Assembly (NCBI RefSeq): GCF_016859285.1
Contig: NC_053415.1
Location: 23,503,501 to 23,567,500 of the forward strand
Source of the DNA: Xiphias gladius
Taxonomy: Eukaryota; Chordata; Actinopteri; Istiophoriformes; Xiphiidae
Reading direction: 5' to 3'
Length of the DNA stretch: 64,000 nucleotides
Positions 1 through 64,000 of the stretch are shown piece by piece. The position numbers and the translations under genes are program-made. The notes below the pieces were generated by a model that saw only the letters and a program-made list of their open reading frames with translations, was not told the DNA's origin and ran no database searches. Positions within the stretch are counted from its first letter, which is position 1. Each line of letters opens with the position of its first letter.

Positions 1-715
1 TTGTGTTTTCATTAGTGTATAATCACCTAAAAATAAGAACTGTTGTGTTTTCCTTAACTTAGAATGAGCCCCTCGTGTCTACATAGGTAGTGTTACCTCT
101 TCGAAGGAACCCGCCATGTTGCACCGCAATCTTTCTACGGTAGCCAAGAAAGGACAAATCAAAGGGTCGGGAGGGGTGAGGGGAGGGGTATTCAGTTGGT
201 TGCAATCCAGAACCTCACCACTAGATGCCACTGAGTCCTACACACTTGTCCTTTAAAATGCCGCATGTGGTTAGCTTCTCAAGGCGGTAAGACGCTCGTA
301 CTGTAAACAATACGCATCTCAGATCAAAATCAGTCTTTGGATTTCATTATTAATGTAGGTAGAAGCAGAGCAGGGAATTCTGGCACAACTTCAAAGACTC
401 GCATGGTGCACGGAGAAGGGAAGAGGTCTGAAGGGGTAAAAAAAATCCAGCAACACTTGTAGTGTAAAGAACAATAGAGACAATAAAGTTGTTCTTTATA
501 CTACTGTATTTTTTACATCTTCAGACTTTTCCACTCAGATGTAGGTGAAGTTTTACCAGAATTCCCTACTCTGCCTCCACAGTAGTCCACGCCTCTGAGA
601 TTCCACTCACCGCGGAAGAAGAGCGCCATTTCATTTAGGCATCAATATGCGATTCATTAAAACAAATCAGATAGAAGCAGCGGTCGGGAGGTGAGCATTT
701 AGTTCAAAACCGTAC
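1..715. other. hcnl1 intron sequence at left edge; no exon recognised
   Basis: Downstream of the C-linker exon on the minus strand. I looked for the rest of the C-linker and the cyclic-nucleotide-binding domain and did not find them. The remaining exons are expected further left, outside the window. Confidence 0.5.
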
Positions 716-3700
716 CTCTTTAAGTGCTGAGGACACGGTGTCCATGACGTCCTTCTCGTCAAACCACTTCCCCCCGTAGCGAGCCTGGTAGTAGTTGCTG
801 ATGCGAAGCTGCAGTTCAGGTGGGAGCTTCATGAAGGTCATGTAGTGCTCCAAACGGCTCATCTGCAGAGAGTCACACTGTTCTTACAGACTGAAAGTAA
901 CGAGACGATGTTACGGTGCTTGAATGAAATGAAACATGCGTCGTCCCTCGTCTGTTTTCACACCGGCCACTTCTGTCCTACATAAGACTTTATGATAAAT
1001 AACTATATTAATAAAAATAAATATTAAAATGCTAGAATATCAACTAATGATACAGAATCACATAAAAATATATAAATTTCAATCCTTAAGTTAACTTAAT
1101 AAATAGATATTTGATTTAAAAAAATTATTTAAAAAAGGCATGAGATAATTCAATTAATCAATGTTTTTTTAGTTCTCCACTCCAAATCTATTAAATTATT
1201 GCAATAGCATGTGTAATATTTACTGAATATCAAATTCTTACAATATCATTAACTCAGAAGGTCTCTTTTTTATTCCTTTGATATAATATAATATGATATA
1301 ATTTTAAAATATCAGTGTTGATTGATTTGCTTTGCCCCCTACAGTATACATAAATAACCAAATAAACTAACAATGCAACAAAAAACCCTTAAATATTCTG
1401 GCAGAGTCAGTGATGTCTTTTAAATCCCTTCTTAAAACACATTTTTATTGTAGAGGATATCATGAGCTCATTTGAGTTTTTATTTTACTTTATTTCATTT
1501 GTCTTTTATTGAGTTTTGAATTCCCTTTTTATAAATTCTTTGATCTTACACCACTGGAATTGGTTTTATCTTTTCCTCTTTGATTTTGTGTTTAATTTGC
1601 TGCCCTGTGTGAAGCACTCTGTAAGTGCTCTACAAGTAAAAGATTATTATTATAATAAAATAATTTTGAGTTTGAATTGCAACCAATGTCAACTCATTAC
1701 TTGCTTGTGTTTCACTAAGTGCAATAACTTGTTTAGTACGAGCTGTATTTGCTGATGAAGGACAGTAATTGTCACTCGTGAGGACCTTGCTCTTGTACTC
1801 CTTCGCTGCCGGGTCGATGTTGGCAATCATGGCTGTAGCGTTGGCCACGAGGACGGTGTACATCAGACAGCCGGACACCATGCTGACCATGACGATCCAC
1901 ATTTCAACATAATCTGGAGAACAAGATACCACCGGGACAGCTCATTTAGCGTATTATGTGGTGTATTTATGTCTGAGAGACTAATGTGTTACACCTATAC
2001 TTGAATGCCATTAGTGCCTGTGGAAAATCAATAGTTCTCACTTGTTGGAGCGTCCATGGATCCATAAGAGAGAGCAATCATCTGCGAGAGAGCTCGAAAT
2101 ACTCCCCAAGAGTACTTCACGATCACTGTGGCATTCTGGAAGAAATATTTTCTTCATTAGTGGCACTATTTGTAGATCTGGGGCCCGTACCACTAAGCAA
2201 GTTCAATTAAGGGAAGGTTCTCTTGGGGTTATCTGGCTTCACTGAGCCTACTGCCAGCCGCCCCGGATAACCGGTATCACGAAGCTACATAGATACACTG
2301 TAAATAAGTGCAGGAAATATTGTAAGGTTCTTTAGTGTATACTGAGTATTTTTTGCCTTATTGTCAGATCATGAACAAACTATAATGAATTTGTGATAAA
2401 TAAAAAAAGTTACATGTAATGTCAGACTGTTTCTGCTACCAAAGCAGAGAGGAGAGGAGAGAGGAGGAGAGAAGTAGTTAATGTCTGATAAGGTTAATCA
2501 GACATGTTGTATTTATAATCACAGTCAATATTTAACGGTGTTTGGATTATTTTTCTAATAAAAGAAATCAGAGGGTTTAGTTTTTATTTCCAATTATTGT
2601 CACAATGACGTGATCCTCTGAAGTTAACCTGCTCCGGTGCCCGTTAGCCTTGCAGCATAGCGTTAGCATGTTGATCTACCCCAGTTAGAAGTGAGCCAGC
2701 CTCGTGATAATGAAAAACCGGAGTTAAAACCCACTAATCTTGCTTCGTGGTAAAGGCCCCTGAATCTTGACAACAGCAACAACAAATCTTCACGTGACTT
2801 TGAACTAATGCCTGTGGTGTAGATGTTTAAAGCGCCACTAAGTGTTTTTCTGTGCAACAATTTTACGCTATTAACAGGAACACTACTGGTGATACATATT
2901 ACATTTCTGGACGCGTTCTAGGTTTGCCACAGAGAAATTTCTTAGACCCTGTTGTGGAAGCTGGAACCAATGAATATTTGGTATTTTTGCTTTCAAAATG
3001 ACTTACATTCGAAAATCGATTAATCGATTGCTAAAATAGCTTCCAACTCATTTTTTTACATCATTCACAACAACTCATCAGTCACCTTCATCATTCACAC
3101 TCAGTTTGTCTAGAGGAAGTTTTGTGACATGAGTTTTACCATCAGGTTTTCTTTCCGGACCCAGCAGTCAGAGGGGAACTCCTCCAGCATGGGGACAAAG
3201 TACTGGATGCAGCCGTTCCAGTGACACAGCAGGAAAATCATCATGAACAAAGACAAGATGCGGAAGAACAGGCGGACCACCTCCAGGTTTGCATTTGACA
3301 CCTGTCCCGAAGAGATGACATGAAAGCATGCGACTTTATGGCACTTGGTAAGCAAATCGTAGACAGCACAGATCATCCTGGTGGCTCAGTTTGCTGAGGT
3401 ATGTGGCTTATGACAGCAGGATAGCGGGTTTAAATCTGGTCTAGGATCTGCCATGTCCTCTCCCAAGTCTATACTGTATATAAACAGTATACACTCACTC
3501 ACTTACTCACTGGCACAAAATATCTCCAGTGTTTAGGACAGTAAGTTAATATGTTCTCTCACTGGCTACGTTACACTAACTCAACACCCACTATGAATAG
3601 AGAAAAACCTTGACAATAATGTAAAAATGTTGACAGTGATGTTGATTAAGCTTGAGCAGAATTTGGTTAGAGTTATGTGTATTGTGCAGACCTAAGGTCC

Positions 3701-6700
3701 CTTTTCATGACTTTAACTTGCTGTAAAAAAAAAAGAAAAAAAAAAAAAAAGTAGAAAAGATGATTCTGGTTTATTACAACTTGGCTCGTACTTTCATATT
3801 TTGGTCATAATTTCTGTCAGTTATGAGAACATGGTATTCCTGCAAGTAACTGCTGAGATGTGGGACCATGACGACATCACTACAACAGAGTCCGACGGGG
3901 CAAGAAACACAAGCAGTCAGACGATCAGACAGACGGGCGTGTAAACAAGCCAACAGTTTAGCTAGATTACCTGCACCCCTTAATGTGCAGGTAAAACCGA
4001 AAGTGACTGCAGCTGAAATGTTGGCAAAAAATCCCTTACTGTACGGAAGAAACAATTACAGAGAGCTTGTTAAGTCAAAGTTGAACCAGAACATTAGTCT
4101 GTAAACTGTGATGGACATTTACAACGCAATAATCCAATTTTACCTTTGTCTTTGTTTCCTCTTCCAAATAAGTGTGTTTAAAACCTTTGTGATGGTCTGA
4201 CTGTTCATTTATGTTGCCTTGTTTGACTTCTTTTAAGCAATGTCCCCAATGTTTTCAGATCTCAGCAGGTAACTTTGAAAAAGAGACTCAGTTTGTTATA
4301 AAAATAAATTAAAAAAAACCCCAACAAAAAGCAGAATTATCCTTTGTTCCGTTATCCAGTATGCCTGATCTAACTCAATCTAACAGCTAATTAAATAAAA
4401 GTAACCAAACAAATTTATTGCACCCATCTTTCACAACATGCAGAGAAAAGACAGAGAAGCTTGAGTTATTTGCCAAGCAAACAACCCGCAACACCAACAA
4501 TGCTAGGACTCTGGTGATGAACATTAATATAATACCTTCAGCACCAGTTTTTAATAAAAGGGGAGGCACTCGACTTTGTGGAGAACTTCACTTATTCAGC
4601 AGGACACAGTGCACGATTGGGGAAACTCTGCACATCTGGAAGTCTGAGAAATACAGCCAAATTATCAAAGGGCCATCTATACGACAGCAACGTCTCTATC
4701 CCTTTACTTTTCCTCAGGCCTCTGTTGTTTGACCACTAAAGCGTGGTTACATTTGATTAGAAAAAGGAAACCTCTGCTAAAAATAAATAAATAAATAATA
4801 CAAGTGAATTGATTGTTGAGTTGATCGATGAGCTATGTGCCAGCTCTCGTTTTACAAATGACATTGTAAGTGGTCAAAGTCAGATTTGTCATCGGAGCCA
4901 GGTCTGGTAAGGTATCTGCAGGCAGGAGAAAGGTTGATTGAGTTTCAGAGGTGAGCTCTGAAGACTGTCTGGCGTTTGAACTTACTTTCTCCACTTCGTT
5001 GAAGAACCTGACCAGTCTGGACACTCGGGCGAGTCGGATCAAGCTGAGGATCCGCACAAACATCAGTATCCTCATCATCTTGTTGGTCTTGGAGGGGTTG
5101 TCATCGTTGTGGTATTGTAAGTCCTGGGATAGTAAAATTAAAAATGTATATTTACTTTCTTTTCAGGTATTTTCCTGGTTTATTATTATTATTTTATATT
5201 TATTTATAATATACTTGTCTTAAGTTTTTTCAAACCATCATTTTATTTCCTTTTCTTAAATACTTACTGTCTGTAAGGCACTTTCTGACTGCTCTAAGTG
5301 CCACATAAGTTTTTGATTATAAACCATGAACAGTTTATGTAAAATAAAGTGCAAGATTGTTTTGTGCACTGACAGATACTGCAGCAAACTGCTGGCTTTT
5401 TGCTGCTTCGTCAGTCTGTTCATTATTACCGCAAACAGCAGAATGTAGCCGATCGGGAAAGCAGCTATAACGTCTGGTATGAACCATGTCCTCAGGTAAC
5501 TGACTCGGATCCGCTTGATATCCAGAATAGCTTCCTGTGAGAGAGAGCGGAGCAGCAGATTGAGCAGATGGATGAAGGCGCTGTGCAGCACGTGCCACGA
5601 TCAGATGTATAATTTAACACTTGAACTGAACCAATATTTTGGGAGTTTGTCCAAAAAGAAGCGAGACAGTCATGTCAGATGAGATTTGCGGTGTACTCAA
5701 AGAAAATCTGAATTAATCTGACAGCGTTGTTGAATTGTTGCTGAAGCGCATGCATGAATATTTCAAACGGGGAAAAATCGTCTGAGAATAAATCTGGCAA
5801 AACCAGATGCTTGTGCAGTCCAGAGTAACCTCCACAGACAGAACAACACCACAGATGGGCCACTTGTGATTGACAAGATAGAAATCATAAAGCATAAGCA
5901 GATGAAAGCAAACAGGATATAGTCTGTACCATACTTTATTGGAAATATTATACTTCTCATTTATGCAATACAGTAATCCCTGTTATAAAATCAAACAGCA
6001 GGTGCCAATTTCGCCCATGTCCAGGAGATGAGAGGGGAGAGATTGTTAATCTTGCCTTTCGTGTATTGAGTAGATTACAGATGGGGCAGAGATGGATTGT
6101 ATGTGCTTGTCTGTACAGGGATTATAGTCTTCCAGATTGTGTCTGAAAATAGAGTACGGCCACTCTCACCTCGCCGTCCTCTGCTATGATGCCCATCCGG
6201 AAATTCAGAGCCACATCTATCAGGAACAGCGTGTCTGAAAACACGTTAAACCCCTCCCATGCCAGCCCACTGTTTCCATCCAGAAAAGCTATCTCCATGG
6301 GAATCCCAATCAGGTTCAGAAACGTGATGGCCATCATGCACATGATGTAGTAACTCCTACAAGGAAAAACATCAAGAAAACATATTTGAGCTTGTGTGAC
6401 TTTTGAGTAACCCTCAGATCTTGTTTTCCATGTAGGTTTGTAGAGGAAAGTCTCTGTTCGTTTGCCAGAAGGACTCATTAGACGGTCATGCTGCAGCCGG
6501 TAAGGCAAGCTGATTTTCTCTGCTACTGTAACTGCACATCTCCCAAGCCAGGGTTCAGTTTCCAGGCTCAAATAACTCTGCTCTCTGATCCCAGTTGTTT
6601 CATTTGCTCCCTGTATTCATTCCATTTGATTGCCTTATGGACTAATAATAACAATACTGCATGGGTAATGTAAAACCAGCCGTATGTGAAAACCTGTTCT

Positions 6701-7781
6701 CAAACAAGCCATTCGATCCATCTGTTATTTTCCCTTCTAATCCTCCACTATTATCTTTAAATTCACCTCACAAAACTGGAATTTCAAGAGTAGTAATCAT
6801 TTTAATTCTCCTCTACTGATGTTCAAATTTCAATTGCTCTTGTAGGTTACTGTTTTGCTCCGGTGTTTATTTTCTCTTTAAATGTTACACCAATTTAAGG
6901 GTTTTATGACATGCTTTCAGAAGTACAACACAAATAATTATCATAATGAATTATTGTATTGTTGACTAATGCTTAATACTACACCATTCAGCCACAACGT
7001 TAAAACCGGTAATTGGTTTTTAATTTTGTGGGTGACAGATATAATCGGTGTAGGGCAAAAACATTGAGTAGGGCAGCAAGTAATGACTAACTAACTAACT
7101 AATTTTCATTATTGATTAATCTGCTGATTATTTTCTCAATTAATTGATCTAATGTTTATTCTACCAAATGTCAGAAAATACAGAAAAATCCCCAACACAG
7201 TTTCCTAACATCAAAGGTGATGCAAGTTCCCTTCAAAAACACTTCAAAACCTAAAAATATTCAGACAAACAGCGAATCTGTGAATCCGAGAAACTGGAGC
7301 TAGAAAATGTTCGGCATTTTTTGATTAATTATAAAAATAGTTTCAGATTATTTTCTATCGATGAATAATTAATCAATTAAAGGACTAATTATTTAAGCTC
7401 TAATATGGATAAAGATTGTAAGATAAAATAAAATGGGATAAGATAACACTGTATTAATCCCAGGAGCAAAATGAAGCAAATAATTACCTATAAAAACTTA
7501 CTGAAACTACACAACTTTAAAAGATACAGTCACACTGAATGTGGGGGTAGTGTCTCAGTACAGGACTGGCCTCAATCTATCAGATATATTAAATACCTCA
7601 TGAGGCTGAAAGGGTGAATTACAAAGACTCCGCTCTCCAGCTGTCGGATGCACTCCTTCTCCACGGCCACCTCGCTGCCGTACACGTACAACGACTGTCT
7701 GTTCAGCTGCGGGAGAAGCAGGGCTCTCCATCCACAGGTGGCCATACTGCATCCCACGGCGGGACCTTTTAGTTTCTCCAT
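716..7781 (-). CDS. hcnl1: HCN-like voltage-gated proton channel HCNL1 (5' part, continues past left edge)
   Basis: Coding exons in transcript order: 7781-7597, 6356-6170, 5534-5430, 5123-4986, 3301-3140, 2135-2042, 1913-1786, 862-716 (382 codons). The reading phase is intact across all junctions. Seen: an N-terminal HCN-type segment (SLYVYGSEVAVEKE, VIHPFS), S1-S3, S4 (KMMRILMFVRILSLIRLARV), S5 (LLCHWNGCIQYFVP), a pore helix, S6 (VMVSMVSGCLMY) and the first C-linker helices. S4 has Met180 where HCN channels have Arg. The filter is S282-Y283-G284 instead of GYG. Known: zebrafish HCNL1 conducts protons through its voltage sensor because a methionine interrupts the S4 arginines, while its pore is non-conducting; it occurs in sperm. 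The start at 7781 has G at -3 and +4, but the frame stays open upstream through a CAG repeat. The cyclic-nucleotide-binding domain must lie beyond base 1. The exon 7 donor (AAG|GTCCTC) is weak. Confidence 0.88.
863..1785. other. hcnl1 intron 7, AT-rich
   Basis: AT-rich intron between the S6 and C-linker exons. No gene, and no repeat that I recognise. Confidence 0.6.
2180..2760. mobile_element. MITE-like element with terminal inverted repeats, in hcnl1 intron 5
   Basis: The left end reads GGGGCCCGTACCACTAAG. The right end is its inverse with 3 mismatches over 22 bases, closing in TAAAGGCCCC. The subterminal parts (a TTATCTGGCTTCACT-like stretch) are also loosely inverted. There is no coding capacity in its 581 bases, so it is a non-autonomous DNA transposon copy. 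The superfamily is not assigned because no clear target-site duplication is visible. Confidence 0.7.
3378..3462 (+). repeat. tRNA-derived SINE-like fragment in hcnl1 intron 4
   Basis: GTGGCTCAGTTTGCTGAGG resembles a tRNA A box and GCGGGTTTAAATCTGG a B box, about 38 bases apart. This is the layout of a SINE head. There is no cloverleaf good enough to call a functional tRNA. The rest of this intron (3302-4985) holds A-rich runs near 3725-3752 and 4786-4797, and no gene that I recognise. Confidence 0.4.
6976..7402. repeat. Teleost interspersed repeats in hcnl1 intron 1
   Basis: At 6990-7015 there is an ATTCAGCCACAACGTTAAAACC-type repeat end. From about 7070 to 7402 there is a MITE-like unit of the kind starting 'GGCTGCAACTAACGATTATTTTCATTA' in fish genomes, with inverted ATTAATCAATTAA-type ends. 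Related fragments recur in this window at about 10683-10932, 13402-13702, 15784-15905, 24452-24500, 34919-35125, 39117-39165 and 55503-55530. Classification is from memory of fish repeats. Confidence 0.55.
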
Positions 7782-7829
7782 TGCCCAACCTCGGTCCCCT
7801 CTGATCAGCCGAACGCACAGGCCATCCCC

Positions 7830-7832
<3 letters not shown>

Positions 7833-7907
<75 letters not shown>
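7833..7907 (-). repeat. (CAG)25 trinucleotide repeat beside the hcnl1 start
   Basis: There are 25 uninterrupted CTG units on the plus strand, which are CAG on the hcnl1 strand. They lie 52 bases upstream of the ATG at 7781 and in frame with it. The frame is open from about 8099 downward with no in-frame ATG above 7781, so the repeat is either 5' UTR or polyglutamine (then K, Q, N on its upstream side) of an isoform starting in an unseen exon. A possible acceptor for such an exon is at 8021/8020. Confidence 0.95.
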
Positions 7908-7910
<3 letters not shown>

Positions 7911-10900
7911 CTGGTTCTCCCTCTCAGGACGAGTGGAGTCTGACTCTACCAGTCCTGACCTCCCCTCTTTGTCACAAGGTAATTTTCCATCAAGGCTCCC
8001 AACCTCAGGGCTTACTGAAGCTGTGTGGAGAAAGGCGAGTGGATACCCGCCTTTCTGCTCTCTCCCTCCCTCCCTCCCTCCCTCTCCATCAGCCTCTCTC
8101 TATTCCTGCCCCCACCCAACCCCTCCACCTCTTTTCTTTTTTCCCAGCTCATCAACTATTCAGTATCTGTGTCTCATCCCCACATGAATCAAGCCATGTC
8201 AAGAGGGCAGGGTTCAACTCACATTAATACCGAAGACAATGGCATGTGTGTGTGTGTGTGTATGCATGTGTGTGGAGGGGATCACAATTATTGCATGTGA
8301 ACTAGACATCCGGCAGTGTGTGCAGGGGCAAGTTCAGTCCGAGCCATCCCTACCAGCGATGTAATTAAACACTGTACTGTGTTACCTGATGCTGTACATA
8401 TGCTTGCAGCTCTGAGCGAGCTCCTGTGTTGTTTGTTTGCACATTTCACATCAGTAGAAAGAAAAAAAAAAGAATCAGGCTGAAATATTTCATTTTGAGG
8501 ATTACAAAGTAGAAGTTTGGGATTGAATTCATCTGGATCTTTTCACTTTTTCTTGGAGGGTTGGTTAGGATCCGTTGCGAGAAAACTTGCAATGGATTAA
8601 CCGAGGGGTCCTGTCAGCGGGTAAGGTGAATCACCAGCAGCTTAGTGCGTGACATGTGTCAAGATTACTGTTTTTTTCAGATTATCTTTGGATAACTGCA
8701 CACAGGTACAAGATACACTGGAAGTGATTATACGGAAGAACAAAAAGACCACTTTTCCCCGCTTACATATGGATCAAGTCCGCAGGCGTAGTGATTTCTT
8801 TTAGTTCAGAATTTGCAGGGTAAGTGCAATGCTACAGTGAGACGCGATAGACTTCCAACCTGCCTCTCCTCTGATGCCCCTTCTGAAATATGCTTCAACC
8901 CCTTGTGACCCTGAACAGGAATAGAGCAGTTTAGAAAACTGTCGGATGTCATACCCGTTGTAGTTTTTATTTTAGTAACTTGTAACTGTTAAGCATTAAA
9001 TCCGAATTACAATTTTCAACTAACATAATAATCTTTTTCTGGCAACAACATCTGGCTGAGCAAAGGGAGCATGTGGGCCAACTCTGGGCAAGACAAACTT
9101 CTCTACCGAACCAGTCTTAAAGCAGGTCGACAGAAACAACAAAGTGGGTTGTTTTTTCATTGCCTTCCCAAAGGACCCACATGACCATTTCAAAAACTAT
9201 TCATGCAAGTGTTTTCTGACCTGTTCCCTCTACGGTTGAGGTCTGGTCAAGCACAATACAGATTCCACATGTATTTGGTCAAAGTTAGGGAAAGATCGTG
9301 GTCATGGTCAAAAGAAACCAATGTTTTGGGTGAGACGCTTTGTACACAAAACCCTCCTCCGCAATACAACATCGAACTACTCACGTCTTCACTTCTGTCA
9401 TTACTCACACGAGCACAATCACGCCCCAATTAAGTGTTTGAAAAAAATGGTAGATGCTGTCGTAGAGACAGTCTCTTAAGTACCCTAAACAGCAGCTACC
9501 GAGAGAAAGTGAAGCATTTCTCAGTTACTTTTGCAGACACTGGACCTCTCTAAAGGGTCTCGGCATCTTTACCACTCCCCAGCTCACTTTATTAGGTTGG
9601 TTTTCAGACTGACATTTGCGGTCCAGTGCAACAACAGGCATGTCTGAGCTGTTGTGGGTGGGTCTTTTGCTTTGGTTGTGTCAAAAACCACTGGTGTTTA
9701 TAATCCAATTGTTGAATTACATTACAATGTGATCTAAGTGAATGTCCGGTTAGTTCTTTTCTGGAGCACTGCCGTGCAATGTTCTGTGTGTTGGTATGTG
9801 ACAAGTTCTCTGTTCCAACAAAGAACAAGGCTTATTGGAATATACAGCACGTGGGAGAATATTCGCTGGGTGCATGGCAAATACCAATCAAACAAAAAAA
9901 AACAAAACGAACAAACAAACAAACAAACAAAAAAGACAGAGTGCTTACAATTCTGCTTTCATAGATGCTGCTGGAAGCTTTCAGCAGACAGGAAGAGGAG
10001 GCGGCACGCGGTCAGGACCTCGGCTGTAGACCTACACCTCACCTCCTTCAGGGGGCAGATTTCTGCAGGAAACGCCAAAAGAAAGACAGACTTCAAATAA
10101 AACTGATATTGAATTACAGGGTATTTAAATGCTGCCTGTATATTCAGCATTTTGCCTTTTTAAAGTGCAACACAATATTGGCTCTAATGCTGTGGAGAGC
10201 AAAGAAAAGACTGCAGCAGAATGTGTTTCAAATGGAGGTGCATATCTATCACACAGGGCGAGCAAACAAACAATATGCTTACTTATTCATTTATCTAGCA
10301 CACAGCTGGCCCTCAAACTAGAATAAGTGACTCAGTGCTTCTGCTTACGCACTGCTTTGCTGTGCTGACGCAGTGTAGACCCAGCAGACATGTGAAAACG
10401 CACACATACCTTAAGCATTGTCGGACAGAAGATGAACATTTTTCATCTTACAAAACTCCCGTGACATTGTAGTGTATGCTGTACCCATCAGCAATATTTT
10501 TTTTACAGCACAGAATATGATATCTGCCAAAGTAGCTGGTAGTGTAGAAAAAACAATAGTTCTGTGTGGTGGTTTATGTCAATTTTCCACTCATACAGTT
10601 CTTTTTTTTTTTATTATCAATAAACAGCAAAAGCACTTGTGCAGTTACACATATTGATATTTTACACCAACACACATCAGTGTAGTGCTGAAACAATTAG
10701 TCAATTAACAAAAAAAAATAAAAAATAAAGTAAGTAAAACATTTTCTGGTCCCAGATTTTCAATGTGAGGATTTGCTGCTTTTACTCTGTTTACTATCCC
10801 TGTATCAATTTAAACTGAATTTCTTTGGATTTTGTTGGTTAGTTCTGTTGTTTAGAGAAAACAAGCAATTCAAAGACATCACATTTTGGATGCCGGAAAT

Positions 10901-11426
10901 TGGACCTGATTCGTAATTTTATAGATTAAATAATTATTCTGAAAAAATAATGGATAGTGTACTGACTTCCATCCAGCTATACCGCTTATCCTGCGAGGGT
11001 AGCGGGGGGTTGGGGTGTTTTGCTAATCCCAGCTGACATTGGGAGACAGAGGCAGGGTACACCCTGCACGGGCGGCCAGTCTATCACGGGGCTGAGATAT
11101 AGAGACGAACAACCAGTCACGCTCACATTTCACACTGTGCTGAACTCAACGTGCCCTTACAGCAGCTTTAGTAGCAGCTCTTGATGTGAAAGAGCAGTAA
11201 TGGGAATTTTGCATGTACTGTCAGAGCCCGACAGGGAAGAGAGGGAGACACTCACTTTCATCTCATATGGCAGTTTATAAAAAGGATTATCTGAATTTTT
11301 ATATCATGATATGGGAACAATGGCGCATCAGTAGCAACTTCATCAGTTCTGAGGTGCAAAATAATGAATTTTCCTTGTATTCACTTTTTATAGGTCAGGG
11401 AAAATGTGTGGTTGTTTGTTTTGTCT

Positions 11427-11464
<38 letters not shown>

Positions 11465-12737
11465 CCTGGCTGGGTAGAACTGGAAGTTGGCAGCTGAAGA
11501 GATGCATCAGACTTACTGGGTCTGATAATGCCTTATATTATGCAAATCAAGGGTGACTCTCTTGGTTAAAGTGACAGCATGTTGGTTGGGGGTTTGTAGT
11601 TTTTAGGCCGAACAAACAGGACCCTGTAGGGTCAACTGAAGTGTCACAGGCCACGACCTGTCCGCTGACTGCTACACCTTTTAACATTTTTGAATCACTT
11701 TGCCTTTTAAATTGCAACTTCAAAAAAAATTGACTCATATAGAGTAAATTATTGGAGAAAACATTTTGGCAACAGCCTGCTATCCAGCTTCAATAATAAG
11801 TCTTAAACTTTTATATATTTTTGCAATAAAAATATCTCTTCGGTACATTACCAATTTTGATAGCTAATATTTATATTCACAAATGGTAATGATCGCCTGT
11901 CTTTGAGCTGTCTGGATAAACAGACTCTCGTAAACTGCAACTTGTTTAATTTACGTTTTTCATTTTATGAGTCACTTTTGTCTATTTTACTTGTATTTAT
12001 CTGGGTAACATTTTATAATACAGCCTGCAATTTACAGTGTAGTTTTGTTGTATGAATCAGGTACCGATAAAATACTTACTGGATTTGTATAGATTTTTTA
12101 TATCAATTTTTTAACAGTGTCTTTTAAACTTAATTTTGTCTTAATTTATTTGTTTGACTTATTAAACAAATTTCGTGGTAATTCCTGTTATTGTGTAATG
12201 TCAAGCTTTTGTTAAAACAATTACACTAGCTTGTTACTGTATGTATACTATGAATATGAAAAAATCATTCGTTACAGCCCTAATTTGTACATTGGACAGT
12301 TATTTGCATGTGGTGCCTTTTATGCTCATTTTAAAATAGAAAAATATAGAAAAGAATGACAAAAACGAGCGAGTTTGAGAGTAAAAAGAAAAAAAAGGAT
12401 TTGCCTTTTCTTTTTTAACTCAAGCCTCAAGTACTAGCTTTTAGTTTGCTAGTTTAATTTGGTTTTAAGGTACGTGCTAAGGTAGAACCTCAGGGGCCCC
12501 AACAGCTGAGTTTTTCTCACACTAATGTTGTCAGAGTCAAAAATAAACTTACCAAACACAAAAACAGCATTTTTGCCAAGTCTAGAAAAAGTTCTGTCCG
12601 AACAAATATCAAAAAACGCATCTAACGAGCTGACTCTACAGTCATATATGCTCTGGTCCTTCCTTTAATCGTTGCGATTTTGTTACCTCTGCTGTAAACC
12701 GACGCTAGTTTCCTCCTCTTCCCGCCGTTAATAACGT
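7908..12737. other. Intergenic region between hcnl1 and cox17
   Basis: The genes are divergent. Contents: a (CCCT)n run at 8063-8083, short TG runs near 8245-8275, an AAAC-rich run near 9890-9935, a LINE/SINE-like tail at 10969-11136 and a TG microsatellite at 11432-11460. I recognise no coding exon. Any 5' untranslated exon of hcnl1 should lie here. Confidence 0.6.
10969..11136 (+). mobile_element. Fish retroposon tail (non-LTR LINE or SINE 3' region)
   Basis: The stretch contains CCATCCAGCTATACCGCTTA, then CCAGCTGACATTGGGAGACA and GCGGCCAGTCTATCACGG. This is the conserved order of a widespread fish retroposon 3' region. It is a 5'-truncated copy without coding capacity. The LINE clade cannot be fixed by eye. 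Confidence 0.6.
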
Positions 12738-12756
12738 ACTACATTTCCCAGAAGCC
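12738..12756 (+). promoter_or_regulatory. ZNF143/STAF-like motif in the cox17 promoter
   Basis: ACTACATTTCCCAGAAGCC is close to the ACTACAATTCCCAGAATGC consensus of ZNF143, a common promoter element of housekeeping and nuclear-encoded mitochondrial genes. It lies about 90-110 bases upstream of the probable first cox17 exon. A CACGTG E-box follows at 12778-12783. Confidence 0.65.
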
Positions 12757-12777
12757 TTCGCTGACGCGCCTGATCAT

Positions 12778-12783
12778 CACGTG
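12778..12783. promoter_or_regulatory. CACGTG E-box in the cox17 promoter
   Basis: Perfect palindromic E-box, a candidate USF/MYC-type site, 22 bases after the ZNF143-like motif and just upstream of the likely transcription start. Confidence 0.45.
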
Positions 12784-14614
12784 AGATTGTATAAGAAGGG
12801 AACATGTGGGCTCGTGCTCATCGTTCGTTTTGAAGGTGAATCGTCCGCTAGCCTGCCTCCACACGAGTAAGTCACATACCATACCTCAGCCGCCGTTTTG
12901 AACGCTACACCGTGTCCTGCTACGCTTTTTGTCGTTAGTTTAGTAGGTTTATTTATCTGCCACGAAACGGCTAACGAGCGTTTATGGCAACGTTTTTTTT
13001 TTGTGGCCATCGCAGCAGCCACCGTTAGCATAACTCCATGAGCGTTATGCAATGTCAACAAACAGGTAGCTAAAACTGGTGAACCACAAGAGGTTCTGTT
13101 CAGAGTTTACTTTCATATGGCAAAACAAAACAATCCTTATTAAACTGTCGGCCCGTTAACGACCTGAGACCCGTGTCGTGTGCCGACCGGTTGATTCTCT
13201 CAACTTTAGCTAACGTTACATCACTTCGGCCTCCTCCAATGTCACTGTGTGGGCAAGTCTGCAACAAAGTTTATGATCGCTATCTGCTAATCTATCGACT
13301 ACTACTACTACGAGTCGTCAATTAATAGTTGTCTCTGTAAAACTCCACCAATGAAACCTGCTCAGTCACATGTACCTAAAACCCACGGTGGCGTCTCTTC
13401 TAGGGCAGCGACTACCAGTTACCTGAACTATCGATTTCATTTGTAGATTTAGTTTAATTCCCCACTGCTGGTATTATTCTACCATTAGTCCAAAACCCAA
13501 ATTATGTTTACGATCAAATATGACAAAAAAAAACAAACAATCTTTTCTTTTAAAATCTGGAACCAACAAAGGTTTGGGTTTTGTTTTTTGTTTTTAACAT
13601 GAAATATCTCAAAGCATTAATAGCCTATCAAAATAGTTTTCAGTTAATTTTCTGTCAATTTTGCTATAAATTAATCGACTGATTGTCGCGGTTCTAATGT
13701 CTAACGTCTGCCTTTTTTCTCGGACAAACAGTCCAAAATGCAAATACTCAGTTTACAATGATTTAGTTAATGATTTTACTACAGAACATTACTGGTAACT
13801 ATTTTTAATAATTTTACTAATTGTTTTAAGTAATCTTTCAATTAAAAACACTAAATACCAGCTCTGATTTTATAAAACAGACAAAAGCAGCAACTTTTCA
13901 TATTTGAGCAGCTGGACCCAGTGAAGGTTTGACATTTTTGCAGTGCCTGAGTTTAATTTTGACTAATTGATTCGGCAGTGAAAGTAACACAAAAAACAAA
14001 TTGGTACAATAAGAAATTTACCAAAATTATTCATACAGGTGATTTGTGGAAAATTGGTCCTCCTGCAGGACATTGAACTGGCCTGCATGATTTTTATAAT
14101 TTAGGAGTCTACATTTGTTCTGTTCAAACTTTTTTTTTTTTTTTTTTTTTGATTCTTTTGGCTCTAAATTAGTCATAAAATTTTCTCCATAGTACTTTTT
14201 TCAACAGCAGTAACTTTGACCGTTCCTATCAGGAAAAGCACATGTATTACTAATAACATTAACGTTATTCAGGTGTTTGAGTAAGCTGTGACGGTGAGCC
14301 AGTATGCACGATACCAGGACCCTGACATCTACATGGCATTAAGAATTTTATCATTTGCACCTTTTCCTACAATGTGTCAAATTGTCTCTGGAAAAAGTCC
14401 TTGAAGTGGGCTGATCTAATCAGACTAATTAGAAACATCTGTGTGAAGGAACTAGGGCTTGCCTTCTGGAAAACCGGATGCGTGCAAGAAGTGCCCATAG
14501 ATATTCTGAGATGCAGAAGTTAAAATGCACTTATCTAATGATAAAGTTTGCTGCCCTATTTTAAGTCTGCCGGGTTAAGTGAATGCATCTCCTTAGTTCT
14601 CATTCAGCCTGAAG

Positions 14615-14905
14615 ATGTCGACGGTGTCTGCTGCCAGCTTGGAGACTGCTCCTGCGACTGAGAGCGCTGAGCAGAAGAAGCCACTGAAACCATGCTGTGC
14701 TTGTCCAGAAACAAAGAAAGTCAGAGATGCCTGGTAAGTATCTAGCCTGAGAGACTGAAAAACAACTTTGTTTAAGTGAAAACATTTTATTAATGTCATG
14801 TGTCTTTCTTTTACCCTCAGCATCATTGAAAAGGGAGAGGAAAACTGCACTGACCTAATTGAGGCACATAAAGATTGCATGAGGGCGCTTGGATTCAAGA
14901 TTTAA
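14615..14905 (+). CDS. cox17: COX17, mitochondrial copper chaperone for cytochrome c oxidase
   Basis: Coding exons 14615-14733 and 14821-14905 give a 67-aa protein (human 63 aa). It carries copper in the intermembrane space to SCO1 and COX11 for assembly of complex IV. Seen: the Cu-binding KPCCAC (Cys27, Cys28) and the twin CX9C pairs Cys30-Cys40 and Cys49-Cys59 that form the disulfide hairpin after MIA40 import. The ending MRALGFKI equals the human one as I recall it. A probable non-coding first exon ends at 12866 (CACGA|GTAAGTC). The start follows an acceptor (CATTCAG|CCTGAAG). The stop exon ends at about 14935 (GTG|GTGAGT) and splices to a 3' UTR exon at 16866. Identification is certain from sequence identity. 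Confidence 0.96.
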
Positions 14906-15036
14906 CCACTCCATTTTTGTGTGTGCGCGTGTGTGGTGAGTATAAAATTCAACCATTACATGCTTAAACACTCATAGGCAACTTTTTTTAGATTATTTTT
15001 AGTGTCCCATCAGCTTGTTTGCAACTAATGTCCTAA

Positions 15037-15111
15037 TGCTGGGTCATGTGTATCCCTCAGCTGTTACTGATTCACCCATTGTTGAGTACAGGCTGAACTA
15101 CCAGACTAGGA
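15037..15111 (+). ncRNA. Candidate intron-encoded structured RNA, copy A (cox17 3' UTR intron)
   Basis: About 75 bases, roughly 70% identical to 16605-16680 in the same intron. A stem GGGTCA/TGATTC (with GU pairs) encloses about 21 bases, followed by a short GTA/TAC stem. The paired positions change together between the copies. Both end in CAGACTAGGA. Intronic snoRNAs occur in housekeeping genes, but no clear C/D or H/ACA boxes are visible, so the class is open. Confidence 0.35.
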
Positions 15112-15962
15112 AGAGCAGTGCACTAATGTGGCTTCTAATTAAGTATAATCAAAGTAAAGCAAAACCTGAAATAATTCATCTGTCATTTTAAACTGATTAC
15201 ATGTCACTCTCCAGAAATACTGTCATGTTTGAACATTGGTGTGATTCACACAACAAAGGTCACGGTGAAGTAATATTTCAGGGGTCGCCCACATGGCTAA
15301 CTTTGGTTTATCTTCACTTACCTTTTTATATTGCTACTTATAACAGATTTCCTGGAGGCCACCCTTAGCCTTCTAAACTTTAATCTGACCTTGAGCTGGT
15401 GTAAAATTGGCCAGTGGAAGTCTGATCAGACCAAACAGCCACTTAATTTTTTTTTTTTTAATTAAAACGCAGTTTGTTTGCTATTATGTGCTTGTTCGCA
15501 AATTGTGTGTATTTTGCTTTAGGTATAATCTCTCTATTTACTCTTGATTTTCATTTTGGTCCTTATTTTAGTGGTTGTCTACATAATTAAAACTGGAAAC
15601 CAAAAAACTCGAACACTCACTTTGTGTGCACGCGCTGGCGACACGCTGCTGAATTGACAAGCAACTGCCAAATGTAGTCTGACAATTTAAATCCTGCTTG
15701 AATTGAGTCACTCTGGTGTGACAAATTGGCACCTGCCCTTTCTGTGAACCATGTAAAATGACCGAACCTCATTTTACCTAACTAGGGCTGCAACTAAAAA
15801 AGCCTTTCATTTATTTATCTGTCAAATATTTTTCAATTAAACGTTTGTGAAATGTCAGGTAGTGAAATAATGCCAATCACAACTTTGCAAAATCCAAGGT
15901 GATATGTTCAAATGTCTGTCTAAACAAAAGACCAGAGCCTAAAGGTATCTTACTGTTATAGA

Positions 15963-16365
15963 CTCACTGAGCAATATATTAGGAACACCGGTACACCTGC
16001 TTATTTGTGCATGTCTGAAGATACTGTCATCCAGGTCATGGTATTTCCCAGTGCTATACGAAGGCAACCGGTCTTCAGTTTGAACTGAAAGCCTTCTGGA
16101 TAAGAGGTGAAATGTCTTAAAAGCCAGTCCAGTTGCCTTCAAATAGTACTCACAATGCTCGTTCGTGCAGTTATACTATCACCCACCATGTGGCAGAAGA
16201 AACGTGAACGGCAGTTGAGGTCAGTGGAGACTGTCCATACTGGTTGGAGCTGACAGAGGTGATGGTAACTCAGACAACTGCTCTTTACAACTGTGGTGAG
16301 CAGAAAAAACAAAGGGAGGCCTTACACAGTAATAGTGTGGCGTTCCTAATAAAGTGCCCAGTGAG
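15963..16365. mobile_element. MITE-like element in cox17 3' UTR intron
   Basis: The left end CTCACTGAGCAATATATTAG and the inverse of the right end CTCACTGGGCACTTTATTAG agree at all but about 4 of 27 positions. 'TTATTAGGAACACC' is the hallmark of a widespread fish short DNA transposon. It is 403 bases long without transposase. It separates the two hairpin copies of the same intron. Confidence 0.7.
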
Positions 16366-16604
16366 TGTATGTCACACAGCGCAAACCCTGCCGTTTGAGA
16401 AGCTGGAACCTGAGAATGTGTAGGAACTTTAATTTTCACTTTACTTTTTAAAATTTACAATTGATTTAATGTATCAAAAGTTGATTTTATTTTTCTGTTT
16501 AAATTTTTATTTTGACTTTTTCAAGATCTAAATTTTAACCCTGGATAACGGTGGTAATTGAGGCATTTGTATTCACCAGGCAGTTTCCAGCTTCAGTTTC
16601 CTCT

Positions 16605-16680
16605 TGCTGGGTCAGTCGTGTCTCTTGGCTATTGCTGACTTCATCCATTGTTGTGTACTAACTGCAGTATCAGACTAGGA
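16605..16680 (+). ncRNA. Candidate intron-encoded structured RNA, copy B (cox17 3' UTR intron)
   Basis: Diverged copy of 15037-15111. Its first stem is GGGTCAG/CTGACTT (7 pairs, two of them GU), and its second is GTAC/GTAT. The sequence GGACATCA follows at the 3' side and could be read as an ACA-type end, but copy A lacks it. Function not established. Confidence 0.35.
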
Positions 16681-16865
16681 CATCATGTATCAGGACAGAG
16701 ATGGGGGGCAGGTCTCGACTGTGGTTACATGACTACACATGAAACATGCCCGAAGCCATGCAGCTCCGCCTTTCATGTTCATTTGCTCTTTAATCGGTAC
16801 GCTTGAGGAGGAATGATTGTACAAGGAGAAATGTGAAATGCTCACTGTTTTGATTTCTCTTGCAG

Positions 16866-17090
16866 TGTGTTGCTGTGTGACTGGAGGACAACCCTGGATA
16901 TTCCTTTCTTCTTCCTTCCCCCTCTTATTTATACCTCGACGAGAAGGGAAATGTGAATGATGCGCTTAGGCTCTGACGGTGTGATCTTTTCTGTGTGGAA
17001 ATAATTTTTTAAAGTCTGAAGAATTTGAGAAATTTGTGAATATCTAAAATGCTGTCTGAAATTGAATAAAAGTCCTATGCAAGAAGACTT
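16866..17090 (+). other. cox17: cox17 3' UTR exon with poly(A) signal
   Basis: The acceptor TTTCTCTTGCAG ends at 16865. The exon has no long frame and contains AATAAA at 17065-17070. It pairs with a donor at 14935/14936, 30 bases after the stop codon, too near to be expected to trigger nonsense-mediated decay. The true 3' end is inferred. Confidence 0.6.
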
Positions 17091-19598
17091 GTTGACTGTC
17101 AAATAATGTTTTGGTTTGGATTAAATGCATTTGCAGTTATTAATAATTAATAGTAGTGCTGTTAACTTCCTGTAGTGAAGGTCCTTTCTCCCTGTGAAAA
17201 TGGTTGCTTGCCACAGTTGTTGTCCGTGGTATGCACTTGGACTTAAAAATAACTCCTGCCCCTGCAAAGTCAATACTTGACATATCTGCATTCTTTCTTT
17301 TATGGTGTGTCACTCACTGGAGCGTGCTTGGCATTGGACAGCTAGTTCAACACATTCATTTGCAAAACCTGCTGAAAATGTTACAATAGTGTATTTTGCA
17401 AACATTAATCTTTTTTTGGCTTAGTTGCCATTTGTGCACACAGTTTTTCCAAATCCTTAACACCACTTTGACTTCACACCTTGATATTTAATTTGGAAAC
17501 AAGTGTAGACATGTAACAGAGAAGCAATTAAAATCAGAACTTGATGATTTCCATTATGACTCCCATTGGGTCATGTTTGAGCTTGTCTTCCTGAGTTTGA
17601 ACAGCTCATGAAGCTAAATCTGCACCTAAACTAAGAGCATCATTTAAGAAATATTTTAATGTCAGAATACTAAAAAAAAAACCAATCGTGGTCAATACAG
17701 ATATTCACAAGACAGGATTTGAAAATATATGTATAGCTTAAAGGCGTGCAGCTGAATAAGAGTCCCTTGTGTAACACAATTGTTACTGCAAAGTTAAAAA
17801 TTTAAGTTTTAAGATTTTGTTTTTAACCTTTGTAGAACAGTTTTCAGAGAGCTTTGTGCAAATACCCTTTTAAAGGCTCAGTTAATACTGTTAACACTGT
17901 TAGTCACGTCCAAAGAAAGAGTTGATTATTCCACCGGGAAACATTTCTAGCGTCTGTGCACGCAGGCATCACCTAGTTTGACAAGATGGGCCCAATGTGA
18001 ACTCCTGATGGCAGCAAGGTGGATGTATTCAATGAAGCAAATCTCTTTATAAAATATTAACCACTTCTCCCTGATCATGTACACATAATTTCAGGTTGTC
18101 TCCTGTTACATGTTTGTTATGTCCTATGCTGTCTGTTGCTTCAAATGAGGACATTTTGAGTTGTGTTCTGATTCAAAATACACAAAGATAAGAGTGACAG
18201 TTCAAATAACACACATTCAGATCTTCAGACCTTCATGTCTACAATAAATGCGTAAATTAGTATTTGATTGCAACGTGAAAAAACCAAAGGAAAGACTAAA
18301 TGAAAAAAGCCCATCCTGCCGCCTCTTGCTCGTGAGACGGTTTTATCATCTGCACACCAAAATATTTAATGATTCATGAAAAACTGACACTCTTCAGTCT
18401 CTGTAGCACTGACAATACACAACACATTACAGAGGAAAATCTGTCTCACTCTCCATTTCTCCATCATCACACAGCTCTTGCAATCTATTTACTTCCTGAA
18501 GATTTCTCAAGTCTGCCAACCTCAGTTGTGACAGTAGGAATACTGGTTCTCGTTTGTTTGAATACAGGTAATCTTTTTTGCTTAATATGCATCTAAGTAT
18601 TTATTTATTCTGACAGTGTGCATTCTGTTATGTGGTCTGTTTAAGGTCTTGCACTAGTAAGAAAGGAAAGATAAAGCAGAGAGGATAAATTTGTAATGGA
18701 TTGCGATGGGCTTGCCCCCTGTGAGCTGAGAGTTCTCCGGGCTGAGAGGAAAGCCAGATATGTGAGGCGGCGGCGGTGGTGTTGGTGGGTGTTTATACCT
18801 GAAATCTGACCTGCGCTGTCATCCGACTCACTTCACACACACACACACACACACACACTATCTCTAAATATGCACCATCAGAGCCACTCTCCTAGTAGTA
18901 AACAGGACTCATGGACTTTGGCTGAGCTGTGTTGAAGCTCTGGAGGAACTTTAAAAAAAAAAGAAAAACGTGTTACTCTCTGTGAGTCTCTGAGAGATAT
19001 TTGTCACAGTCCCTCTCCTCCCTCCTGTTCCCTGCCTCCCTCATCTCTTTCTGTTATGTTAAGTAGCCGGCCTGCTTTCCGTCCACCACTCTCTCCTCCT
19101 TGGGTTTCAATTCCAAACATGGTTATCCTTCTAGGGCTCTATCAACGCCCCCCTCCATAATCCCCTCTCTTCCAGCTGTTGGTTCTACAGTGCAGGACGG
19201 TGGGTGAGAGAAATAGACGGAGGAGCACAGCGAAGAGAGGCGACACAGAAGACACAGAGGGGACAGACGGGGCGAGAAAGCACGAAGAGCGAGGAAGGGA
19301 AACATAATGAGAGGAGGAGAAGAAGAAACCCATCCCAGCAGTGTTTCTGTCACAAACAGAGCCTTGAAAACTTCTTCACATTGAAGAATTCTCCACTGCT
19401 CGCCAAGGGAATGAACATTTGCTTCAGTAATAGCAATTTTTTTTGATAGGGCTGTAATTCAAACAAAAACACTGAGTTGAAACTATAAATGGGACAAAAA
19501 TAGGGCCAAGTTTCATTGGGTAAGAACTCTTTTTGGCTCTTTTTGTTTGTTTTGTGCATCAAAAGCCTCCTGAACTTGTCATTTGAAGAGTTTCAAAC
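17091..19598. other. Intergenic region between cox17 and popdc2
   Basis: Tandem genes, same strand. Contains a (CA)n run at about 18834-18859 and A/G-rich stretches near 19200-19330. The popdc2 promoter and a 5' untranslated exon are expected here. A T-rich stretch ending ATCAAAAG at 19566 could be an acceptor before the ATG exon. No other gene seen. Confidence 0.55.
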
Positions 19599-20096
19599 AT
19601 GAGCTCAGACAACTCAACTCTGCTGGACAGCTTGTTCTTTGCACCACTGTGCGATGGCTGGAGCAACAACACAGAGGGAGCCATCTACCATTTGGGTAAC
19701 ACCATCCTGTTCCTGGGCTACATGGGAGGCAGCGGGGCCTATGGGTGCCTCTTCATCTTTGGCTTCCTGACTCCAGCCTTCCTGTGCCTGACCCTGTGGG
19801 GCTGGCTGACGATGTGCGGCCTTGACGTCTTCACCTGGAACCTGCTTCTGCTGCTGGCCTGCTTTGCTCAAATCTGCCACCTCCTTTACCGGCTGCACCA
19901 GGAGGGCATACGCAGTGCAAAGCTGACCTCCCTCTACCAGGCGGTCTACCTGCCGCTGGGCGTGCCCGTCCAGGTGTTCAAGGAGATAGCAAGTGCTTTT
20001 GAGAATAAGGTGGTAGAGCTGAAGGCAGGAGAGACGTACGCTGTGGAGGGCAAGACGCCCATCGACCAGCTCTCCTTTCTGCTGTCTGGGAGGTGG

Positions 20097-20155
<59 letters not shown>

Positions 20156-23100
20156 ATGCCTGTATGACATGATGCAATCCACCACCATTAACTGTCTCCA
20201 AAGAATACAACCAACATATTCAAGTAACTGTTGCAGTACCATGATTTAAAAATACCTTGTCTCGGGTAAAACTCCTGCATTGAAACCTTTTCTTAAATCT
20301 GCAATAACTGACGTTTTTGCCATTTGGAGGCAGCGGTAACAAGCTGTAAACACAACATCTCACGTTCAGTATCCACCACCTTTTAAGTTGAAATGGTCAA
20401 CATGTTGGCAAACAGTTGCTTATTTACACATCCAGCTGTTACAGGGCAACATTAGCTTTCATTTAGATCCATGTTTATGACCACTCGATGAATATAACTG
20501 CAATAATTATTCTATTTTAGCTCTGTTTTTGGTCTCTACCATCTGCAGAGGGAAATATCTGGTTCTTTAGCTGGTGAATGTTCACCAGCTGGCCACTGAC
20601 TGCGTCTGATTGCCCGGTGCTCTAGCAGAGTACAGTTGGTTTTTAGACCTTTCTTGCCGAAAGCAGCTGCTCTGGGAGTGGTGACGGGGAACCAAAACAG
20701 TAAAGTTGCAGCTGTAAAATCCAAAACAACGACTATAAAGATGCCAAAATGCATCGTTGAGCTCAGGCGATCGGCAGATCTGTGGCTGACGTCTTCCACA
20801 TTACACATAGTCAACTGATCAATTGTTAATTGGAAGATATTGATCACAGCCGCCTTAAGTAAAAGCACCACACCCAGCAGTGATGTCACAGTGTACTGAC
20901 ACATCCTGGAGTACACTTCTACAGCACTGAGGCAGGACGAGGAGTTAAACCACTGGAGGTGAGCAAAAACAGGATTTTCCGCTGTTAGGTTCCTCTCAAG
21001 TGTCAAAAGTAAGAGAACTTATTTTCCAGAATCCCCTCCTTCCGAGTTTTGTTACAATACTCGATCATTATGAACATGCAAACTGGTCGAGTAAGAGCTA
21101 GTTTGAGCTACTTTACGTAATATTGGGTAGTTTACTCTTTAAAAATGCATCATATTAATATGCTGATCATGTGTCTTATATGTAACATGCTTACCCACAA
21201 AGTAAGCAACTAATGAGCTGTCAGGTAAATGCAGTTTTGTAAAAAGTACAAAACTACTTAATATATGAGTATAAAGTGCCAGTAAATGTAAATACGAAAC
21301 TAAAGTACCTCAAAATGATACTTTAGTATTTGAGTTAATGTACTTAGTTGGTTTCCTCCACTGACCGACATTTCTCTGACACAGTCTGAACAAAAACGAA
21401 ACATCACAAACTTCGCAAATCAGTGTTTATTTCAGCTACTACTTCAGCCGTTCGCATGGTTTTACAGGAGTTTGTGTTATTTTGTCCACCTACTAAATGT
21501 GTTCACAGCTTCTGTGGAGTTTTGTGACCAAGTAGATAAGAGGTAGTTCTTACTTTCCCATTGACATTATGTGACGTTTCATTTTCCTGAACGAAGCTAT
21601 TATTATTATAAAGCATGTTATTGCAGATCTTAGTGTCACAGAATTTAAGACTAAACCAGAAACTGTTCACTCATGTGTACCACAGGTATATATTGTAGTA
21701 TTTATTGGTTTAATGCATCTTGTAGTGATATGAACGCTAAGCTCCTTTATTTTTTGAGAAATCTCCTATTTTAACTGGCTACTCCAGAACTGGTTTTCTA
21801 TTTTTAGCTCTTTCAGGCTGTTGGCAGCGTGTAGCCATTACAGGAAATGTATCCTCTTCATCCAAACATCCTCACAGTAGAGCTGCATTAGATCTCACAG
21901 TCCTGGAGCCTACACAAGAGAAATGTTGTAAACAAAGTATTTTTGTCTGTGACTCACCAGTGTGCCGTCCCCCTGCGGAGTGCCAGCTGGTTAAATGATA
22001 TCTTTGTACTTAGGACAGAAGAGTTGACGCTGACTGCTCCCCTTACCTTGAATTAAATGTTGGCCGCAGTGTCGGCGGCTCCGGGTGTACGAGCCAAATT
22101 TAGAACAACAAACAAATGAACAAAACGCCGATAATGACTGTTTTCACATTTCGAGCGCGGCGGTGCATCAGATGTGTTTGTCATTTTAGGTTCTTGTTTA
22201 TCTTTATTTATCTGTCTGTCTTAATCAGCCTCTCTTTCTATTGTCTTAACCCAGAGGATTTTATTTGATGCTCTACTTTAACTGCTTCCACTTGGCTGGG
22301 AGCAGGTGTGGAGGTCAGGGCTGTGTGCAGGCCAGTCAAGTTCTTCCACACCAAACTTAGAAAACCATCTCTTCACAGACCTGGGCCCATATTTATCCCC
22401 CCTCTAAGAAAACGTCAAAAGTGCAAACTTGAAAAAGTTCTTGGCTCAGTGTGAGCAATGACACAACGCAGGTGACTTACTCCCACTTACAGCAAAGTGT
22501 AAAAGTAACTTTAAGAACAACTCTCAAGTGAACACATGACTGATAACTTGTATGCTCAGAGAAGGAATAGCCAACAGAGATATAGATCTGGCTCCTGGGA
22601 GACCTCTGGAACTCTCGAAGATTTAAGAGCATTTTTAAGTCAAAAAATGTTTGAGAAACGGTTTTTATTCTTAAATTTGTAAGTAGGAGTTAAAGTGAAG
22701 TTTTTTTTACTTTCATTTTTGCACTGAAGTCCAAACTTTCACTTTTAGCAGTTACGAGCCCCGGCTTTGGCGCACGGGGGCGGAAAGTGTCTTCCTCAAA
22801 GTGTTGCCAAAAAGTTGGAGGCACACTGTTAAATCTGAAACAACATAAAAGTTCTAAAATAGTAAAAATCACATACCGTAGCATGAAGATTTCCCATAAA
22901 TGGAACCAAGGGGCCCGAATGGGAACGACGACCTCGGTCCAAAGGATGTGGGTGTCCGCATATTTTGGGCCATAAACAATGGGACACGGAGTAAAGTACT
23001 GGCAGTACAGTGACATTTCTAGCATGGGACTCCCTGATGGAAATCCCTCCCCTGGCAGTGTGAGTACTTTGCAGGGTAATTAATACCACAATAGACAGCA

Positions 23101-25632
23101 ACATACAGTAGCCGTTAGATAAGACCCATTGTTGTGCAGGCACAAATAAAATAAAAACTGCCACAATCTTCGGCTCTAAAGTGAACAGACGCTCTAATAA
23201 GCATTCATCTGCTAAAAATTTACATTTACCAAAACAGAATACCAGGATCATTTAGACTTGTTGCCTAATTACGATTCTTTACATCTGTATTTTAAATTTT
23301 CTGTATCAGTTTACAGTGACTGGCCATTGGATTTTTAATCAAGTTTTAATTTTTTGACCCTATGTAAGTGCCAGCTGCTGTAACGAAGGCATTAGAAAGA
23401 CGGGGACATGACAAAACCTGGAGGAGAAAACTCTCCTGGAGCAGACTTCCATTTCTTTCTGTACGTGTCAGGTGATTGATATGAAGCAGATCGTTTGCAG
23501 CACTGATATGACTACATTCAACCCGCACTGAAAACAAGGATGAATCAAACTTTGACAGACACTTTTGACGTAATCCAATGAAGCTTAAAAGTCGAGTGTG
23601 CTGGGTTATCTCACTCTGCGGAAGCTATTTCCCTTTACATAAAGCTTCCCTCTGAAGGAGGAATGTCTTGATGTCTTAAATTAGGATTTCTTCGTGCAGA
23701 AAGACTGAAGAGGAAACTTGGTATTATCAATTTATATGAAAATGTTCTGTTTAAGGAGCTCCACACTTTTCAGTCCAACCACGGCTGCCCCAACAGAGAT
23801 ATTTATGCTAATATTTACCTCCAGCGTCTTAGTCTGGCCCTGCAAAGTGACCTCCAGTTCTCTCTCGGCTCTCATTATCACTTCCTAATCCCTGTCTCTC
23901 TTTTTAACCCCCGTATCTCTCCCTCTCCCTCTCTGTCTCCCAGGATCAACGTGTCTTTGGAGGGCCAGTTCCTGCATTACATCCACCGCCACCAGTTCCT
24001 CGACTCTCCGGAGTGGGAGTCTCTCAGACCAAACGAGGAGGGGAAGTTCCAGGTACTGTGCGGGGGCCACGACATGCGGTTAATTTCAGGAGATGCTGGT
24101 GTAGTTTCTGTAGTTTTCTGTAGTTTTAACAAAGTAAATTCAGTGAAGGAATGTGAGGTTCGAAGGCCCCAGTGTGGCAGTAAAATGTTAAATTAACTCG
24201 AAGTGCTGTCCTGGAGGGAGAAACCTGACTCGGATATCAAGTTGTCTTTCGTTGCTTTCTGTCGTACTCAGCATCTGGCTGATAAGTTGAACATACGAGA
24301 GCAGTTGTCTTCTTGTATGTCAATATATCCTGTCGTTTTATATTCGCTCAGTTAAAGTAGAAACGGGGCCTGGAGGTCATGTCGGACATTCAGGGTTTTG
24401 TCTGCAGACTTCACAGGGTTTCAGGGATCAATAGGGTGTACAAATAGTAGTAGGGCTGCAACTAACACGTATTTTCATTATCAGTTAATCTGTATTTTTT
24501 TTTTTTTTGCCAAAGATTGTGTTAAACTGTTAAATGAATTCCCAGTGGAGTTATCTTGTAAAGAAAAGTTATTTTAGGTTCAGTGTTATTCACCAAAATG
24601 CATTGTGCATATCCTTGATGTCTAACAAAAGTGTTTGTGTTGCCTCATAAAAAAATATGCCAATTCTAAAATATTTTAAATCATTGTTTACATCCGTGTT
24701 TACTAGCCAGCAGTCTTTTTTCTTCCCTGCCTTTGCTGCCGCACTGCAACGTTTTCCTGCACATTACCGCCACCAAGTGGCGATCAGGGAAATCGTCCTT
24801 GTGCGTGTACACAATGCAAACAAAACGGGGGGCCTGCTTGTAAAAACATTGCTCCATACTGCTGCTAGTGGTCAGTACCTTCGCGTGGTACCTTTAAAGT
24901 GGCTATAATGACTAAACACTGGACTCAGAGTCATCAAGTGGACACAAACATGATAATATGGCTCCGTAATTGCTGGCGATGATATTTCAGTATTGTGTCC
25001 ACAACTTCCGCTGCCCCCCAAACAAACGAAACAGTTATTGCAAGTTTAACACATTGATATTCAGCTGTTTCATTCATACTCCCCAGGTGACTCTGACGGC
25101 AGAGGAAGACTCCTGCTACATCTCATGGCGTCGCCGCCGCCTCTACGCACTGATATCAAAGGAGCGCTACATCGCCCGCATCTTCTCCGTCATGCTGGGC
25201 TACGACATCGCAGAAAAGCTCTACAATCTCAACAACAAGCTCTACATAAAGAGCGGCGTGCTGCTGGACATCCGCCTTCCCAGCCTCTACCACGTGCTGG
25301 CCCCCTCGTCGCAGAGCAGCGAGGGCGGCAGCTGCAGTGACGCTGGCATCGCCAGGGAGCAGCAAACCGAGAAACCAGGCCAACACCAAGCACCGGCCCA
25401 TGAGAAGCCCGCACCAGCCGAGTCTCAGCCCCTCCAGCCACACCTGCAGGGACCAAGGAAGACCCACCTAGATGAACCCCAGGCACCCCAGCATGACCGT
25501 TATCGACACCCCTGGGCGTCAGACCCGGAGCTGGCCTCTGGTGAGGACTCCACCAGCCTGGTCCTGGAGGACTTTGCTGATGTGGCGGGCTCCTTAATGG
25601 ATTATGGGAGTGAGAGGGATTATTTGAGGTAG
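19599..25632 (+). CDS. popdc2: POPDC2, Popeye domain-containing cAMP-binding membrane protein
   Basis: Coding exons 19599-20092, 23944-24052 and 25087-25632 give 382 aa. Popeye proteins are three-pass membrane proteins of heart and skeletal muscle that bind cAMP and modulate channels such as TREK-1; loss causes pacemaker defects. Seen: N-glycosylation sequons at N5 and N23, three hydrophobic segments between about residues 30 and 105, then the Popeye domain. The invariant cAMP motifs are present: DSPE at 185-188 and FQVT at 200-203, the latter split by intron 2 (FQ|VT). The C-terminal third is low-complexity, hydrophilic and Q/P/S-rich, as in the family. The start is the first ATG of the exon and matches the family N-terminus. 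Intron 1 opens directly into a long TG repeat. No poly(A) signal could be assigned firmly. Confidence 0.95.
20100..20153 (+). repeat. (TG)n microsatellite at the popdc2 exon 1 donor
   Basis: About 26 TG units start 7 bases inside intron 1, right after GGGAG|GTGGGGA. Confidence 0.95.
20154..23943. other. popdc2 intron 1
   Basis: Long intron. A stretch at about 20530-21010 holds an open minus-strand frame (156 codons) without any recognisable domain, which I take to be repeat sequence. At 21225-21365 there is a fragment of a 'GTACTTAGT'-rich hAT-like MITE also seen at 25.9, 44.5 and 52 kb. At 22383-22690 there is a MITE-like stretch starting GGGCCCATATTTATC. No exon recognised. Confidence 0.45.
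24053..25086. other. popdc2 intron 2
   Basis: Contains a GGGCTGCAACTAACACG repeat end at 24452 and an unclassified stretch at about 24700-24900 resembling an interspersed repeat. No exon. Confidence 0.45.
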
Positions 25633-25782
25633 AGGGGCAGGGTGCTGGAGCTAACACACTGGGTCACCACTTAAGCTACATGTAAGTACCTCACCTGGGC
25701 GGAGAGTGGCGTGGGGGTTGGTGTGTGTGCATGGATGGCTTGCAGTGCACAGTTCTTACTAACCCGGCTTCGTACTGAGACG

Positions 25783-26876
25783 TAGGGCTGGGCGATTAGG
25801 CCGAAATCAGTATAGCGTTCATTTCAAAAAAAATTTTCCCAATAATGGTTTACAGATTCCTCATAATACATTCGTTACAGTGGTGGATGTTTACCAGGTA
25901 CATTAATTCAAATATGGTACTTGGGTACATTTTTGACGTAATTCCATTTTGAGTATTTCCATTTCCGTGACATCTCTTCGAGAAATAATGCACTTTTTAC
26001 TCCACTACATTTATTCGACAGCTGTACTTATTAGTTACTTTGCGGACTTAGATACAACATACAAAACATATGACCATCTTAAAAAAATATGATAAATTAT
26101 TATAGATTAAACTAAAAAATGATTACCAAATACATATGCATAAAGATATAAAGTACTTAAAATTAGGTACACCTCAATCATCTGCAATATAATATCATAA
26201 CACTTTTGCATAATTAGTACTTTTAAAGTTTGGTGATAATATTTCTGTACCGTAATTTAAGTATGATTTCGAATGCAGGACTTTTACTTTTAACGTAGTA
26301 TCTTTACAATGCTGTGTTACTACTTCTACTTAAGTAAAAGTACCTTGTACTTCTTCCAACCACTGGACAAATACATACACCATTCCACGTAAAAACAGTC
26401 AAATTGCTGAAATTTGTCAGTTTTTAAAACATTTTTAAATGGAAGTTTTAAAGTTCAACCTGACCTTGGAAACAGTAGTTGAGAAAACAATCTCGACACA
26501 AGGTACATTTAGCAGCTTGTTCTGAAACTTCAATCATATCACGTGATCTTCATCAGGAAAATGCGCTGAAAAAAATCAAATAAAATGGAAATTTGAACGT
26601 CTACAGGTCCATGACCACTGAGCAAACTTTACCTGCTGATGAGGATCATGTGATATGATCAAAAGCTCATATTACATAACGGCTATTAAAAGGACCTTGA
26701 ATTGAGACTGTTTTCTTAAATGTCAAACTGATATATTAACTGTGGACTATGTATATAAAAAAAACCCTTAATATCTAATTTTTACAAGTTTGCTTGCAAC
26801 TAATAATTTGCACATTTGTAAAATGATGATATGATATTATGAATTTACAATAAAACCTTATTATTGTCCAGCCCTA
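25783..26876. mobile_element. hAT-like MITE, outer element of a nested pair
   Basis: Starts TAGGGCTGGGCGAT and ends ATTGTCCAGCCCTA, a terminal inverted repeat typical of abundant fish hAT-like MITEs. Flanking 8-mers CTGAGACG and GTGAGATA match at 5 of 8 positions, consistent with an old 8-base target duplication. A second element (25878-26365) lies inside. Confidence 0.65.
25878..26365. mobile_element. hAT-like MITE inserted in another MITE
   Basis: Starts CAGTGGTGGATG and ends CTTCCAACCACTG, with inner GTACTT-rich sequence. The same family occurs as fragments at about 21225-21365, 38800-39060, 44520-44890, 51881-52084 and 52184-52436. No transposase frame. Confidence 0.65.
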
Positions 26877-29800
26877 GTGAGATATTCTGAGTTGTGAAGG
26901 GAAAAGCTTTGCTGAGATTAATATAGTTATTTTGCTTTTTGGTTCTTTTGCTCTTCTTTTATTTATCTTGTGAGGATCTGATGCTCTTGGCTGCTTGGTC
27001 TTTTGCATTTAAAAACAAACACACCTATTTTTAATCTCAAAAATTCATCTGAGCTTGGATTGAATGGTTTTTAGGGAGCTACCAACCTATTTCTCGCTAT
27101 AGACTGACATAAAATGGTGTGGAGAACCCTTCGCTGCTGGCCTCCTCAGCTTAGGGGAGATCTGGATTATTATTGTATTTTCCAAATGATACTTTAAGAT
27201 TAAAGTTCCCTCCGTGCCAGCTGCTCCGCATTAGTGCATTGGCTTTGGCTTTGCCACTCAGAAGCCGAGAGTCGTGCTTGGTACAGTAGCAGGGGTTAAA
27301 TCTGTCCACTCAGATAAGAGAGATCTGCTCAGTGAAAACAGTTTAACAGCGAATGAGTGCAGAGTGGGCTCATCGTGATTTCAGACAGCTGTTCAGGTCC
27401 TGCGCGTGGTTGTATTTCGTGTGTGTGTGTGTGGTGAATGGGGTGGGGTGGGGGGTTTTCTACACTATGACTGGTGACAGAGCAGCGGTGAGGTCGACCG
27501 GACAGCAGCTGCGTCCTTATCTGACAAGGATTAGAGTTTGGAAATTTAGGGGATGTCCAAAAACATTCAGTGCCATGCTATTAATCCAGAGTGCAAACCA
27601 CTTGGCCATCAGTCTGCCTATGTGCTCATCAGCCCGCCTCAACCCCGCCCGCCCTCCTACCATCCCAAGAGTAGCCCCTCACCCAGTCACAGGTGGAGGA
27701 TCACGTTTCATAGCTGGATGGTGGGGTCAGTGCCGGGTTTTGGTTGCACGGCGGCTGTGAAGCAGTGGGTTAAACCTGTCACAGACCGTGGAAACGCGGC
27801 TTCAGTTCAGACACGGGAGGCCGACAGCTCAGACCACGTGGGGAAGCAATCACAGGTCTGCGCAAGACGGCAACGAATTCCTCCAGTCTGCAAAACATGA
27901 ATGCAGAATTTTGAACCCTAAAACACAGATGTTTGTGATATTCCTCGCATTTCTGGGTCCACGTGCCCGGCAAAGTGTCAGCGGTTAAAATGCAATTTCA
28001 GCAGAAAATATTTCCATAATCTGAAACATTCTGTAAATAACAGCTGTCTGGCTTTGGCATCAGTCCCTCAGGCCCTGTCTTTCGAGAGCCGCCACGTAGC
28101 ACCAACATTCAACACTCGCACTCGTGTGGCACAGATTTATTATGCGGATACAGTGAGTTCGGAGTTGATATTTGGTACTTGGGCTCTCGCTGCCTGCAAG
28201 CACGGACCAAGCTTAGCGATGCGGGGATCGGTGAGCGAGGACAAACACCCACCGCGGATAAAGCTGAGTTACCGGCAGGGCAAAGCAGGCAGGAATCCTG
28301 CGGTCCTAGAAATCTCAGGGGAGCCAAAGGCCCCGGGTTCAGTGTGTGTGCCAATTAAATTTGCACATTAAAAACTTCGATGACAAGTGTCTTAACGCAG
28401 CTCCAGCATTATAAACTACTTGAAAAGTCTGTATATGAAAGGATTCTGATTCACTTAAATTCTGCGTTCTTTAAAGACATCGGCATGGATTTCATTTCTT
28501 TGCTTCACCTGACGGATAAAATCTCAGCTGCACTTCATTTAAAAAAAAAAAGAAAAGAATTCATTTGTACCATTATGTCTGGATCTATCAAAAGCTTCTG
28601 ATACAGTGAATCACGACATTTTATTACGTAAACTGCAGGAATACGGTTTTCTACAAACAGCAATTTTAGGGATCGGACAAAGTCTCATGGGACTTTCAGT
28701 GAAACTAATTGAATCTGTATTGCTGTTATGTCGTTGTTGTTATTTTATCCCACTCTAGAAACCCCGCATACACCAGGTGTGAACCTGTATAGGCAAAGTA
28801 GAAGGAACCTCCGAAGCGTCTTCTTGTGGATTCTAACCGATGCACCACAGTGATCTCAAACACCATCACAGTCGAAAGACAAACAGAGAAAAGAAAAACG
28901 CTGACAGGAAAACAATGTCCCTTTTACACTGTCTGATTAAAGAAAATTTGTGCCACTTTAAAGTAATCATTTTTACCTGATTACTTTTCTGCATCTGGCC
29001 TGTTTCGAGAGTTCGTCCTGGTTCGTTTAGAAAGCATCGTGTTATATGGCTTCATGGGGTTCGCTGTCACTTCACAGTGCTGTGCAGGAAAAAATGGACC
29101 TGAAGTATTTTTGCTGGTCACACTTTTGTGCTTTTACTAAATTTTGGACGCATGACTTTTAATCGTAACAGTGTGTTGCTGCTTTTGCTTAAGGAAAAGA
29201 TCCGAGTGCCTCTTCCACCTTTCCTAACCAAAGCTTCAATGTCGACTCTGCAGGAGGTGATAGTGACGGGGATCTACCACCTCGATTTCAGAGGGGCAGA
29301 GCGCCGCTGGCTCCCACCGACACTCCCAAACTGTGAGAACAGTCTCTCCTGGAAACACCATGTTATTTACACTATAGCGGTATGAATGTGGCACACGTCA
29401 CCTGTTACGACACCGTCTCCTCCTCGCTCTCTGCCCCTTGGTCACACCTCAGTTCACGTCCTCGGCCCTGAGCACGTTGAACATGCGCTCTTCTTTCTCT
29501 CTGTTCAAATTACAGTTTGAGTGATACGAAAGCCAACACTTACATCTTTCAACAATCAGTATTCAGGGCTCATGTTTATTGCCATATTAACTTTATATCG
29601 GGCCAATTTAATGCCTAAAGATTACAAATGTTGTCCTGATGTAAAAGGCTCGGAAGCAGCAGTGAGGCCGTAACGAGGTTCTGAAATCCGCCCTCAAAAT
29701 CCGCCGGCTGCTGCGAAAGGCAGAGGGACCCACCGCATCCACTCAATTTATGTGAAACCTCTGGATATTCTAGCGTTATTCAAATGAAGATGTCATTTAT

Positions 29801-31496
29801 AAAATCTCCAATTTAACAGATGGGAGAGTCAATGAAATGTTCAAAGAGCAGCCAGCTGTTTGACCAGGCTGCGTTTCTCTAGCTGTCAATTAAGGATGGA
29901 CGTGTTGATACTGTATCCGGCAAGTAATAAACTGTCAGCAATCAGTCAAACTCTATTTTAGATCATAATTACACCATCATCTTAATTGGCACCGAGACAG
30001 GGAGGAGAGACCGCCTTCACTTTGCCACTTACCAGCACATTCAATGTCTGACATGTTAGGAAAACTTGTTTCATGTTTCTGAAACAGATGAATTTGGTTT
30101 TCATCTCACTACTATTTGATGTCGGAACTGTGATTGTTTGATTTGGACTTGACTTGTTGTCACGTGATTTAATGTTAAAATTGACTTTTGATGAGTGTTT
30201 CACAAATCACTTGTACTCAGCATTAGAGTATTGACTCAACTGCACACATTTAACTACACTTTTTCTAGATCTGACTTATTTAGACAAATTTGGTCTGAAA
30301 TCTTTTTTCTTTTTTTTCTTTTTTTTAAGAAATCACACAGTATGGATCGATATGTTGTACAACTGTTTAAAAGAGCAGGGTCTGCATCACGCTCGATTCT
30401 TCATCCTTTCAGGGTCTGGATTATATGCAGTTTTGCATACTTCTCAAGGACTTTCCAGACCTATGTACGACTTTTTGGTACCAAACGTGCACGTTGGCGC
30501 AGATTTTTCTCTATTTCACGTTCATGTTTCGTTGGGCATGTTTAGTTTATTTTATCTGAATGCACCATGACTTGGTCCCAGTGTCAGAAATGTATGCCGT
30601 CTAAGAGGTGAGCTTGTTGCACTGATTATTAAGAGCATGACGCCAAATTCATCTGAAGCACAACTTCTTACTTCTTTGGCAATATATCGGATGCCTGTAG
30701 ACCATGTTTTGTTTGTTTTTTTAGTTTTTGTAACTAATTGAGTATTTAATACACACATATATACTGTGAATTACATTACTTGTCTGTTTTTTGACTTTCA
30801 AAATAGAGAGATGGGACTCAAATGAAGAAGTCAGTGTTTTCAAAAAGTCTTTTCATGGGGCCACAATTTCTCCATAAAGCTCTTTGTGTGCAGTGAAAAT
30901 GTCGCTTTTTTCTTTTCTGTGACCGTCTTCCACTTAACACTGAGCTTATATCATCCTGATTATATTCAAAATTATTTACGTATTACCCCAAAAAGTCAAG
31001 GCACACTGCTTTGTAAGGTTACCAAAGTTAAAAAGCCTTTATTATTGTGGCTACATGATGAAAACAAGACCAACGCATATCGACGGCACATCATAATAAA
31101 GGCTCTTCGTACCTTGTGCCTAGCAGTTTGCCTTGACTTTTTTGGGAACTAATTTCTCATGGACATTCAGCTCCTACCAATGCATCAAGAGTGTTTTGTG
31201 TCACATTGCCGGTAGGTCCAAAAGCACATTTGTTTTTTTTAAGATTGTTTTGGTTTTTTTTTGTGGCTTTATTGAGGTATGCGCTATACTGAGTGCCACT
31301 CTAGTTTCATAATGGATTTATGTAACAGTAGCTACTGAGGAAATCACCCACCCAAATCTTTGATCACAGCACGCTACACACATTGATTCTTACAATTCCG
31401 TTCAGTTTAATTTTTTTCCCTTTTTTTGTAGGAAAAGATTAAACATCCAAATATCGACAGGGAAAGCCAAAGCACAGTCCCCAGTTACTTTCTCTG
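26877..31496. other. Intergenic region between convergent popdc2 and pla1a
   Basis: Mostly unrecognised sequence with several short open frames and no domains. Contains the LINE fragment at 28579-28665 and T-rich runs near 30302-30328 and 31230-31262. No gene supported. Confidence 0.5.
28579..28665 (+). mobile_element. Non-LTR retrotransposon reverse-transcriptase fragment
   Basis: One frame reads LDLSKASDTVNHDILLRKLQ, the reverse-transcriptase motif (LDLSKAFDTVNHDILL) of L2/CR1/Rex-type LINEs. The Phe of SKAFD is Ser here. Only about 29 codons are recognisable, so this is a dead remnant. Confidence 0.7.
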
Positions 31497-31502
31497 TTTA
31501 TT
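31497..31502 (-). terminator. pla1a: Candidate pla1a poly(A) signal
   Basis: TTTATT on the plus strand, that is AATAAA in gene orientation, about 465 bases after the stop codon. Chosen by position only. Confidence 0.3.
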
Positions 31503-31965
31503 GCTAAAATCCCTAAAAATACAACAGAGTCTGGTCTCCTGGGGCAGATTAGGCAGATTAAGTTAGGCCCCGGGTGCAAAACCACATCATAGGAACAGGA
31601 TTCATGCTTTAAACGCTTTTCAGAGAGAGGAATAAGCTAAGAGGCAAACTTAGATAACCCAAAACAAGACTTTGGCGATAAGAAATGAAAATGTGAGTCA
31701 CTTCTTTTTTCACTGTTTCATGACCATGAAAGTCGTGTTGTTGTAAAATCAGCGGATTAACCAAACAACAATATGACTAGACTGCATTTTGACAGTAGTA
31801 AAGTGAATCCAGAATAAAATATGGTTCTTTGGCTCCAATCACAGAGATTTTACTCTTAAAATCAAACAAGTGAAACCGACTTCATGTTAGTCCCCATGGG
31901 TGACGTCAGTGCAGGTGCTCGGGGGGGGGTCGGTTTCCTTTTGAGCAGATCTCTCTCTTCTTTCT

Positions 31966-34900
31966 TCAGAAGAAGTCGCACACCTGTACAAAGTCATGAG
32001 ACCACGGAGCTCCTCGTCTGATATTGATGTTGTTCACGCACAGCGGCTCCTCTCGCCTGAAGCAGAAATGTAAATCAAGATATTAAACTTTTTAAGAGGA
32101 AAGAAAGTCATAGATAATGAAAAGGCAGACTTTGGGCAAAAGAATCTCAGACTAATTGGCACTGAACCAAAGTGGTTCAGGTGGAGCCTCTATTTTTTTT
32201 TAAATGTTTTGCTTTTTTTCCTTTATTTTTAAGATGATTATTTTTTGGCATTTTAGCCTTTTTTTAATCCGATAAAAGACAACAGAGAAGACAGGAAGCA
32301 CGGTCTGAGAGAGCAGGGTCAGAATCAAACCAGGGGTGTCGCAGTCATGTTGTAGGCATGGTATTCACTAGGCCTACTGGGATGCCCTTATTTCTGATTT
32401 CTGACAACAGTCATTCATCTGACATATCAGTAGATGAGTGTGAAAACTGAATATAAAACAAATATTGTGCAAAATTTAAGATACAGTATTGATATTTAAT
32501 GATATTTGCACAATAGTATGCACCCTTGTCTCAGAGAAATTAGGTTGAACTAATCTGCAACAGTAAATACATGTTGAAGGAAATGTAATGTCTGCTCCAT
32601 TATGTTTTCCAATAACGTAATTAGAAAATATTGTTAATTAAAGTGTTTGGGAAGTCGCAAAAATGTTAACAAAATGTTTTTTTATGGTTATGTTTCGACT
32701 CTGGTAGCACTTGGTTAATATTAGAGAAGAGATGGTGGTCTGGTTCAATACAGAAAAAGGTTCGCAGTGATCCCTGAACGAAATCCAAACAGAGATTACA
32801 TTTGTCACCACAGCGTATTTGGGAAAACAATTTAACAATGCATACATGTAATTTCTAAGAGACAGAGTTGTATTGTTCGGCAAAACTGTGGGCCACTGCA
32901 AGAAACAAGGCCTTCCTTCCCGAGCCCAGCTTGGATTTATGGTGCAGACTCCGATGAAGATGTTTTGGCCGACATATATTCATTTTTCAACACAAACAAA
33001 CTTTGTCTTTTATAAGGATCCCTTAAGTCTGGTTTTTACGAGAAGAATTGTGAGACAAAGATACGGGCCAAGTGACACGCTTTACGGTTGAAAACTAAAC
33101 CTGCCAGTGCTCTGCGCTGGACAAATGATGCTATGTCAACCATAAAACACGCAGCTCGGTTACCTTTCTGTCATTTCTGCTATTTCTAGTCACTCACTGG
33201 CTGGTACATACACCCTCATCAATACATCTGTAGTAAGCGATTTAGCTTCTTTTTGTTGCTAGCACAGCTCGCTGTCTATTTTCGCTTCAGTTTGTGATTC
33301 AGGACCAACGCAGCGCAACAGCTAGCTGCACTAATGACAAACAGAAGCTGTGTATCTCCGTATGTTGGCAGATGTGGGGGTGTTTGGTTTGCTGGAGGTC
33401 ACGCTGCAGGAGAGACTTCAAATTTCTCAGTGAACATTTTCAGGTTTTTTTTTTTTTTTTTGCCTGTCAAGCATGGTTAATGTTGAAATCAATTTTTGTG
33501 AATCCTGCCGTGCAAGCTGCAAACTTTTGAGTGCCACCTTTCAACCCTCCAGGCGATGAGGGTTTGACTCTAAAAAAAAACGGTAGTTTCTGCTAAAGCA
33601 GAATGCAACTGTGTGTCAGCACTGAAGACAAGAACCCGCAGGAGGAACTGTTTTACTGATCTGCTGCTTTGTATATTTCGTCACCTTATGCGGCGGCTCA
33701 ACAGAAACAGGCCCGGCCGTTGTTTGGACTACCACATCTGTAAATGACTTGGCGTAGGATAAACTCCACCAGGAGGAGGTGGGGCAGCTTGCACGGCACG
33801 ACACGCGTGTGCACGTGGTGCCCGCCTAGTCCTGCCCGTACCTGAGAGAGGGGAACTCAGACAGACAGACGGAGTTGAAGTGGATGTCTCCCTGTCTGTA
33901 GAACCGAGCGCCGGTGTTCTTCAGCTTGATGGAGTCGATCTCACACAGAGCCACGGGGTGAGCCAACACCATCCTGTACACTGTCGTGGACGTCTGGCTG
34001 AAATACACACACAGTTTCGCACACAGCGTGCATGTAAATAATGTCGTCACGACGAAACGGGGCGACAAAAAAAGCACACTTTCATATAATCTACATTCAT
34101 TACAGTGGACAGTTAATACCTTCTGTGTTCATTACTTGCTACAACAGACTGGCTGCTACGTCTCCTGCTGTTTTGCCATCACTCTATTTGAATCAGCAAC
34201 GTGGATCATAACTTCAAAGTTCTCCTTAACTTTTTTTTTTTGTGTGTCTCGTATCTCTTTGACATGTCTGCCCTATTTTTTTGAAACCTAATCTTGCAAG
34301 AATCTAAGTATCCACACAATGCGGGCAACTAGAAACTGTTTTCTTCACTCTTGCAATAAAGTTAAAAAACAAAAAACAAAAAAACAGGCATTTTTCCTCT
34401 CTCAGCATTTCTGGCTCAGTATCCTGCACCTGGCCGGGCCTTTACAGTACATACAGAACATACAGTACCTCTCCTCTCAAAGTAGAAGCTGCCCACTCAC
34501 CCTTTCCCGGGGGGGGGGGGGTGTTCAGTACTAGCTCTTTTATGAGGGTGCTGCGTTCAGCACTTGTTGTCCGTGAACAAGTGCTGAACAAAGGGAGTCT
34601 GTAAGAAGGCTGTCACACGGCTTCGTGCTGACACTTGAGGGTTTTTTTTTCTAGATCAGTACCTGAAATGAGCTGTGACGAAGATTCTGCATTAAATAAA
34701 ACCTCCATTCGACCTTTGTTCTCTAAGCAATTTCACACGTCAAACTTCTGGGTGTTTTTGCGTTGATTTCCATGAGGCGTCGCTGTAGTATTATTACAAA
34801 TTCAGGAAACAGGAACTCAAATCCTCCTCTCGCTTTGTATACTGCATGTACATACGGTATATGATCAAAAGATGTTTCATGGAAAAATTCAGATTTTGTG

Positions 34901-37900
34901 CCAGGGAATACATTTCGTAGGGCTGTTACAATCAATTATTTTCAATATCAATTAAGATGCCCGCTCTTTTCTGGTAAAAATCAATGAGTTATTTGGTCTG
35001 TGTGTCTGAAATTGCTTTTTTGTTTCGTAGGATCAACAGTACAACACTCAAGACAGTGACAACGAATGGTTGACATTTTTTGTTTCTGTCGATCGCCTGA
35101 TTGGTTGATTAATTTTTTTCAGCTGCAAAATTTTGATTAAAAAAAAAAGAAAACGAAAATCAATGTAAATCAAATGTACCAAGCGGTTTCTTTGATAATG
35201 TGCAACCTGGCTAAAACTGTGTCAACCATGTTATTATCCCGGGCGATAGTACCCGTCCCCAAAAAGTGAAAATGAAATGAAATGTGGCGTTAGAGATTTG
35301 GTACGTACAGCCTGAGCCTCTGCTCCGTTCCCAGGTCCTCGGTCCTCAGCGTCACTTCCACCTCGGCGCTTTTACCCAGGGGAGAAACCTCCAGCTTCAG
35401 CAGGATGTGATGAACTGAGCAGACGAACAACAACACAGAGAGGAAACATGTGTTCTGTACCTTCCCACCATCTAACTCACAAGGTGTATGTAAAAACTCA
35501 ACTTTTGATCGTTGGCATGACGGTGGGGCACAATCAGAAATACACTAACAAAGTAACCAGCTGTCCTGAGACATGAATATTCCCACTAAAGTGAGTCTGG
35601 TCTCATTAATCGGTTTGACCAGGGGAAGTGAAGACCAGTCCCTGCCATCCGGGGAGGGGCTCCTGAAGCGCGGCAAAGACCAGAAGGGGAGGCTTGAGAC
35701 CCTGACGGCCAGACTTCAGTGTGAGCCTATAGTAGAGACTGATTACCAGCAACACTGGCTCAGCTTAGGCCAGCACAAGAAGTACACCAACACACTACCC
35801 ACACATTTCAGGTAACGTCACGCAAATCAGCATTTTCCCTGTGAGTGGAGAGAGATGACCTATCTGTAAACAAGAACCCAGGTCCAGGGAACCCCCAACA
35901 GCAGACTATTGAAAAGCAGCTGAGTCTTGTTTTCTCTCCGGTCGGTCGGTCCAGACTGAAATGTCTCAACAACTACTGGATGCATTGCCACGAAATTTGG
36001 TACAGACATTCCTTTTCTACTTTAAAAGACAAGCTGCTTTACACTTTGCCTCTCATTCACCCATTCACACACACACGATGGAGTTTGCCATGCAAGGTGC
36101 CGGCCTGCCCATCGGGAGCAATTCAGGCTTCAGTGTTCTGCTCAAGGACACTTTGGCATGTGGACAGGAGCAGCCGGGGCTCAAACCGCTAACCCCTGCA
36201 ATTATACCTGCTCTAACTGCTGCGCCACAGCCACCCTGAGCTCAGAGAAACATGGTCGCTGGATTACCATTTATTTGGTACAGACATTCATACTCCCTAC
36301 GGTAAATACACACTGTGATATTAAAACTGTAATGTAAACAGTAATATAAAATTTAATTTGTCCCGAACTTTGGTTTATGACCAAATACCCTGCAAAACTG
36401 ATGACATACCCATCAGCCTCAGTCTAAGTCACCGGGGAAACCACTTTTTTGTGTCATAAAACAGTTTCTCTCTCTCACACACACGCGCACACGAACACAC
36501 ACACACACACTCACCACAAAAAGGTGGCGAAGAAGTCGTGAGAAGGAATAGCTTCTGCTCTTTGGGAATGGGAGATATGGCTATCCCACTGTTTCCTGAT
36601 AAACCTGAAACACACACACACACACACACACACCAAGTGAGTGAGGGTCACACTGTAGGCCTCCCGTACGAATGTCACAAATCAAAGGGACCCGCTGCAC
36701 ATGAACTGTGTGAGTGTATCACTGTGTGTGTTGGCCTATCAGGGGTCGAGATGATAAGAGGCGGCCAAAAGCTGCGGTGTGACGAGACCAGAGCTGCTGC
36801 ATGAGTGCGGCCTGACGCCGTATCTACTGGTGATACTGAGACTCAACAGAGAATGAAACAGGCCACCCAGTCTAATGTTTTATTCTTTTATGGGTTGATG
36901 TTTGTCATCCTGGTCTGTCCCTCCGCACCCTGGAGGAGGTCTCTCTATCGACGCCACTGTGCTTTATCTAGCTCCTGCGTCTTTCGTCTGTGATTGTAAA
37001 GGAGGCATCAGTTATAGAAGGGACCGACTCAGTCCCTCCACCTTTTAAAAGACATAAATACTCACTAACTTTATCAAAGCTAAGATGGTGGCGTCACTAT
37101 TACTACGCTACGATCACAGCCATGTCTGTTAATGTCAGCATCACAGCTACAGCTACTGTCACCGCTGCTGCGAGTGAAAAGCATACTGATAGTAGCCGCA
37201 ACTTCAGGCTTTCCAAAGAAAAAAAAAAATTCAGCTGGAAACTGTTTATTTTTGTGATCAGAATAAAAGAGACTCTTCAGATCTCTGTTTAAAAGCAGAT
37301 TTAAAAGACTGGTAAATGGAAGCCCGAAATATTTTTTTGAATCTATCATTCTACATATAGTTTCCTCCTTTGTCTCTACTTTTCGCTTCTGTGTAAGAAA
37401 AATGTGTAAAACACACTTATGCTAACTATTTTTCAACTTCCAGGAGACTAGAGACAGTTTCAGATCATTGCCCTTTTATATTTTTTAATGAACATACATT
37501 GTAATATATAAAAAAAGACTTTAAAATATGACTGAAAGTTCTGTAAAAGCTAGAAAGTAAGTGGACATTGACTCCCAAAAATATAATCCAATCAAACTGA
37601 GAATGAATTATTCATTCATGTATTTATTTTTAACCCTTGTATTTATCCTGTTTTGAACGTGTCAAAGACACAAAACATGACCAAAAAATAAAGAAACAAG
37701 AACAACCAAAAAACAGGCTAAGTACATTTGACCATGTATACACACACATGCTATACGTGTGTGTGTATACATGCAGATGACGTGAACAACCTGTGCACTT
37801 CTGAAATGCAGGTAATACTAAATAAATACTAATAACAATGCATAAAACAAGGACTTAATGTTTGCAGCAATTCATTAAAGTAGTATTGGTGTATTATTAC

Positions 37901-40900
37901 CTATAGCTGGACATGTCCCCCTGAAGACATCACAGTCCACACAGTGTCCCTTCAGGAAGTCTTCATAGCTGGAGCATGGAATCCCCTTTAACAGGCAGGA
38001 GCCATTCAACGTGCTCATGTAGACATGCAGAGCCCTCATGTGGTCACATATCACATAACCATACACTGGAAAGTAGACGAAAACTGACAACACACACAAA
38101 ACCACTAGGCACTAGGCAGCCGGGTGTCCGGAGACTACCATTTCCCAAATTATACTTATTTAGAAAAAAAAAAAAAATCTGTCCAGATGTGAGAAATTGT
38201 GTTAAATCAATTCGTGTACAATTTGCATCTTATTCATAACTTCTTGATGAAACAGCAAGTAGCCTGGGCTATGCTTTAAAAAACACAACAAACGCAGCCG
38301 CTCTCTCAGCTGTTAGCTCACACTTTTTGCAGTACTACTTTTAGTGAGCGCTGGACTTACTTGAGGCAAACCTGGAGCGGGCACATCCAGTCTGGTCCTT
38401 CCCTCCGTTCAGGAAGAAGTCCACATGACCCACGGGGATGGAGATGCCAAAATCTGACGCAGAAGAAAACCTCATTGATACTGTCAACATTTTGCCGCTG
38501 CAGTGCTGCTCTTTACTTCTTGCTGTTCTCAACTCTTTTTCGGCTTCTGAAGGGGGGCATGCCAGAAAAAGTTTGAGAACCACTGCTGTAACGGCAAAAC
38601 CAGCGAGTGTATTCAAATCGTGTGTTTTATCGCTTATGAACTCAACTTTTCATTATAAAGAGGAAGCTTGTGTTATTCTTTCTTTCCTTTCGTTTAACAT
38701 CTCTCTGTCGACACCTTGCGTAATTTGTGCCAGGAGTGTGTTTTTATCTTTTTGTCATACATGACTACCTGTAACTACCTGTAACCACTGGTAATCACTT
38801 TCGGAGGCAACTGAAATACACATTTTGTGTATGGAGATCCTGTACTTCAGTAAAAGTGCTAATACCGCACTGTAAACATACTCTGTGCCAAGAAAAAGTC
38901 CTGCACTGAAAATGTTAATTCGGTAAAAGTGTGTAAGTAATAATCATGAAAATGTTGAGCACAAAAGTGCTCCGTGCAGAAAAATGTCCTCTGAGTGTTA
39001 TACTTTTATATATTATACCATTAAATTTTTTTTACTCATACATTAATGTAAGCGCAGGATTTTTACTGTTGCAGTTGGTTGAGATGGAGCTAATTTTTTA
39101 AATTTAACTGTTTTGTATTTACAACGATTAATCTGCTGATTATTTTTTATAATAATTATTATTTAAAATGATTAAAAGCAAAAACCGCCGGACCCGTGAA
39201 ATGTCTGGCGTTTTTTTGCATGACAAACTGTAGCCCTGGTGATCTGTCGACCTTCCCCGCACGGAGGTAAAAATATACTTTTCGAGGGCCTCCGGTGTCG
39301 ACAACGGCGGCGGTACACAGTGTGCAACCGCAGCCTCTGGCGGCGTGCTGGTAGTGAAAAGAGGTGAGCACATTAGGGCTTTATGGCGAGTTAAAGCTGT
39401 CTCACAGTCGGAGTCTGTGTGGATGGCTTCGACAAACTGGGCGTCAGATGGGTCCAGCCGGTCATAGGTGTCAGCTCCTTTAAACATGGGTCCAGCAGGG
39501 TCGAGGCCTGGACGACGAGGACAGGGAAATAATCAGTTTAGGGAATAAAAGGATTGCATGGAATACACCGTAACGCAGGGAAAAGGATAATTCAGGGGGA
39601 TTATTTTGGCCTCAGCGCTGCTGGCAGTTGAGAATCTTATTGAAATGAAGCTTACTTTGTGTTTTCTATTCTGGAAAACTTGAATTGTGGCATCAAAGTA
39701 GACGGCGGCGTGTTGCAGCTCAGTGCTTTTACGTTTCAATACAAAGTCAAGGCAATTTTTTTTCCCGTAACGTGGGACCTTCGGCAGCGTTTTTATTTCA
39801 GGGGCCTTGTTTTCGATTCGGGCTGCGCGGCCACAGGTTGAACCCTGAATGAAGCCTCTGCAGATTAAGCACTATTTGCCGATGCACCACAACTACTGGG
39901 GCAGACAGTGTGCAGCAGAGAACAGCGCTTCGTGAGAGTAAAAGCTGCTGTTTTCAAGAAAAACCAACAACAGTTGAGATGCATTGCAGCTGCAAGGGAA
40001 AGGAAAGAGTAAAAAAATCTAGAGAAGTTGGAAATGCAGTAAATGAGTAAATGATGTGTTTGGTTGGACTCGGTCTTTGCATAGATTCTATCGGATTCAG
40101 TCAGAAAACCAAAGGAATCCAAAGAGCAAAAATCAAATTCACGTGGGTTCAAAAAACCCCAACGAAACAATGGCCTCATTGTTGCTATATAAACTGTATG
40201 TGCATATAAACATTTTTTTTTTTTTACATAGAAGTCTTGCTAGATGTGAAACTGATAACTTAGCTGAAACCGTTTCACTTTTGCTGTCATTTCCTCTTCA
40301 TATGCCGAATCATCATGACAGAGAATGCAGTGGCAAAACAAACAGAAATGCACTCGACTTTTTGTTTGTTTGTTTTTTTACAACTCAGAAGCTCCTGAAC
40401 CTTCTGGTATTGAAAAAAGGGTTTTGCTGACCTCAACTAGCAACCAGAAGGAATCTCTAGTAGCAAGTCAGCATCCGTGGCTCCCCCTGAACTGCACGTT
40501 TAAACTTACACCAGTCTTCAGACTGGGACCAAAAGACCCGACAGAAACAAGTGAACAGTGGTGTATTGTTTCGGCTGGTGTGCCCCCCGGGGGACGAGGA
40601 GAGCGAGCCTCTCCGCACGGCTTCAGCGAGGCTCTCATCAAAGTGCCTCTGTCCTCTTAAAAAAGCCCCGCTAATCTTCAAGGGTCGCACTGACACACAT
40701 CCACAGGCGAGAGGCTCTGCGGGAGACTTCTGAGCTGTGGAGACCCTGGTCAAGGTCCGGCCTGTTGTTGTTGTTGTTCTCACTATTTCTCCAGACGTAG
40801 CAGCCGAATGACGATAGCTTATATTATAACAACAATATTTTACAGGTTCTGCCTCATGGATTTATTATTTATAGTAGGATGCTTCCTTATATCGAAGTGG

Positions 40901-43900
40901 GGCACAGTTGTACCCGGACTGAGATCTGCTCACCAAACCTTCGATTATGGCACCAGCAGAAGGAAAAATCTGCAGTCAGATGAAAGTGCTGTGTTTCCGA
41001 AGCAACTTTAAATTGCGAGAAATGATCGGAAAAGACTGCGCTCAAACGTCCCACGGACGTGATCCTGACCCACCTGTGATTCTTCCTATCTTCCCCTCAA
41101 AGAGAGTCCCCACAAAACCAGCCACGTGCGCCCCGAGGCTGATCCCGATGAAGTGGAAGGACTCCAGTTTGCATCCGTGTTTCTGTTGGGGCGAGACAGC
41201 CACAGTGTTAGCGGTGTTTATTTTCACCTCAGACCCTTTCTGTGGAACTGTGTGTTGACTGTGAGTTAAGCTGAGTCTTTGTTTGTCTGTCTGTTGCTTT
41301 CTATCAGCAACACCAGTAGTGGTGGTAGAGGCATGGCTGGTCAACCTGCTGGGAGGAAAGTACAGCTGCACGGTATGAATGTGCCCGTGTTGACGCCCCG
41401 CTCTTCTCATCCTCCGCAGATTAGAGTACACAAATACAGTATCTGTCCATGCTTTTTGGCCTAGTGTTTTGTTTTAACTTAAAGAAACACACAGTTACTT
41501 GGGAATATGCATCTTTTTTTAAACACAACTTACACAAACAGAAAATGGACTTGGAGCGTCGGGAGCACTTCACGTCCTGGGCCTTGGGGCCGGTGCCCGC
41601 TTTGGTTGGAAGTAGCTGTGGTAGCTTACGGTAACATTCACAGTTGCGGTAGAAGAAGAAGAAGCAATACCAGACTAGTGTATCGCGATGTTGTCAGGAA
41701 GCCATTAAAATAGCATCGATTAATATCCAACTTACCCTGAAAACATCCCAGACAGCTTGACCTAATCATGGTGTTTGGCGTGGCAACCGTATTTCTCCGG
41801 TAATTTGAAGAAGATGTACCTGAGTTCTCCCATAACAAACGGCTTATGTGGAGTTTAAACTGTTGTTAAGGAAGTCAACCTTTATTCAAACTTTATATCT
41901 CAGTATTGTCATTACAAGGCGCTGTAAGCGGCAGCAGAAACAGGAGGAGTTCTACAAAATTGAATTACATCACGCAGGAGAACTCTGAGGATAGAAATAA
42001 ATGGCGACTATCGGGTAGCCCTCTCACCTGCAGCTGGTTGATGAGGACAGAGATCTGCAAGGCCACCTCCTTGTAATTCTCCACCACCAGGTTGTAGGCG
42101 AAGGAGGCGCCGTAGACCCAGTCCACCACCAGCACGTTCACATCCTGCGCCCTGAGCAGGGCCCCGGCCAGCTCCTTCACCCAGGACGGCTTGCTGCCCA
42201 GGGCTCTGCGAGGGTGCGGTGGGGGTGGTGCGGGGTCGGATCATGGACGGTTGAATGAAGGGAGTGGGACGTAGGACGGGGCAGGTGGAGCCGGAGGGAG
42301 GAATCGGGGGAAAAGAATTTGTTGGTGCTTTTTTTTTTTTTGCTTTTCTTCAATGAAAAACAAAACCAACCAACAAACAAAGTCAACAACAAAACAGAGC
42401 TGGTGCCCCTCAGATCTAAATGCTCTCAGGTTGTTGGGGCCCTCAAGATGCCCATAAAGGAGCTGTGTTAACGCAGCTGTTGAACAAAAAAAACCCAGAT
42501 TGGGAATCAGATTGCTGGATGTTTTCTGGTGTTTAATCTCTCAACTGCATGTTGTTCTTGACCTTCATCTGTGCCTGACATGAGAATGGATGTGCACACA
42601 ACTGAAAAGGTTCTTTACTCTCAGTTTGTAATGTTTCTCCTGACCTTAAATCAAATTTTTAAAATTTCTGAAACTGAAACATTACCTGTCTCTTGTATAT
42701 ATTCTTTATTCTATCTTTGGTGTCAAATAAGGGCATTTATTTTGCTTCATTTTTTTGATTACCGTTTATCTGTATTTTGGGGAGTATCAGCGTTTTGTTT
42801 TTTTTATGTTCTTTAGAGAATACTCTGTAGAAGACATACTCAGAGACCTTGGCTCATGTGACTGAACTTACTGTTTGTTTATACACAGTATTGTCTCATC
42901 TGCGAGTGATTAAGCCATTTGCCCTGCTGAGGACCTGTTGTCTACAGTATGTCGTCCAAAAAGCCACAGATTGCGTGGACAATAGGCTTAGATTGTTTGT
43001 TTTGGGGGTTTTTTCTGGATGATTTCTCATTTTGTGGGGCTTTCCAAAGATTGACTCACAGTCCACTTTTTGTGAGTTTAGTTTCGAGCTTGGGTTTAGG
43101 AACGGATGGTTTAAGGGCCCTGAAAAACAGAGTTTTAACATTAAATATTTATGATGTATAGAACAGTCACGTCAAACTGTCAAGAGAAATAACTTAAACT
43201 GTTGTAACTCTGGCAGAAAGTTAATGCTGAAGTTTTCTTCCGATTTTGGCAGTTTATCCTCCGATATCGTTACAACTCCCTGTAACTTAAGGGAAACTTA
43301 AGTTGCAACACTGAGCAACTGATTCTCCCTTTCAGATTTGTGAAACCTTTTATTTTATTCATGAAAGCAAAAAAAAAAAAGAGGAAGTTTCCCTGCGTGT
43401 TCTCCATCTAGTCCACATCCGACCAGGTCTAGATCAAAAACCACTATACCTGGATTTGTCAGATCTGGACAGGGTTAACCCACAGAAGCTAAAGACCATT
43501 TAAAAAAACAGTTTCAGATCTGTGAAACCTTTATTGTATTTGTGAAAAAAAAAGATAAAAGGGGGATTTTGCTGTTTTTTTCCCAGACCACATCAGACCA
43601 GGTTTAAATCCAAAACCAGTATAGTTAAGACTTGTCAAACCTGGACATGATCAACAAGCAGACTCTAGTAACTGTTTAAAACACAGTCTTAGATTTTTAT
43701 CTATCTGTGACAACACTGTACAAAGGCCGAATTCACTGCTGTGAATCGCTCGTTTTTACAATGAAAATCTGTGTTATTGTGTTTTCACAAATAGAATAAA
43801 CCCGAAACTGTGTTTTAAACAAACTTTCCACAACCCCCCTTTTAATATAGTCTGGATTTGACAGGTCTAGGTTTGATCTAGGTCTGATCCAATGTGGTCG

Positions 43901-45389
43901 TCATGAAAAGAATAAAGGTTTCACAAATCTGAAACTCTCTGTTATTCTAGTCCAGATTGGACAAGTCTAGGTATAGCGGTTTTTGATCTAGATCAGGTCC
44001 GATGTGGTCTAGACGTGGAAAAGGCAGCGAAATCCCCCGTTTGATTGAAGAAAAGGGGTTTTCGGGGCCTTGGAGACTCTCCTCACCTGTATCCGTGGAC
44101 GATGACTTTGGTCGGGCGGGAAGCGTTGAAGTAGGAGGGCTGCTTGGCGAGAGACTCCTGGTTGAAGGTTTGTGCACAGTCCACGTTTCCCCTCGTCAGC
44201 AGCAGGTACTGGACCTGCAGCTTGAGTCTCTGCTGCCGGTAGCCCCGCCATGTAGTGTTGTTGATGTCCGCGCACTCATCGTCCCCCTGCCTTTCCTCTA
44301 CACCTGGTGGATCAGAGGGAACTATTTCACCGGGTCTGAATGATCCGAATCATTAAACGCCTTCTCACACGATGAGATCAAACAATTAAACATAAAGGAA
44401 AAGCTCATGTGTTGTTCGTTTGACACCATGGTGACGATAATGATGATGGCACAACAAAATGTTACGTAAAGGAATAATCCCCAAAACCCTTTTTTAATCT
44501 TTAAATAACAGTGTCAAATTTATACACGCCAACAGTTCATGTACTTAGTTACTTTACACTAATGCGCTTAGTGTAAAGTAACTAGTTAAAACTAGCTCCA
44601 CCCCAACTAGCTGCAACAGTAACATGGTGTTTACGCATTGATGCATCAGTATCAACAGTCTAATAATGTCATATATAAACTATATTGGTCACAGGGGACA
44701 TTTTCCTACGCAGCCAGTACTTTTACTGCTGATACTTCATGTACATTTACCTGATAATACTTCTGTACTTTTCACTTAGGTTGGCTTTTGATTGCAGGGT
44801 TTTTACTCGTAATGGAGTATTTTTAGATTAACGTCCTGGTGCTCTTACCGAAGTAAACGATCCGAGTACTTCTTCCAAGAATTGTCCTTGATGATACTGA
44901 TATTTACGTATTTCTACAAACGCAGTTACTAGGTTGTCATTAAAGTTTATGTGAAACAAATTTGGAAGACAAGGAGAATATTATGTCTTCATTACAGAAA
45001 AAAAAGGGACCTACTTCAGATGACAAAGTCCTTATTACGCACTAATTTTCACTGAAACTCTAAAAGTCATCCCTTTGTGCTGTCGAAATCATGTCAGATT
45101 TCCAAATGTGTTATTTTCTATTATGGCAATGAACTGACAACTGAATTATGCCATAATACTGTATTACAGTAAGTAGTCATGCTGTGTTAAGTATTATTAG
45201 TAGTTTTACAGAGGTTCACGACAAAGCCCTGTCTGTTCCACTCGGGCATCTCTGAGTGCATGTTTTAAACTATTGCATGGAAAAGACCCAAAAAAAAGGG
45301 ATGCGGAGGAAGAAACATCCTTCACGAGCAGGCCACTTACCCGCCACCGGCGATGTGATGCAGACCATCAAAACACAAAGGAGGATCAT
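31966..45389 (-). CDS. pla1a: PLA1A, secreted phosphatidylserine-specific phospholipase A1
   Basis: Eleven coding exons in transcript order: 45389-45341, 44303-44087, 42205-42028, 41182-41074, 39507-39406, 38453-38361, 38065-37901, 36604-36515, 35414-35309, 33997-33842, 32056-31966. All phases close, giving 451 aa (human 456). It is a pancreatic-lipase-family enzyme that removes the sn-1 acyl chain of phosphatidylserine outside the cell, making lysophosphatidylserine. Seen: signal peptide (residues 1-16, hydrophobic [10 protein letters not shown]), nucleophile Ser163 in GISLG, Asp187 in GLDPAGP and His258 in CDHMR, matching human S166/D190/H260. A short lid of 13 residues between Cys242 and Cys256 is typical of the phospholipase A1 branch rather than triglyceride lipases. 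The C-terminal PLAT-like part is present and ends VQVCDFF. Convergent with popdc2; followed upstream by hsd3b in the same orientation. Confidence 0.95.
32170..32400. repeat. SINE-like repeat in pla1a intron 10
   Basis: GACAGGAAGCACGGTC, then CAGGGTCAGAATCAAACCAG and GGCCTACTGGGATGCCC. This order resembles a fish repeat with a tRNA-like B box on the minus strand. T-rich DNA precedes it. The rest of the intron to 33841 shows nothing recognised. Confidence 0.35.
35950..36240. repeat. Fish interspersed repeat in pla1a intron 8
   Basis: The left part (CAACAACTACTGGATGCATT, then TTTGGTACAGACATTC) is a common fish repeat, and the second phrase recurs at 36277. The right part (GGGGCTCAAACCGCTAACCC, then GCTGCGCCACAGCC) resembles a tRNA-like head on the minus strand and is related to the repeat at 57623. 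Confidence 0.5.
37733..37773. repeat. Perfect 16-bp inverted repeat in pla1a intron 7
   Basis: CATGTATACACACACA is followed after 9 bases by its exact reverse complement. It is AC/GT-rich and can form a hairpin or cruciform. Confidence 0.9.
43333..44060. repeat. Four-unit fold-back repeat in pla1a intron 2
   Basis: A unit of about 175 bases, starting TTTCAGATYTGTGAAACCTTT and containing GACCAGGTCTAGATCAAAAA, occurs twice head-to-tail (about 43333-43510 and 43511-43690). After a spacer it occurs twice inverted (about 43800-43930 and 43931-44055). The inner core of the first unit and the inverse of the last differ at only a few positions. The right edge lies about 30 bases from the exon 2 donor. 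Confidence 0.8.
44390..44900. repeat. hAT-like MITE fragments with perfect hairpin, pla1a intron 1
   Basis: GTACTTAGTTACTTTACACT, and later GATACTTCATGTACATTTAC and CGAGTACTTCTTCCAAGAAT, belong to the CAGTGGTGG family seen at 25878. At 44546-44584 TAGTTACTTTACACTAA is followed after 5 bases by its exact inverse. The rest of intron 1 up to 45340 shows nothing recognised. Confidence 0.55.
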
Positions 45390-45939
45390 CTTGTGCTCCC
45401 TAGGAATTTTTCAGCAGTAGCAGAGAGGGGATTGGGGAGAGTAGCTGCCTGGGAGCTTTAGTTAGCGCTCAACTGTGCTCAGCTGTTCGCCTTAGCCCCA
45501 GATTGGTGGATGGAGATCAGCTTTTGGCTTTGGGAAAATCCCAGCTCTGTGCAGTGCTGTAACTCTGGAGCGAACACTCAGCCTTTAACTGGCAAAGAGC
45601 AGCCACGAAGCAAGGTCGGAAGCCTTATAAACCAGTTCAAATAAAACGTTTTCTAATAATCCAGGCAGAGTTTGCTGTGTTTTCTTTTCCCGGAAAGCTC
45701 CACTCCAAGCTCGACAGTATCCACAATAAACCTTCCCTTGTCCTTTTCACATTTGTCAGCGGGTGATTTTTTTTTTTCTTTCTTTTTTTTCCCCAGACTG
45801 GTCTTGTACTGGGCCGACAAGTGGTTGAAGCTCTTTGCCTTGCGGTGAATCTGTGACCTCATTGTTGTTCAATGGCTGTTTGTTTAACATGCTGGACTCT
45901 GGCCTGATCGTCCACTTGTTTGTGTGTGGATGAGCTTGA

Positions 45940-45979
<40 letters not shown>

Positions 45980-48076
45980 TTGTGTGTGGGTTTGTGAGAG
46001 AGCAAGAGAGTCAGAGAAAGTGAGGACGGGTCACCCCGTTGTGTCTGAGGAAAATCAATCATCAGCTGATCAATTGTTCCACTATTGATGCTCTTTTACA
46101 TAATCAGAGCTCTTTGTTAATATGCTGCGAATCCTCAGTGAAGCCTTCAATTTATTCCATTGCTTTCAGCAGTTAAATCAGTTCACTATCGGCTGTTTTC
46201 TTACTTAATTGTAAGCGGGGATCTTTAAATAGTTGTGTAGTCAGATACAGTAATGAGTACATCTCGCCTCTAGATGTGAGGTAGCAATTAAGCAAAAATG
46301 TGATCTTTCCCAAGGAAAATGGGTCAAGGATATTTCCTACAGTTGGCAGTGATTTTTTTTTTTGTCTCAGCGTTAATCACATGATGATTAAGAGTTTAAT
46401 TATATTCAAGACCTCAGACTCTCTACCAGCTACTGGAAGTTTACCGTTCCAAACGTCTGTTTTCCTCAAATCTCAAACAACAATTATGCAAGACAATCTT
46501 TCCTTTGGGGGCCAATAAGGTTAAGTTGGCGACTGCTGCATTTTATTTTATTGTGTTGTGGCTCAAAAGAAGTGTAGCACAGAAGAAAATGGCGCAAAAA
46601 TGTCTGGCAGGTTCCGGCTGACACGTCAGGAGACGGACCTTTTCTAAGTCTGCCTGTGCATCAACAGTTTACAGTGCAGTGAAATGAAATAGCAAACTTT
46701 GGTATGTCAATGTTGTGTCAGGAATCTAAATGTGACTTGGCAACATTACTACATCACTAGCTTGGTTAAAAACATGTTCCTGTGCGGGGAAGGTAGTGTT
46801 CTGCTTTCAGAGAGGATAAACGACTGCACGTAACTGGATTACAGCTAATTTGACGGCATATATAATTGATGTATGAAATTACTATGAGTTCATAATCATT
46901 AACAGAGCATGCATTAAGTGTTAACTGGTAGCATAAACTCAAAGCGACCAGATAATTTTTTTAATGCTGAGCAACAGAAATTCAGGGTACATCCTGCAAA
47001 AAGTGAGTCATGCATTAATTATGCATTACTTAAACATGTGTTTAGGTCCCTTATTATAAAGTCTTACCCATCAAAATATAGACAAAAATATACACTGAGA
47101 AATATTTTTAGTTTTCCCCATGAACTTTAATAGTGAAGGCTACATACCATTCACATACATTGCCATACAGTAAAGGAATCACAGGTGCTACTGAACATTC
47201 ATGAATCAAAGCTACAAGATCCAAATGTTTGTTTCGAAGCTTTTAGTGTGTTGTGAGTCCTGTCCTCCTCTCCCTCATGTGTTAATCAAGTTAAAGAGGC
47301 TGAGGTGATTATCTGCCAAGCCAAAAGTACTGCAGGAACGAAGAGCTCATGCAGCCGAGCCACAGTTAAACCCCCCCCATGGGCAGGTATCTTCGTTGAC
47401 TCCTAGTGGAAATATCACATGAACGGGAAAAAAACCTACAGTATGATAAACGTATTACACCAATCTGAAAGATGCTATAACAGCATGAAAATTCAAAGCG
47501 TACCGCCTTTAAGAAACTTTAATAGTGACGATCACCATGGTAATATGTATTATTACATGTAGTATAAACATACTTATTTTAAATTTGCTGTTTTTAGTGA
47601 AAAATCCAGTTTATCACAATTTTAATATAGTCGAACCCGTCTCTTAAAAATCACATTCATACACTGCGAAACGGTTTGCTCAGTTACATTGTGGTGGCAA
47701 CATAATCCCTCGCTCAGAGGCCACGTTTCTTTTTTTTTTGTTGTTTTAGAATGAAGCACTACATTTCTTAACAGCAGCAGAGTCACCAGGAGATGCTTAT
47801 GGTGGATGGCCGGTGTACAAAGTGCATGACTGTCACACCAGAGACCCGGTGTCTGCACCCAGACCCCTGTCTGTGGTTAGGTTTAGGCAACAAAAGCACC
47901 TTGGGTAAGTGTGGGGAAAGCTCGTGGTTTTGGTTATGTTTAAATAAACAGTCACTGGAAACTTTTTCTGCATTAAACCAGTCGTTTTCCTCGAAACGTA
48001 TTTGCTGTTGCAAATTGGTTGTATATAAATGTAATTTCAAGGTGACAGGGTTGATGTAGTGCTAACAACCTTTCGT
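45390..48076. other. Intergenic region between pla1a and hsd3b
   Basis: Contains the pla1a promoter side, a TG microsatellite at 45939-45976 and a fish repeat at about 47800-48050 (GTGGTTAGGTTTAGGCAACA, then CTCGTGGTTTTGGTTATG). A related piece is at about 9284-9330. No gene seen. Confidence 0.5.
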
Positions 48077-50919
48077 TTAACGATTAGCTCTTATTCGTTC
48101 CCTCTCTAGTGGCAACTGTGAGGCCAGCCATTCGATGGTGCGTTTGCGTGCTTCCTCCCAGCTGTATCTGGGGTTGTATCCCAGTTCTTTCTTAGCTTTC
48201 TGATAGGAGAAGGTGAACTGTGTGTTCAGCAAGGTGACGAGCTGCCGGTTCAGCGGCGGGACGATGCGTATGAAAGGTTGGAGCATCCTGCACAGAATCT
48301 CCAAAAAGAAACAGACCACATAAAGGAGGCAGAGCGGCAGCGGGAGTTTCTTTTGAATGCTGAAGCCCAGAGAGGCCAACAAGACATGGTTGAAGTCCGA
48401 GTAACTCACCGGCGGTGTATCATCGGAAATGAAGTAAAACTTTCCTCCAACAGCATTTCTTATTTGTGGATCTTTGAGGCTGCGAGCTGCTTGGAGATGA
48501 GCCACAGCCACGTTGCCCACATAGACAGGATTCACATGGGCCTCTGGTAGAGACATTCGCAACAGCACGTCTTTGTTTTCTATCCCTTTGCCCATGTGGT
48601 AAAGCAAGAAGCGGCAGCCGTCCCCAAAGATGTACGTAGGTCTGAGGGCGCAGGTGGCCAGTCGCCCTCCGTTTTGGAGCACCTCGCCGTTGGCCTGCAG
48701 GGTTCTCTGTTCAGCCTCCTTTTTGGTCTTGCTGTAGGAAAACCTCAGAGTGCAGTCATAAATTGTGTCCTCGCTGCCGTTAATTATTGGTTCACCCTTG
48801 GAGTTTGGTCCCATCACCTCGAGGGTGCTGGTGTAGATGAAGGACGTCACGCTCTCCTGAATACATGACTCCAGAAGAACCTGTGTTCCTGCAAAACAAA
48901 GCTGTTGAGTTCATTTAAGCTAAAAAAAAAAAAATCTGAATTACTAGTTTCTTCTCTCTCTTATCTCAGAGGAGGGCAAACCTTTCTTCTGGTGTTGCAA
49001 CAACAAGAAAGTTAACACATTAGAATGAAGACAAACTAAGTCTTTGCATTCGGCCATTTTATTATTCAGGACAGGGGCTACAGCAAAAAACTAGAAAAGC
49101 TACTGTAGAAACAGTCGTTGAAACATCTAAAAGCTTTTGAAATGACAATGTATGGCAGGCAGTGTTGCCAGATTGGATTTGCAAAAAGTCCAGTCGGAGT
49201 TTAGAACACGCCCAGCCGTCATAAAAGCGATCCGATCCTCCAATCCTCCGCTGTTTCATCAATGTAATTGGACAGACTCAAAACCATGGTTTCAAAACAA
49301 TTGATTTTGACTGTCATCAGTTAGCAGTCACTGGATACTAGGTTGAGCTCAGGGCCCTGTGATAGCTGTTTTTTTTTTTGGTGGAAGCAGCCTGAATGGT
49401 ACAAAAAGTAACCCGAATGATCACAGCCTGACCAAAACGATGTTTACCCTCCCAACCAAATAAACGTAGCACAATCTGGCAACCTTAATGGCAGGAATGG
49501 CTAAATTTGAAACTTAAGTAAATTTTGCACCTAAAGTGGAGGCAATGAAAAGACTCAGAGTGGAAGTTCTAGTTTAAGCGTAAGTGTAAATGCTGAGTAA
49601 AGTTTTGAAATGGACGTTAAGATGAACACACTGAAAGGATTTGGTCAGTTGCAGTTACAGTAAAGTGCTTTAAAAAGCTGAAGTTTCAGTCGGAGTGCAA
49701 GCACAGAAATATGTTACTGTCAGTTCAAGTGTCAGGTCAAACGCAAACACTGAACGGAGTTAGTATATGTTGAAATGTAGGCAGTGACAGCAGCTAAAGC
49801 GTCGGTCAACGTAAGTCATTAAGGCTGTTTGAGGAGTCAGTGTAAGCGCTGAAAGTTGGTTAATGAGTTAGCACTGAGGGAAGCTGAAATGTCAGTTGAA
49901 GTGTAAAAGGTCAGATGTTACTCTCAGCTCAGGGTTAAGCTGTGAGAGAAGCTTGTGTCTGTTGAAATGTGCCGAATCTGTGAGAGAAAAAACGTGGCGT
50001 TGCCCAGTAGAGAGGTCGGCGGATTGAAAGGTACATCCTTACCTCTGACATTGACGCCATACATCTCATTGTACTCCACTGGTTCCTTAATGTCAATGAT
50101 GGATGCGATGTGGAAGATGACGGATGCACCGCGACAGGCTCTTCTCACAAAGTCACTGTCCCTGATGTCCCCCTCAAAAACGCTCAGCTTTGTGTCGCCT
50201 CTACAGTCTTACACAAAGTGAAATCAAGAATAAAATGTCACAACACAATATAAGGCTCGGTCAGTTCATACATATACTGTATATATAGCAACAATGTCTA
50301 CAGCGTTTTCTTGGGCTTTTTATCCTTAGATATTTCTACAGTTGCTGTCCCGTGAAAATTTAGTCAGCACAAATATAAAACAGCCTTGGAGTGTTTAAGA
50401 GCTTATCTAATGTGTTGTTAAACAATTACATGAACCCCAGTGGTATCAGAACTCTTCCCCGATTAGTTAAAAGAAAAATAAAATGAAATGCTCTACTGGA
50501 ATCACAAATTGTCGTCACCTACTGTAGCTATGTGGCGTTTGACAGGTGCCACTAATCATCACAGCCTCATGCTGTCAGCCCCTATATTCAGATTTATACT
50601 GTACTATCAATGTTTTGTTTTTTGTTTTTTTTAAATGAAATAGATATTTGAGAAAAACCTCCTCCTGAACTTTTAATGTGTTTAATGTATCAAAAAATTT
50701 CATCTGGGCTGCACAAAGGACAAAAAAAAACAAAAAACAAAAAAAAAGTGTAGCTGGACAGATTTTACCCTCCAGAGTCTTTAAAAATTGCGGCTCAACG
50801 TGTTTGTCCAGCATTCGAATCTCAGCCATATTCTCTTCCTCCAGCAGCAGCATCACCAGCCTCTTTCCCAGGAATCCACAGGCTCCCGTCACCAGACACA
50901 CATCACCTCTCAGAGACAT
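48077..50919 (-). CDS. hsd3b1: 3-beta-hydroxysteroid dehydrogenase / delta5-4 isomerase
   Basis: Coding exons 50919-50769, 50198-50043 and 48888-48077 give 372 aa (human HSD3B1 373). The enzyme converts pregnenolone, 17-hydroxypregnenolone and DHEA to progesterone, 17-hydroxyprogesterone and androstenedione with NAD+, in endoplasmic reticulum and mitochondrial membranes of gonad and interrenal cells. Seen: Rossmann motif TGACGFLG at residues 12-19, the FIYTSTLEV strand at 119-127, and the catalytic Tyr154-x3-Lys158 at the same numbers as human. A hydrophobic membrane segment (LPLCLLYVVCFFLEILC) lies near residue 280. The ATG at 50919 begins MSLRGDVCLVTGACG; the in-frame ATG further upstream lies in a T-rich stretch and is unlikely. 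Assignment to the hsd3b1 rather than hsd3b2 teleost paralogue is by neighbourhood and is less sure than the family. Confidence 0.92.
49540..49930. repeat. Degenerate minisatellite in hsd3b intron 2
   Basis: Loosely repeated phrases such as GTCAGTTCAAGTGTCAGGTC, AAACGCAAACACTGAA and GTCAGTTGAAGTGTAAAAGG recur every 40-60 bases. No frame or exon. Intron 1 (50199-50768) shows nothing of note beyond T-rich stretches. Confidence 0.5.
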
Positions 50920-51482
50920 TGCAGGGTAATTCTCTCTTGGTATGAGGACCAAAAAGGGAAAAAAAAAAAAAAAAAATTCCTTCTCTTCCAATGCTCTTCT
51001 TTCAGAGAGGTCTGGGCGAGCCTCCTCAGAAGAATAGGCTCAAAGTGAAAAGGAAAAGAAAAAGGAGAATGCAGCTTTTGCGTTCGGGAATGTTTCAGAT
51101 TCCGTCGGTGGGAGACTGACAGTACTGTCTGCCTTCACGCTCTCAGTCCTCGCGCTTTTTGTAAGCCCAGAAAAGTGGCTAGAAAAAATTAATTATTTTC
51201 TTCTCGGCAGTGTGGAAAAGTGGGAAGGACTCTGTTGCTCCATGAAAGAATCTGAGACAGACAAAATGGGGGATGAAACTTCCAAGGACAGTTGAAAGAC
51301 AGCTGTTGAAAGATATTTCCTTTTATGTAAGTGAATGCCACTGTGTTTCGGGAGGTGGGCAGACTCAGCATGTGACGCAGACAACAAGAAGGCACAAGTT
51401 AATGGGCTCATTTAAAAACACCCTCTTCTGAAACGAAATAACTGACACTCAGTGGAGGAAGAAGTGATGAGGTGTTTTGCTC

Positions 51483-51860
51483 ACGAGGGGTGATCGATAA
51501 GTTTGTGACCTCAGTTAAAGGGAGTCGCTTTCAGAAAACCTAGCACATTTATTTTTACAACGTAGTCCCCCCTCTTACACATACACACTTAGTCCAGCGG
51601 TCGTGGAAGCATGCGGATCCCCTCAAGATCGTGTCACGGACCTCGTCGACGGTCTCCCGTGTGGTGATGTCGTCAGGCCCTCCGGGACAGGGGTCGTCTT
51701 CCGGGCTCTCTCTGCCGCGTTTGAATTCAGCGGCCCACCAATTAACTATGCTGTAAGAAGGGGCACCCGTGCCCTGGCGTTGCCACCACGTCCTCGTGGA
51801 CCTCCTTGGGGGACAAGACCTTGAGACCAAGGTAGCGAGTAGTGACGGCACAAAGGCTGA
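51483..51860 (-). mobile_element. Internally deleted mariner element
   Basis: On the minus strand one frame reads ...GTGAPSYSIVNWWAAEFKRG and then RESPEDD, the helix-turn-helix region of a mariner transposase. After a short spacer it jumps to CFHDRWTKCVCVRG, the transposase C-terminus, so the catalytic D,D34D core is missing. The 3' terminal repeat GGGGTGATCGATAAGTTTGT is present at 51487-51506. The other end is lost against a hAT-like MITE fragment. Confidence 0.8.
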
Positions 51861-51880
51861 TTATAAATTGAACATTACTT

Positions 51881-52436
51881 TTAACTTAAAAATCTCGAAC
51901 TGAAAAGTAACTAGTAACTATAGCTATTGAGTAAACATGGTTAAGTAAAAAGTATAAATTTTCCTTCTGAAATGAGCTGGAGTAGAAGTGAAAAAACCGG
52001 CACCAAATGGAAAAACCTTAGTACCTAAAATTTGTATTTAAGTACAGTACTTGCGTAAATGTACTTAGTTACATTCCACCACTGATGAAACTTGACTTGA
52101 CTTGACGTACTAACACAAGGAATGAAAACAATATATTTTGTGTTTCTCGGAGTTGATGATCCAGAAGAGTGTTTACTGCTGAACAGTGGTAGAAAAGTAA
52201 CATAGTACATTTACCAAAGTAATGTATTTAAGTACAGTACAGAGGTACTTGAACTTTATTTGAGTATTTGGAATTTTTTCCAACTACATACTCCTATTGC
52301 CCTACGTTACAGAGAGAAATATTGTATTTATTTACTCTGCAACAGTTATCTGACAGCTGTAGCTTGTAGTTATTTTGCAAATTAAGATTTTAGATGTAAA
52401 AAAATATGATAAACAAATAGGATATGATGCATTTCA
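51881..52436. mobile_element. Two hAT-like MITE fragments of the CAGTGGTGG family
   Basis: A right end (GTACTTAGTTACATTCCACC, then ACTG at 52084) and a left end (CAGTGGTAGAAAAGTAACAT at 52184) lie about 100 bases apart, each followed by GTACTT-rich body sequence. Neither is complete. Confidence 0.6.
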
Positions 52437-54385
52437 AAAATGGAACTACCCCACAGTGTATCGGGTAACATTGCTGATTCGATTTTAGGAACACTTTGTA
52501 AATTTCAGACCCTTGTCTTCACAGTGCCCCACAACAGCAGAGGACAAAATGAGATATCAGCTTTAAAGGGCCTTGATGTGACTCTACAAGGTCCGATCCT
52601 TGTTAGCGCCTTGTTTAGAGACTCAGATGAACAGTTTTCCAAGGTTCCTTTGAAAGGAAAGACAAGCAGATCAGACCTACGATCAGATGTGTAGCACCTG
52701 TCTGCTTCTCAGTATTTATAGTCCCTGACACAGGAGTCGATATCACAGCTGTGTGTCGTCTTATCTGCAGGTGAAGGATGAAGTTTCAAGGGTGGTTTCA
52801 TCGTAATTCACTTACATCGGACATGCCAGAGAGTCTTGTGTGTGTTCGCATGTGTGTGTGCGTTTAATACGCTTGCAGCTTCGATAGCTGTGCGCAGGTT
52901 TTCCCGTTGTCCTCGAGGCTAATCGGAGTTTGCCCTTCGCTGGCAGGGAATAATGTGATAGTGTCACATGAAGTGCAGAATCAACATTTTATTTTCATCT
53001 TGAAACACTACATATCAGTATAAATATACAAAATATAACAAACCATCTCATATGACATTAATTGCCTGAGTGAGCATTATAGCAACACAGCACAGCAATT
53101 AAATCCAGAGGCTCTGTGTTGTCTTTACTTTTTAATGACCTTTTTTTTCTCAACCATAAAAAGCTCAGATCACCCGGGGACATGGGCAAACTAACTGCAG
53201 TACAGTCTTTAAAGGCTCTATGGAAGGCATGTGGTTTTTTTTCTAGAAGAATCACAGGCTTCTTTGCTTTATATTCATGTTTTGCGGCATCAAGGTAGGT
53301 TTTTTAACAGTGCCGTTAGGTACAAACAACTTCAGACCAAAACTGCACCTGTGTTACTGGTGTCACCTTGTAATGCAGCCTGTGATTTGCAGCTTAAATT
53401 CCTTGTATGAATCAGCTACCAATAAAATAACTACTGGTTCCCACCGGTACTTGAAAGTAGGTACAGTGGAAGAAAACAAGACTATGGGGAACAAGAGGAA
53501 CAAAAGGGCGTTTTAGAGGAAATGAAAAATAAATTATACCAAGAAGAAGGTGCTGTCATCATACCACTGATATATATATATATATAGATATTATATATCT
53601 ATATATATATAATTTTACTAGGTTCCTCAATAACATTGAAGATTATCCATGTTTTATCCACCTTCATCTATGTGTTATATAATTACATTACTTGTAGTTT
53701 CTCCAGACGACAAGAGAAACCTTCGATAGCTGTGCATGGAGAAAGGCTTGTTTGTTTTTCTACGCCGGCGTTTCCTTCTTATAGGCTGTTACAGTGGTGG
53801 ATGAACATGCCTGTTAGGAGCAAATTTTCAGAAATATAGTCTCGTTTCTTTCCTCGTGCTTATTCCAAATCACACAGTCTAGTAGAAGACATGACAATAA
53901 ATCCCTGTAGTGTGGGAGTAATTGAGCTTCCCCTTTTATATTGTATTTATTCCTCCACACCGCAATAATTTTAGGGAGTGAAACTACAGGGTGCATTTTA
54001 CATTACACAGTACTAATAAGGTATGTGGGCTGCAAAATGATATCTTTAATTGAACAATGAGAACAAGGTTTTTTCAGTTCAGTTCCCAGCACTGGAGCCC
54101 ATGTTTAAAAAAAAACACTCTCCTTTCCTCTCCCTCGTTCCCCATAGCCGTGTTTTCTTCAGCTGTACCTACATTTAAATAACAGTAGGAACCACCAATA
54201 TTTTACCGGTGCCTGATTCATACGACGAAATTACCCTGTAAATCGAGGGATCGAGCTTTATGATGTATGTTTGTGCCACAGAACTCCATTATCATCCAGA
54301 AACTTAAAAAAGAGCATGGATGAACCACGTTGTGGCTTTTGTTTGAGAAACTCCTTGATCCTACTTTATGACACACAGAGCTCAG

Positions 54386-54391
54386 TTTATT
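54386..54391 (-). terminator. Candidate klhl poly(A) signal
   Basis: TTTATT on the plus strand, AATAAA in gene orientation, about 470 bases after the stop codon. Chosen by position only. Confidence 0.3.
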
Positions 54392-54862
54392 CCTCTCAGC
54401 TTGTGTGAAATGACTGACGAAAGATCTGTGTCATTTTTGGTCTCTTTATGAGAATAATAGAGAGTAATGAAAAGATACAGATGGATCCGCCTTCCGTCTA
54501 ACTGATCCCGGCTTGTTTTGCCTCAGAGTCCAAACCTGATTGAACTTTGATCCGTGAAAATGTGTTTGGCCTTTCATTGAGGATGCACTGAGCGTTTCCT
54601 CTTGTACGCTGTAACTGCAGAGCAAAACAACACGAGCAGCAGAGCAGGAGAGATGCTGCATGGACAGGAAATGGCACTAAAGATAGTGTTTGATAGAAAG
54701 ATGTAGAAATTTCACACTATAGAATGCTAATGTTAGCTAGCTAGCCATGCTTGCACCTGCAGCCTGTGTTTGCAACCCAAACTACTTCCTGTTGCGCCCT
54801 CTTTTCGACATAGCATGCAGGTCAAAAAAAAGTCAGACCCCCCCCCAGTCTGTGGTGGGCTC

Positions 54863-57830
54863 TCAACTCTTTGCGGTGAGCAGCGGGCACTCCTGGATCT
54901 GAGCCTCATCCACTGACCCCTCCGGAAGGTGAACCGTCATTGTACAGGCACGAATCCCCCCCAGCGGCTCCAGCACGTTGAACACTCTGTCCCACACGTC
55001 CTGCTCTGGATCATACCGCTGCACAATGTCGACCATGCACCTGCTGTTCCAGGAATACCCTCCCACCACATATATCTGCCCGTTGAACACAGTCACACCG
55101 ACGTCACTCTGGCCCCGAGGCATGGGCGCCACCACCGTCCACTGGTCTGTCTCGGGGCTGTAGTATTCGCAGCCCAGGACGTCGTCGTAGTCGCTGCTGC
55201 CTCGGAAGTGATTCCCGCCCATGACATAGAGTCTGTCTCCGACGGTGCACATGCAGTGCAGGCCGCGGAGCTCTGTCATGTTGGCCCGCTGACTCCATGT
55301 GTCGGCTGCGGGATCATAACACCAGAGCTCCCTCTGGAAGGTGTCTCGGGTGATGCCACCTGTTTGACAAAGGAGAATCCAACAAATATTACAGTATGTT
55401 AAAAACATTAAAAACATAAAAGACCTTACAGGTATCAAAATTGTTTTATTAAAAGGAACAGTAAGTGTTAAGTGTGAACAAAACTCGGTATATGTGTATT
55501 TTAGGGCTGCAGCTAATTATGACTTTTAATTGTTGTTTTTTTTCCATTCACCTCCTGCTCTCTCTCTTTTACCGGCTCTTTCATGTTCTGGCATCCAAGG
55601 GGATGCCGGCTATCCACAATGATAATTTTATAAGCATGCTGTACGCAAAAAGACCGGTGTTTGCCAACGACCACTGCTCCGTTGCTATTCATTTTTCAGC
55701 TCTGCGTTGTCAGCCACTTTTAGCTCATGGCTTATGGATATTCACGGCGACATAATCAAAACAACATTGCTTCATGTGAAAGAGTGAGCAGCTGTTTCTA
55801 GCACAGGAGCCCACACGAGCTCGCTGTACACGTGAGGATAGTCAAAAATTATCTAGCAGGGGCTGGAAGTAGAGCTCAGGGGTGGGCAGGTGTGAGACAC
55901 CACAGATACTAGACTGACAATCAAAATAACACAAACATGCAATAGTCACGTCGAGCTGTCTCTGCCAGCTTTGCGAGTAGGCAGCCGCTTGTGTTAGCCA
56001 TGGCACTTTGATAAGCTAGATGCTGTATATTCTGAATCTTTTTCACAAATGGCGCTCCTCAGTTTGACAGTGATTTAGGTATATACAGTACCTACATATA
56101 CTGTAGATGTGGGGAAAAAAATGCAATTCAATATCAAGTTTCCTATAACTTTCAACCCCTTGCCTCGTACTTGATTTTTTGTTTAGGTTACACTGAGCCT
56201 GAGTTGCAACTCAAAAACAGTCTTGTGGACTGAAATGCAGACAGTAGGTAAGTATGTACAGGATGTTGTGTCTAAGTATGTGTTGTTATCTGGTAAACGG
56301 TATATGTTACCAACACAGTATAGCAGTATGGAGATGTGGGTTTTGACTTTGCTGCAAAGCGATGTGGCCCACTTCAACCAGAGGTCTTCGTGTTTCCTGC
56401 TTCTCGGTCCTACATGTGAAACTTAAGTTTCAGGTCTCAACATGAAAAGGACGGCTTCCTGTCCAAGGTTGGTAAGAAAACTGCCTGAGATCAGGGTTAA
56501 AACAGCTTGTGACATTTAGTTCCAGCTAAGCAGGAAGTGGTTTCAAATAGGCCAGCCAAGCAAGCTTTGACACTTTTTGTAACCTTTAGACAGTCATTGA
56601 AAGAATCTGCATAAACAGGTTTAGATGTTTATGAATACTTTTTAGACTCAAGGATCCTTTCAAAGTCTACTGTGCTCCGAGTACGAAGGTGGACTGGACT
56701 GTTGGACTCCCATATTAATGGCAGGGAGGTCAAAATCTTGTATCTAATGGCATGTAGGGTTTGTGACATTTCAAAAGTAGCCAAGAAGAGGTCAAGAAAA
56801 TCATCATTCGTCTAAGAGTTAATGATGTCAACAGCCAACAGCCTTTACAGGAAGGTTTTACCCAGCTGCTTGATATTAATACACTAAGTAAATCCACGGT
56901 TATGGCTTCTACTTCTGTTTAAATTCGCTCTCTGGATTGCAGGGCTGGAGCACTCCTCGAGGCTTTTCGGCCCTCTTCTGCTCGTGTGAAATTTGATTAC
57001 GTTTTAATCAACAATTTTAATCACTTCCAATCATGGATGTCCTGATTGCAACATTACAGGAATGTTCTAACCAGAGAAGCAACAGGTCATTTATTGAAAC
57101 ACTTAAAATAGATAATTTTTGACAAGTGACCTGTACCGATTGTGTGAATAGTGATTGTCCCATGACATGGCTGCTTGTACAGGCGGAGAAGTCTGGTGGG
57201 TGAAAGAATGGTCTTGTCTCCAAAACATGCGTCAAACAAACAGTTAATGTTGGTTTCTTTTTACCACAAATGCAAGCTTCTTGCAAGTCTGACAATGACC
57301 ATGAACCTTCCCTGAAAGTCATTAGGGAACCATCAGGTCTGCCGGTATATATGTTAGTAAGTCATTAACAAAAGCGTAGTCATTTTTTATGCGGTTTTTT
57401 AATGTTAGTAAGCCATTAATAACGGGTAATGGGTTTCTCAGTTTGTAATAAGCCATCCGAAAATGTCACCTATAAATGTTAAAATTAGTAAATTAATTAT
57501 AGGTTACACAATAATCCATCAAGTCTGTGTTTTTAAATATTAATAAGCAGTTTATAAATGGATTTTGTTTCCAGTGTGTGTGTGTGGTCAAAGGTGAGTG
57601 GCCAAACACTCCATCGGAGGGAGTAAATGGACTGCACTGCACTTATATAGCGCTTTTCTAGTCTTATCGACCACTCAAAATCGCTTTACACTACTGCCGC
57701 ATTCACCCAGTCACACACACATTAGTACATTGCTTTTCTGCACAAACAGTGCCCTCTACACACACATCAATACACCGATGCCCAAATTTGTTCTAGGTGG
57801 CGCGAACTGAGACCGGGATTCAGCACATTT

Positions 57831-57916
<86 letters not shown>

Positions 57917-60900
57917 CAGTTCATAAATACAGGCGGTCAAGTTGATGTGAATAAATCAGATTTTTTTAAAGGGGTTTCTGTTCTTTCTGAAAACACTTTA
58001 AGCCAATAAAGGTGACCAATGACAGTGTGCTGAACAGTGTTTTTTCACCTGAAATGTACATGAGGTCCCCGTGTACAGTTCCAGCATGTCCATAGTGAGG
58101 CTCCACCATACTGGCAACAAATGTCCACTCATTTTTCTTCAGGTTGTAGCACTCCACTGTGTCTGATCGGAGCGACAGAGAGACAGTTGGGTTCAATATT
58201 AGTTAAGCGTGAGTCTGTCTGTCCACGGGCAATAAAAGAATCCTGATTCGCATATGTTTGTTTTTTGTACAGTGACAAAAACTCCTTACTACCATAGTTG
58301 TAGTAAAGAGCAGGGATAGTAGCAGCAGTGGTGGGAGTTAGAAGCAGAAAAGTAAAAAAGTAATTTAAACTGCAGTTCTTCATGGATTGCATTAATTAAA
58401 ATGAATGACGGAAATGAATGATGGAAATGAATGATCAATTTATCTACTGACATTGGTAAGAGCAGTACTGAGAACAGAAGTAGAACAAGAATTAGTAGCA
58501 GCTCACCGATCTCTCCTGAGGCATTCCTGCCTCCAACCGCCAACAGTTTCCCCTTCAGAGCGCTGAGGTGGAAGAAGGTCCTCTTCTCGTTGAGTGAAGC
58601 AATCTGAAGCCACTTGTCGAAGCGCGGGTCATAGCGGTAGGCGCTGTCTATGGCTGTCTTACCCTTGGTGTCGTATGTGCTCTGGCCTGAGAAGGGACGA
58701 GCGCAATCTAACTTTTTCGTGTAAAAATGTTTCTTCTCAAATAACAAAAAGGAGGTGAACACAAGAGGTGTAAATAACAGCTTGAAGTGAATATCACTAT
58801 CACTATCCTGAGAGTGTGTGCAGTGTACGGTACGGTATACAGTTGGTGCACTGACCTCCAACGATGAAGAGGAAGCCGCCTAGAAGAGCCACACCATGCT
58901 GGTAGCGTGGTACCTCCATGGGCTTCAGGGCTCTCCAGTGCTCGGTCTTTTCATCATACAGCCTCAGCTCCCGGCTCACCACCAGCTGCTGTCGCATCAC
59001 ACCGCCCAGCGCCAGAATATGCGTGGAGTTTGAGCGTATTTGTGTCCGCTCAGTCTGCAGGGCTGGCTGCATGAAAGGCATCATCTGGTAGTTGCTGGCC
59101 TCCAGCAGGAGGTTCACACAGGCCGTCTCAGAGCGCATCATGGAGTCGCCTCCTTCTTCATCTTCCTGGGAGATTTGAATCAGCTCACTGGGGCTCATCA
59201 GTGGGAAGCGAACGTGGCGCATTAAGGCATGGACAGATGAGCGACGTTTAAGGGGCTCGTGTTCCAGCCATTGTCTGGCGATGTAGTAGAGCTCCAGTTC
59301 AGAGAAACCTTCCAGCGAGTTGCTGGCCAGGGCGTTGGCAATGCTGGTCTCGGAGAGCTGGAGGTAACGGCCACACTGCACCAACACGGAGAGGTTCTGG
59401 CTCACAAACTCACCTAGGTTTGATAGAACAAAGAGGATCCACAATAATAATGATAATCTGTCAGTCTATTTTAGTTTTTGAGGCAAAAGGAAGCCGGGTA
59501 GAATACATTTTAGTGATCTTGCGCTACGTTTTAATAATGAATAAGTTGTTGATGATAATGGACTGGTTTCAGGGAATTCTGAGGGTTGTAAGAGTTTAAC
59601 CACCCTGATCCAGAAGCCCTGTTCTAATCTCACCTTCCACCACATCTTTGATTCTAGACTGATATGATGAAGATTGTACTTCCGTTACGGTGCTCTGAGA
59701 TAAGTTTCATATCTCTCACCTATATTCAGCTGAACATCCTCCAGAAGCAAGTCTGTTGCGATGTGCTCAACCTCCACACAGTTATCGATAGTGATCTACG
59801 CCGAAGAGCAAGACAGAAAACGGATGGATTAAAATAATACAACAATAAAAAATGAACTGTTCTACATTACTTTCCCTGTTTTGCTGCTGCAACTATTAAC
59901 AGTCACATACATGGCTCATTCATAAAGTTTTTTATTCTGTACTGTATAGTGTATATTCTGTATGTTCTGTACTGAGGAGGCGTGGATGGCAAGGACAGGT
60001 TAATGAGCTAGACCTTCAGTGTACCTGAATATAATTAATGAATTGATGCAACTTTGCAGAAGCGAGGAGTGATCACATTAATCTGAAACAGAGACCTCTC
60101 ACCTCACTGCTCAGGAGCTGATTACAGAAGCTCAGCACAGGCATGACCTGCAAGAAGTTTGCAGCCTCCAGGGTGTCCTGGAGATTACCCATGTCGAGGC
60201 TGACCTTGGATGTGTAAATGAAGTCTATAATGTTCTTTAAACCCGACTTAGTGACCCCATGCAGCTTGATCTCTCTCATCTCCTGCTCCCTCATGCCTCC
60301 TGAACAAGGAAAAAAACAAGTACACAGGGACAAGGACAAGGTGAAAGAAGGATTCCGCGTCATATCAGAAGGTTTGTCTTGCGCAGGCATGGTGCCAAAG
60401 TGCACAGTCAGCAGGACTGATTAGCTGCTCGTACATAAACCACAGGAGATGAATAAAGTACTGAAGTTAATTTCTTGAAATTAAAATGTCTTCTGTGAAG
60501 CTGCAGCCGAAAGGTAGTATAATGCAGAAGTGAGTCAGAATGTCAACACGTCCTTCCTCTTCTCTTTTAGGATTTGTGAATGTTTATTTGAAAGTGAAAG
60601 TATTTGTGTTGGCACCCTATGTCTACCTTCCACACTGAAGCATCGACATCAGTTGGTAAAAACGAGTCAGTATTACTATTTAGGCTTTACAATCCCACAC
60701 AAGGTGGCTCAACATATTGTGTAATAAAAGCATCTTTGACACTGGTGTTGAGGTTGGCTTTAGCTCACCCAGGTTTGTTTGTGTCGTCCGCCCTCAGCCG
60801 CACGAGAGAAGACCACTCACCTGTGAACATTGCCTTGAAATAGTCGCTGGATGAAGCCATGATGACTCTGTGTACTGGGAAAGCTTCGTTGCTGTTCCCC

Positions 60901-62230
60901 GGAACCAAGACAACATCACAGAGAGACTTATCTGCCCGAAAGGTATCAAAGCCCTGTGAGATAAAAACAAAACGAAACAATACTTGTCATGAATAGCTTG
61001 GCATGTTGCATTTTAACATTTCTTTATCAGGATCAATACTGTTAAGAAATTCCTGGGGGGGGGCTTGGTGGCCTCTACTGGATTCCTCTCAGCCTCTTTA
61101 GTGGGGGGATGGATTTGGTGGGTAATATTCCATAGACTACAATATGCACCGAACAGGGGGAGGACACTTAAACAGCTAGAGACAGCTAGAGAAAAAAATC
61201 ATTTCGTCACCTTCAGTTGAGTGTAAGACAAATTCTTTTAAATTAAAGAAATAAAGTAAATAAAATCCTTCGTGACAGGCGTGATCACATTTTAAGTGTA
61301 ATGTCGGCCTTGTTTTGAGAAAACATTATACCACTTTGTAGAAAAAACAGTTGTTCTCTTCTACTTTTGTGCCTTAAAATAAAATCATAGCCATGAGCCA
61401 TTCCGTCGGTCTATAAGTCACAATAACATACCTTCAACACGGCTTCTCCGTGTTCAGTGCTGCTGAACACCTTGGACAGCGGCCGAGGGGGAAGTTTGGG
61501 CTTGGTTGCTTTGTCCGGGCATTTAGGCTGCCTTTCCATGGGCAGGGAGAGAGGAACAGGGGCCGGTGCTGGAGCTGGAGCAGGAAGTGGAAGTGGAGCA
61601 GGGGCTGGTGGAGAAGGCCTCTCATCTGTAGCGCCAAACCCAAATGGAGAACAGATATTGAGAGATGAGGAAGGTCGGGATACCGTTGTTGCTGCAGGTA
61701 CATGGATTGATGAGCTACTTAAATGTGTGTTTGCTTGATGGTCTCCCTGATGCCTATAAAGCTTCCAACCTGATACTCTATTCCTGTCATGTATAGAAGT
61801 ACTAGCAACAACAGTAAAAGTACTCACCATGCAGAACAGCCCCTGTCCGTGTTATATTTTTTGATATATTGATATGTAAGCCTTACTGAAAAGTTGTAGT
61901 TAGTCATAGTTAGTGTCACGTTTTTCGTTGTTGCTGTTGTTTACACTCATTTGCTCTGTGAATACTTCTGGTACAGATCTCATATCAGTGCGTGAATGTC
62001 TCCCCTGTCTCCTTTCAGCTGGGATTAATAAATTACAACATAAAATCGAAAGCTACAGAGAGCGCACCTTGTTGAACAGGTCTGTCATTCGGAGCAGGAG
62101 GTATCTGTGGCAGAGCTGGAGGTCTCGGTGGATCCCTGGACTGATGCCTGCTGCCCAGGCGAGACAGTCTGCGGCTCAGCCTCCCCGGCCTGCTGTCGTC
62201 TCCGTTTCCCCTACAGGGGGAGGAGCCCAT
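54863..62230 (-). CDS. klhl13: BTB-BACK-Kelch protein of the KLHL9/KLHL13 group (CUL3 adaptor)
   Basis: Nine coding exons in transcript order: 62230-62068, 61625-61432, 60953-60821, 60299-60103, 59795-59720, 59413-58856, 58686-58507, 58162-58049, 55359-54863. All phases close; 703 aa. KLHL9 and KLHL13 act with CUL3 as a ubiquitin ligase that moves Aurora B in mitosis. Seen: a Pro/Ala-rich N-terminal tail, BTB ([30 protein letters not shown]), BACK ([15 protein letters not shown] to [10 protein letters not shown]), then six Kelch repeats with GG doublets (VVGGYSW in the last). [17 protein letters not shown] and the GRxxSxGE-like repeat 2 match KLHL9/13 nearly word for word. It is more diverged than KLHL9 and KLHL13 are from each other, so it may be a separate fish paralogue; the symbol is tentative. 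The start at 62230 sits in CACCATGG. Confidence 0.85.
57623..57800 (+). repeat. Fish interspersed repeat (TATATAGCGCTTTTCTAGTC type)
   Basis: GTAAATGGACTGCACTGCAC, then TTATATAGCGCTTTTCTAGT and CACTCAAAATCGCTTTACAC. This is a very common fish repeat of uncertain class, related to the right part of 35950-36240. Confidence 0.6.
57829..57911 (+). repeat. Compound (GCAC)n(AC)n microsatellite
   Basis: About seven GCAC units run directly into about 27 AC units. Confidence 0.95.
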
Positions 62231-63605
62231 GGTGCAAGGACAGGCTGTGATTTCCTATGTCATTTTGCTCCCCCAAGCAGTTAACGTCGTGACTAAAGTG
62301 ATGTTCAGAGGCATCCGGCTTTGTGTTAAGGTGCCGAGTCTGCATCCAGAACAGCTTCATGGATGTGATTTTATAAAACCTATTATGCAAAAATCAATTT
62401 AATGACTTCGAGGGCAAAACTAGCACATGAGTAGTGAGCTTACCAAACACGAGCAGAGATTTATTTTGAAAGTTACATTGACTGTTTTGGCAGTTTCATA
62501 TGAATTATAGACTTTTATTCCTCTTCTCTCAGCACCTCTTCTCAGGTTGTGAACAAATACCACTTTCTTCAGCAAAATTGTCAGACTTCAACTCATTTCA
62601 TGGCCCAAAGCCTAAATTTAACCATCTCTAATCTGAACTGTTTGTTTAATGGAGATGATTACCTGCCTCGTCAACCAAGCTGACAGAGGTCCGTTAACTG
62701 TTTTATAGGCTATTGCGTATCCCGTGACCTGAAAAGGGTCTTGCAGCCAAACCACCTCTTCTCTTATAACTGTTTCCTGCCGAGCTACTCATGTACAGTA
62801 AGTCGTAAGTAAAATTAAGAATAAACATAATATTCAGAGAAAGAAAAGGATTCATTATTTTATAGTACCTTAAGCCTAAGACAATGGTTCAATTTTCTGT
62901 TTTCAGAAAGAAGGCAGAACATTTCTGGAATTAGTGAAGGACAAACAAAAAAACAAAAAACAGTTTTCTCTTATTAATTTTTTAAACATATAATTGATTT
63001 GATAAGCACTAAACAAAACCTAGCCCATCACTAAAATTTTAACCACAGGACTGGAACCTGCTGTCACACTGATTAACAGAACACCACTGGAAAACAACCA
63101 AATCATCTTCCTGATGTATTTTTCACGCTTTTGAAGTGTGTTCGTACACACATTTAAATTTTAAGCAGTTATTGACTGATTTGTTCATTATAATCTGTAG
63201 AATAGAATGTAACAATAAGTATTCAGGAATCCAAATGATTAAATATTTAGGTAAAACTGTCTTTATGTTCTCAAAAATGACCTAATAAATCTTTAATAAA
63301 TGTGTCCCTGTCAGTCAGAGCGTTGGAGCTGTTGCACATTAGCTGGGATCAGAATGGAGGCTACAAAATGGTTGAAGCTCAGACACGGTGAAAATCAAAC
63401 ACTTCTACCTTCTGTGATTTTGTGTCAAAGCTGAAGACTCAGCTCCAGTAAGTCGTAAATTCAATGAATTCCTTAGCTAGTTTTTATTTTATATTATACA
63501 AGGGTGATGAAATATGGCAAAACAGTATGCAATATAAAGAATAGAAATATTGAATTTTATAAAAAGGAAACACTGAGACCCCCCCCCCCCAAAAAAAAAC
63601 CTTAC
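62231..63605. other. Sequence upstream of the klhl MGSSP exon
   Basis: Promoter or first-intron sequence of the klhl gene. A C-run followed by an A-run lies at 63581-63599. No repeat family or gene recognised. Confidence 0.4.
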
Positions 63606-63938
63606 CCCATTTCATTGGCCTCTTCGTGATGAGGGCTGTGGTTTCGCTGGTAAGACTTCCTACGAAGACACAACAAGAGTTTTAGTGGACAGAAAGCTAT
63701 TTCTTGGGCAACACAGGATTATTTGGTCCTATAGAGCATGCTGTTTTGCCCCCAGAGGAAGTAAATGTTTTTCTAGTCTACATCTGACTACAATCAGACG
63801 TTCACTTTTGTGCAAGTTTATCCGTGCGAAATGCAAAACGGTCGAGTCTTCTGTGAGATGACTCACCTCTTTACCCGTACAGGTCACTCGGAGCCGTCTC
63901 AAAGTTTCCCGATGCAACGTTTTTCTTTTTCGTGGCAT
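63606..63938 (-). other. Possible alternative 5' exons of the klhl gene
   Basis: An ATG at 63938 opens a basic peptide starting MPRKRKTLHRETLRRLRV. It can leave at a donor after 63875 (ACGG|GTAAAG) or a stronger one after 63867 (GAG|GTGAGT). A 54-base candidate exon follows at 63659-63606 (TTCGTAG|GAAGTC ... ATGGG|GTAAGG). Using the first donor, the frame reaches the phase-1 acceptor of the 61625 exon without a stop. Homology is lacking, so these may be untranslated or not exons at all. Confidence 0.3.
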
Positions 63939-64000
63939 ATCAAACGCTGTGATAAATTCTGTGTGTTTGATGTGGCCTCCGTCGTTGGCCGACGGTAGAA

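Follow-up and report, generated by a model that had tools for sequence, protein, structure and literature searches.

An S4 methionine, an altered pore filter and a changed cyclic-nucleotide site point to an HCNL1-type gene in Xiphias gladius

Background

The locus described here raises the question whether a gene that resembles the HCN pacemaker channels, and that carries a methionine in its S4 voltage sensor, is one more member of HCN1-4 or belongs to the HCNL1 kind, where the voltage sensor would be the path of the ions. According to the cited passages of PMC11700363, only two voltage-gated proton channels have been described and HCNL1 is one of them; it is restricted to sperm, highly proton-selective and with a non-conducting pore domain, and an Arg introduced in its S4 is said to block or reduce proton conduction. 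The initial annotation had named M169 as the key residue of the zebrafish protein, and this is in print: according to the relevant passage of PMC13095418, placing an Arg at M169 suppresses the proton current but leaves a gating current that can be detected, and M169 is equivalent to a conserved Arg of the HCN1 S4, given as R248. The passage used from PMC10651576 places the HCNL1 S4 Met at the 'third position', and reports an altered pore filter and the loss of the essential CNBD Arg for the zebrafish protein.

Results

Gene structure

The window, that is the whole stretch of 64,000 nt that was analysed (C16:23503501-23567500), lies within a 690.8-Mb genome of 1298 contigs. Inside it the gene, here called HCNL, has eight exons on the minus strand, which have AG/GT borders, join in phase and encode 382 residues without a stop. 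Read past the window to its probable stop, the gene has ten exons and 518 residues, again without an internal stop. The features of the gene are:

7597..7781, minus strand: exon 1, 185 nt, with the ATG at 7781, the HCN domain and His56, which precedes the inner end of S1; the donor is gtattt, and Pfam finds Ion_trans_N at residues 18-60 (1.9e-18)
6170..6356, minus strand: exon 2, 187 nt, S1-S2 with Glu83 (codon 6295-6293); AG/GT borders; its start coincides with the intron between HCN exons 1 and 2
5430..5534, minus strand: exon 3, 105 nt, S2-S3 loop and S3 with Pro144 and Gly153, from the gene model and the HCN alignment
4986..5123, minus strand: exon 4, 138 nt, encodes the S4 voltage sensor; its end coincides with the intron between HCN exons 2 and 3
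5061..5063, minus strand: Met180 codon; in the alignment with canonical HCNs the residue falls on the third basic position of S4
3140..3301, minus strand: exon 5, 162 nt, S4-S5 linker, S5 and turret; length equal to the homologous exon in 7/7 fish hcn loci
2042..2135, minus strand: exon 6, 94 nt, with the sequon N260-A-T and the pore helix; residues 280-287 are the degenerate filter ALSYGSMD, where HCN has CIGYG-xQ
1786..1913, minus strand: exon 7, 128 nt, S6; exons 6 and 7 sum to 222 nt, one inserted codon more than the 219 nt of the fish hcn loci
716..862, minus strand: exon 8, 147 nt, C-linker; length equal to the homologous exon in 7/7 fish hcn loci
C16:23503054-23502817, minus strand, beyond the window: exon 9 (CNBD)
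C16:23501190 to the stop at 23501018, minus strand, beyond the window: exon 10 (CNBD)

Pfam further detected Ion_trans (4.7e-16) and, on exons 9 and 10 together, cNMP_binding (2.6e-17). As a donor-like gtaagt overlaps the stop of exon 10, a further exon is possible; a simple rule gave eight candidate stretches past the stop, none of them convincing by eye.

Ten spliceable in-phase exons without an internal stop, at only 39-42% identity to HCNs, point to selection rather than decay. The alternative of a decaying pseudogene could draw on this same low identity and on the long branch described below, but it would have to account for AG/GT borders and an unbroken frame over 518 residues as well as for an S2 that keeps 12/14 of the positions invariant in HCNs, and we regard it as hardly credible.

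Just upstream of the ATG about 27 CAG units (minus-strand reading) lie at 7833-7913, in frame and open. No in-frame ATG occurs in the 300 nt upstream, and the repeat likely belongs to the 5' leader.

The exon lengths of HCNL, 187+105+138 (430), 162, 94+128 (222) and 147 nt, correspond in each sum to a single exon of the hcn loci. In the same genome the hcn exon homologous to HCNL exons 2-4 measures 424 nt in five of seven loci and 430 nt in the C24 locus, and is split in C22. The counterparts of exons 5 and 8 are 162 and 147 nt long in all seven; that of exons 6 and 7 is 219 nt in five of seven by script, with C6 and C14 taken from the peptide. HCNL thus has the HCN intron positions at all five places compared (the outer borders of the four stretches, at homologous codons) plus three extra introns. 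Neither of the introns that flank exon 3 occurs in the six fish hcn loci whose exon 2 is unsplit, and in the remaining locus, C22, the split lies at another place.

According to the passages cited from PMC3487815, vertebrate HCN paralogues 'completely share these boundaries' of their exons, and the pore sequon is common to vertebrate HCNs and one Ciona HCN. Since HCNL keeps both the HCN introns and the sequon, as N260-A-T, it is tied to the HCN lineage. The shared introns and the sequon do not distinguish a branching before HCN1-4 from one within them.

The S4 exon

Exon 4 (window 5123-4986, minus strand) translates to KMMRILMFVRILSLIRLARV. Its borders are the acceptor ...tatcccag and the donor gtaagt, with phase 0 at both ends. 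The initial annotation had the coordinates, strand and peptide of this exon right (5123-4986, minus, DLQYHNDDNPSKTNKMMRILMFVRILSLIRLARVSRLVRFFNEVEK), and likewise the number of the methionine, residue 180 counted from the ATG at 7781, with its codon at 5063-5061. It took the Met to replace the second spaced Arg, but the alignment makes it the third: K174, R177, M180 and R183 align, in this order, with the four basic residues that come first in the S4 of HCN (R, R, R, K). R189, R192, R195 and R198 follow. At the position of Met180 there is an Arg in 10/10 canonical HCN rows, seven from the same genome and three from the PDB.

The remaining S4 charges are kept, as had been claimed: seven of the eight basic positions are retained (five unchanged, two with K/R swaps) and the third alone is lost. 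Set against an HCN-invariant background of 50%, this retention has p ~0.035, a value that is only rough because the background rate counts identity alone and the swaps were counted as kept. When the whole genome was searched with the S4 stretch, the window copy matched at 100% and the seven canonical hcn loci at 50%, with no further match up to E 1. The genome thus yielded one HCNL-type gene besides seven canonical hcn loci.

A Met in S4 is by itself no proof of proton flow.

Pore filter, CNBD and S4-S5 linker

In the selectivity filter the CIGYG-xQ of HCN is replaced by ALSYGSMD, so that GYG becomes SYG and one residue is inserted. In the CNBD, compared with the HCN4 stretch from the PDB search, GRRTA of HCN reads GKHLA in exon 10, with an Arg to His change, and the HCNL reading stops within the last CNBD helix, which is shortened. 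The second Arg of GRRTA we take to be the cyclic-nucleotide ligand Arg (R591 of mouse HCN2).

HCNL accordingly has all three HCNL1 sequence marks, as far as the cited passages define them (S4 Met, filter, CNBD Arg). The latter two lay beyond what the initial annotation had looked at, and they strengthen its proposal of an HCNL1-type gene. Judged from the sequence, the gene is very probably the HCNL1 orthologue of this fish.

HCNL keeps 104 of the 208 positions that are invariant in the ten HCNs. Among 13 regions whose limits were set by hand, the S4-S5 linker keeps 1/13 positions (p 0.0026; 0.033 corrected for 13 regions) and S2 keeps 12/14 (p 0.010; 0.13 corrected for 13 regions). The remaining 11 regions are unremarkable, including the filter with 3/8 positions kept. 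So extensive a rewriting of the linker would be expected to leave the sensor uncoupled from the pore.

A dead filter and a dead CNBD in an intact frame would also suit a silent subunit, one that gives no current of its own and modifies canonical HCN subunits in a mixed channel. The HCN-invariant positions kept in S5 (13/21) and in the turret (13/20), together with the N-A-T sequon, agree with such a role. This explanation, however, does not say why S4 should have lost a single charge and kept the others, and zebrafish HCNL1, for which the same three marks are reported, conducts when expressed in oocytes, as stated in the part of PMC11700363 cited here. We consider a silent subunit unlikely.

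Further changes are found in the sensor. Three residues that are invariant in HCN differ from all ten HCNs, G83 being replaced by Glu, D153 by Gly and D66 by Ile, and Pro144 stands where all ten have Val. Two of these, the acid gained in G83E and the acid lost in D153G, could alter selectivity, and they bear on the possibility that the S4 Met makes a gating pore that admits cations of any kind instead of selecting protons. Non-selective cation currents through other voltage sensors with altered S4 residues are listed in a passage of PMC10651576, but the high proton selectivity that PMC11700363, in the text cited, reports for zebrafish HCNL1 argues against a non-selective leak, which we hold to be very unlikely.

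Relation to HCN1-4

The best solved relatives in a PDB search were HCN4, HCN3 and HCN1 (best E 4.1e-98), with CNG and EAG-type channels at 3.2e-19 and weaker. HCNL is 39-42% identical to each of the ten canonical HCNs over about 317 residues; these are at least 77.5% identical among themselves. The features that define HCN1-4 are a GYG filter, all S4 basic positions and the cyclic-nucleotide Arg, and HCNL lacks this set. Searches for HCNL relatives in bacterial/archaeal genome and viral collections gave none that was confirmed.

A tree was computed from 14 rows (HCNL, seven fish hcn, three PDB HCN and three fish CNG-type sequences), without zebrafish HCNL1. The best tree places HCNL beside HCN4 with support 44/62, on a very long HCNL branch (3.08). 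A split that separates HCN1-4 from all other rows was neither supported nor rejected (p-AU 0.317). The CNG rows are too distant to root the 14-row tree, and 25% of the 200 bootstrap trees unite the HCN rows, in a bootstrap that had not settled.

These values are compatible with a place outside HCN1-4 and with one inside, and in the latter case with a fast-evolving paralogue from the vertebrate genome duplications that has become HCNL1-like by convergence; the hcn intron positions at all five places compared would fit this as well. An older sister of HCN1-4 would be just as likely to have those introns, however; seven canonical hcn loci are already present in the genome, and three separate HCNL1 marks would have to coincide. 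Such a paralogue appears highly improbable to us, and HCNL1 orthology is the reading that we follow.

Two of the canonical loci deserve mention on their own. In the C22 locus (L041/L042, C22:18099799-18103292) an extra intron in the S2-S3 loop splits exon 2 a few codons off the HCNL intron; considered as a second HCNL for its split exon, this locus was rejected, its sequence being canonical hcn. The C24 locus (L043/L044, C24:16519677-16522545) is a divergent canonical gene, 77.5-81.6% identical to the other nine rows, with an exon 2 of 430 nt, not 424, and an intact GYG.

Neighbouring genes

The other genes recognised in the window are:

14639..14902, plus strand: cox17, two exons and the intron between them; local tblastn, one match across the intron, E 8e-21
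19599..25629, plus strand: POPDC-family gene, outer limits of two exons; Pfam POPDC1-3
48080-51039, minus strand: 3-beta-HSD (3-beta-hydroxysteroid dehydrogenase) exons, taken as one gene; match in the window
54866-60420, minus strand: BTB, BACK and kelch exons, taken as one gene; match in the window

The cox17 query was the human COX17 sequence. The POPDC1-3 matches were 1.7e-33 at 19599-20204 and 6.7e-6 at 24970-25629, the second at 26.7 bits and thus under the cut-off of 28.1. The initial annotation had named cox17 and popdc2 as neighbours of the channel gene. Both cox17 and a POPDC-family gene were recovered, and the latter is presumably popdc2 rather than popdc1 or popdc3, an assignment based on its place beside cox17.

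Below HCNL, the first stretch that looks like a gene (L009) lies on the plus strand at a window offset of about -6773 to -3542; it is convergent with HCNL and has open frames of 258 and 115 residues. Neither frame had a Pfam match over the cut-off (one chance match, E 0.09), and the longer was without a PDB match.

The order kelch gene, hsd3b, popdc, cox17, HCNL, between which other genes may intervene, gives an anchor for the locus. Together with the intron signature, the HCN borders plus three, it is usable to seek orthologues in other fish. Searches of the open-licence literature turned up no publication on the locus, on the order of its genes or on its introns.

Discussion

The explanation that we find likely is that the locus is the HCNL1-type gene of this fish and encodes a six-transmembrane relative of HCN, with a pore and a cyclic-nucleotide switch that look dead and with the voltage sensor as ion path. 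That the protein conducts protons is probable by analogy with zebrafish HCNL1. On hyperpolarisation S4 would move inward and Met180 would come to occupy the narrow part of the voltage sensor, where an Arg plugs HCN1-4. Protons could then flow inward through each of the four voltage sensors, the central pore staying shut throughout, and by analogy with zebrafish the sperm would be acidified and depolarised.

The initial annotation presented the S4 Met in a second fish lineage as an anchor for a rare family. The title of the zebrafish HCNL1 paper of Wobig et al. (2020, PNAS) already says 'a family'. M169 is also called evolutionarily conserved in the cited part of a review (PMC13095418), and that the Met is news for the HCNL1 family is not supported in this form. 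What is new is most likely a further HCNL1 sequence, the HCNL1 kind itself having been described. The value of a second sequence with the full set of marks is that it helps to tell the traits that occur as a set, namely the S4 Met, the changed filter and the loss of the CNBD Arg, from those that need not accompany them, such as the outer histidines.

The zebrafish partner of HCNL1 is CNGK. Among 48 CNBD and 20 CNG genome matches there was no cluster of four CNBDs, in a weak search that, because it ran exon by exon, does not establish the absence of CNGK. In the course of this search two near-identical copies with exons that look CNGB-like by eye were seen about 13 kb apart on C5 (L064, L065; C5:554748-567730), and these are possibly a tandem duplication.

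Tentatively, and with rather low confidence, we suggest that the channel works outside the zebrafish setting, lacking both a CNGK partner and the outer histidines, and having its sensor uncoupled from a vestigial pore (12/13 HCN-invariant S4-S5 positions lost). If so, it would be incomplete to describe HCNL1 as half of a freshwater CNGK-HCNL1 loop, and sensor and pore would evolve as separate modules.

Comparison with known channels

With zebrafish HCNL1 the protein shares the plan of VSD, pore domain and CNBD, the altered filter, the missing CNBD Arg and, in the register adopted here, the Met at the third basic S4 position. Zinc sites are described in print for the zebrafish channel, H50 on the intracellular side and H78 and H82 on the outer side in the S1-S2 linker, where the effect is weak. 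His56 lies before S1 where H50 would sit, at an inferred offset of 6, and this position is also His in all the HCNs aligned; no counterpart of H78 or H82 was seen, HCNL residues 57-100 being free of His. The proteins differ in spacing: H50 and M169 are 119 residues apart by the printed numbers, His56 and Met180 are 124 apart, and in PDB HCN1 the distance to the aligned Arg is 122. If spacing were the only guide, the zebrafish Met might lie a helix turn before the position that our register gives to Met180, but the difference settles nothing because loop lengths differ, and the 'third position' wording in the passage from PMC10651576 favours the register used here. From two review statements we infer that Met180 is M169. 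The printed HCN1 number R248 does not match the PDB HCN1 chain, in which the aligned Arg is 258.

With the HCN1-4 pacemaker channels HCNL shares the domain plan, the introns at all five places compared and the pore sequon. Unlike them it has Met for Arg in S4, SYG with an insertion for GYG, a rewritten S4-S5 linker, His for Arg in the CNBD, a C-terminus that ends in the CNBD region and three extra introns.

The likeness to the proton channel Hv1 is that protons would pass the voltage sensor in the mechanism proposed for HCNL. Hv1, as described in the cited text of PMC11700363, is made up of a voltage-sensor-type domain, has no pore domain and is opened by depolarisation, whereas HCNL has a pore domain and a CNBD, and its product is not a member of the Hv1 family.
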